This document shows, one piece after another, positions 1-41,182 of a DNA stretch of 41,182 bases. The translations under genes and the position numbers were made by a program. The notes below the pieces were generated by a model. The model was given only the letters and a program-made list of their open reading frames with translations. It was not told the DNA's origin and did no database searches. How positions within the stretch are numbered: the first letter of the stretch is position 1; each line of letters opens with the position of its first letter. Source of the stretch: Acidimicrobiales bacterium (GTDB lineage: Bacteria > Actinomycetota > Acidimicrobiia > Acidimicrobiales > RAAP-2); assembly GCA_030044045.1 (NCBI GenBank), contig JASHWO010000143.1, positions 1 to 41,182 of the forward strand, in the 5' to 3' direction.

Positions 1-611
1 GCCGTCGGCGAGGGGTGGTAGGGCGCCCCCAGTGGCGACCACGCCGGCGGCGGCAGGGACGCGGCCAGGCTCGGTGTCGACGGCTGGCCGGCCCAGCCCG
101 CGGCCGGGGGCGGGGCAGTCAGGGGCGGGGCGGCCGGAGCCAGACTGGTCGGGGCCGAGCCGGGGAGGATCGGGGCGACTGGGGTCGGGGCGGCCGAGAC
201 GGAGCCACCGCCCGGGGTCGCCGGCGCGTACCGGGCCGGCGGGGGGGGCAGGCCTCCTTGGGCGGCCAAGCGGTACGGCGGCGGCGGGGCCGGCGGCGGG
301 CTGAACATGCCGACGGCGATGGGCACCGGCCGCATCCACCCGCCGACCACCGGCGGGATGTCGAGGGGGACGACCGACCCGGCCGGCGGAGCCGGGGCCG
401 GCATCGCCGTAGCGGGGTGGGAACCGGGGTGGGAAGGATCGCCGGCCGGCATACCCCTGCCCTGGTCAGCGACCTGCACCGACCGGCTGCCGGCGGCACT
501 CCCCGGCCCGGCACCGGGGACAACCGGCCGCTCTGCCCCGACCCTCCCGGGTAGCGGCCAGGGCCAGGCCGAGGGGCCGGGGCCGAGGGGGTGGTGCGGG
601 GATGGGCTCAC
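1..611 (-). CDS. Proline/alanine-rich protein, N-terminal part, runs off the left edge
   Basis: A minus-strand frame is open from a stop near position 690 to the window edge without interruption. The best start is the GTG at 611, preceded by GGAAGG nine bases upstream; another GTG lies at 638. The roughly 203 visible residues are rich in Pro, Ala and Gly (runs such as PPPAPPPPY) with no recognisable domain, signal peptide or membrane segment. Codon third positions are mostly G or C. It is divergent from the WhiB gene at 722. Long open frames are common by chance in DNA this GC-rich, so this is a tentative gene. It could be the disordered N terminus of a larger protein beyond the edge. No function can be assigned. 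Confidence 0.4.
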   Translation of the reverse strand, partial: MSPSPHHPLGPGPSAWPWPLPGRVGAERPVVPGAGPGSAAGSRSVQVADQGRGMPAGDPSHPGSHPATAMPAPAPPAGSVVPLDIPPVVGGWMRPVPIAVGMFSPPPAPPPPYRLAAQGGLPPPPARYAPATPGGGSVSAAPTPVAPILPGSAPTSLAPAAPPLTAPPPAAGWAGQPSTPSLAASLPPPAWSPLGAPYHPSPT

Positions 612-690
612 TGCGGATCGCCTTCCGGTTCGCCCCACCCGGCACGGCCGCCGGGCCAGACGGAACGGGCGTCCGGCACCGCTCCGGGGC

Positions 691-696
691 TACACT
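691..696 (+). promoter_or_regulatory. Possible -10 element of the WhiB gene
   Basis: TACACT fits the TAnnnT pattern and stands out in an otherwise GC-only stretch, 25 bases before the WhiB start codon. No convincing -35 hexamer is seen at the usual distance. This is inference from sequence only. Confidence 0.3.
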
Positions 697-721
697 CGAT
701 CACGAGCACAAGGGAGCAGCC

Positions 722-967
722 ATGGATACCGAATGGATGGCCAGCGGCAAGTGCCGGGACGTTCCTCCCGCAGTCTTCTTCCCCAGTGACGGGCTCGGAG
801 TCCAGGAGGCACAGCGCATCTGCGCCGACTGCCCGGTCTCGGAGACATGTCTCGAGTACGCCCTGGTCAACCGTATCGACCACGGTGTCTGGGGCGGCCG
901 TTCCGAGCGCGAGCGGCGGCGGATCCTGCGGAAGCGGCGTACCGCCCAGCCGGTGGTCTCCGGCTAG
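722..967 (+). CDS. WhiB-family iron-sulfur transcription factor (81 aa)
   Basis: Small WhiB-like protein, a family of actinobacterial [4Fe-4S] proteins that usually act with the principal sigma factor at promoters. The four cluster cysteines are visible at 11, 34, 37 and 43 (C...C-x2-C-x5-C), followed by the family turn GVWGG (55-59) and a basic C-terminal tail (RSERERRRILRKRR) expected to contact DNA. The ATG at 722 has an AGGGAG ribosome site at good spacing. The length is normal for the family. It does not match the WhiB1, WhiB2, WhiB3 or WhiB7 subtypes closely enough to name it. A second WhiB gene lies 1.1 kb downstream on the other strand. Family is certain; target genes are unknown. Confidence 0.93.
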   Translation: MDTEWMASGKCRDVPPAVFFPSDGLGVQEAQRICADCPVSETCLEYALVNRIDHGVWGGRSERERRRILRKRRTAQPVVSG

Positions 968-1043
968 CACCGCCGTTCCGGGGGTCACGTAGGACGATGG
1001 GACGCGGCCGGCCGACCAGCGGCCGGTCCGGGGGTGGGCGGTC

Positions 1044-1964
1044 GTGAGCCTGGAGTGCATCGTCAACGTCAGCGAGGGCCGCGACGACCAGGTGGTCGAG
1101 CGCCTCGCCGCGGCGTGCGGGCAGGTCCTGCTCGACGTGCACACCGACCGCCACCACCACCGATCGGTGCTGACCCTGGCCGGCCCGGACGAGGCGGTGG
1201 AGAGCGCGGCCCGGATGCTGGCCGCCGCCGCCGTGTCGGCCGTCGACTTCCGCCAGCACGCCGGCGAGCACCCGGCACTGGGCACGGTCGACGTGGTGCC
1301 CTTCGTCCCGCTGGTGGCCGCCGCCGACACCGGCGACCGGCGACCGGCGACCGGCGCTGACGACCAGGTCCCTGCCCAGCGCCTGGCGACCGTACCGCCG
1401 CTCGACCGGGCGGTGGCCGCCCGGGACCGGTTCGCCCGCTGGGCTGGCTCGGAGCTCGGAGTTCCCTGCTTCCTGTTCGGCCCCCTGCCGCCCGCCGGCC
1501 ACCGCACCCTCCCCAGGGTGCGCCGCGAGGCCTTCGGCGAGCTGGAGCCGGACACCGGGCCGCCGCGTCCCCACCCCCGCGCCGGGGCCTGCGCCGTGGG
1601 GGCCCGCCACTTCCTGATGGCCTTCAACGTCTGGCTGGCCGGGGGCGACGTGGCGCTGGCCCGCGACATCGCCACCGCCGTGCGGGGACCGGCGCTGCGG
1701 GCGCTCGGGATGGACATGGGCGGCGTGCCGCAGGTCTCCTGCAACCTGGTCGACCCGCTCACCATCGGCCCGGCCCAGGCCCACGACCGGATCGCCACGC
1801 TGGCCGAGGCCGCCGGTGCCGGCGTCGACCGGTGCGAGCTGGTGGGGCTGCTGCCGGGAGCCGTGCTGGCCACGGTGCCGTCCGACCGCTGGGTCGAGCT
1901 CGACCTGCGGCCGGAGGCGACCATCGAGGCACGCCTGGAGGACCGCGGCATCACCTGGCGCTGA
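1044..1964 (+). CDS. ftcD: Glutamate formimidoyltransferase-like protein (FtcD N-domain family)
   Basis: 306-aa protein beginning with SLECIVNVSEGRD, the characteristic opening of the formiminotransferase family. That family moves a formimino (or formyl) group between N-formimino-glutamate and tetrahydrofolate. Only the transferase part is present; there is no C-terminal cyclodeaminase domain, as in most bacterial stand-alone forms. A central stretch with ARHFLMAFNVWLA and the motif VSCNLVDP also match family segments. The GTG at 1044 is the start that gives the family N terminus. No other histidine-degradation gene is in the window, so the substrate could be N-formyl-glutamate or a folate-salvage reaction instead. 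Family assignment is good; exact substrate is inferred. Confidence 0.86.
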   Translation: MSLECIVNVSEGRDDQVVERLAAACGQVLLDVHTDRHHHRSVLTLAGPDEAVESAARMLAAAAVSAVDFRQHAGEHPALGTVDVVPFVPLVAAADTGDRRPATGADDQVPAQRLATVPPLDRAVAARDRFARWAGSELGVPCFLFGPLPPAGHRTLPRVRREAFGELEPDTGPPRPHPRAGACAVGARHFLMAFNVWLAGGDVALARDIATAVRGPALRALGMDMGGVPQVSCNLVDPLTIGPAQAHDRIATLAEAAGAGVDRCELVGLLPGAVLATVPSDRWVELDLRPEATIEARLEDRGITWR

Positions 1965-2052
1965 CCGGCTGCCGGCGGCGCGGGGACGGCAGGGGGGGCG
2001 GCCACCGCAGGGCTGGAGGCGACCGGCGACCCACCCGGAGACGCGCCTGGGT

Positions 2053-2340
2053 CTAGCTGGCGCTGACCATGGCCGCCGCCCGGCGCTGCATGGCGCGGGC
2101 CCGGCGCAGGCGGCGGCGCTCCCGCTCGCTCATGCCGCCCCAGATGCCGAACTTCTCGCCGTTGGCGAGGGCGTACTCGAGGCAGTCCTCGCGCACGACG
2201 CAGCCCCGGCACACCTCCTTGGCCTCGCGGGTGGAGGCGCCCCGCTCGGGGAAGAAAAGGTCCGGGTCGACCCCCATGCAGTTGGCCCGAGCCTGCCAGG
2301 TCCGGTCTTGGCGTCCGTAGAGCAGCGACACGAGGTCCAC
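2053..2340 (-). CDS. whiB2: WhiB2-like iron-sulfur transcription factor
   Basis: Second WhiB-family gene. From GTG 2340 it encodes 95 residues. It shows NCMGVDPDLFFPERG, STREAKEVCRGC, REDCLEYAL and FGIWGG, then SERERRRLRR. This STREAK...C-x2-C-x5-C and FGIWGG combination is the pattern of Streptomyces WhiB / mycobacterial WhiB2 (WhmD), regulators of septation and sporulation-type division. The GTG at 2340 is preferred over the GTG at 2361 because AGGGGAGG lies seven bases upstream of it. The upstream region (about 2365-2400) is unusually AT-rich for this genome and contains the palindrome CAACGTTG, so the promoter probably lies there. Subtype naming is by motif resemblance. Confidence 0.9.
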   Translation of the reverse strand: MDLVSLLYGRQDRTWQARANCMGVDPDLFFPERGASTREAKEVCRGCVVREDCLEYALANGEKFGIWGGMSERERRRLRRARAMQRRAAAMVSAS

Positions 2341-2347
2341 CGGTCCG

Positions 2348-2355
2348 CCTCCCCT
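2348..2355 (-). promoter_or_regulatory. Ribosome binding site that fixes the WhiB2-like start
   Basis: AGGGGAGG on the minus strand, seven bases before GTG 2340. It lies inside the longer reading frame that would start at 2361, which argues for the shorter protein. Confidence 0.55.
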
Positions 2356-2486
2356 CGCCACAGAGTGGCAACGATGTAACTACAACGTTGGTATCTTCCC
2401 CCATCGCTCCGGGAAGCGCAAGGGGTGGTCTGCAAGTGCACGCGTGCACGTGCACTCGGGGTGCCCGGGCGGGCGAGATGGCGCAG

Positions 2487-4490
2487 CTACCCGGCGGGGC
2501 GCAGCGCCCGGCGGTGCCGCAGGAAGTCCACCAGCACGTAGCCGCCGAGGGCGTCGGGGGTGGTGGAGAAGGTGCGGCCGCCGTTGATGCGGGCGATCTG
2601 CTCCACGAAGGGGAATTGCGTGCGCTCGATGTCGAGGGCGAACACGTTGATGGTGATGCCGGCCCGGGTGCAGTACACCACCTCGGCCATGGTCCGCCGC
2701 AACGTCTCGGCCACCGGCGGGTAGTTGAAGAACACCTCGCCGTCGGGCTCGATGTGGGCCGTCGGCTCGCCGTCGGTCACCACGATGATCTGCTTGGTCC
2801 CGTGCTGGTGGGCCAGGAGCTTCCGGGCCACGAGCAGCGCGTGCTGCAGGTTGGTGCCGTAGACGTAGTCCCACATGGCCGAGGGCAGGTCCTCGGGCTC
2901 GATCTCCCGAGCCACCTCGGAGAAGCCCACGATGCCCAGGTAGTCGCGGGGAAAGCGGCTGGAGATGAGGGTGTGCAGGGCCATGGCCATCTTCTTGGCC
3001 GGGACGAAGTTGTCCCGCATGGGCATGGACATCGACAGGTCCACCAGCAGCACGGTGGCCGAGCGGGTGAGGGCCTCGGTCTCCACCACCTCGAAGTCCT
3101 CCGGGGCCAGCCGCACCGGCACCCCGGCCCCGGCCCGGCGCACGGCGTTGTGCACGGTCTGGGTGAGGTGCAGGTTGAACGGGTCGCCGTACTCGTAGGG
3201 CTTGGTGGTCTCCTCCCGGTCGTGGCCCGTCCCCGACCAGGCGGCCTGGTGCTCGCCCAGCCGGTCCGCCGAGACCTTCGAGAACAGGTCGGCCAGCGCC
3301 CGCTGCCCCAACCGGCGCACGCCCCGGGGGGTGAGCTCGGTCCGCCCGCCCCGGTGCTCGATCAGGCCGGCCTCGGCCAGGTCGCGGGCCAGCCGGGCCA
3401 GGCGCTCCAGGGAGCGGGCGGCATCGTCGCCGAGATGCCGGGCCACCTCCTCGAGGTCGATCTCGGACAGGGCGGACGGGGTGGACGCCGACTGCAGCAT
3501 GCCCTCCATGCGGTCGAGCTCGGCCAGCTGCGCCGCCATGTCGGTGGCCTGGGACAGGCCGAGCGGCCCCTCCCCGGAGAACCGGTGGGACTGCCCCCAC
3601 CCGGCGTCGGGGAAGGCCCGCTGCAGGTTCCCGGAGAGGCGCTCCACCTGCCACCGAAGGTCCATGTCCTCCAGCAGCGAGTCGGCCAGGGCCCGGAGCT
3701 GGGCCCGCTGCTCGGGCGAGAGCGAGGCCCACATGGCTTCGGCCGCGGCCATGCGGGCGGCCAGCTGCTCCAACAGCTCGTCGAGCGACCCGGCCCCGGG
3801 AAAGAGGTCCCCGAAGCGATCCATGAGCTCCTCGAAGCCCGGGTCGAGCGGCTCGCCGCGCTCGCGCTGCTCCAGCATCCGGTTCAGGGCGTCGAAGGCG
3901 TCGCGCATGCGGGCCAGGGCCTCGGCGTCCAGCGAGCCCAGGGCCTCGGCCATGCCCTTGGCGTAGGTGTCGGCCACCTCCCGGCGGAGCTGCTCCACCA
4001 GCGCCTCGAACCGCTCCCGGGCCTCGCTGGAGACGAACTCGTACTGTTGGAGGCCGCGCACCCGGCCGGACACGTCGTCGGGGAGGAGGTCGAGGGCGAG
4101 CCGCCGCTCGGCCGCCACGTCGTCGGTGACCTGCTGGCGGCGCTCGTCGCCGGAGGCCCGGGCCTCGGCGGCCAGCTCGTCCACGGCCTGCCGCTCGTCG
4201 GCCACGATGTCGTCGAGCACCCCGGAGAGGCGGGCCAGCTCGCCGTCGGGGTCACCCTGCTCCTGGAGCTCGGCCCGGCGCCGGCGCAACCGCTCGAGAA
4301 GCTGGCGCGAGCCGAGCACCTGCTCGCCACCGGCGGTGCGCAGGCCTCCCCGCAACAACCGGCGCAGGGCGTCCTCGACGTCCCCCCCGGCCAGCAGGTC
4401 CTCGGTCAGCTCGGCCAGCACCTCGTCGGGGTCGAGCCCGGCCAGGTCCTGGGTGCCGTCCCACCGCCGGTAGTGGTAGCGGGCGGTCAC
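2487..4490 (-). CDS. VWA-domain protein partnered with a MoxR/Mg-chelatase-type ATPase
   Basis: 667-aa protein. Residues 1-430 are largely charged, helical sequence (Glu/Arg/Leu-rich). Residues about 478-650 form a von Willebrand factor A domain with an intact metal-binding DLSMS motif (D484, S486, S488) and a later VTDGEPT segment. It follows the AAA+ ATPase gene on the same strand. This ATPase plus VWA pairing resembles mycobacterial Rv0958/Rv0959 and, more distantly, the ChlI/ChlD pair of magnesium chelatase. Such pairs are thought to act in metal insertion or in chaperone-like remodelling of partner proteins. No chlorophyll or cobalamin synthesis genes are nearby. The GTG start at 4490 has no clear ribosome site, and a repeat cluster separates the two genes. 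Confidence 0.88.
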   Translation of the reverse strand: MTARYHYRRWDGTQDLAGLDPDEVLAELTEDLLAGGDVEDALRRLLRGGLRTAGGEQVLGSRQLLERLRRRRAELQEQGDPDGELARLSGVLDDIVADERQAVDELAAEARASGDERRQQVTDDVAAERRLALDLLPDDVSGRVRGLQQYEFVSSEARERFEALVEQLRREVADTYAKGMAEALGSLDAEALARMRDAFDALNRMLEQRERGEPLDPGFEELMDRFGDLFPGAGSLDELLEQLAARMAAAEAMWASLSPEQRAQLRALADSLLEDMDLRWQVERLSGNLQRAFPDAGWGQSHRFSGEGPLGLSQATDMAAQLAELDRMEGMLQSASTPSALSEIDLEEVARHLGDDAARSLERLARLARDLAEAGLIEHRGGRTELTPRGVRRLGQRALADLFSKVSADRLGEHQAAWSGTGHDREETTKPYEYGDPFNLHLTQTVHNAVRRAGAGVPVRLAPEDFEVVETEALTRSATVLLVDLSMSMPMRDNFVPAKKMAMALHTLISSRFPRDYLGIVGFSEVAREIEPEDLPSAMWDYVYGTNLQHALLVARKLLAHQHGTKQIIVVTDGEPTAHIEPDGEVFFNYPPVAETLRRTMAEVVYCTRAGITINVFALDIERTQFPFVEQIARINGGRTFSTTPDALGGYVLVDFLRHRRALRPAG

Positions 4491-4500
4491 TGTGTCATCT

Positions 4501-4710
4501 GCCCGCCCGGGGCCCCAACCCCCGGCTCCTCCGATGCGTGGGGCCCCGGCCCCACGCCCGGCCGTTCTCCTGGCCCGGCTGGGCGCCCCAACCCAGCCTC
4601 CTCCGATGCGTGGGGCCCCGGCCCCACGCCCGGCCGTTCTCCTGGCCCGGCTGGGCGCCCCAACCCAGCCTCCTCCGATGCGTGGGGCCCCGGCCCCACG
4701 CCCGGCCGTC
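4501..4710. repeat. Tandem double-hairpin repeat cluster, 72-bp period
   Basis: Nearly three tandem units fill the gap between the ATPase and VWA genes. Each unit holds a hairpin with arms GCGTGGGG/CCCCACGC (4536-4557, again at 4608 and 4680) and, in the full copies, a hairpin with arms GGCTGGG/CCCAGCC around an eight-base CGCCCCAA loop (4577-4598). Units are joined by CTCCTCCGAT. The copies are essentially identical to each other. Diverged relatives with the same architecture occur at 6.2 kb and 41 kb. It may encode structured RNA between the two genes, act as a transcription attenuator, or be a REP-like mobile element. Confidence 0.85.
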
Positions 4711-6153
4711 TCACCGGCGCTTCCGGTAGAGGGCCCGGGCCCCGGAGGCGTCCTTGTTCAGCCGCTTGGTCAGGTGCAGCCCCTCCAGCAGGAACTCGAG
4801 GGCCGCCGCCAGCAGGGCCGGCGACTCCTGGGCCTCGGGCCCGGCCAGGGTCCGGGTGGGCGGCTCCAGGGCCGGCAGGTCCCGGAGCACCGCCAGGTAG
4901 TCGGCCGAGGGCAGGTCGTCCCCGGCGTGCACCACCACCTCGGCGTCGAACGAGGACAGGACGCCCGCCGGGTCGGGCAGGGTGATCCGGCGGCGGAACA
5001 CGGCCAGCACCGCCGCCGAGGCCAGCTGGGCCACCACCTCGGCCTCCCGCCCCTCCTCCAGGGCCTCCACCTCGATCTTGCCCTGGGTGGAGGCCACCAG
5101 GGCCGCCAGGTCGCTCACCCGGGGCACGGCCACCGGCTCCCCGGTCCGCAGCGCCCGGCGCACGGCGTTGGCCGCCAGGGTCTCGTAGTTGGCGATGGAG
5201 AGCCGCACCGACACCCCGCTGCGCTGGTTCAGGTGGGGGCTGCGCCGGGCCAGCTGGCTCAGCTCGGCCACCACCTCCTCCAGGTACTCGGGCACGGTCA
5301 CCGACGGGCCGCCCGGCGGGAGCACGGCCTCGGCCCGGACCACCGCCATCTCGGTGCGGGCGTCGGGCGGGTAGTGGGTACGGATCTGGGCGCCGAACCG
5401 GTCCTTCAGCGGGGTGATGATGCGGCCCCGGTTGGTGTAGTCCTCGGGGTTGGCCGTGGCCACCAGCACCACGTCGAGCGGGAGGCGGACCCGGTGGCCT
5501 CGGATCTGCACGTCCCGCTCCTCCAGCACGTTCAGCAGGCCCACCTGGATGCGCTCGGCCAGGTCGGGCAGCTCGTTGACGGCGAAGATGCCCCGGTTGA
5601 CCCGGGGCACCAGGCCGTAGTGGAGGGCCAGCTCGTCGGAGAGGTAACGGCCCTCGGCCACCTTGATCGGGTCCACCTCGCCGATGAGGTCGGCGATGGA
5701 GGTGTCGGGGGTGGCCAGCTTCTCGCCGTAGCGCTCGGTGCGGTGCAACCAGTCGACCGGGGTCTCGTCGCCCTCCTCGGCCACCCGCACCCGGGCGAAA
5801 CGGGAGGTGGGCTGGTACGGGTCGTCGTTGATCTCCGAGCCGGCCACCACCGGCAGCCACTCGTCGAGCAGGTCCACCATGGCCCGGACCAGCCGGGTCT
5901 TGGCCTGGCCCCGCTCGCCCAGCAGGATCACGTCGTGCCCGGCCAACAGGGCGTTCTCCATCTGCGGGAGGACGGTGTCCTCGAAGCCCAGGACCCCGGC
6001 GAACAGCGGCTGGCCGGCGGCGATGCGGGCACTGGCGTTGCGGCGGATCTCCTCGGCCACCGGGACCGACGCCCACCCGGAGGCCCGGAGGTCGCCCAGG
6101 GTGCGGGGCAGGTCGTGCGGCGGGACGGGGACGTGCAACGACGGAGCGGCCAT
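4711..6153 (-). CDS. MoxR / Mg-chelatase ChlI-like AAA+ ATPase
   Basis: 480-aa AAA+ protein. Walker A is GERGQAKT (79-86), the Walker B region is GIFAVNEL (188-195), and sensor 1 sits in ATANPEDYTNRG (about 233-243). The Walker B strand ends in Asn-Glu rather than the usual Asp-Glu. The segment PLKDRFGAQIRTHYP is typical of the ChlI/MoxR branch. It resembles mycobacterial Rv0958. The gene lies upstream of the VWA protein and the two probably form one ATP-driven complex that remodels a client or inserts a metal cofactor. The start ATG at 6153 gives the full domain. Client and cofactor are unknown. Confidence 0.9.
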   Translation of the reverse strand: MAAPSLHVPVPPHDLPRTLGDLRASGWASVPVAEEIRRNASARIAAGQPLFAGVLGFEDTVLPQMENALLAGHDVILLGERGQAKTRLVRAMVDLLDEWLPVVAGSEINDDPYQPTSRFARVRVAEEGDETPVDWLHRTERYGEKLATPDTSIADLIGEVDPIKVAEGRYLSDELALHYGLVPRVNRGIFAVNELPDLAERIQVGLLNVLEERDVQIRGHRVRLPLDVVLVATANPEDYTNRGRIITPLKDRFGAQIRTHYPPDARTEMAVVRAEAVLPPGGPSVTVPEYLEEVVAELSQLARRSPHLNQRSGVSVRLSIANYETLAANAVRRALRTGEPVAVPRVSDLAALVASTQGKIEVEALEEGREAEVVAQLASAAVLAVFRRRITLPDPAGVLSSFDAEVVVHAGDDLPSADYLAVLRDLPALEPPTRTLAGPEAQESPALLAAALEFLLEGLHLTKRLNKDASGARALYRKRR

Positions 6154-6212
6154 GGGTCGAGCCTATGTCCGCGGGTGGCCGCCCGAACCCCGGCCCGAGC
6201 CGGCGCGGCGGC

Positions 6213-6290
6213 CAGTGTCATCTCCCCGCCTGGGCACCCCAACCCAGGCTCCTCCGGGCGGCGGGGACCCCAACCCTGCCCCGGCGGTGG
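6213..6290. repeat. Single copy of the double-hairpin repeat
   Basis: One diverged unit of the repeat also present at 4.5 kb and 41 kb. Arms GCCTGGG/CCCAGGC (6228-6249) enclose the loop CACCCCAA. Then CTCCTCCG is followed by a second, imperfect hairpin around GGCGGGG/CCCTGCC. It also shares the leading TGTCATCT with the 4.5 kb cluster. It lies between the divergent ATPase gene and the sdh operon, a 282-base gap in which no gene is seen. Confidence 0.65.
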
Positions 6291-6435
6291 CTGTCGGCCT
6301 GCCTGGGACAGAGTTGCGCCCGGCCACCCGCCGTCTGGAAAGATGTGCACCGCCCGCGTCCCGGCCCCCTTGGCCGGCGCGGGCAGGACGGTCTCAGCAC
6401 GCCCGCCGCCGGCCGGCGCGGGGAAGGAGGGCGAC

Positions 6436-7260
6436 GTGACGACGGTGGAGAACGCGACGGTCACCCCGGTGGCGATCGGGGGGACCCGCGGGGGGCCCGA
6501 CGTCCCGACCCTGCGTCGGGACCGCTGGTGGTTGCAGCCCCTGGTGAGCGCCTCCGTCCTCATCGCCTTCGTGGCGTACTCCACCTGGGCCGCCTTCGTG
6601 AACAAGGACTACTACGTGGGCGCCGCCTCCCACCGGGACCTGCTCTCCCCCTTCTACTCCCCTTGCCTGGCGGCGAGCTGCGTGCCCGGTAGCCACCCGG
6701 GCTTCTTCCTCTCCTGGTGGGAGATCTCCCCGGCCATCCTCATTCTGGTGGTCCCGCTGGGCTTCCGCCTCACCTGCTACTACTACCGTCGGGCCTACTA
6801 CCGCTCGATCTGGCTGTCGCCGCCGAACTGCGCCGTGGCCGACGCCCACGGCTCCTACTCCGGCGAGAGCCGCTTCCCGCTCCTCCTGCAGAACGTCCAC
6901 CGCTGGTTCTTCTACCTGGGCCTCTGCCTGAACGTGATCCTCACCATCGACGCCGTGGTGGCCTTCCGCCAGCCCGGGTACGGCATCGGGATCAGCGTGG
7001 GTACGGTGGTGCTCTGCGTGAACGCCGCCCTGCTGTGGTGCTACAGCCTGTCGTGCCACTCCTGCCGCCACCTCTGCGGTGGCCAGGTGAAGAGCTTCTC
7101 CAAGCACCCCATCCGCCACAAGCTGTGGAAGCTGGTCACCCCGCTGAACGCCAACCACATGAAGTTCGCCTGGGCCAGCCTGGTTTTCGTGGCCCTCACC
7201 GACTTCTACGTGCGGCTGGTGGCCTCGGGGACGATCCACGACCCGGGCTTCCACTTCTAG
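6436..7260 (+). CDS. sdhC: Succinate dehydrogenase membrane anchor, mycobacterial Sdh1 type
   Basis: 274-aa membrane protein directly upstream of sdhA and sdhB. Five hydrophobic segments are visible: about 32-55, 94-120, 155-180, 183-206 and 238-262. The size, order and segment number match the single anchor subunit of the M. tuberculosis Rv0249c/Rv0248c/Rv0247c complex, not classical SdhC plus SdhD. A cluster C207-H208-x-C210-x-H212-x-C214 follows the fourth segment and could bind a metal or iron-sulfur centre. The GTG at 6436 is chosen for its excellent GGAAGGAGG site five bases upstream. The role is to anchor the complex and pass electrons to the quinone pool. The assignment rests on context plus sequence features. 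Confidence 0.87.
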   Translation: MTTVENATVTPVAIGGTRGGPDVPTLRRDRWWLQPLVSASVLIAFVAYSTWAAFVNKDYYVGAASHRDLLSPFYSPCLAASCVPGSHPGFFLSWWEISPAILILVVPLGFRLTCYYYRRAYYRSIWLSPPNCAVADAHGSYSGESRFPLLLQNVHRWFFYLGLCLNVILTIDAVVAFRQPGYGIGISVGTVVLCVNAALLWCYSLSCHSCRHLCGGQVKSFSKHPIRHKLWKLVTPLNANHMKFAWASLVFVALTDFYVRLVASGTIHDPGFHF

Positions 7261-7367
7261 GACCGGGACGGGCGGCGAGGCAGCGAGGCAAGCGAGCGGG
7301 GCGGCAGACCGGCCCGGCAGCACGGTCGAGAGAGCACACCAGAGGAACCGGAGAACCGGAGAGCGAG

Positions 7368-9182
7368 ATGGCCGAGTACGAGTCCCACCGGTACGACGTG
7401 ATCGTGATCGGCGCCGGCGGCGCCGGGTTGCGGGCCGCCATCGAGGCGCAGGAGCGGGGGCTGCGCACGGCGCTGGTGTGCAAGTCCCTGTTGGGCAAGG
7501 CCCACACGGTGATGGCCGAGGGGGGCGTGGCGGCAGCCATGGGCCACGTGTGGGCCGAGGACAACTGGCAGGTCCACTTCCGCGACACCATGCGCGGCGG
7601 CAAGTACCTGAACAACTGGCGCATGGCCCAGATCCATGCCCAGGAGGCGCCCGACCGGGTGTTCGAGCTGGAGGCGTGGGGGGCACTCTTCGACCGGACG
7701 AAGGATGGCCGGATCACCCAGCGGGACTTCGGCGGCCACCGCTACGCCCGCCTGGCCCACGTGGGCGACCGCACCGGGCTGGAGATCATCCGCACCCTCC
7801 AGCAGAAGGCCGTCAGCATGGGCATCGACGTCTTCATGGAGTGCAAGGTGCTGCGGCTGCTCTCCGACGGCGAGGGGCGGGTGTCCGGCGCCGTCGGCTA
7901 CTGGCGGCCCACCGGCCAGTTCGTGACCTTCGCCGCCAAGGCGGTGGTCCTGGCCACCGGCTCCATCGGCAAGTGCTACCAGTTCACGTCCAACAGTTGG
8001 GAGTCGACCGGCGACGGGCACGCCATGGCCCTGTGGGCCGGGGCCGACGTGATCGAGATGGAGTGCGTGCAGTTCCACCCCACCGGGATGGTGTGGCCGC
8101 TGTCGGTGCGCGGCCTCCTGGTCACCGAGGGGGTGCGGGGCGACGGCGGGGTCTTGCGCAACAGCGAGGGCAAGCGCTTCATGTTCGACTACGTGGCCCC
8201 CATGTTCCGGGCGGAGACGGCCGAGACCGAGGAGGAGGCCGACCGCTGGTACGACGACCACATCAACAACCGGCGCACCCCCGACCTCCTGCCCCGTGAC
8301 GAGGTGGCCCGGGCCATCAACAGCGAGGTGAAGGCGGGCCGGGGCACCCCCCATGGCGGGGTGTACCTGGACATCGCCAGCCGCCGCACCCCCGAGTACA
8401 TCCGCCGTCGCCTCCCCTCCATGTACCACCAGTTCATGGAGCTGGCCGGGGTGGACATCACCACCACCCCCATGGAGATCGGGCCCACCTGCCACTACAT
8501 GATGGGCGGGGTGCGGGTCGAGGCCGACACCGCGGCGGCCACCGTGCCCGGGCTCTTCGCCGCCGGCGAGGTGGCCGGCGGGATGCACGGGGCCAACCGG
8601 CTGGGCGGCAACTCCCTCTCCGACCTGCTGGTTTTCGGCCGGCGGGCCGGGATCGGCGCCTCGGAGTACGCCGAGGGGCGCACCGGTGAGCCGATCGTCG
8701 ACCCGGCCGAGGTCGACGCCGCGGTGGCCGACGCCGTGGGCCCGCTGGAGCGGGACGGCGGCGAGAACCCCTACGACGTCCACCACGACCTGCAGGCCAC
8801 CATGCAGTCGCTGGTGGGCATCATCCGCACCGGGTCCGAGCTGGGGGAGGCCCTGGACAAGCTGGGCGAGCTGCGGGAGCGCACGGCCAAGGTGTCGGTG
8901 GGCGGCGGCCGCAGCTACAACCCGGGCTGGAACCTGGCCACCGACCTGCCCTCGATGATCACCGTGTCCACGGCCATCGCCCAGGGCGCCCTCCACCGCC
9001 GGGAGAGCCGGGGCGGGCACACCCGAGAGGACTTCCCGGCCGCCGACCCGGAGATGGGCAAGGTCAACCTCGTCCAGCGCCAGACCGGCCCGCGGGGCTA
9101 CCAGGCCCCGATCACCATCACCCCTGAGCCGCTGGCCGAGATGCCGGCCGAGCTCCAGCAGCTCCTGGAGGAGGCACACTGA
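7368..9182 (+). CDS. sdhA: Succinate dehydrogenase flavoprotein subunit
   Basis: 604-aa flavoprotein that oxidises succinate to fumarate (TCA cycle, respiratory complex II). It has an N-terminal FAD-binding motif GAGGAGLRAA and HTVMAEGG with H46 as the expected covalent FAD attachment site. The substrate-side motif QFHPTG and the catalytic-domain pattern GPTCHYMMGGV then GANRLGGNSLSD are intact. Length and motifs agree with the Sdh1-type subunit (Rv0248c-like). The ATG at 7368 follows GGAGAG. It overlaps sdhB by one base (TGATG), so the two are translationally coupled. The 107-base gap after sdhC holds no gene. Confidence 0.97.
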   Translation: MAEYESHRYDVIVIGAGGAGLRAAIEAQERGLRTALVCKSLLGKAHTVMAEGGVAAAMGHVWAEDNWQVHFRDTMRGGKYLNNWRMAQIHAQEAPDRVFELEAWGALFDRTKDGRITQRDFGGHRYARLAHVGDRTGLEIIRTLQQKAVSMGIDVFMECKVLRLLSDGEGRVSGAVGYWRPTGQFVTFAAKAVVLATGSIGKCYQFTSNSWESTGDGHAMALWAGADVIEMECVQFHPTGMVWPLSVRGLLVTEGVRGDGGVLRNSEGKRFMFDYVAPMFRAETAETEEEADRWYDDHINNRRTPDLLPRDEVARAINSEVKAGRGTPHGGVYLDIASRRTPEYIRRRLPSMYHQFMELAGVDITTTPMEIGPTCHYMMGGVRVEADTAAATVPGLFAAGEVAGGMHGANRLGGNSLSDLLVFGRRAGIGASEYAEGRTGEPIVDPAEVDAAVADAVGPLERDGGENPYDVHHDLQATMQSLVGIIRTGSELGEALDKLGELRERTAKVSVGGGRSYNPGWNLATDLPSMITVSTAIAQGALHRRESRGGHTREDFPAADPEMGKVNLVQRQTGPRGYQAPITITPEPLAEMPAELQQLLEEAH

Positions 9183-10165
9183 TGAGCGACCTCAGCGGAC
9201 CCCAGGCAGCCGACCCGTCGGCCGGATCCGAGCCCCCCGTGGCCGTCGACGAGGTGCCGGCTGTCGCCGCTGCGGAGCCGGCCGTCCCGGGGCCCGGTGC
9301 CGTACCGCCAGCCGCGACGCCCGCCTCCGGTGAGGCGGCCAACGGCGGGGCGGCCACCGTGGCCATGCGGGTCTGGCGGGGTGACGCCGGCGGCGGGGAG
9401 TTCGCCGACTACTCGCTGCCGGCCCAGGACGGCGAGGTGGTGCTGGACGTCATCCACCGCATCCAGGCCACCGACGCTCCCGACCTGGCCTGCCGCTGGA
9501 ACTGCAAGGCCGGCAAGTGCGGGTCCTGCTCGGCCGAGATCAACGGCAAGCCCCGGCTCATGTGCATGACCCGGATGGACTCGCTGCCCGAGGGGCCGGT
9601 CACCGTGGCCCCCATGCGCACCTTCCCCATCGTGCGGGACCTGGTCACCGACGTGAGCTTCAACTACGAGGTGGCCAAGACGGTGCCGGCCTTCCAGCCG
9701 GCCCCGCCGCCGCCCGAGGGCTACCGCATGCAGCAGGTGGACGTGGAGCGGGGGCAGGAGTTCCGCAAGTGCATCGAGTGCTTCATGTGCCAGGACGTCT
9801 GCCACGTGATCCGCGACCACGAGGAGAACAAGCCCCGCTACGCCGGGCCCCGGTTCTTCATCCGCTTCGCCGAGCTGGAGATGCACCCGCTCGACACCAA
9901 CGACCGGCGGGAGCTGGTCCGCCAACAGGGCGGGCTCGGGCTGTGCAACATCACCAAGTGCTGCACCGAGGTGTGCCCGGAGCACATCAAGATCACCGAC
10001 AACGCCATCATCCCGCTGAAGGAGCGGGTGGTGGACGCCTCCTACGACCCGGTGGGCTGGCTGGGGCGGAAGATCCTGCGCCGCGCCAAGCGCTCGGCCG
10101 AGGAGGCCGGGGCCGGGGCCGGGGCCGGGCACCAGGCGCCGGCCGCAGGCCGCAGGCCTGGCTGA
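9182..10165 (+). CDS. sdhB: Succinate dehydrogenase iron-sulfur subunit
   Basis: 327-aa electron-transfer subunit of complex II. [2Fe-2S] ligands are C108-x4-C113-x2-C116-x11-C128. The C-terminal half has CIECFMCQDVCHV for the [4Fe-4S] cluster and CCTEVCPEHI for the [3Fe-4S]/[4Fe-4S] region. Residues 1-58 are an Ala/Pro/Glu-rich, probably disordered extension, and the last 20 residues are also Ala/Gly-rich; both are longer than in most SdhB proteins. The start ATG overlaps the sdhA stop. The extended N terminus could be an over-long start choice, but the overlap with sdhA supports it. Confidence 0.95.
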   Translation: MSDLSGPQAADPSAGSEPPVAVDEVPAVAAAEPAVPGPGAVPPAATPASGEAANGGAATVAMRVWRGDAGGGEFADYSLPAQDGEVVLDVIHRIQATDAPDLACRWNCKAGKCGSCSAEINGKPRLMCMTRMDSLPEGPVTVAPMRTFPIVRDLVTDVSFNYEVAKTVPAFQPAPPPPEGYRMQQVDVERGQEFRKCIECFMCQDVCHVIRDHEENKPRYAGPRFFIRFAELEMHPLDTNDRRELVRQQGGLGLCNITKCCTEVCPEHIKITDNAIIPLKERVVDASYDPVGWLGRKILRRAKRSAEEAGAGAGAGHQAPAAGRRPG

Positions 10166-10178
10166 CCGGCGCTCGCCG

Positions 10179-10658
10179 TTGCCGCGCTTCTACTCCCCCG
10201 AGTGGGTGGCCGCCTTCAACGAGGCGGTGGCCGACCTCGACCCGGCGGGCGTGGACCTGGGCGGCTCCCGGGCCGCCGGTGACGGCCGGCTGCGGGTGGC
10301 CCAGCTCGTACAGGGTGCACCCGGCGGGGACCTGCGGGTGCTCCTGGCGCTGGTCGACGGCCGGCTGCGATTGGCAGTGCGGCCGGTCGACGCCGTGGGT
10401 GCGGCCGGTGAGCCTGGCGGCGGACCGGACAGACCGGGCGAGCCCGGCGCAGCGGACGACGAGGCCCCCGACGTGACCGTGTCCCTCTCCTACGACGACG
10501 CCCGGGCCCTGTCCCGGGGCGAGCTGGACCCGGCGGAGGCCATCGGCCAGGGCCGGGTGCGGGTCCGGGGCGAGCTGGCGGTGCTGGTGGCCGGCCAGGC
10601 GCTGCTGTCGGCAGCGGCCGGCCGCCTGGCCGGCCTGCAGGCGGCCACCACGTACTGA
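10179..10658 (+). CDS. Small SCP2-like (sterol carrier) domain protein
   Basis: 159-aa protein from TTG 10179, with an in-frame GTG at 10206 as alternative. It opens with RFYSPEWVAAFNEAVADLD and later has VTVSLSYDDARALSRGELDPAEAIGQGRVRVRGEL, the pattern of SCP2-type lipid-binding folds (substrate-binding strand, then a helix with 'G..dp..a...G.i...Gd'). Such stand-alone proteins are common in actinobacteria and are of uncertain function, perhaps binding hydrophobic acyl ligands. The middle (about 70-95) is a Gly/Pro-rich insert. It follows sdhB by 13 bases and is probably co-transcribed. Family call is by motif resemblance. Confidence 0.65.
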   Translation: MPRFYSPEWVAAFNEAVADLDPAGVDLGGSRAAGDGRLRVAQLVQGAPGGDLRVLLALVDGRLRLAVRPVDAVGAAGEPGGGPDRPGEPGAADDEAPDVTVSLSYDDARALSRGELDPAEAIGQGRVRVRGELAVLVAGQALLSAAAGRLAGLQAATTY

Positions 10659-10712
10659 CCGCCGGGGCCGCTGGCGGGAGTGCATTGCTGAAGAACCAGT
10701 TCAAAGGCATTT

Positions 10713-10741
10713 TTGATTCTACGGAAAATTTTCCGTAGAGT
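10713..10741 (+). promoter_or_regulatory. Promoter of the ATPase pair (-35 TTGATT, 17-bp spacer, -10 TAGAGT)
   Basis: TTGATT at 10713-10718 and TAGAGT at 10736-10741 are separated by exactly 17 bases. Each matches the main sigma consensus at four of six positions. A long palindrome occupies almost the whole spacer. The expected transcription start is near 10748, about 25 bases before the first ATPase gene. The stretch is strikingly AT-rich compared with its surroundings. Confidence 0.6.
10718..10739. promoter_or_regulatory. Perfect 22-bp palindrome, probable operator 1
   Basis: A perfect inverted repeat, of form TCTACGG-AAAATTTT-CCGTAGA, fills the promoter spacer. Its core is TACGG-N8-CCGTA (10720-10737). 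A bound dimer here would block or retune RNA polymerase. The same core spacing recurs 24 bases downstream. Confidence 0.75.
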
Positions 10742-10743
10742 TA

Positions 10744-10761
10744 TACGGCAGAAACGCCGTA
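10744..10761. promoter_or_regulatory. Second TACGG-N8-CCGTA palindrome, probable operator 2
   Basis: TACGGC and GCCGTA arms flank AGAAAC. The arm sequence and eight-base core spacing equal those of operator 1, centred 24 bases upstream. It covers the predicted transcription start and the leader just before the CGGAGG ribosome site (10765-10770). Confidence 0.7.
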
Positions 10762-10773
10762 GATCGGAGGCCG

Positions 10774-11967
10774 ATGCCGGAACCGCTACCGCCCCGACGC
10801 CCGATCCCACCGTCTCCCGGTGGACAACTGGCCCCGGAGGACGTAATCGGGCGCGACCACCAGATCGCCCGCGCGTGGGAGCTGCTGGAGCGGGGATCCA
10901 TCCGGCTGAACGAACCCCGCCGGATCGGCAAGACGAGCCTGTTGGTCCGGCTGTGCGACGGGCCGCCGACGGGCTGGCAGTGCGTGCGGCAATCGTTCCA
11001 GGGGGTGACGACGCGCCAGGAGATGGCGGCCCGGGCGCTGGGCGGCATCTACCACCATCAGCGCCTTTCGAGCCGGGTCAAGGGGAAGGTAAAACAATTC
11101 CTCTCAACCGGGACGGTGAAGGCGACGGTCGATCAGGTCACCTTCGATCTGAGCGCGTCGTTCCGGGACGACCCGGTGGCGGCACTCGAGGCGGCGCTCC
11201 GGAGCGTCGACGCCGCCCTCGAGGACGAGCGGCTGGTGCTGGTGTGGGACGAGGTGCCCGACATGGTGCTCTCGGTCATCCAGCACGAGGGACCCGGGTG
11301 CGCCGCCGAACTGCTGGGAGTGCTCCGCCGGTTCCGGGACGAGCCGGTCCAGTCCTCGGTACGTTGGCTCATGACGGGTTCCGTGGGGTTCCACCACGCG
11401 CTGCGCCGGTGTACCGGCGGAGACTCCCTCGTCAACGACCTGGTGAACCTCTCGCTCGGACCGCTGGACGAGGACTGGTCCCGGTGGCTGTGCGGCGGGC
11501 TCCTGCTCGGCGTAGCGATCGGCCACGACGAAGACACGGTGTCGAAGATGGCCGAGGTAACCGACGGCATTCCCTTCCTGGCACACCTCGTCGCCAAGCA
11601 GGCGAGGGACACTCGGCGGTCACGGCTCGGCGCTGTCGACGTGCAGGAGGTGTTCGACGACGCCGTGGCCGATCTGGACCAGTCGCAGGCGACCACCCAC
11701 TTCCTTTCCCGACTCGGTCCGTACTACGAGATCCACTCGGCAACCGCCGAGTGGATCCTCGACCAGGTCGTGGCAGGCCCGGCGACCCGAATAGAGCTCC
11801 GAGATCGCGGCATCGAGAGAGGCCGTCCAGTCCCTACCGACCGGGAGCTCCGCGAGGCGCTCGACTGGCTCTGCCTGGATCACTACCTGATCAAGGACCG
11901 GCACTCGGGCCGCTATCAGTGGCGGTACCCGGCACTGGGCCGGGTATGGACGACCCGGAGGGCATGA
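10774..11967 (+). CDS. P-loop ATPase with archaeal-ATPase/STAND-like features, first of a pair
   Basis: 397-aa NTPase. Walker A is EPRRIGKTS (47-55), the RRxGKT variant of archaeal-type/STAND ATPases. Walker B is RLVLVWDE (153-160). WLMTGS (198-203) is a sensor-like strand. Residues about 310-397 look like a winged-helix domain (EWILDQVV...ELREALDWLCLDHYLIKD). There is no signal peptide or membrane segment. It is the first gene after the two-palindrome promoter and its stop lies three bases before the next ATPase. It is likely a switch or signalling ATPase, perhaps in stress or phage response; this role is inference. The ATG at 10774 follows CGGAGG at a short three-base spacing. Confidence 0.8.
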   Translation: MPEPLPPRRPIPPSPGGQLAPEDVIGRDHQIARAWELLERGSIRLNEPRRIGKTSLLVRLCDGPPTGWQCVRQSFQGVTTRQEMAARALGGIYHHQRLSSRVKGKVKQFLSTGTVKATVDQVTFDLSASFRDDPVAALEAALRSVDAALEDERLVLVWDEVPDMVLSVIQHEGPGCAAELLGVLRRFRDEPVQSSVRWLMTGSVGFHHALRRCTGGDSLVNDLVNLSLGPLDEDWSRWLCGGLLLGVAIGHDEDTVSKMAEVTDGIPFLAHLVAKQARDTRRSRLGAVDVQEVFDDAVADLDQSQATTHFLSRLGPYYEIHSATAEWILDQVVAGPATRIELRDRGIERGRPVPTDRELREALDWLCLDHYLIKDRHSGRYQWRYPALGRVWTTRRA

Positions 11968-11970
11968 CCG

Positions 11971-14340
11971 GTGGTCACCCTCACCCGCTTCACCCCCAGC
12001 CTGCTCGACCACGAGACCTTGGAGCGGCTGTTCGTCAACCGAGAGCCGCTGTTGGACCATGTGCTCGCCAGGATCGAGCGGGCGACTCGTAGTGACGAGC
12101 GCTCCCATACGCTATGGGTCGGGCCTCGCGGTGCCGGCAAGACCCACCTGCTGAGCCTGGTGTACCACCGGGCTCGCCAGCTCCCGGGACGGGGGACGAC
12201 CTTCCATCTCGCCTGGCTCCCCGAAGACCCCTGGGCCGTCGACACGCTTGACGACCTCTACCGAGAGGTGCTGGAGCACCTCGAGCCGGCTATCGCCGAG
12301 GCGGACCGGTCCGAACGACCCGAGGACGATCTGGTCCGGGCAGCTCGCCAGCGGGGGCCGATCGTGGTGCTGGTGGAGAACCTCGACCAGGTGTTCGACG
12401 CCATCGGCGACGACGGCCAGCGGCGCTTCCGGGCACTGCTGGAGACCGACCGGCCCCTGCTCCTGGTGGCCACTGCCACCAGGCTCACCGAGCACCTGGT
12501 GAGCCAGGCCGAGCCGTTCTACGGGTTCTTCGACACCACCACCCTCGAACCGTTCGACGTCGACGAGGCGGCCGCCATGTTGAAGGCCATCGCCCGGCTC
12601 GACGACGACCAGGCGCTGGTGTACCGGCTCGACCAACGCAGCACCCGAGCCCGGCTGGCGGCGATCGAGCACCTCGCCGGCGGCCAGCCCCGGGTATGGG
12701 CGCTCCTCGGCAGCGGGCTGTCGATCGAGACGCTGGGGGAACTCGTCACCGTCCTGCTGGAGCGGTTTGACGACTTGACGCCCTACTACCAGGAGCAGCT
12801 TGGCCGGCTCTCCCCTCACGAGCGCAAAGTCGTACGGACCCTGGCCGCCGAGGACCGGGCGATGACCGTTCGAGACCTCGCCACCACGACCGGGATCAAC
12901 CAGCAAAGCCTGGCCAGGACGATCACCAACCTTCGCCGGCACGGGTGGCTCCGCCCCCGCACCGGGCTGCTGGCGGACATGGTCGACCAACGACTGCGGT
13001 ACTACGAGCTCGCCGAGCCGCTGGTGCGCCTGGCCTTCCAGTTGAAGAGCGCCCGGGGAGCACCGGTGAAGCTCATCCTCGACTTCCTGACGGCGTGGTT
13101 CGACCGGGAGGAGTTTCGCTGCTCGACGGACGAACCGTCGGTCGAGATCTACCTCCAGGCCGCCCAGAACGTCTCGTCGCACGATCCGTTGGTCATCCTC
13201 TGTCACGACCTCAGCGAGCCGGATGCCGGCGGGCGGCGGCTGGTGATCCACTCGACGGTGGAACAGTTTGCGCCGGCAGTGCTGGACGACAACCCCCCCA
13301 TGGTCCGGATGCTTGTTGGACTCGACGATGCCCTGAAGGCGTTCGGCGAGGGCAATGCAGTGCCACTCCTCGAGCAGCCGGCGGGGCTCTCGAGGCTGAT
13401 AGAGCACCGGCTGGCCTCGACCAGCCCTACCCGGCTGCGGCTCGAGCTGTCCGACCTCGCCCTCCGCCGTGTCGTCGAAGACCCGCGAGCGTGGGTGGCT
13501 CGCGCTGAGGACGCTTTGCGCGGGGCTTCCAGCGATGACGTGCCGACGGCGCTGGTGCTCCTGGTGCGGTGGCAGCTCCGTGCCGGCCAGCGAGACGCCG
13601 CGGAGCTGCTTGTTCACCGCACCATCGAGGCGGTGAGGGAATCGTCAACGCCTGGCGCGACCGGCGCTGTCATCGCCGGCGCCAAGACACTGATCCGCTC
13701 TGGAGAACTCGAGGTCGCGCACGATCTCCTGGTCGGCGTGGAGCCCGTCGTCCCAATCGAACTGCAGCTCCGCCTTGGCTTCGCCTTCCAAGGGGTGAGC
13801 TTTCGCGCCGGCCGACCGGCCGAGGGGGTGGCACCGTGGGAGAAGGTCGTGCAGCGGATGGCCACATCGCTCGGCCCCGACCACCCCGACACCCTTGCCT
13901 CGAAGAACAACCTGGCCACCGCCTACGAAACAGTCGGTGACCTCGACCGAGCGATTCCGCTTCACGAGGCGGCGTTGGCCGGCTTCGAACGGGTCCTCGG
14001 CTCCGACCACCCGGTCACGCTTCTCTCGAAGAGCAACCTGGCCTACGCCCTCGGATCGGCCGGTGACTTCGACCGGGCGACCCCGCTTCATGAGGCGACG
14101 CTGGCCAGCTACAAGCGGGTCTTCGGCCCCAGTCACCTCCAGACCCTCATAGCGGAGAACAACCTGGCCTACGCCTATCGCTCGGCGGGTGACCTCGACC
14201 GGGCGATCCCGCTCTTCGAGGTGATATTGGCCAATCGCGAGCGGACCCTCGGACCCGACCACCCCCTCACGGTGAGCATTACTCGGGCACTCAGCGCCTG
14301 CCGGGAGATGCGGGAGGAGACCACTCAACGGACGAGGTGA
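11971..14340 (+). CDS. AAA/STAND ATPase with winged-helix and C-terminal TPR repeats, second of the pair
   Basis: 789-aa protein from GTG 11971, three bases after the preceding stop. Walker A is GPRGAGKTHL (51-60). The Walker B strand is IVVLVENLDQ (131-140), followed by the sensor-like LLLVATATR. This order resembles Orc1/Cdc6- and STAND-type ATPases. A winged-helix region (about 285-350; MTVRDLATTTGINQQSLARTI) and a helical middle follow. The C terminus (about 630-770) has at least three 42-residue kinesin-light-chain TPRs (LGPDHPDTL...NNLATAYETVGDLDRAIPL). TPR-ended STAND proteins usually sense a partner and oligomerise. Partner and output are unknown, and no effector domain (nuclease, TIR, protease) was recognised in either ATPase. 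Confidence 0.82.
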   Translation: MVTLTRFTPSLLDHETLERLFVNREPLLDHVLARIERATRSDERSHTLWVGPRGAGKTHLLSLVYHRARQLPGRGTTFHLAWLPEDPWAVDTLDDLYREVLEHLEPAIAEADRSERPEDDLVRAARQRGPIVVLVENLDQVFDAIGDDGQRRFRALLETDRPLLLVATATRLTEHLVSQAEPFYGFFDTTTLEPFDVDEAAAMLKAIARLDDDQALVYRLDQRSTRARLAAIEHLAGGQPRVWALLGSGLSIETLGELVTVLLERFDDLTPYYQEQLGRLSPHERKVVRTLAAEDRAMTVRDLATTTGINQQSLARTITNLRRHGWLRPRTGLLADMVDQRLRYYELAEPLVRLAFQLKSARGAPVKLILDFLTAWFDREEFRCSTDEPSVEIYLQAAQNVSSHDPLVILCHDLSEPDAGGRRLVIHSTVEQFAPAVLDDNPPMVRMLVGLDDALKAFGEGNAVPLLEQPAGLSRLIEHRLASTSPTRLRLELSDLALRRVVEDPRAWVARAEDALRGASSDDVPTALVLLVRWQLRAGQRDAAELLVHRTIEAVRESSTPGATGAVIAGAKTLIRSGELEVAHDLLVGVEPVVPIELQLRLGFAFQGVSFRAGRPAEGVAPWEKVVQRMATSLGPDHPDTLASKNNLATAYETVGDLDRAIPLHEAALAGFERVLGSDHPVTLLSKSNLAYALGSAGDFDRATPLHEATLASYKRVFGPSHLQTLIAENNLAYAYRSAGDLDRAIPLFEVILANRERTLGPDHPLTVSITRALSACREMREETTQRTR

Positions 14341-14384
14341 CGCGGCGACCGGAGGCGACGCGTGGCGCGTCGGCCCCGGTGACC

Positions 14385-14400
14385 TACGTGATCACACGTA
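14385..14400. promoter_or_regulatory. Inverted repeat upstream of the pilin-like operon
   Basis: TACGTG-ATCA-CACGTA, six-base perfect arms, lies 64-79 bases before the first candidate pilin start. A TTATAC sequence (about 14435-14440) could be a -10 element, and GCCGTACGGC (14449-14458) is a second short palindrome. These may form an operator/promoter region. Function is inferred. Confidence 0.4.
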
Positions 14401-14463
14401 TTTCATCCCGTCTGGGAGTCCCGCATACTTCCTCTTATACCGCGTGCCGCCGTACGGCAGGGG

Positions 14464-16809
14464 ATGGCGCGGTGGCCCCAGAGGGGATGTCCGACCTCCG
14501 TGAGCAGCTCGCCGACAGCGAGGGCGGTGCCGTCGACCGGCCGGCCGCGGCGCCGTGCACACCGACCGTGGTCCTACCGCGCCCCCGCCCGCACCTGGTG
14601 GGCCCGCCGCCGGGGCGTGGCCCCACGCGAGCAGGGCGTGGGGCTCGTGGAGATCATCATCGCCTTCGCCATCCTCATGATCGTCCTCGTCCCGATCTCC
14701 TATCTGCTCACCAACTCGTTGACGTCTGCCGGCCAGGCACGCGCCAAGGTGGCCGCCCTCTCTGTAGCTGAGAAGTGGCTCGAGGCACTCGACAACAGCG
14801 GACCGACATACGTCGACACAATCCCCGTCGTCGGCACGGCCATTCACGAACCGAAGACACCGGCAGCATCCACAACTGCGACGACACCGACAACCAGCCA
14901 GCCCACCACGCACTACACAACAGATGCAGGGACCAAGTACTTCGCCACCGGCTACTTCTACTGGACCACACCGAACCGAAGCACACACGGTTCGCCAGAC
15001 GTCTGCACGGCGGACACCGTGCCCGACACCTTGGAGCTCACCGTCAGGGTGCGTTGGGGAGACAGCAGTGCCAACGTGATCAGCGACACCACGCTCACCG
15101 CCTTCCCGCCTGCCGGCCTGCCGAAGTCCGGCTTCATCGGCGTGCAGATCGAGAGCAGTCCGTACCATCCAACAGATCTGTCAGATCCGGTGAGCGATGA
15201 CGACACGCCGTGGGGTGGGGGTGGTGCGACACGGGTTCATGATGTCCCAGTCACCATCACTCCGATCACAGCGACAATCCCGTCGACGATCACGACCACC
15301 ACCATCTATCCGTCGACAAACGGCTGTGCCTTCATCGAACGCCCACCGGGGCAGTACGAGGTGAGTGTCGGGCCCGAGACGGGCCTCACGACGCCTTTCG
15401 TGCGGCAGGGCAGCACCACATATGCGCAACCGTACCCGTACACAGGGGCCGTGACGGTGTCGGTAGACGAGGTGAGCCCAATCCACTTCCTCTACGACGA
15501 GGGGGCCTACGTCAAGGTCGACTACCCGGACACCACCACTGCCGACGGGTTCGCCACCTGCTCGACCACCGCACAGCTCTGCGTGGCCACTGGCCAGTCA
15601 CCGTCAGGAACGTCTCCCAACGGTTCCACCGGCACCGTGGCCACGACCAGCGTGCTCGTAAACGGTACGTGGTCGCAGATCCACCCCCTGTCGACCTCAC
15701 TCGATATCTCTCGGATCAACTCCCTTTCCTGCACTGCCTCGCTCTGCGTGGCCGTGGGTAACGGTCCAAGTGGCGGAGCGGCGACCGTACATGCACCATC
15801 CGCAGCCTCTACAGCATGGTCGGCCAGCACCCTGCCGACCGGTCTCACGATCACTGAACTGCAACAGGTTCAGTGCATCAACTCGACGTCGACGTGCATC
15901 GCCATCGGGTTGTCCGCTACAGGACCGCCCGTGGTCCTCGTCGGGAAAGTCACAGGTGGGTCGATCACCTGGTCGCGGGCGACCGCTCCCACAGGGATCG
16001 CGAGCCTCTCCCAGCTCGTCTGCATGTCCTCAGGAACAAGCTGCTTGGGCATCGGGACGGACGCGGCTGGTGGCGTTTTCCTCGTCGGTTCCCGTTCAGG
16101 TACCGGAACCTGGACCTGGACGACATTTCAAGCGTCCGGCACCTCCACGGTCTCGCAGATCACCTGCCCCTCGGCGACGACGTGCCTCGCTATTGGCAGT
16201 TCCGGCACCGGTGGCCCGGTAATCCTTTCAGGCGCCTCAGCCACCCCAGGATCGTGGACGTGGACCGCCGACACGCTTCCCGGCGGCACGTCGGCCGTCA
16301 CCCAGATTGCATGCCCGTCGACAACGTCGTGCGTGGCGATCGGCAACACCGGGGGCAACGCCGCTGTGCTGTCGGGGTCGCTTGCCAACACAGGACAATG
16401 GACCTGGGCAGCGGCGGAGCCCACGAACGTCACGTCGCTCGCCGAGATCACCTGCCCGGCCGTCGCCGCCTGCCTGGCCATCGGCTCGGCTTCGACCGGG
16501 GCGGCGATCGTCTCGGGCAGTCCGTCTGGAAGTTGGGTCACGGACACACCCGCCGGTGCCAGTGCCCTCACCCAGATGGCCTGCCCGGGGACAGGGCGCT
16601 GCTACGCGGTAGGAACGGCGGCTGGAGCAGCCGTGATCTTGTCCGGCAGTGCACAGAGCGGGACGCAGACGTGGACGTCGGACTCGCTACCCGGCGGGGC
16701 GGATGACCCGACATTCTTCTCGAGCGTCGCCTGTTACAAGTCGACGGGCACGGGCACCCCCTGGTCTGCGGTGTACCGGGCGGATCCAAGGAGGGTGCCG
16801 TCCTCCTGA
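14464..16809 (+). CDS. Prepilin-like protein with Cys-paired repeat domain (upstream part of a frameshifted gene)
   Basis: The frame from ATG 14464 encodes 781 aa. A class III prepilin signal is clear: REQG|VGLVE then IIIAFAILMIVLVPISYLL, with Glu63 at mature position +5. Residues about 85-330 are Thr/Pro-rich and extracellular in character. From about 355 there are some eight repeats of the form 'CPSxxTCxAIGxxGxxxVLxGS...WTW', each with two cysteines, suggestive of a beta-propeller or similar surface fold. The true start is uncertain: GTG 14500 and GTG 14617 give shorter leaders, and no start has a good ribosome site. The frame ends at 16809, but the coding sense continues in another frame. 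Base composition is clearly lower in GC than neighbouring housekeeping genes. Confidence 0.72.
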   Translation: MARWPQRGCPTSVSSSPTARAVPSTGRPRRRAHRPWSYRAPARTWWARRRGVAPREQGVGLVEIIIAFAILMIVLVPISYLLTNSLTSAGQARAKVAALSVAEKWLEALDNSGPTYVDTIPVVGTAIHEPKTPAASTTATTPTTSQPTTHYTTDAGTKYFATGYFYWTTPNRSTHGSPDVCTADTVPDTLELTVRVRWGDSSANVISDTTLTAFPPAGLPKSGFIGVQIESSPYHPTDLSDPVSDDDTPWGGGGATRVHDVPVTITPITATIPSTITTTTIYPSTNGCAFIERPPGQYEVSVGPETGLTTPFVRQGSTTYAQPYPYTGAVTVSVDEVSPIHFLYDEGAYVKVDYPDTTTADGFATCSTTAQLCVATGQSPSGTSPNGSTGTVATTSVLVNGTWSQIHPLSTSLDISRINSLSCTASLCVAVGNGPSGGAATVHAPSAASTAWSASTLPTGLTITELQQVQCINSTSTCIAIGLSATGPPVVLVGKVTGGSITWSRATAPTGIASLSQLVCMSSGTSCLGIGTDAAGGVFLVGSRSGTGTWTWTTFQASGTSTVSQITCPSATTCLAIGSSGTGGPVILSGASATPGSWTWTADTLPGGTSAVTQIACPSTTSCVAIGNTGGNAAVLSGSLANTGQWTWAAAEPTNVTSLAEITCPAVAACLAIGSASTGAAIVSGSPSGSWVTDTPAGASALTQMACPGTGRCYAVGTAAGAAVILSGSAQSGTQTWTSDSLPGGADDPTFFSSVACYKSTGTGTPWSAVYRADPRRVPSS

Positions 16810-16880
16810 GCGATGCCGATGCCCAGTCGACCTCGTCGACCTGGGCGGCGGCTTCGACGGGCAGCCCAAGCGGGCTCGTC

Positions 16881-17426
16881 GTGGGTGGCCTGGCCGTCTC
16901 GGTCTCCAGTACGACATACACAAATGCTCGCTTCACCGCGTGCACGTCGTCATCGGCCACGGTCGACAGTTGCAACGACGTGGGGCCCCTCTTCCCATAT
17001 ACGGATGGCTATTCGGTCGGAGCCGGTACCTGCACACCTGAGCTCGACCGCGACTCGGTACACGCCAAGTCCGCACCAGGAACGACACTTTCGAAAGCGA
17101 CATCGCTCACGCTGCCGATCGGCCTTCTCAACATCAAGGTCGTCGGTGCCGACGGCCAGCCCATCTCCGGCAGGACCGTCTCCGCCACCGTCACAGACGC
17201 CCACAACGCACCCTGTGCCGGGACGTTCACACTGGCAACTACCGATGGCTCGGGGACGTCGAGCGCCGCCCTTCCCTATGAGACGTACAAGATCACCGCC
17301 GGAGCAGCGACCGCGGTACTCGATGTGGGACCAACGTCCGTCTCGGTCATGACAGTGACCAATCCGACAGTCCCAGTTGTCAAGCAGACCTGCTACCTCC
17401 CCAATCCGGTGATTCTCGTCACATGA
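16881..17426 (+). CDS. Downstream part of the same prepilin-repeat gene, in a shifted frame
   Basis: 181 aa from the first usable in-frame codon (GTG 16881). Sensible sequence in this frame already begins near 16761: it reads CGVPGG then EGAVLLSDADAQ, matching the end of a Cys repeat of the upstream frame. This is therefore most likely the C-terminal part of the preceding gene, not a separate gene. Restoring one C in the run of five at 16757-16761 would join the two frames and give the last repeat its second cysteine. The rest reads as a secreted Ig/carboxypeptidase-regulatory-like beta domain (LLNIKVVGADGQPISGRTVSATVTD). Its stop overlaps the next gene's ATG (ATGA). Confidence 0.65.
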   Translation: MGGLAVSVSSTTYTNARFTACTSSSATVDSCNDVGPLFPYTDGYSVGAGTCTPELDRDSVHAKSAPGTTLSKATSLTLPIGLLNIKVVGADGQPISGRTVSATVTDAHNAPCAGTFTLATTDGSGTSSAALPYETYKITAGAATAVLDVGPTSVSVMTVTNPTVPVVKQTCYLPNPVILVT

Positions 17427-18277
17427 GCGCCCGCAGAGCGTTTATCCATCAAAAGGCCGACGAGGACGGGTACACCCTCGTCGAGCTGCTGATCTCCCTC
17501 ATACTGGCGTCCATCCTCATGGCAATGGGCCTCATCATTGCCACCACCTTCTTCAATGCCGAAAAGGTCATCGATACGTCGTACGCCAACCTGAACCAGC
17601 TCCTCCCGGTCAGCACGACCTTCCAGCAGTACATCCGATCGGCGGTCTCCCCCGCACCGACCAAGACAACAGCAGGGACCCCCGGCCAGCCGACGCCGCC
17701 GTTCGGTACCTACACGACTGCCGGGTCGCTCACACCGAGTGTCCGGTTCACCACATCGGCACTGACCTTCTTTACCAACGTGGACACACATACAGTGGCA
17801 ACGATCGCCAAGATCACGGCTACCTATACGAAGACAACCTCGACACCACCGACGACACCGACGACAAGGACAGTTCCTTCTGTTACACGAAAAGGAACGT
17901 TCGTGGTAACGAAAATTACCGCAACACCAACATCGTGCCCGGTGTCCGACGCGACATACACCAAGCACTGCAAGTTCGCGACAACGGGCAGGAAGTCGAC
18001 GCCGATCCGGGTCGACGACGTTCGCATGAGCAGCACGCCGGTCTTCACGTACTACTGCGCCCATTCGGGCGACGGTTGTACCGATGCGGGCACAGCAATG
18101 CCGGCGTCCGACTTCTCCACCTGTACCGCCACACAATGCGATGCGGCAGAGATCGAAAGCATCGGGGTCAAACTGATCATCAACACAAACTCGCGCGTAG
18201 GCCACACCGCCGACGAGGAGACCGTCACCTACGAGATCTCCTCGAGCTCACAGGCGTTCAACCCGGCGGTAGGGTGA
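17423..18277 (+). CDS. Type IV prepilin-like protein
   Basis: 284 aa with a textbook class III signal: short basic leader, DEDG|YTLVELLISLILASILMAMG, cleavage after Gly16 and Glu21 at mature +5. The prepilin peptidase that would cut and methylate it is not in this window. The mature part is Thr/Ser-rich with several cysteines in its C-terminal half (CPVSDATYTKHC, YYCAHSGDGC, CTATQC), consistent with disulfides outside the cell. It overlaps the preceding frame by four bases and is followed 12 bases later by the TIG protein, so all three are one operon. It is likely a minor pilin or pseudopilin; no closer family is recognised. Confidence 0.85.
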   Translation: MSARRAFIHQKADEDGYTLVELLISLILASILMAMGLIIATTFFNAEKVIDTSYANLNQLLPVSTTFQQYIRSAVSPAPTKTTAGTPGQPTPPFGTYTTAGSLTPSVRFTTSALTFFTNVDTHTVATIAKITATYTKTTSTPPTTPTTRTVPSVTRKGTFVVTKITATPTSCPVSDATYTKHCKFATTGRKSTPIRVDDVRMSSTPVFTYYCAHSGDGCTDAGTAMPASDFSTCTATQCDAAEIESIGVKLIINTNSRVGHTADEETVTYEISSSSQAFNPAVG

Positions 18278-18289
18278 GGAGATGACTCG

Positions 18290-21200
18290 ATGAACCGACT
18301 GCGCCATCGATATACGTCATCGATCGCTCAGATCTTCTCCCGGCAACTCCGGGACACTCGGGATGCGGGGCAAGCGATGATCGCCTTCGTCGTGGCCCTT
18401 ACGGTGATCATCGCCAGCTACGGGGCGATCCTTGCTGTCAACACTATCCAGCACGACCCGCTACTCCAAAAAAATGCTGTCGAACACTATACGTACCGTG
18501 CCATCGAGGCCGGGTCGAACAGCTTCCTCTCCATCGTCAATGGCAATCCCGACGAGATGAACTGCGACTCGAAATCGACCGACGAAGGTGAGTGCCCGGT
18601 CGGCAAGTACCAGACGTGGATCGCCGTCACAGGGACCACGGGCGGAAACGGTGTGGTCCCTGAATACTATTACTGGACAGATCCGAAGTTCTGCTACACA
18701 GAAAAGTGCACTACAACGGTGCACACGACAAAACCCCTCCTGTACGTGAAGGAGACAATCTGGGGTGCAGCCGGATTCTCAGGGCATGTCAGCTATGGGA
18801 AGATCACCGGCGACTTCGAAGCGGAGAATGGTTTCCTCACCCACGTATGGTGGTCCGACTTCGAAGTCTCCGATCCGATCCTCAAAACAACACGTTCAAC
18901 AGCAGCTTGTACCTGGGACTGGAACAACGATTTCAGAGGTCCAAACGTTCCATTGCCCACCGTCACGTCGCTCAGTCCGGCAACTGGGTCGATCGCGGGC
19001 GGTACATCGGTGACCATCAATGGCGTCAACTTCGTCGGGAGCGCGGCAGTCACCTTCGGCGGAGTCTCGGCGTCGACAGTCTATGTGGTCAGCTCGACCG
19101 AGATCACGGTCAAGTCGCCCCCGCACGCTGCCGGGATAGTGACAGTCGTCGTCACCACCGTCAACGGTGCCTCGGCAGGGGTCACCTACACCTACAAGAC
19201 ACTCCCACCGACTCTCACCAAGGTAACACCCGACGCCGGACCTACAGGAGGCGGAACTACGGTCACGTTGACGGGCTCTGGTTTCCTCAGTGGTTCGATC
19301 GTCGAGTTCGGCACCACGCCGGCCACCACAGTTACGGTGGTGAGCGGGACTGAGATAACTGCGAAAACCCCGGCACACGCCACCGGAACGGCGTCAGTCA
19401 CCGTCACGACGGCCAGCCGCACTTCAGCAGGCATCACCTACACCTACGACGCTGTGCCGACCCTAAAAACAATAACAAAATCCTACGGATCGACTGCCGG
19501 GGGCACCACCGTCACCCTGAACGGAACCGGTTTCATCAGCGATGGGACGACGGTCACATTCGGCGGCACCGAGATCCCGACCACGGAGGTGACCTACGTC
19601 AGCACGAGCAAGATCACCGTAACGGCGCCCAGTAGCGGCAGTGCCAAAGTGGTGTCCGTCACCGTGACGACGCCAGGTGGTACCTCCAACGTCAAGCAGT
19701 ACACGTACTACGCGAAGCCCACCCTCATCTCCGTGACGCCCGCCGCTACCAAGACGAAGACAGCGACAACGACGGTCACCCTCACCGGAACAGGGTTCGT
19801 CTCCGGCGGGACGACGGTCACATTCGGCGGCACCGAGATCCCGACCACGGAGGTGACCTACGTCAGCTCGACGGAGATCAAGGTGACGGCACCAAAGAAG
19901 ACAGCCGTCGAAACGACCACAGTGACGGTGACCACGCTCGGCGGAACCTCCGCCGCCGTGAAGTTCTACTATGGCGTCAAGCTTACGGGTGTGACAAATT
20001 CAGCTGGTCCGACGGCCGGTGGGAACACGGTCACCCTCACCGGAACAGGGTTCGTCTCCGGCGGGACGACGGTCACATTCGGCGGCACCGAGATCCCGAC
20101 CACGGAGGTGACCTACGTCAGCTCGACGGAGATCAAGGTGACGGCACCGGCACACGCTGCCGGCACCATCGACGTGACCGTGACCACCGCCGGTGGAACA
20201 TCGGGGGATAAGACGTACAGCTATGACCCATCGCCGACCCTGACGTCGCTCACTCCTGCGTCAGGGCAGCGAAGTAACAACACCGCGGTCACCTTGACCG
20301 GCACCGGCTTCGTCACCGGGGCGACTGTGAAGTTCGGCACCGAGACAGGCACCACGGTCACGGTCGTTAGCTCCACCGAGATCACCGTCGACACTCCCAA
20401 GCTGAAGGGAGAAAACAACGTGACGGTGAAAGTGACCGTCACTACTCCTGGGGGGACCTCCAACAGCCTGACATTCGAGTACACCGGGACGTACGAAGCT
20501 GCGATGATCATCCCTGCCGGTCGTTCGGCCGGATCAACACGGGTTGTCCAGGTCACACGACCGAGGCCGGTGATCATTGGATCAGTGCTCGCTGGGCCAA
20601 GCACCAAAGGAACGGCAGCCCAGCCGAAGCATGTGTCGCTCGACTCGATCCTCTCTGAGCTCGAGACCCCCACGGCTACGCTGACGTCTATCGTGAACAG
20701 CAAAGCGTGCACAGTGGTCATCTTCGCCAAGACAACACAGGTCTACGGACCGATCTTCTCGAACGACTCGCTATACGTTGAAACAGACTCGGTACCCGGA
20801 AAGCTGGGACCGATACAGACCGCTGATCCAGACTGCATAGCCGTCGCCGGTGGCGAATACACAAGAACACCAATGACAACAATCATCCCAGGGACCTGTA
20901 TGGCGAGCGCCACGAATGTCACAGGGACCCTTGACGAGGACAAGCAGGCGAAGGAAACACCCCCACACAGCGACAGTGAGCTCTCTACATATGCTGCGGA
21001 GGATACTGCGTCCGGGTACGGTTGCCTCTACTACGGTCCCACGACTATCACCTTCGACACCGACGACCAGATGACGGTCTGGAGCCCCGACACCCCGGGC
21101 ACCTCCCACTGCCCATCGACAGGCGACACTGGGAACGTGCCGAACGGTGGGCACGTGACATCGGGCAACGGGATCTCGACACTGGGAAATGGGGTGATCT

Positions 21201-22114
21201 ATGTCGCTACAGAGCCGAATACGGCCGACTGCAAGTCGAACGCCAACCCGTTCGAAGGTAAAACGACAGGCGGGACTGGGGCCAAGTCCCAATTGGACCA
21301 CTACGATCACACCAGCAGTACCACACCAAACTGTGAAGCCGACGTCTTTGTGAGCGATGCCAACAAGTCGACCACGGCAACATCGGCAAAGCCCACATCT
21401 CTTCCAGGTATTTCAGGTCAGCTCACTATCGGCTCTTCCGCCAACATTGTAATCACTGGTACAGTTGAATATACGCACTGTGGGAAGACATTCAATAGCT
21501 CGGCTGCACACACTGAGACGAGCGGCCTTTATAAGGAGGCTTGTCAATACAATCCTGCCGGAACCAAGACACCGACAAACCCCACCCGTACAGAGCCCAA
21601 CGACGTTCTCGGGCTCATCGCCAACGACTACGTCGAGGTCAGCCACCCCGTCACGACGACAACCGGCCTACATCCCACCAAGGTCACGACATGCGGTACC
21701 ACAACACGGGGCAAGCCCGAGGCGGCGGTCTGTGAGCCCGGCGCGGTGACGATCGACGCAGCCATCCTCGCGCTACAACACTCGTTCGCGGTCAACAATC
21801 CATCGACATCGCAGGACGGCAGCAAGTCCGGCTCTACCGGACAACTCACGATCTACGGCACGATCGACCAGAAGTGGCGCGGCGCTGTCGGCACGGTCTA
21901 CACGGGAGGGTTCACAGCGGGAAAAGCGGCGACGGGCTACCTCAAGTACTACGACTGGGACAGCCGCGTCACCGCGGTCCCACCACCGCACTACCTGAAC
22001 CCGTCCACGCCATCGTGGGCGCTTGGCTCCTCGGCGATCTCGTCCCAGGCCACACCCCCAATGAAACCGACACCGACGCACCCGACAAAGGAGATCCCGG
22101 ATCCGGCTCCGTGA
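18290..22114 (+). CDS. Large PilX-like surface protein with six TIG/IPT domains
   Basis: 1274 aa. Residues about 28-50 form one membrane helix after a basic leader ending DAG (QAMIAFVVALTVIIASYGAI). It resembles PilX/TadE-type pilin N termini but lacks Glu at +5. Six TIG/IPT immunoglobulin-like domains span about 222-735 (repeated P-T-L-x-x-V-x-P, GGTTVTLTGTGF, VTYVSSTEI, VTVTTxGGTS). Residues 735-1274 are cysteine-containing and end with KWRGAVG...GYLKYYDWDSRVTAVPPPHYL, a pattern seen at the end of large actinobacterial pilin-like secreted proteins. The ATG at 18290 follows GAGGAG by eight bases. It could be an adhesin-like pilus tip subunit; this is inferred. It is the last gene of the pilin-like operon. 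Confidence 0.82.
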   Translation: MNRLRHRYTSSIAQIFSRQLRDTRDAGQAMIAFVVALTVIIASYGAILAVNTIQHDPLLQKNAVEHYTYRAIEAGSNSFLSIVNGNPDEMNCDSKSTDEGECPVGKYQTWIAVTGTTGGNGVVPEYYYWTDPKFCYTEKCTTTVHTTKPLLYVKETIWGAAGFSGHVSYGKITGDFEAENGFLTHVWWSDFEVSDPILKTTRSTAACTWDWNNDFRGPNVPLPTVTSLSPATGSIAGGTSVTINGVNFVGSAAVTFGGVSASTVYVVSSTEITVKSPPHAAGIVTVVVTTVNGASAGVTYTYKTLPPTLTKVTPDAGPTGGGTTVTLTGSGFLSGSIVEFGTTPATTVTVVSGTEITAKTPAHATGTASVTVTTASRTSAGITYTYDAVPTLKTITKSYGSTAGGTTVTLNGTGFISDGTTVTFGGTEIPTTEVTYVSTSKITVTAPSSGSAKVVSVTVTTPGGTSNVKQYTYYAKPTLISVTPAATKTKTATTTVTLTGTGFVSGGTTVTFGGTEIPTTEVTYVSSTEIKVTAPKKTAVETTTVTVTTLGGTSAAVKFYYGVKLTGVTNSAGPTAGGNTVTLTGTGFVSGGTTVTFGGTEIPTTEVTYVSSTEIKVTAPAHAAGTIDVTVTTAGGTSGDKTYSYDPSPTLTSLTPASGQRSNNTAVTLTGTGFVTGATVKFGTETGTTVTVVSSTEITVDTPKLKGENNVTVKVTVTTPGGTSNSLTFEYTGTYEAAMIIPAGRSAGSTRVVQVTRPRPVIIGSVLAGPSTKGTAAQPKHVSLDSILSELETPTATLTSIVNSKACTVVIFAKTTQVYGPIFSNDSLYVETDSVPGKLGPIQTADPDCIAVAGGEYTRTPMTTIIPGTCMASATNVTGTLDEDKQAKETPPHSDSELSTYAAEDTASGYGCLYYGPTTITFDTDDQMTVWSPDTPGTSHCPSTGDTGNVPNGGHVTSGNGISTLGNGVIYVATEPNTADCKSNANPFEGKTTGGTGAKSQLDHYDHTSSTTPNCEADVFVSDANKSTTATSAKPTSLPGISGQLTIGSSANIVITGTVEYTHCGKTFNSSAAHTETSGLYKEACQYNPAGTKTPTNPTRTEPNDVLGLIANDYVEVSHPVTTTTGLHPTKVTTCGTTTRGKPEAAVCEPGAVTIDAAILALQHSFAVNNPSTSQDGSKSGSTGQLTIYGTIDQKWRGAVGTVYTGGFTAGKAATGYLKYYDWDSRVTAVPPPHYLNPSTPSWALGSSAISSQATPPMKPTPTHPTKEIPDPAP
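19772..20148 (+). repeat. Direct duplication inside the TIG-domain gene, 255-bp offset
   Basis: Bases 19772-19893 recur without change at 20027-20148 (122 bp, offset 255 bp = 85 codons), joining TIG domains 4 and 5. A shorter related stretch of about 59 bp (19544-19602) is shared with domain 3. This shows recent expansion of the TIG array by in-frame recombination and makes the copy number prone to change or misassembly. Confidence 0.85.
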
Positions 22115-22247
22115 GTCAGATCCAAGGAGCCGTACCCCACCCCGGATCCCCATCTCAGCGCTGACCAGAGCACCCGGCCGGACCCGGGGGTATCCTCGGA
22201 TCTGTCAGCCCGCGGCAAGGGCGGGCGGCGGAGATGGGAGGTCAGAC

Positions 22248-22457
22248 GTGCCCCAGCCGATCGACGACCACTTCCTCTTGAAGTACCGCGAGCTGCTCGA
22301 CGCCGAGGACACCGCCTTCGACGAGCTCGAGCACGCTTGCGAGGACGGGGACCGTCCTCACTTCGACCAGGAGATGGCCGTGTGGCGGGACGCGCTGGCC
22401 CGGAAGGCCGTCTTCCTCAGCAACGCCGGGTTCCCCATACCCCAGCCTGTCTCCTGA
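22248..22457 (+). CDS. Small hypothetical protein, 69 aa
   Basis: Starts at GTG 22248 after a strong GGGAGG ribosome site six bases upstream. The protein is acidic and helical (DDHFLLKYRELLDAEDTAFDELEHACEDGD, then AVWRDALARKAVFLSNAGF). There is no signal peptide, membrane segment or metal motif. It sits alone between the pilin operon and the convergent mdh gene, in normal high-GC composition, so it belongs to the housekeeping background. I do not recognise the family. The good ribosome site, codon usage and following hairpin support a real gene. Confidence 0.7.
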   Translation: MPQPIDDHFLLKYRELLDAEDTAFDELEHACEDGDRPHFDQEMAVWRDALARKAVFLSNAGFPIPQPVS

Positions 22458-22459
22458 CC

Positions 22460-22478
22460 ACCGGCGGGGGCCGCCGGT
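22460..22478. terminator. Hairpin between convergent genes
   Basis: ACCGGCGG-GGG-CCGCCGGT, an eight-base perfect stem two bases after the small gene's stop. There is no U-tract, as is usual in very GC-rich actinobacteria. It could terminate transcription from the small gene and from the convergent mdh transcript. The rest of the 22479-22575 gap holds nothing recognised. Confidence 0.5.
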
Positions 22479-22575
22479 AGGGGGCGGGGCACGCAGGGGC
22501 GGGCTCCCCGCTGGGCCGGAGGCCGCCGCCGCCCCGGCCCACGGGACCCGCGCCGCCCGGCCGGCACCGGACGAC

Positions 22576-23574
22576 TCAGCCCAGCAGGCCCAGCGCCTCC
22601 ACGTCGGCCCGCTCGGCCAGCAGTTCCTCGGTGGTGAGCCGGATGCGCTCGGCGGCGAAGGCGTCGTGCTCGATCCCCTCCACCACCGACCAGCCGCCCC
22701 GGCCGTCGGCCCGCACCGGGAACCCGAACTGCAGCCCCTCGGGGGTGCCGTACTCGCCGCGGCTGGCCACGGCCACCGACACGCAGTCACCTTCCGGCGT
22801 GGCCGTGCGCAGCCCCACCACCGTGTCGATGGCGGCGTTGGCCGCCGAGGCCGCCGACGAGGCGCCCCGAGCGTCGATGATGGCCGCCCCCCGCTTCTGC
22901 ACCGTGGTCAGGAACTCCCCCTGGAGCCACCCGGTGTCGCCGATCACCTCGGGCACCGGCTTGCCGTCGATCAGCGCCGCACCGAAGTCCGGGAACTGGG
23001 TGGCCGAGTGGTTGCCCCAGATGGCCAGGTTGATCACCGACGACACCGGCACGCCGGCCTGCTGGGCAAGCTGGTGCTTGGCCCGGTTCTCGTCCAGCCG
23101 GGTCATGGCGAACCACCGGTCGGCCGGCACCTCGAGGGCGTTCGACCGGGCGATCAGGCAGTTCGTGTTACAGGGGTTGCCCACCACCAAGACCCGCACG
23201 TCCGAGGCGGCGCGCTCGGCGACGGCCCGGCCCTGCGGCTTGAAGATCCCGCCGTTCACGCTCAGCAGGTCACCCCGCTCCATGCCGGCCTTGCGGGGCA
23301 CCGAGCCCACCAGCAGGGCCCACGACGTGCCGTCGAAGGCCACGGCCAGATCCGACGTGGCCTCCACCCCGGCCAGGAGGGGGAAGGCGCAGTCGTCCAG
23401 CTCCATCACCACGCCCTCCAGCGCCTTCATCGCCGGCTCGATCTCCAGCAGCCGGAGCACCACCGGCTGGTCCTCGCCCAGCAATTGCCCGGAGGCGATG
23501 CGGAAGAGGAGTGAGTAGCCGATCTGGCCGGCAGCCCCGGTGACGGTGACCTGGACGGGAGTCGTTGATGCCAT
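22576..23574 (-). CDS. mdh: Malate dehydrogenase
   Basis: 332-aa NAD-dependent enzyme that interconverts malate and oxaloacetate in the TCA cycle. The N-terminal Rossmann motif is [32 protein letters not shown] and [14 protein letters not shown] carry substrate-binding residues; [11 protein letters not shown] contains the catalytic His. It belongs to the cytosolic-type MDH group common in actinobacteria. The start is ATG 23574; an upstream in-frame GTG would add only three residues. It is divergent from the isocitrate dehydrogenase gene with 87 bases between. The name is secure. Confidence 0.96.
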
Positions 23575-23575
23575 G

Positions 23576-23593
23576 GCCGCCACGTTAGGCGGC
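23576..23593. promoter_or_regulatory. Inverted repeat in the mdh-icd intergenic region
   Basis: GCCGCC-ACGTTA-GGCGGC, six-base arms, lies directly upstream of the mdh ATG in the 87-base gap shared by the two divergent TCA genes. It could be an operator or an mRNA hairpin that hides the mdh start, which lacks a good ribosome site. Confidence 0.35.
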
Positions 23594-23661
23594 CCCTCCC
23601 CGGCCGGTCGAGACGGCGACCGGGTTGCGGCGCCTCGTCCCCTGGTGCTGATGTAGCAGCG

Positions 23662-25881
23662 GTGACCGAACCCACCATCATCTACACCCACACCGACGAG
23701 GCGCCGGCCCTGGCGACCTCCTCCTTCCTCCCGGTGGTCCAGGCCTACGCGGCCACCGCCGGGGTGCGGGTCGAGACCCGGGACATCTCCCTGGCCGGCC
23801 GCATCCTGGCCGCCTTCCCGGAGTACCTGGCCGAGGGCCAGCGGGTCCCCGACGCCCTGGCCGAGCTGGGCGAGCTGACCCGCTCCCCCGAGGCCAACAT
23901 CATCAAGCTGCCGAACATCTCGGCCTCCGTCCCCCAGCTGAAGGCCGCCGTGGCCGAGCTGCAGCAGCAGGGGTTCCCCCTCCCCCCCTACCCCGACGAC
24001 CCGGCGTCCGACGAGGAGCGCGACGTCCGCGTCCGCTACGACCGCATCAAAGGCAGCGCCGTCAACCCGGTGCTGCGCCAGGGCAACTCCGACCGCCGGG
24101 CTCCGAGCTCGGTCAAGCGCTATGCCCGGACCCACCCGCACCGGATGGGCCCGTGGTCGCCCGCCTCGCGCACCAACGTCGCCCACATGGCCGGCGGCGA
24201 CTTCCGCTCCACCGAGCGGTCGGCCGTGATCGAGGCCGAGGACACCCTGCGCATCGAGCTGGCCGGCGCCGACGGGGAGGTCACCGTGCTACGGGAGGCC
24301 GTGCCGGTGCTGGCCGGCGAGGTGGTCGACGTGTCGGTGATGCGCCTCGCGCCGCTCCGCGAGTTCCTGGCCGCCCAGGTGGTCAGGGCCAAAGAGGAGG
24401 GCGTGCTCTTCTCCGTGCACCTGAAGGCCACCATGATGAAGGTCTCGGACCCGATCGTCTTCGGCCACGCCGTGCGGGCCTACTTCCCCGAGACCTTCGC
24501 CTGCTACGGCGAGGTGCTGGCGGCCGCCGGCCTCAGCCCGAACGACGGCCTGGGCGCCGTCTTCGCCGGCCTGGGCGCCCTGCCCGAGGGCCCGGCGATC
24601 CGGGCGTCGTTCGACGCCGAGCTGGCCGCCGGCCCGGCCCTGGCCATGGTCGACTCGGACCGGGGCATCACCAACCTCCACGTACCCAGCGACGTGATCG
24701 TGGACGCCTCGATGCCGGCCATGATCCGGAGCTCCGGCCACATGTGGGGCCCCGACGGCCAGGAGCACGACACCCTGGCCGTGATCCCCGACGGCAGCTA
24801 CGCCGGCGTGTACCAGGCGGTGATCGACGACTGCCGGGCCCACGGCGCCCTCGACCCGGCCACCATGGGCTCGGTGCCCAACGTCGGGCTGATGGCCCAG
24901 GCCGCCGAAGAGTACGGCAGCCACGACAAGACGTTCGAGATCTCCCGGGCCGGCACCGTCCGAGTGGTGGACGGCTCGGGGGCGGTGGTGCTCGAGCAGC
25001 CGGTGGCCCCGGGCGACGTCTTCCGCATGTGCCAGACCAAGGACGTGCCGATCCGCGACTGGGTCCGCCTGGCCGTGGAGCGGGCCCGCATCACCGGCGA
25101 CCCGGCCGTGTTCTGGCTGGACCCGCAGCGGGCCCACGACGCCAACCTGATCGCCAAGGTGCGCGCTTACCTGCCCGAGCACGACACGGAGGGCCTGCAG
25201 ATCGAGATCATGGCCCCGGCCGAGGCCACCGCCTTCTCCCTGGCTCGGATCCGGCGCGGCGAGAACACGATCTCGGTCACCGGCAACGTGCTGCGGGACT
25301 ACCTGACCGACCTCTTCCCCATCCTGGAGCTGGGCACCAGCGCCAAGATGCTCTCCATCGTCCCCCTGCTGGCCGGGGGCGGCCTGTTCGAGACGGGCGC
25401 CGGCGGCTCCGCCCCGAAGCACGTCCAGCAGCTCCTGGCCGAGGACTACCTGCGCTGGGACAGCCTGGGCGAGTTCTTGGCCCTGGCCAGCAGCTTCGAG
25501 CTCCTGGCCCGGCACACCGGCAACGCCCGGGCCGCTGTGCTGGCCACCACCCTCGACCGGGCCACCGGGACCTTCCTGGAGCGCGACAAGTCGCCCACCC
25601 GCAAGCTGGGCGGCATCGACAACCGGGGCAGCCACTTCTCCCTGGCCCTCTACTGGGCCCAGGAGCTGGCGGCCCAGACCGAGAACCCGGCCCTGGCCGC
25701 CACCTTCACCCCCTTGGCCGAGACCCTGGCGCAGGACGAGCAGGCCATCGTGGACGAGCTGGTGGCCGTCCAGGGCGCCCCGGTGGACATTGGCGGCTAC
25801 TACCATCCCGACCCGGCGAAGGCGTCCGCCGTGATGCGGCCCTCGCCCACCTTCAACCAGGCCCTGGCTTCCCTCGACTGA
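23662..25881 (+). CDS. icd: Isocitrate dehydrogenase, NADP-dependent, monomeric type
   Basis: 739-aa protein, the full length of the monomeric IDH family, which is unrelated in size to the usual 45-kDa dimer. It converts isocitrate to 2-oxoglutarate with NADP in the TCA cycle. Family segments seen are [15 protein letters not shown] at the start, [45 protein letters not shown] and [12 protein letters not shown] near the C terminus. The start is GTG 23662 without a strong ribosome site. It is divergent from mdh and convergent with metF, with only 14 bases between the stops. Confidence 0.96.
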
Positions 25882-25895
25882 CCCCGCCCCGCTGC

Positions 25896-26774
25896 CTACC
25901 CGGCGACCGACAGCTCCGGCGCCAAGCCCAGGGCGGCGTAGATCTCCCGGGTCGCGCTCGACCGATTGAGCGTGTAGAAGTGCAAGCCCGGCGCGCCGGC
26001 GTCGAGCAGGGCCTGGCAGAGCTCGGTGGCCATGGCCACCCCCTCCCGCCGGACCGCTTCCTTGCCGCCGGCGGCGTCGGCTGCCTCCAGCTGGGCCACC
26101 GCCCAGCCCGGCACCGGGGCCCCCATGGTGGCCATCCGCCCCACCGAGGAGAGCGAGGTGACCGGCATGATGCCCGGCAGCACCGGCTGGTGGACGTCCC
26201 GAGCCGCCAGGTCCTCCATCAGCGACAGGTACTCCCCCACCTCGAAGAAGAACTGCGTGGCCGCAAAGTCGGCCAGCCGCAGCTTCTCGGCCAGCCGGTC
26301 CCGGTCGGCGACCAGGTCGGGCGAAGCCGGATGGCCGGCCGGGTGGGCCGCCACTCCGATCGAGAAGCCGCCGATGGCCCGGGCCAGCGCCACCAGCTCG
26401 ACGGCGTGGGCCAGCTCGCCCGGGCCGTCGGCCGGGTCGGCCGGCGGGTCGCCGCCCAAGGCCATCAGGTTCTCCACCCCGGCCCGGCGGTAGTCGACCA
26501 GGATCTCGGCCAGCTCCAGCCGGGTGTGGGCCACGCAGATCAGGTGGGCCATGGGGTTCAGCGAGGTGGTGTGGAGCATCCCGGTCACCAGGTCGTAGGT
26601 GCGCTGCCGGGAGGCCCGGCCGCCGCGGTAGGTCACCGAGACGAACGACGGCTTCAACGGCTCCAGGTCGCGCAGGGTGGCGGCCAGGGTCGCCTGCTCG
26701 GCGTCGCTCTTGGGCGGGAAGAACTCGAAGGAGTACGTCGGGCCGGCCGCCAGCAGGGCGGCGATGCTGGTCAC
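25896..26774 (-). CDS. metF: 5,10-Methylenetetrahydrofolate reductase
   Basis: 292-aa flavoenzyme that reduces methylene-tetrahydrofolate to methyl-tetrahydrofolate for methionine synthesis. The N terminus YSFEFFPPKSDAEQ carries the conserved Glu, followed by SVTYRGG, NLMALGGDPP and LPGIMPVTS, all family hallmarks. The start is GTG 26774, 49 bases after the cupin gene, as the last gene of a purN-purH-folD-cupin-metF run on one strand. Length is normal. Confidence 0.95.
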   Translation of the reverse strand: MTSIAALLAAGPTYSFEFFPPKSDAEQATLAATLRDLEPLKPSFVSVTYRGGRASRQRTYDLVTGMLHTTSLNPMAHLICVAHTRLELAEILVDYRRAGVENLMALGGDPPADPADGPGELAHAVELVALARAIGGFSIGVAAHPAGHPASPDLVADRDRLAEKLRLADFAATQFFFEVGEYLSLMEDLAARDVHQPVLPGIMPVTSLSSVGRMATMGAPVPGWAVAQLEAADAAGGKEAVRREGVAMATELCQALLDAGAPGLHFYTLNRSSATREIYAALGLAPELSVAG

Positions 26775-26823
26775 GACGGCGAATTGTACCGTTCAGCCCG
26801 CCGCCCCGGCCCGCCCCGGGTCG

Positions 26824-27195
26824 TCATCTCGTGCGGGCCGGGCCCCCGGCCCGGCCGAAGTCGTCCTCCAGGCGGACGATGTCGTCCTCGCCGAAGTAGT
26901 CGCCGTGCTGCACCTCGACGAACACCAGGTCGCCCTCACCGGTGTTCTCGATGCGATGGGCGGCGCCGACCGGCACGTCCACCGCCTCGCCGGCGACCAC
27001 CGGCCGGGCCGCCCCGTCGATGGTCACCGTGCCCTGCCCGCTGACCACGAACCAGTGCTCCGACCGCCGAGCGTGGCGCTGGTAGCTGAGCCGCTTGCCC
27101 GGCCGCACCACGATGCGCTTCACCTTGTGGTCGTGGGCCTCGTCGTCCAGCACCATGTACGACCCCCAGGGCCGCTCCTCGTGCTCCCCGGTCAT
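26824..27195 (-). CDS. Cupin protein, type II mannose-6-phosphate isomerase-like
   Basis: 123-aa single cupin domain: [42 protein letters not shown] and [20 protein letters not shown]. These match the C-terminal isomerase domain of mannose-1-phosphate guanylyltransferase/isomerase proteins, here as a stand-alone protein. Metal-binding His and Glu residues ([13 protein letters not shown]) are kept. Its ATG overlaps the folD stop (ATGA), so it is translationally coupled to folate genes, an unexpected partner. It may interconvert mannose-6-P and fructose-6-P; actual substrate is inferred from the family. Confidence 0.85.
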
Positions 27196-28046
27196 GCCCG
27201 GCGCTCCGCCGCCCGCACCGCGTTCCGCAGCAACATGGCCCGGGTCATCGGGCCCACCCCGCCGATGCGGGGCGTGATCCAACCGGCCACCTCGGCCACC
27301 TCCTCGTCCACGTCGGAGAGGAGCTTGCGCCCCTCCCAGCTCGTCCCCGCCCCCACCACCGCCGCCCCTGGCTTGACCATGTCGGGGGTCACCAGCCCGG
27401 CCCGGCCGGCGGCGGCCACCACCACGTCGCCCTGGCGGACCAGCCCGGCCAGGTCGTCCACCCCGGTGTGCACCACGGTCACCGCGGCGTTGCACCACGG
27501 CCGCTTCAGGGCCAGCAGCAGGGCCAGCGGTCGGCCGATGGTCAGCCCCCGGCCGATCACCACCACGTGGCGACCCTCCACCGGCACGTCGAAGGCGTGC
27601 AGCAGCTCCACGATCCCCGCCGGGGTGCAGGGCAGTGGCCCGGGGGCCCCCATGACCAGCCGGCCCAGGTTCACCGGGTGCAGCCCGTCCACGTCCTTCT
27701 CCGGGTCCACTGCCAGCAGCACCCGCTCCTCGTCCAGGCCGGCGGGCAGCGGGAGCTGGACCAGGTAGGCGTGGACGGCCGGGTCGGCGTTGCACCGGGC
27801 CACCACGGCCTCCACGTCGGCCTGGGTGGCGTCGGCCGGCAGGTGCTCGTGGAACGAGGCGATGCCCACCTCGGCGCAGTCCTCGTGCTTCATGGCCACG
27901 TAGCGGGCGCTGGGGCCGTCGTCGCCCACCAGCACCGTGCCCAGGCCCACCGGCACCCCCTCGGCGCGCAACCGGGCCACCCGGTCGGCCACCTCGGCCC
28001 GGATGCGGGCGGCCAGCCACTCCCCGTCGAGCAGGATCGCCGTCAT
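27192..28046 (-). CDS. folD: Bifunctional methylene-THF dehydrogenase / methenyl-THF cyclohydrolase
   Basis: 284-aa enzyme that oxidises methylene-THF and hydrolyses methenyl-THF to 10-formyl-THF, the donor used by PurN and PurH, which are encoded just upstream. Visible motifs are the [14 protein letters not shown] helix with the catalytic Lys, [30 protein letters not shown] and the NADP-binding [13 protein letters not shown]. The start is ATG 28046, 35 bases after purH. It overlaps the cupin gene. Confidence 0.96.
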
Positions 28047-28081
28047 ATCAGGCAGGGGGACATGTCAGGTAGTGGGGCACG

Positions 28082-29665
28082 TCAGTGCCGGAAGTGCCGC
28101 TCGCCGGTGTGGACCATGGCCAGGCCGGCGGCGTCGGCCGCCGCCGTGACCTCGGCGTCACGCACCGAGCCGCCGGGCTGGACGATCGCCGCCACCCCGG
28201 CCCGGGCCAGCACCTCCAGGCCGTCGGGGAAAGGAAAGTAGGCGTCGCTGGCCCCGGCCCCGCCCCGGGCCCGCTCCCCCGCCTTGGTCACCGCCAGCTC
28301 GGCCGCCACCACCCGCGACTGCTGGCCGGCGCCCACCCCTACCGCCTGGCCGGCGGTGACCACGGCGACGGCGTTGGAGGTGGTGCGCCCGCAGACCCGC
28401 CAGGCCAGCACCAGGTCGCGCCACTGCGTCTCGGTCGGGGCGACCTTGGTGACCACCTTCCAGCCGGCCGGGTCGGAGAGGAAGCGGTCGGGCTCCTGCA
28501 CCAGCACCGAAGCGCCCAGGCTGCGCAGCTGTCGGCCGGCCGGCTCGGGGGCCGGGGCGGCCAGCAAGCGGGTGGCCTTGCGCTTGGCGCGCAGGCGGGC
28601 CACGGCCGCCTCGGCGAACGACGGCGCCACCACGACGTCGGTCATGGGACCGGCCGCCATCACCTCGGCCACCTCGGCCGTCACCTCCCCACCCACGGCC
28701 ACGATGCCCCCGAAGGCCGAGACCGGGTCGCACTCGAGCGCCCGCTGGTAGGCAGTGGCCAGGTCCGGGGCCACCGCCGCCCCGCACGGGTTGGCGTGCT
28801 TCACGATGGCCACCGCCGCCGTACCGCCGCTCCCGGCGGGCGCAGGCCCCAGCCCGGCATCGGCCGCCAGCTCGTGCACCAGCCGCCAGGCGGCGTCGGC
28901 GTCGAACAGGTTCAGGTAGGAGAGGGCGGTGCCGCCGTGCTGGACCACCCCGTCCCACCAGCTCTCCCGGCCGGCCAGACGGTACCGGGCGCCGGCCTGG
29001 TGGGGGTTCTCGCCGTAGCGGAGGTCCTGGGCCCGCTCCAGCGTGAGGTGGATCGTCGGCGGGAGGAGGACGTGGTCCGCCGCGCCGTCGGGTGCCGGGA
29101 CCGGCGCGGCGGCCCCCGGATCCCCGTCGAACCAGGAGACGATGGCCGCGTCGTAGGCCGCCGTGTGGGCGAAGGCCGCCCGGGCCAGGCGGTGCCGGGT
29201 GGCATCGGACAGGGCGCCCCCGGCCCGCAGCTCGGCCAGCACCCCGGGGTAGTCGGCCGGCGAGGTGACGATGCCCACGTGGGCGAAGTTCTTGGCCGCC
29301 GCCCGCACCATGGTGGGCCCGCCCACGTCGATCAGCTCCACCGAGGGGTCGGAGCGGAAGGGGTAGAGGTTGGAGACCACCAGGTCGATGGGCTCGATGC
29401 CCTGGGCCTCGAGGTCGGCCAGGTGGGAGGGGACGGAGCGGTCGGCCAGGATCCCGCCGTGGATACGCGGGTGCAGGGTCTTGACCCGGCCGCCCAGCAT
29501 CTCCGGGGAGCCGGTGACCTCGGCCACCTGGCGGTGGGCGATGCCCGCGGCCTCCAGGGCGGCGGCGGTATTGCCGCTGGCCACCAGCTCCCAACCGAGG
29601 TCGGCCAGCCCCCGGGCCAGGTCCTCCAGGCCCGTCTTGTCGTACACCGACAGCAGCGCCCTCAC
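28082..29665 (-). CDS. purH: Bifunctional AICAR transformylase / IMP cyclohydrolase
   Basis: 527 aa. It catalyses the last two steps of IMP synthesis. The N-terminal cyclohydrolase domain begins [18 protein letters not shown] and has [14 protein letters not shown] and [16 protein letters not shown]. The C-terminal transformylase domain has the KHANPCG motif and ends in [14 protein letters not shown]...[11 protein letters not shown]. The start is GTG 29665, chosen because it gives the family N terminus, overlaps the purN stop (GTGA) and has GAGGAGG ten bases upstream. The longer upstream frame is purN read out of frame. Confidence 0.96.
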
Positions 29666-30336
29666 GACGCCCGCACCTCCTCGGGGCGGCGGCCCGCCAC
29701 CATCGCCTCTGTCGCCTCGGGCGCCGCTGCCTCGGGCGCCGTCGCCACCATCGCCTCCAGCGTGCCGGTGGCCGCCAGCTCGTCCAGCGCCCGCCGCACG
29801 GTCGCCGGGTACAGCCGCCGCTCCGCCGCCTTGATCCGCTCGTGCAACGACTCGACGGTGTCGCCGGGCGCTACCGCCACCTGCTCCTGGGCCAGGATCG
29901 GGCCGGCGTCCATCTCGACGGTGGCCACGTGCACGGTGCACCCGGTCACCCGAGCCCCGGCAGCCAGGGCGTCGGCCACCGCGTGCCACCCCGGGAAGGC
30001 CGGGAGCAGGGCGGGGTGGGTGTTCAGGATGCGGCCGGGGAAGGCTTCGTGCACCGGCTCGGCCAGCACCGTGCCGAACCCGGCCATGGCCACCAGGTCC
30101 GGGGCGTAGCCGGCCAGCACCGCCGCCACCCGGACCGTGTAGCCCCGGCGGTCGAACCCGGGGCCGAAGCCGCCGTGCTCCCGGCGGTCGACCAGCTCGC
30201 CCGGCACCCCGGCCACCTGGACCACCTCCAGTGCCCGGCAGGGCCGGTCGGCCAGCACCACCGAGACGGGCACCCCGGCGGCCAGCATCGCCTCCAGGAT
30301 CGTCCCGCTGCCCGATGCCAGCACCGCCACCCGCAC
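29662..30336 (-). CDS. purN: Phosphoribosylglycinamide formyltransferase
   Basis: 224 aa. It adds a formyl group from 10-formyl-THF to GAR in purine synthesis. Family features are VRVAVLASGSGTILEAML at the start, MAGFGTVL, ILNTHPALLPAFPGWHAV with the catalytic Asn-x-His, and TVHVATVEMDAGPILAQEQV. The last 35 or so residues (EAMVATAPEAAAPEATEAMVAGRRPEEV) are an Ala/Glu/Pro-rich tail beyond the usual end. The start is GTG 30336; a second GTG six bases on is possible. It is first gene of the purine/folate run and divergent from a secreted phosphoesterase. Confidence 0.94.
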   Translation of the reverse strand: MRVAVLASGSGTILEAMLAAGVPVSVVLADRPCRALEVVQVAGVPGELVDRREHGGFGPGFDRRGYTVRVAAVLAGYAPDLVAMAGFGTVLAEPVHEAFPGRILNTHPALLPAFPGWHAVADALAAGARVTGCTVHVATVEMDAGPILAQEQVAVAPGDTVESLHERIKAAERRLYPATVRRALDELAATGTLEAMVATAPEAAAPEATEAMVAGRRPEEVRAS

Positions 30337-30403
30337 GGTGCTTACCGTACCCGCCTGGGGCCCCACTGCAGGTACTCGGGGTGGCGGGCTACGGTCTCCC
30401 ATC

Positions 30404-31738
30404 GTGGCCGCCCGCTGCACCCGGCGCATCCCCCTCGCCGTCCTGTCGGCAGTGCTGGCCGGCGGCACCCTCCTGGGGCCCGGCATGGCCGGCGCCAGCG
30501 GCTCGGGCTCGGGCGGCGGCTCGGGCGGCATCGTGCGGGCCGCCCTGCCCCCCGGGAAGATCGACCACGTCGTGGTGATCGAGCTGGAGAACGAGGGCTA
30601 CCAGACCACCTTCGGGCCCCACTCCCCGGCCACCTACCTGAACCACGTGCTGCGGCCGAAGGGCGAGCTCCTGGCCGACTACTACGCCATCGGCCACGAC
30701 AGCCTGGACAACTACATCGCCCAGGTGTCCGGCCAGTCGCCCACCACCACAACGCAGGACGACTGCGTCTCGTCGTTCGCCGACGTCTCCCCCGGCACCC
30801 CCGCCGCCGACGGCCAGGTGAAGGGCGAGGGTTGCGTCTACCCGCCGAGCGTGGCGACCATCGCCACACAGCTCGACGCCAAGTACCCGCCGAACCCCAC
30901 CACCCACGTGGCCTCCTGGCGGGCCTACGAGGAAGACATGGGAAACACACCGGCCCGAGACGGCGGCGTGGCCGACCCCACCGGCGGGACCGACTGCGCC
31001 CATCCGGCCACCGGCGGCGTGTCGGCCGTGGTGGCCACGCCCACCGACCAGTACGTGACCCGGCACGACCCCTTCGTGTGGTTCCGGTCGATCATCGACG
31101 ACCCGGCCCTCTGCGACGCCAACGTGGTGCCGCTGGGCACGTTGGGGCCCACCGGCACGCCGGCCCCCTCGGGCCACCTGGTGCGGGACTTCTCCAAGGC
31201 CGGCACCACCCCCCGCTTCGCCTTCGTCACCCCCGACACCTGCGACGACGGCCACGACACACCGTGCACCGGCACCAACAGCACAGGCACCCACCAGGGC
31301 GGCCTGGTCGGCGCCGACGACTTCCTGCAGCACTGGATGCCCACCATCCTCGACTCCCCGGCCTACCGCTCCGGGTCGATGCTGGTGGTGATCACCTTCG
31401 ACGAGTCCGACGCCGACCCCTCCACCTTCCCGACAGAGGCCGACGCCTGCTGCGGCGAGCAACCCGGGCCGAACGTGGCCGCCCCCGGGGACTCGACGGC
31501 CACCGCCGACGCCCAGGCCCCCGGCGGCGGGCGCATCGGCGCCCTGCTGCTGAACAGCCGCTACCTCCGGCCGGGCAGCGTGGACACCACCGGCCGCTAC
31601 GACCACTACTCGGCGCTGCGCAGCTACGAGGATCTGCTGGGCCTCACCACCGGCGGCACCGACGGCCACGGCCACCTGGGCTGGGCCGCCGCCCCGGGCC
31701 TGAAACCCTTCGGCAAGGACGTCTTCAACCGCTCCTGA
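30404..31738 (+). CDS. Secreted phosphoesterase-family protein
   Basis: 444 aa from GTG 30404. A basic, hydrophobic N terminus (RCTRRIPLAVLSAVLAGGTLLGPGMAGAS) is a Sec-type signal peptide. The mature part opens with KIDHVVVIELENEGYQ and has DYYAIGHDSLDNYIAQVSGQSP and LVVITFDESDAD. These are the hallmarks of the phosphoesterase family that includes phospholipase C and acid phosphatases, with Glu/Asp/His metal ligands. It probably releases phosphate from external phosphoesters; the precise substrate is unknown. Several cysteines (DCVSSF, GEGCVY, DTCDDG, DACCGE) suggest disulfides. It is divergent from purN and convergent with vapC. Confidence 0.88.
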   Translation: MAARCTRRIPLAVLSAVLAGGTLLGPGMAGASGSGSGGGSGGIVRAALPPGKIDHVVVIELENEGYQTTFGPHSPATYLNHVLRPKGELLADYYAIGHDSLDNYIAQVSGQSPTTTTQDDCVSSFADVSPGTPAADGQVKGEGCVYPPSVATIATQLDAKYPPNPTTHVASWRAYEEDMGNTPARDGGVADPTGGTDCAHPATGGVSAVVATPTDQYVTRHDPFVWFRSIIDDPALCDANVVPLGTLGPTGTPAPSGHLVRDFSKAGTTPRFAFVTPDTCDDGHDTPCTGTNSTGTHQGGLVGADDFLQHWMPTILDSPAYRSGSMLVVITFDESDADPSTFPTEADACCGEQPGPNVAAPGDSTATADAQAPGGGRIGALLLNSRYLRPGSVDTTGRYDHYSALRSYEDLLGLTTGGTDGHGHLGWAAAPGLKPFGKDVFNRS

Positions 31739-31755
31739 CCGCCGGCAAGGCGGTC
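31737..31755. terminator. Hairpin between phosphoesterase and vapC
   Basis: GACCGCC-GGCAA-GGCGGTC, a seven-base perfect stem that overlaps the end of the phosphoesterase stop codon and lies in the 42-base gap between convergent genes. There is no U-tract, so it may work through a factor or in both directions. Confidence 0.5.
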
Positions 31756-31780
31756 GTGCTCCGCCAGCGTCCCGCGACCC

Positions 31781-32203
31781 CTACGGCGCCTCCGAACCGC
31801 CAAGCGCGCCGGCCGGGAGGCGGGCGAGCTCCCGTGACACCAAGTCCCGGACGTCGCAGCTCACGAGCTGGGCGCCCGAGCTCCGGGCTCCCGCCACGTA
31901 CGCCGCGTCGTACACGGAGATGCCGTGCTCCCGGGCGATGGTCTCCGCCTCGGCGACGAGCGACCCCCCGATGCGGACCAGACCACCGTCGTCGGCCACC
32001 GCGGCGACCCGCGCCCGCAACCGGCGAGCCGCGGCGTGATCCCGCCAGGCACACACCGCCACGTTGCTGACCTCGTAGAAGGCCAGGTCAAGGGTGGCCA
32101 GCGGCACGGCGCCCCGGAGCAGCCGGCCGGCGTCCCCGTGGTGCTCGTCGTCGGGGTCCTCGCTGGCCAGCAGGACGCTGGCGTCGAGGAACCACGGGCT
32201 CAA
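31781..32203 (-). CDS. vapC: PIN-domain ribonuclease toxin (VapC family)
   Basis: 140 aa from TTG 32203, which overlaps the antitoxin stop codon. PIN-domain acidic residues are in place: D7 in FLDASVLLASED, E44 in FYEVSN, D99 in VYDAAYVAGA and D117 in LVSCDVRD. Together they bind the metal for RNA cleavage. It is probably held inactive by the upstream-encoded ribbon-helix-helix protein. The TTG start gives a normal-length PIN protein. The target RNA cannot be told from sequence. Confidence 0.9.
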   Translation of the reverse strand: MSPWFLDASVLLASEDPDDEHHGDAGRLLRGAVPLATLDLAFYEVSNVAVCAWRDHAAARRLRARVAAVADDGGLVRIGGSLVAEAETIAREHGISVYDAAYVAGARSSGAQLVSCDVRDLVSRELARLPAGALGGSEAP

Positions 32204-32436
32204 TGCTCGGGCCGGGTCGCCTTGACCAGCTCGGCCACGCCGCCCCCGTGGCCGACGGGAGGCCCGTCCATGCCGTCGATCTCGGCCATCGCCTGGGCAC
32301 GGCGGGCCGTGCGCCGTCGCAGGGTCTCCTCGGCCAGCGCTCGCAAGAAGCCGCTCCGGGTGGTGCCGCGACGATCCGCCTCGATGTCGACGGCCCGCAG
32401 GAGGTCGTCCGGCAGCGACACCATCACCTTGGCCAT
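32200..32436 (-). CDS. vapB: Ribbon-helix-helix antitoxin (VapB family)
   Basis: 78 aa from ATG 32436. MAKVMVSLPDDLLRAVDIEADRRGTTRSGFLRAL is a ribbon-helix-helix DNA-binding fold: beta strand KVMVSLP, then two helices. The C-terminal part (RRAQAMAEIDGM onward) is the expected toxin-binding tail. Toxin and antitoxin reading frames overlap, so they are co-translated. Such antitoxins repress their own promoter; here TATACT ends seven bases before the ATG, suggesting a leaderless mRNA. Confidence 0.88.
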   Translation of the reverse strand: MAKVMVSLPDDLLRAVDIEADRRGTTRSGFLRALAEETLRRRTARRAQAMAEIDGMDGPPVGHGGGVAELVKATRPEH

Positions 32437-32443
32437 CCCCGAC

Positions 32444-32449
32444 AGTATA
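32444..32449 (-). promoter_or_regulatory. -10 element of the vapBC operon, probably leaderless
   Basis: TATACT on the minus strand, five of six matches to the consensus, ends seven bases before the vapB ATG. There is no ribosome site, so transcription probably starts at or next to the ATG. No clear -35 was found. Confidence 0.5.
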
Positions 32450-32505
32450 CCCGGTGTTGCCAATCGGCCTCGGGCGCACCCGGGCACCTGCGCCGACCGG
32501 TAGCC

Positions 32506-33396
32506 CTACCCCAGGCCCTTGACGATCTCCACCATCTTCTCGCCGGCCTCGGTGGGGTTCTGGGCCACGGTCACCCCGGCGTCCGACAGGGCGGCCATCT
32601 TGGCCTGGGCGGTGCCCTGGGAGCCGGAGATGATGGCGCCGGCGTGGCCCATCTTGCGCCCGGGTGGGGCGGTGACCCCGGCGACGTAGGAGACCACCGG
32701 CTTGGTGACGTGGTCGGCGATGAACTCGGCCGCCCGCTCCTCCTCGGAGCCGCCGATCTCGCCGATCATCATGACGGCCTTGGTGTCGGGGTCGGCCTGG
32801 AAGGCGGCCAGGCAGTCGATGAAGTTGGTGCCCGGTACCGGGTCCCCGCCGATGCCCACGCACGTGGTCTGGCCCACGCCCTGCTGGGACAGCTCGTGCA
32901 GAGCCTGGTAGGTGAGGGTGCCCGAGCGGCTGACGATGCCCACCGGGCCACCGGGTAGGGCGATGTCGCCCGAGGTGATGCCGATGTTGCACTTCCCGGG
33001 GGAGATGATCCCCGGGCAGTTCGGCCCCAGCAGCCGGGTGCCGGGGAACTCCTGCACCAGGCGGTTGTAGGTGACGGCCTCGTCCTGGGCCGGGATGCCC
33101 TCGGTGATGCAGACCACGAAGGCGATGCCCGCCTCGGCGGCCTCCAGGATGGCGGCGGCGGCGTGCGGCGGCGGCACCGAGATGAACGAGGCTGTGGCCC
33201 CGGTGGCCGCCACCGCCTCCTTCACGGTGGCGAAGACCGGGATGCCCTCGATCTCCTCGCCCCCCCGCTTCGGGTTGGTGCCGGCCACCACCTTGGTGCC
33301 GTAGGCCTGGTTCCGCAGGCCGTGGTACAGGCCCTGGCTGGTGGGGCTGACGCCCTGGATGACGACGGTGGTGTGCTCGTCGACGAAGATGCTCAC
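32506..33396 (-). CDS. sucD: Succinyl-CoA synthetase, alpha subunit
   Basis: 296-aa subunit that binds CoA and carries the phospho-histidine. H251 lies in GRKMGHAGAIISG. The N-terminal CoA-binding fold (TVVIQGVSPTSQGLYHGLRNQAYGTKVVAGTNPKRGG) and GPNCPGIISPG are intact. With SucC it converts succinyl-CoA to succinate with ATP or GTP formation (TCA cycle). The start is GTG 33396 with an AGGAG site. It lies 33 bases after sucC in the same operon. Confidence 0.97.
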   Translation of the reverse strand: MSIFVDEHTTVVIQGVSPTSQGLYHGLRNQAYGTKVVAGTNPKRGGEEIEGIPVFATVKEAVAATGATASFISVPPPHAAAAILEAAEAGIAFVVCITEGIPAQDEAVTYNRLVQEFPGTRLLGPNCPGIISPGKCNIGITSGDIALPGGPVGIVSRSGTLTYQALHELSQQGVGQTTCVGIGGDPVPGTNFIDCLAAFQADPDTKAVMMIGEIGGSEEERAAEFIADHVTKPVVSYVAGVTAPPGRKMGHAGAIISGSQGTAQAKMAALSDAGVTVAQNPTEAGEKMVEIVKGLG

Positions 33397-33429
33397 GGTT
33401 GCTCCTGCTCCTCGGGTCGTGGGTCGGGG

Positions 33430-34572
33430 TCAGCCGGCGGCCAGGGCCACGGCCCGGCGGGCGGCGTCGAGCATGGTGGGCTCGGCCTGGAGGGTGTCGG
33501 ACAGGTGGGGGGCCAGCAGGGCCCGGCCCTGCTCGGCGTTGGTGCCGTCCAACCGGAGGACGATCGGCGACTGCAGGTCGACCCGGGACAGGGCCTCGAT
33601 GACCCCCTTGGCCACCTCGTCCACCCGGGTGATGCCGCCGAAGATATTGACGAAGATCGCCTTGACCGCCGGGTCGGCGTTGATCACCTCCAGCGCGGCG
33701 GCCATCACGTCGGCGTTGGCCCCGCCCCCGATGTCCAGGAAGTTGGCCGCGGTGCCACCGACCTGGGTGACCACGTCGAGGGTGGACATGGCCAGCCCGG
33801 CACCGTTGGCGATGATGCCCACCGTGCCCGACAGGCCGATGTAGTTCAACCCCTTCTCCTTGGCCATCCGCTCCCGGGGATCCTCGGTCTCGGTGGCCGC
33901 GTACTCGTCCCACTCGGGGTGGCGGAAGCGGGCGTTGTCGTCCAGGGTCACCTTGGCGTCGAGGGCGTGCACCCGCCCCTCCGGGGTGAGGATCAGCGGG
34001 TTGACCTCGGCCAGGTCGCAGTCGCCCTCCACGTAGCAGGTGTAGAGCTTCACCAGCAGCGCCGCCGCCTGCTCCCGAGCCTCCTCGTCCAGGCCGGCCT
34101 GGTCCACCCACTGCCGGGCGGTGGCCTCGTCCAGCCCCTTCACCGGGTCGACGGCCAGCTTGGCGATGGCCTCGGGGTTGGTGGCCGCCACCTCCTCGAT
34201 CTCCACCCCGCCCTCGGCCGAGAGCATGCCCAGGTGCGTCTTGTTGGGACGGTCCAGGGTGAAGCTGGCGTAGTACTCCTTGGCGATGTCCGAGGCGTGC
34301 TCGACCCACAGTCGGCGCACCACGTGGCCCTTGATGTCCAGGCCCAGGATGTTGCCGGCGTGCCGGCGGACCTCGTCGGCGTCGGCGGCCAGCTTCACGC
34401 CACCGGCCTTGCCCCGGCCACCCACCTTGACCTGGGCCTTGACCACCACCGGGTAGCCAGCCGCCTCGGCCTGGGCCACTGCCTCGTCCACCGTGTCGGC
34501 CACCCCGCCGGGCGAGATGGGGATGCCGAAGCGGGCGAAGTACTGCTTGCCCTGGTACTCGTAGAGATCCAC
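33430..34572 (-). CDS. sucC: Succinyl-CoA synthetase, beta subunit
   Basis: 380-aa subunit with an ATP-grasp domain. Visible are DLYEYQGKQYFARFGIPI, VVVKAQVKVGGRGKAGGVKLA (nucleotide binding), CDLAEVNPLILTPEG with metal ligands, and the C-terminal GTVGIIANGAGLAMSTLD and FVNIFGGITR segments. The start is GTG 34572, with AGGAGGAG about nine bases upstream. It precedes sucD, and a B12-binding subunit gene lies 94 bases upstream on the same strand. Confidence 0.97.
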   Translation of the reverse strand: MDLYEYQGKQYFARFGIPISPGGVADTVDEAVAQAEAAGYPVVVKAQVKVGGRGKAGGVKLAADADEVRRHAGNILGLDIKGHVVRRLWVEHASDIAKEYYASFTLDRPNKTHLGMLSAEGGVEIEEVAATNPEAIAKLAVDPVKGLDEATARQWVDQAGLDEEAREQAAALLVKLYTCYVEGDCDLAEVNPLILTPEGRVHALDAKVTLDDNARFRHPEWDEYAATETEDPRERMAKEKGLNYIGLSGTVGIIANGAGLAMSTLDVVTQVGGTAANFLDIGGGANADVMAAALEVINADPAVKAIFVNIFGGITRVDEVAKGVIEALSRVDLQSPIVLRLDGTNAEQGRALLAPHLSDTLQAEPTMLDAARRAVALAAG

Positions 34573-34666
34573 TGGGAACTGCTCCTCCTGGTCTGCTGGC
34601 TGCTGGCTGGACTACTGGTCGATTGCACGCGCCGCGGGCCCACCGGTCCCGCGCCGCCGGGCGGGC

Positions 34667-35083
34667 CTACACCCCGGACGACTCCTCGCGCCGGTCGAGC
34701 GCCTCGGCCAGCCACTGGCCGATCGAGGGGAGCGGGGCCCCGGGGGTGAACACCTGGGCCACGCCCTGCGCCTTCAGCGCCGGGATGTCGTCCTCGGGGA
34801 TGATCCCCCCTACCACCACCAGGACGTCGCCCCGCCCCTCGACGGCCAGGCCCTCGATCACCCGGGGCACCAGGGTCAGGTGAGCGCCGGAGAGCAGCGA
34901 GAGGCCGACGGCGTCGGCGTCCTCCTGGACCACGGCCGAGACCACCTGCTCGGGAGTCTGGTGGAGGCCGGTGTAGACCACCTCGAAGCCGGCGTCGCGC
35001 AGCGCCCGGGCGATGACCTTGGCCCCCCGGTCGTGCCCGTCGAGGCCGGGCTTGGCCACCACCACCCGGTAGGGACGCTTCAT
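34667..35083 (-). CDS. Stand-alone cobalamin-binding subunit of a CoA mutase
   Basis: 138 aa from ATG 35083 (ATG 35089 is also possible). The whole protein is one B12-binding domain with the base-off motif D15-G-H17-D-R-G20, then LSLLSGAHLTLVPRVI and LVVVGGIIPEDDIPALKAQGVAQVFTPGAP. It matches the C-terminal domain of methylmalonyl-CoA mutase, or the small subunit of split mutases (isobutyryl-, 2-hydroxyisobutyryl- or ethylmalonyl-CoA type). No large mutase subunit is in the window. It is next to sucCD, which use succinyl-CoA, the product of methylmalonyl-CoA mutase, so a metabolic link is reasonable but unproven. Confidence 0.88.
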   Translation of the reverse strand: MKRPYRVVVAKPGLDGHDRGAKVIARALRDAGFEVVYTGLHQTPEQVVSAVVQEDADAVGLSLLSGAHLTLVPRVIEGLAVEGRGDVLVVVGGIIPEDDIPALKAQGVAQVFTPGAPLPSIGQWLAEALDRREESSGV

Positions 35084-35198
35084 CGGCATCCGATGATAGG
35101 CGTGGGGGTACGGGTGGGCGCCAGACGGCCCCCCTCCGGGACCGGGGCGCCCGCCCGAGAGATGGACTGCCCCCGCTCCCCCGGCCACCCGGCAGTCG

Positions 35199-35462
35199 TC
35201 ACTGGCGGTAGACGTCCCGGCGGTGCCCGATGCGGACCACCTGGACGACCAGGCGGTCGTCGGATACCTCGTAGACGATCCGGCAGTCACCGACACGCAC
35301 CCGGTAGGCGTGGGGTTCACCGACGAGGGCAGTGCAGCCGGGCGGGCGCGGCTGTTCGGCCAGCAGGTCGATGGCGGCACGGATGCGTTGCTGCTCACGC
35401 CGCGGCAGGCGGGAGAGCGCCTTCACCACCCGGCGGGCGATGTCAACCCGGTAGGTGCTCAC
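35199..35462 (-). CDS. relE: RelE/ParE-family toxin
   Basis: 87 aa from GTG 35462, overlapping the antitoxin stop (GTGA). The sequence YRVDIARRVVKALSRLPRREQQRIRAAIDLLAEQPRPPG, then YRVRVGDCRIVYEVSDDRLVVQVVRIGHRRDVY, is typical of RelE mRNA interferases, including the C-terminal HRRDVY. It would cut mRNA on the ribosome and is neutralised by the Phd-like partner. RelE is favoured over the ParE (gyrase) branch by the C-terminal motif. Length is normal. Confidence 0.9.
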   Translation of the reverse strand: MSTYRVDIARRVVKALSRLPRREQQRIRAAIDLLAEQPRPPGCTALVGEPHAYRVRVGDCRIVYEVSDDRLVVQVVRIGHRRDVYRQ

Positions 35463-35710
35463 AGAAGGCCAAGGTCGGCCTTGACTTCCTCCCAGGGCAC
35501 GAAGTCGTCCTCGGCGCGGGCCGCCTCCAGCTCCGACCGGTCGAGCGCCTCCTCAGCCGCCTCGACCAGGGCGTCGTAGGCGTCGGCGTCCACGATGACC
35601 GCGACGCGCCGGCCCCTACGGGTGACGTAGACCGGCTCGCCCGAACGCCGAGCCTGGTCGATGGCCTCGGCCAAGTGGTCTCGTGCGACGCTGACCGCCA
35701 GATCGCTCAT
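35459..35710 (-). CDS. Phd/YefM-family antitoxin
   Basis: 83 aa from ATG 35710. The N-terminal fold SVARDHLAEAIDQARRSGEPVYVTRRGRRVAVIVDADAYDAL is the Phd/YefM DNA-binding domain. The acidic tail (AEDDFVPWEEVKADLGLL) should bind the toxin. It lies upstream of relE with overlapping frames. A palindrome over its start codon fits autorepression. It is 27 bases after pcrA on the same strand, but has its own promoter signal. Confidence 0.9.
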   Translation of the reverse strand: MSDLAVSVARDHLAEAIDQARRSGEPVYVTRRGRRVAVIVDADAYDALVEAAEEALDRSELEAARAEDDFVPWEEVKADLGLL

Positions 35711-35724
35711 GTACGAAATGTACA
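35710..35724 (-). promoter_or_regulatory. Operator and -10 region of the phd-relE operon
   Basis: TGTAC-GAAAT-GTACA inverted repeat starts at the antitoxin ATG. On the minus strand it contains TACATT (35717-35722), a -10-like hexamer six bases before the ATG, consistent with a leaderless mRNA whose promoter is covered by its own antitoxin. Confidence 0.5.
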
Positions 35725-35737
35725 GGAAACTCGGCGG

Positions 35738-38182
35738 TCAGGCCCGGCGGAGGGGGGTGGCCGAGAGCAGGAGCCGCTTCTCGCCCACCGAGGCGAACCG
35801 CACCGTAGCCTGGGCCTTGTCCCCGCTGCCCTTGGCCGCCAGCACCACCCCCTCGCCCCAGTGGGCGTGGACCACCTGGTCGCCCGGCTGCAGATCCAGC
35901 GCCTCGGCACCAGTGCGCTCCCGGGGACGGGGCGGCCCGGGCAGGTCGCCCCAGCGGCTGCCACCCGTCGGGCCCCGACCGGCGCCAAAGACCCTGCCGC
36001 CCTCGTCCGACCGCCGGCCGTCCGCACCCTCCTGGTGCCAGTCGTCGTCCGACCGCCAGCCGCTGCTGCCACCGGCCAACCCCACGTCGCGCACCAGCTC
36101 TCCGGGCACCTCGGAGAGGAAGCGGCTCGGGATGTTGTGCGAGGTCCGCCCCCAAAGCGTGCGCACCCAGGCGTGCGACAGGTACAGCCAGCACCGGGCC
36201 CGGGTGATGCCCACGTAGCAGAGCCGGCGCTCCTCCTCCAGCTCCCGGGGCTCGCCCAGGGCCCGGAAGTGGGGGAAGATGCCGTCCTCCAGGCCGATCA
36301 GGAACACGGCCGGGAACTCCAGCCCCTTGGCCGTGTGCAGGGTCATCAGCGACACCCGGGTGGCCTCGCTGTCCAGTTCGTCCGAGTCCGAGACCAGGGC
36401 CACCGTCTCCAGCAGCTCGTCCAGGTCCTGGTACTCGGCCGCCACCCCCACCAGCTCGGCCACGTTCTCGATGCGGCCGTCGGCCTCGTGGCTGTGCTCG
36501 GCCACCAGCTCGGCCAGGTAGCCGGAGCGCTCGGCCACCGCCTGCACCAGCTCCCCCGGAGGCACCCGGGAGGCCAGCTCCCGCAGGTCGGCCAGCAGGG
36601 CGTCGAGCTCCTGGGCGCCCCGGAGCGCCTTGCCGGTCAACCCCGCCACCTCGGCGTGGGCCAGGGCCTCGCCGACGCTGCGGTGCTCGGCTGCCGCCCA
36701 GGCGGCCAGCCGCAGGACCGACGTGTTGCCGATCCCCCGCTTCGGCACGTTCACCACCCGCCGGGCCGACACCTCGTCAGCCGGGTTGGCCAGCAGGCGG
36801 AGGTAGGCCAGCATGTCCTTGATCTCGCGGCGATCGTAGAAGCGGGTGCCCCCGATCACCTTGTAGGGCACGCCGGCCCGCACCAGCTCCTCCTCCACCA
36901 CCCGGCTCTGGGCGTTGGTGCGGTAGAAGATGGCCACGTCCCCGTGGGGCAGGTGCTCGGCAGTGTGCAACCGCCCGATCTCGGCGGCCACCCAGCGCGC
37001 CTCGTCGTGCTCGTCCTCGGCCCGGTAGCGGCAGATGGGCTCGCCGGCCGCCCCTTCGGTGAAGAGGCGTTTGGGCCGGCGGCCCATGTTGTTGGCGATC
37101 ACCGCGTTGGCCGCGTCGAGGATGGTCTGGGTGGAGCGGTAGTTCTGCTCCAGCAGCACGGTGGTGGCCGAGGGGAACGCCTCCTCGAAGTCGAGGATGT
37201 TCCGCACGTCAGCCCCTCGAAAGGCGTACACCGACTGTGTCCCGTCGCCCACCACGCACACGTTGCCGTGGTCCCGGCCGAGCAGCAGCACCAGCTCGTT
37301 CTGGGCCTTGTTGGTGTCCTGGTACTCGTCCACCAGGACGTGGCAGAACCGCTCCTGGTAGGTCCGGCGCACGTCGTCGTCGGTCTGGAGGAGCCGGACC
37401 GCCTGGAGCAGCAGGTCGTCGAAGTCCATGGCGTTGGCCGCCAGCAGCCGCTGCTGGTAGGCCAGGTACACGTCCCCGATCCGCCGCCGGAACGGGTCGC
37501 CCCCGTACCCGGCCGTCTCGGCGAACTCGGCCGGGCCCACCAGCTCTCCCTTGGCCTGGCCGATCACCGCCGCCACCGAGCGGGGGGGCAGGCGCTTGGT
37601 GTCCAGGCCCAGCTCGGCCACGATGATCTCCACCAGGCGACGGGAGTCGGTGTCGTCGTAGACGGTGAAGCCCGGCTGGTAGCCGAGCCGGTCGGCGTGG
37701 GAGCGCAGGATGCGCAGGCAGGCCGAGTGGAAGGTGGAGACCCACATCCGCTCAGCCCGGGGACCGACCAGGTCCACCACCCGCCGCCGCATCTCGTCGG
37801 CCGCCTTGTTCGTGAAGGTGATGGCCAGGATCTCCCACGGCGCGGCGTCCCCGGCGGCCAGCAGGTGGGCGATCCGCCGGGTGAGCACCCGGGTCTTGCC
37901 CGAGCCGGCCCCGGCCACCACCAGCAGGGGCCCGCCCCGGTGCTCGACCGCCGCCCGCTGGGGCGGGTTCAGGCCGTCCAGGAGCTCCTCGGGGTGGGCC
38001 AGGTGGAAAGGGGCCCGCAGCTCGGCCGACGGCCGCTCCTCGGGCAGGTGCGGGGGGGCCGGCGGCACCGGGTCGGGGGGCATGGCCGGCGCCGGGTCGT
38101 CCCCGGCGGCGGCCGGGGGGGCCGGGGGGTCGTCGTCCAGGGAGAAGAGCTGCTCGTCGCCGAGGCCGGCCGGCCGCCTCAT
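35738..38182 (-). CDS. pcrA: ATP-dependent DNA helicase, UvrD/PcrA family
   Basis: 814-aa superfamily 1 helicase. N-terminal residues 1-60 are Pro/Ala-rich. Motifs in order: [12 protein letters not shown] (Q motif), [10 protein letters not shown] (I), [12 protein letters not shown] (Ia), LVDEYQDTN (II), [13 protein letters not shown] (III), LEQNYRST (IV), [15 protein letters not shown] (V) and YVGITRA (VI). The C terminus ([16 protein letters not shown]) is the Tudor-like domain that binds RNA polymerase in PcrA proteins. It acts in nucleotide excision repair and clearing of replication-blocking complexes. Its ATG overlaps the guaA stop (ATGA). Confidence 0.96.
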
Positions 38183-39744
38183 TCCCACTCGATGGTGCCG
38201 GGCGGCTTCGACGTCACGTCGAGGGCCACCCGGTTCACCCCGTCCACCTCGTTGATGATGCGCGAGGCGATCCGCTCCACCAGGTCGTAGGGGAGGCGGG
38301 CCCAGTCGGCGGTCATGGCGTCGTCGCTGGTGACGGCCCGGATCACCACCGGGTAGGCGTAGGTCCGGCCGTCGCCCATCACCCCCACCGTGCGCACCGC
38401 CGGGAGCACGGCGAAGCTCTGCCACAGCTCCCGGTAGAGGCCGGCCCGGCGGATCTCCTCCACCACCACCGCGTCGGCCGCCCGCAGGATCTCGGCCCGC
38501 TCCGGCGTGACCTCGCCCACGATGCGCACGGCCAGGCCAGGGCCGGGGAAGGGCTGGCGCCAGACGATCTCGTGGGGCAGGCCCAGCTCCTCGCCGACCG
38601 CCCGCACCTCGTCCTTGAACAGCAGCCGGAGGGGCTCTACCAGATCGAAGTCGAGGTCCTCGGGCAGCCCGCCCACGTTGTGGTGGGACTTGATGTTGGC
38701 CGCCGACCCGCCGGTGCCCCCGCCGGACTCGATCACGTCCGGGTAGAGGGTGCCCTGCACCAGGAAGCGGGGCCCCTCGCCGTCGCCGCCCGCCCCCAGG
38801 TCGTGGGCCACCTCCTCGAAGATGCGGATGAACAGCTCCCCGATGATCTTGCGCTTCTGCTCGGGATCGGTCACCCCGGCCAGGGCGGCGAAGAAGCGGT
38901 CGGCCGCCTTCACGTGCACCAGGTCCACGTGGAACTGGCGGCGGAAGGTCTCCTCCACCTGGGCCGCCTCGCCGGCCCGCATGAGCCCGGTGTCGACGAA
39001 CACGCAGGTGAGCTGGTCGCCGACCGCCTTGTGCACCAGGGCCGCCGCCACCGCCGAGTCCACCCCGCCAGAGAGGGCGCAGAGCACCCGCTCCTTCCCC
39101 ACCTGGGCCTGGACGGCCGCCGCCTGCTGCTCGATGATGGACACGTGGGTCCAGCTCGGGGCGATCCCGCACACGTCGTAGAGGAACCGCTCCAGCAGGT
39201 CGGCCCCCCGGTCGGTGTGGACCACTTCGGGGTGGAACTGCACCCCGTAGATCCGGCGGTCCGGGTCGTGCAGGGCGGCCACCGGGGCGTCGGCGCTGGC
39301 CGCGGTGGCCACGAACCCCGGCGGGGCCTCGGTGATGGCATCGCCGTGGCTCATCCAGACCTCGGCCTCCTGGGGCCAGTCCACGAAGAGCGGGGAGCCG
39401 CCGGTCACCGCCAGGCGGGTCCGGCCGTACCCGCCCCGGCCGGTGTGGGTCACCGTGCCACCGAGCTGGAGAGCGAGGAGCTGGGCGCCGTAGCAGATGC
39501 CCAGCACCGGCACGCCGGCGTCGTAGATGGCCGGGTCCACCGACGGGGCCGGGGTCTCGTAGACCGACTTCGGGCCGCCGGAGAGGATGATCCCCTGCGG
39601 CCGGCGGGCCAGGAGCTCGGCGGCACTGAGGGTGGGGGGGACGATCTCCGAGTAGACGTGGGCCTCGCGGACGCGGCGGGCGATCAGTCGGGCGTACTGC
39701 GCGCCGAAGTCGACGACCAGGACGGGGTCGTCGACGGCAGTCAA
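38179..39744 (-). CDS. guaA: GMP synthase (glutamine-hydrolysing)
   Basis: 521 aa. It converts XMP to GMP. The N-terminal class I glutamine amidotransferase has [12 protein letters not shown] with the catalytic Cys and [12 protein letters not shown] with the His-x-Glu. The ATP pyrophosphatase has [14 protein letters not shown], and the C-terminal dimerisation domain ends with PPGTIEWE, the usual ending. The start is TTG 39744, overlapping the guaB3 stop; the next in-frame start would cut the amidotransferase strand. It is coupled to guaB3 upstream and pcrA downstream. Confidence 0.96.
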
Positions 39745-40904
39745 TGGCCCATGCCGACGCCCTGCGACCGCTGGAGCTGCTTGCCCTCGGTCTGCAGGGC
39801 CGGCGCCACCATCACCTCGGCCTTCTGGAACTCCTTCACCGTCTCGTACCCGCAGGTGGCCATGGCCGTCCGCAGGGCGCCGAAGAGGTTCATCCGGCCG
39901 TCGTTCTCGTGGGCCGGGCCGAGCAGGATCTCCTTCAGGCTGCCCCGCACCCCGGTGCGCACCCGGGCCCCCCGGGGCAGCGTCGGGTGGAAGGTGGCCA
40001 TGCCCCAGTGGAAGCCCCGGGCCGGCGCCTCCTGGGCCGAGGAGAGCGGCGAGCCCAGCATCACCGCATCGGCCCCGCAGGCGATGGCCTTGGCGATGTC
40101 GCCGCCCTTGCTCATCCCGCCGTCGGCGATGACGTGGACGTACACCCCGGTCTCGTCCAGGTGCCGCATGCGGGCCCCGGCCACGTCGGCGATGGCCGTG
40201 GCCTGGGGCACGCCCAGCCCCAGCACCCCCCGGGTGGTGCAGGCGTTGCCCGGGCCCACCCCCACCAGCACCCCCACGGCGCCGGTGCGCATCAGGTGCA
40301 GGCCGGCCTGGTAGGAGGCGCAGCCCCCCACGATCACCGGGATGTCGAACTCCCGGATGAACCGCTTCAGGTTCAGCGGCTCGACCGTCTTGGAGACGTG
40401 CTCGGCCGATACCACCGTGCCCTGGATCACCAGCAGGTCCAGCTCGCCGGCGAGGATGGCCGGGGCCAGCCCCACGGTCCGCTGCGGGGTCACCGACGCC
40501 GCCGCGGTGATCCCGGCCTCCTTCATCTGCCGGATCCGCGCCGTCACCAGCTCGGGCTGGATCGGCTCCTGGTACATCTGCTGCATCCGGGCGGTGGCCT
40601 TGTCGTCGTCGAGCTCGCGGATCTCGTCGAAGAGAGAGGTCGGGTCCTCGTACCGGGTCCACAGCCCTTCCAGGTTCAGCACCCCCAGCCCCCCGAGCCG
40701 GCCCAGCTCGATGGCAGTGTGCGGGCTCATCACCCCGTCCATGGCCGCGCCGAGCAGGGGCAGGTCGAAGCGGTAGGCGTCGATCTCCCAGGAGACGTCG
40801 ACGTCTTCGGGGTCACGGGTCCGGCGGCTGGGCACGATGGCGATGTCGTCGAACCCGTAGGCCCGCCGTCCGGACTTGAAGATGCCGATCTCGATCTCTG
40901 CCAC
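39741..40904 (-). CDS. guaB3: GuaB3-family IMP dehydrogenase-related protein
   Basis: 387-aa (beta/alpha)8 protein: [56 protein letters not shown] and the [15 protein letters not shown] loop with the catalytic Cys. There are no CBS domains, which fits GuaB3, the actinobacterial and cyanobacterial IMPDH relative usually encoded next to guaA. It probably oxidises IMP to XMP, giving GuaA its substrate. The GTG at 40904 follows GGAGGGTAGGTA. A canonical guaB may lie outside the window. Confidence 0.93.
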
Positions 40905-40970
40905 TACCTACCCTCCGGCCTCGTCATCGGACGCCGGGCCGACCCTCCGACGTGGCCCCACGATACTGCG

Positions 40971-41163
40971 CCCATTGGCCCGCCCGGGGCCCCGACCCCG
41001 GGCTCCTCCGGAGAGCGGGGACCCCAACCCCGCGCCGGCCGTGGTGCCCATTGGCCCGCCCGGGGCCCCGACCCCGGGCTCCTCCGGAGAGCGGGGACCC
41101 CAACCCCGCGCCGGCCGTGGTGCCCATTGGCCCGCCCGGGGCCCCAACCCCGCTCCCGGCCGT
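40971..41163. repeat. Double-hairpin repeat cluster, 76-bp period
   Basis: Two identical 76-bp units and a truncated third fill the region upstream of guaB3; apart from these repeats nothing else was recognised from 40905 to the edge. Each full unit has arms GCCCGGG/CCCGGGC (40982-41003, again from 41058) around an eight-base GCCCCGAC loop, then CTCCTCCG. A second hairpin has arms GCGGGG/CCCCGC (41015-41033) around ACCCCAA. This is the same architecture as at 4.5 and 6.2 kb. Confidence 0.85.
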
Positions 41164-41182
41164 CTGTCCGTCACGCTCCGGG

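Follow-up and report, generated by a model that had tools for sequence, protein, structure and literature searches.

Two adjacent STAND-type ATPases behind tandem promoter dyads: a candidate self-regulated sensing module from an Acidimicrobiales bacterium

Two adjacent genes, here called A and B, in a 41,182-nucleotide stretch of an Acidimicrobiales bacterium (contig JASHWO010000143.1, referred to as the window) appear to form a sensing module that regulates itself, lacks an earlier description and is possibly directed against viruses. None of the defence or family models searched names the A-B pair as a whole, and the pair was not found in the literature searched. A preliminary description of this DNA had reported two ATPase genes three bases apart behind a promoter with one palindrome in its spacer and a second one over the transcription start. 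This layout was recovered in all its parts, and the operator-like reading of the palindromes gained support:

10713..10718, + strand: putative -35 element TTGATT, read off the sequence; similar layout in loci L001, L002 and L056
10720..10737, + strand: operator-like site 1, TACGGAAAATTTTCCGTA, within the spacer between the -35 and -10 elements (pattern and palindrome search)
10736..10741, + strand: putative -10 element TAGAGT, read off the sequence
10744..10761, + strand: operator-like site 2, TACGGCAGAAACGCCGTA, covering the expected transcription start and offset by 24 bp from site 1
10766..10770, + strand: likely ribosome-binding site GGAGG, read off the sequence
10774..11967, + strand: gene A, STAND-type ATPase of 397 aa with a C-terminal winged helix (ORF, profile and fold searches)
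11971..14340, + strand: gene B, STAND-type ATPase of 789 aa with a MarR-like winged helix (residues ~280-352) and kinesin-light-chain-type TPRs (~592-788) (ORF, profile and fold searches)

Site 1 is embedded in a perfect 22-bp palindrome (10718-10739) between TTGATT and TAGAGT, which are spaced by 17 bp. TAGAGT overlaps site 1 by two bases, its first TA being the one that ends the site, and this register was also seen by eye in seven other loci. Both sites match TACGG-N8-CCGTA perfectly and are the sole matches in the whole window with one mismatch permitted; two or more matches at ≤1 mismatch occurred in 12 of 100 shuffled versions of the window. The dyads are convincing because of the comparison with relatives, the window alone being weaker. 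A generic promoter scan returned no sigma-70 site at this promoter (8 of 12 consensus bases by hand count; threshold 9). A known tRNA or Rfam element was rejected, as the searches returned none. Because transcription is expected to start downstream of site 1, an attenuator was rejected for this site.

By sequence comparison, A-B is a conserved but sparsely spread two-gene unit that is found in distant bacteria. Among 789 sampled Actinomycetota genomes, A and B were each present in 8 and occurred together in 7, where the pairs are adjacent, compared to 0.08 genomes expected to contain both if the genes were independent. The preliminary description had considered that the two genes might never co-occur elsewhere, which is not what we observed. 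These numbers are lower bounds, with at most four first-look candidates scored per genome, and combine a first sample (A in 4/395 genomes at E ≤ 1e-15, leaving out the weaker A-profile matches that made up 21 of 25 genomes; B in 3/395 at E ≤ 1e-20) and a second one (A in 4/394 at E ≤ 1e-15; B in 5/394 at E ≤ 1e-10). For 12 of 38 A relatives, the longest contig had the same size as that of one of the 119 B relatives among the matches listed (compared by eye; best 120 of 640 matches, including the window's own B), which suggests that these A and B relatives share one contig. At locus L075, A was present and no B-like ORF of ≥200 aa followed it.

Models and profiles supported the earlier assignment of both proteins to a STAND/archaeal-type fold with winged helices, and also the TPR region in B. 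The Walker A motif of B (GxxGxGK[ST]) was found in 22/22 aligned rows, and the G-Q-P of its GxP lid motif was invariant over the same 22 rows. In its Walker B motif, E-N replaces D-E in every one of these rows, and B may therefore hydrolyse ATP poorly. B also has the C-terminal superstructure-forming repeats of the STAND class. Its match to MarR_2 scored 24.5 bits, below the cut-off of 27 that was passed by the B relatives L047 (27.9) and L054 (31.4). Only the TPR part of B matched NF040586 (FxSxx-COOH system TPR protein; 129.4 bits against a cut-off of 300), and the matches to PADLOC were weak, with Csa3 as the best one (E 1.2e-4, 20.2 bits). Among the best 120 of 640 B matches, the copies of one TPR signature ranged from 0 to 14 per protein and adjacent repeats were up to 98% identical, so that the array appears variable and fast changing.

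In A, Walker A (EPRRxGK[ST]) and Walker B (DE[VIF]PDM) were conserved in 25/25 rows. A GxP motif at the lid is part of the definition of the STAND NTPase class, and was present in 18/25 rows of A. Together with the winged helix after the ATPase and the fold of STAND members in the pair, A shows the features of this class. The nearest named family, Pfam AAA_35, scored 12 bits (cut-off 27), and the window's A had no match in PADLOC and none in NCBIfam at E ≤ 10. Searches of Pfam, PADLOC and NCBIfam revealed no effector domain in either protein of the pair.

The structure comparison (VIA-align 2) covered Foldseek's best candidates and likened the predicted fold of A to archaeal STAND ATPases and NLR/CED-4 cores. 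The archaeal proteins PABY2304 (2qen) and SSO1545 (2fna) share 14-18% identity with A, which differs from them by its partner B and the promoter dyads. NLR/NB-ARC and CED-4 switch cores (9h2l, 9cc9, 3lqq) and archaeal ORC2 (1w5t) share 11-14% identity; the pair differs from these in lacking an effector domain and in carrying the repeats on B, with A as a small ATPase of its own. AVAST proteins (Avs1-4) are STAND ATPases with C-terminal repeats, and Avs3 (8dgc) ranked 13th in the fold search with the B model, whereas neither A nor B had an Avs match in PADLOC or NCBIfam. The anti-phage protein DS-41 (NF053860) was matched over its first P-loop stretch by a Moraxella A relative (E 6.4e-4). Membership in this family was rejected, as the relative's 18.8 bits fell far short of the cut-off (370) and the window's A did not match; it was likewise rejected for G002. 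In the LypABC/CARD-NLR immune systems, reported to be tightly repressed and toxic if overproduced, an ATPase-TPR protein lies beside a second ATPase-domain protein; LypA carries domains of CARD-like and peptidase type, and repression is the task of a distinct protein, CdxB (PMC13236601). A-B shares the arrangement of an ATPase-TPR protein beside another ATPase, but we found neither such domains nor a separate repressor.

Upstream of A, L001 has three perfect TACGG-N8-CCGTA dyads, L002 one perfect dyad and one of 9/10, and L009/L056 one perfect dyad and one of 8/10. The promoters read by eye are TTGATT-17-TATAAT (L001) and TTGACA-17-TATTAT (L056). We compared the best tandem 5-N8-5 score upstream of A with that of every other 165-bp window of the same locus. 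At 8 of the 14 distinct A loci, the dyads upstream of A topped all other windows (windows reaching the score: our window 0/247, L001 0/65, L058, which equals L002, 0/113, L056 0/113, L057 0/83, L055 0/82, L085 0/34, and the near-identical Moraxella copies L072 0/140 and L074 0/150). Thus, the palindromes are not missing from all homologues, an outcome that the preliminary description had allowed for, and these scores led us to reject chance palindromes. No standout tandem dyads occurred at the other six A loci (L052 2/79, L053 80/94, L083 12/52, L084 37/58, L075 35/101, L050 32/98). Half-site letters change symmetrically among loci, and the dyad geometry and promoter register are mostly kept. 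L048, which has B only, carries a different, TTGCC-type dyad without the tandem order.

Whole-genome searches for perfect sites yielded one in G002, located at A (reversed control pattern 8), six in G001, three of them at A (control 2), and six in G263, one of them at A (control 3). The eight perfect sites away from A in these three genomes lie inside stop-free frames of 272-800 codons, and the A sites of G002 and G263 are likewise inside long frames. We take these counts as support for an operator that is probably dedicated to the A-B pair.

The earlier remark on this DNA that no separate repressor gene lies nearby gained support: Pfam searches of 14 other window proteins, several of which had no match at all, revealed no HTH regulator. 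The best reading of the sequences is that B represses its own operon and that A is the switch partner of sensor B. At one position of its recognition helix, B has L in 4/4 TACGG loci, V in 2/2 TACGT loci and alanine in the TACAT and TACAG loci. The B of L001 (44% identity to the window's B) shares both L and TACGG, and the closer B of L085/G542 (51% identity) combines V with TACGT. This match was spotted post hoc in 11 loci and is not one-to-one, as V occurs at the AACTA locus too, and alanine at the two GTAC loci. In L047, a B relative without A on an M. avium plasmid, the dyad is TACAG-N8-CTGTA and keeps the -10 register (by eye). A could be the binder instead of B because it, too, has a winged helix.

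Building on what sequence and comparison show, namely a two-gene unit, the folds predicted for both proteins and, in most loci, a conserved geometry and register of the dyads, we propose a stand-alone, self-regulated two-protein switch in which B represses itself and senses through its TPRs and A gives the output; we see the chances of this model as even. We infer that B is the binder and that binding represses. A B dimer would hold the paired dyads via its MarR-like winged helix and, in the resting state, block RNA polymerase at its own promoter. The TPR array would sense a ligand, most likely a protein, upon which nucleotide exchange would release B from the DNA and raise expression, and the released B would engage A, the smaller of the two STAND ATPases, to produce an output that may be antiviral. 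A bolder form of this model, possible though doubtful, is a new type of immune switch, in which an NLR-like sensor B acts as its own repressor on tandem operators and leaves them when an invader engages the TPRs, causing a burst of A-B. Operator and recognition helix would then co-evolve, and the pair would be a portable cassette working away from defence islands. If sensing and repression are both functions of B, a single bacterial protein would join NLR-like sensing to DNA binding, and what holds such switches in the off state would become directly testable; the promoter dyads are conserved enough for immediate bench testing.

We consider it unlikely that the dyads are bound by a transcription factor encoded next to the pair or elsewhere in the genome, with A-B as no more than its target. 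Several HTH families use dyads of 5-N8-5 size, tandem dyads were found at 0/5 B-only loci, a WYL protein precedes the pair in Segatella, and a LacI-type gene follows it in L001. However, no HTH gene recurred among ten flanking proteins from five loci, the half-site letters partly follow the B recognition helix, the dyad of B-only L047 is in register, and the perfect site at A is the only one in G002. A self-repressed, toxin-antitoxin-like addiction module would suit two adjoining genes behind tandem dyads, whose geometry resembles that of the HipB operator (TATCC-N8-GGATA), yet A and B are both large ATPases in which no toxin domain was recognised, making this very improbable.

Alternatively, A-B could be a non-immune signal sensor of MalT-like logic, which controls a cellular process and whose TPRs recognise a metabolite or a protein of the host. 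STAND-TPR proteins such as MalT and AfsR can be ordinary regulators, and the examined neighbours are not defence genes. Nevertheless, we regard this role as rather unlikely, given the sparse presence (A in 8/789 genomes) and the fast variation of the TPR arrays; moreover, the only perfect site of G002 is that of the pair, and a regulon through this site is therefore unlikely in that genome. A defence role of A-B is plausible as a hypothesis. The preliminary description had envisaged a conserved unit with dyads in defence islands. The unit and, at most A loci, the dyads were confirmed, but not the islands: the two flanking proteins inspected for each of five relatives' pairs were metabolic, chaperone, gyrase, protease or LacI-type proteins and none was a defence gene, and ten other window proteins had no PADLOC match at 1e-8, which does not support a defence island around the window. 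A and B themselves scored below every NCBIfam cut-off for defence models and had no strong PADLOC match. Phage origin was not supported either, as searches of viral contigs with A and B gave no relative, the first 480 residues of B matched no phage record, and PHROGs returned no match for A and two weak ones for B. The sole, indirect support for defence comes from distant relatives on plasmids, which are located close to Qat, PD-Lambda-4/Avs4-like, Pycsar and AbiE genes, a proximity observed with no random-gene control.

The two STAND-type ATPase genes, A and B, together with the operator-like sites upstream of A, form a two-gene unit whose existence, protein folds and sites are well supported. 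As proposed in the preliminary description, the two open reading frames are three bases apart, one palindrome fills the 17-bp promoter spacer and a second one covers the expected start of transcription.

Features of the A-B locus and its promoter in the window
10713-10718: putative -35 element TTGATT, 17 bp before TAGAGT
10720-10737: dyad 1, perfect TACGG-N8-CCGTA, within a perfect 22-bp palindrome
10736-10741: putative -10 element TAGAGT, 17 bp after TTGATT, with dyad 1 between
10744-10761: dyad 2, perfect TACGG-N8-CCGTA, over the expected start of transcription
10774-11967: gene A (ORF, 397 aa), same strand as B
11971-14340: gene B (ORF, 789 aa), same strand as A, 3 bases after A

The two dyads were the only matches to TACGG-N8-CCGTA in the 41-kb window, even at one mismatch; with the same tolerance, 12 of 100 shuffles of the window contained at least two matches. 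A generic promoter scan of the window did not call the A-B promoter. The window by itself thus offers modest evidence that the dyads exceed chance; comparison with relatives settles the question. A profile of A searched against genome contigs matched two, L001 from the Propionibacteriaceae, at 32% identity, and L002 from the Acidimicrobiia, at 37%; B adjoins A in both. Upstream of A, L001 carries three perfect TACGG-N8-CCGTA sites, L002 one perfect and one 9/10 site, and the relative L009/L056 one perfect and one 8/10 site. Pairs of 5-N8-5 dyads 5' of A were then scored against every other 165-bp window of the same locus for 15 A loci, 14 of them distinct because two Moraxella plasmids are near-identical. 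The score 5' of A was unmatched by any other window in 9 of 15 loci (8 of 14 distinct: the window, L001, L002/L058, L056, L057, L055, L085, and Moraxella L072 and L074); palindromes are thus present upstream of some homologues. By the same test, standout tandem dyads were found neither in L052, L053, L083, L084, L075 and L050 nor in any of five B-only loci. By eye, L052 and L053 contain GTAC-type half-sites 16 bp apart, and L084 has a single perfect TACAT-N8-ATGTA dyad.

The window, L002, L056, L057 (twice), L055 and L085 have their dyads 24 bp apart; the spacing is 29 bp in L001 (twice) and 27 bp in Moraxella (twice). The half-site letters vary symmetrically across loci: TACGG in the window, L001, L002 and L056, TACGT in L055 and L085, TACAG-like in L057 and AACTA in Moraxella. 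By eye, the TA that ends a dyad also opens a TAnnnT -10-like element in the window, L001, L002, L056, L057, L085, L084 and L047, with the register off by two in L055. The dyad fills the spacer of promoters reading TTGACA-17-TATTAT in L056 and TTGATT-17-TATAAT in L001.

Among 395 sampled genomes of the class of L002, A (E up to 1e-15) occurred in at least four and B (E up to 1e-20) in at least three, and among 394 of the class of L001, A (1e-15) occurred in at least four and B (1e-10) in at least five, all lower bounds because at most four first-look candidates were scored per genome. Both genes were present in 7 of these 789 genomes and adjoined each other in all seven, compared with 0.08 expected under independence (8 x 8 / 789); the concern that the genes might never co-occur is thereby removed. 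The sole A-only genome was G225, whose contig (L057) stops about 50 bases past A with no B visible, and the sole B-only genome was G552 (L054). In a phylum-wide sample of 396 genomes, partly overlapping the others, A was found in two (G002 and G837); G837 carries two different A-B pairs (L083, L084). B follows A in 12 of the 14 distinct A loci with DNA, counting Segatella, where the match is weak and covers the winged helix only; no B-like ORF was found after A in L075. In L002 (9980-11097), A is split over two reading frames, through either sequencing error or decay.

The preliminary description saw no separate repressor gene nearby, and indeed no gene with a helix-turn-helix besides A and B was seen among the 14 other window proteins examined. 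A LacI-type gene follows the pair in L001 and a WYL gene precedes it in Segatella, and no helix-turn-helix gene recurred among the ten flanking proteins examined at five loci. In scans of whole genomes, perfect sites numbered one in G002 (at A), six in G001 (three at A) and six in G263 (one at A), and a reversed control pattern gave eight, two and three, respectively. The eight perfect sites away from A lie inside stop-free frames of 272-800 codons, an argument that is weak because in G002 and G263 the sites at A likewise lie inside long frames. Judged from sequence, the dyad looks dedicated to the A-B pair, and B appears the better candidate for its binder. The M. avium plasmid locus L047 has B without A, and a single TACAG-N8-CTGTA dyad in register. 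Furthermore, one helix position of B is leucine with TACGG (4/4), valine with TACGT (2/2) and alanine with TACAT and TACAG, a tracking that includes the contrast between L001 and L085. This match, noticed after the fact in 11 loci, is not one-to-one, as AACTA also goes with valine and both GTAC loci with alanine; it may point to B as the binder, as a lead and not as proof. That B represses its own operon is, in our judgment, fairly likely.

Among the loci examined, defence genes lay near the pair or B-like genes only in distant plasmid relatives, about 23-31% identical to the window's proteins where compared with them, and not in the window or among the examined neighbours of five relatives. 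No defence genes were found among the window's examined proteins, and the two flanking proteins each in L001, L002, L051, L052 and L056 were metabolic, chaperone, gyrase, protease or LacI-type. On Moraxella osloensis pNP7-2, the pair comes after genes annotated as deazaguanine synthase, QatD and protein kinase, and an N-6 DNA methylase lies five genes after B. On pSKB0120-2, the protein encoded after the pair matches both PD-Lambda-4_A (5.6e-127) and the N-terminus of Avs4 (2.3e-67). In Sphingobium, B-like proteins found with the Moraxella B as query (24.7% identity) are located beside Pycsar and AbiE genes. The A-less B-like gene of M. avium plasmid pP4-4a (L047:8947-11642), behind a TACAG-N8-CTGTA dyad, overlaps a downstream Ser/Thr kinase gene that matches PD-T4-6 models, although kinase matches are broad. 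No annotated defence system was present in the 19 kb examined for a further B-like gene, on an M. intracellulare plasmid. We regard the plasmid relatives among defence genes as a lead, and an immune role for A-B as an evenly balanced proposition. A description of the A-B pair was not found in the open-licence papers searched.

Several minor observations were made at these loci. At L072:7816-19671 (Moraxella osloensis AP031474.1), two proteins come after A-B: one of 1248 aa, which matches PD-Lambda-4_A and the N-terminus of Avs4, and then one of 1586 aa with no PADLOC match at 0.01. In the window, positions 14464-22114 encode two proteins with pilin-like N-terminal methylation motifs (one just below the cut-off) and then a 1274-aa TIG-repeat protein. 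The 1144-aa UvrD-like helicase at 35738-39172 has its helicase domain from residue 401, behind a 400-aa front part without a Pfam match at 1e-5. The succinate dehydrogenase-type flavoprotein ORF at 6717-9182 shows its FAD domain only from residue 227, and its true start may lie later. The B relative P0049 (1268 aa) contains 14 TPR signatures, with adjoining repeats up to 98% identical.
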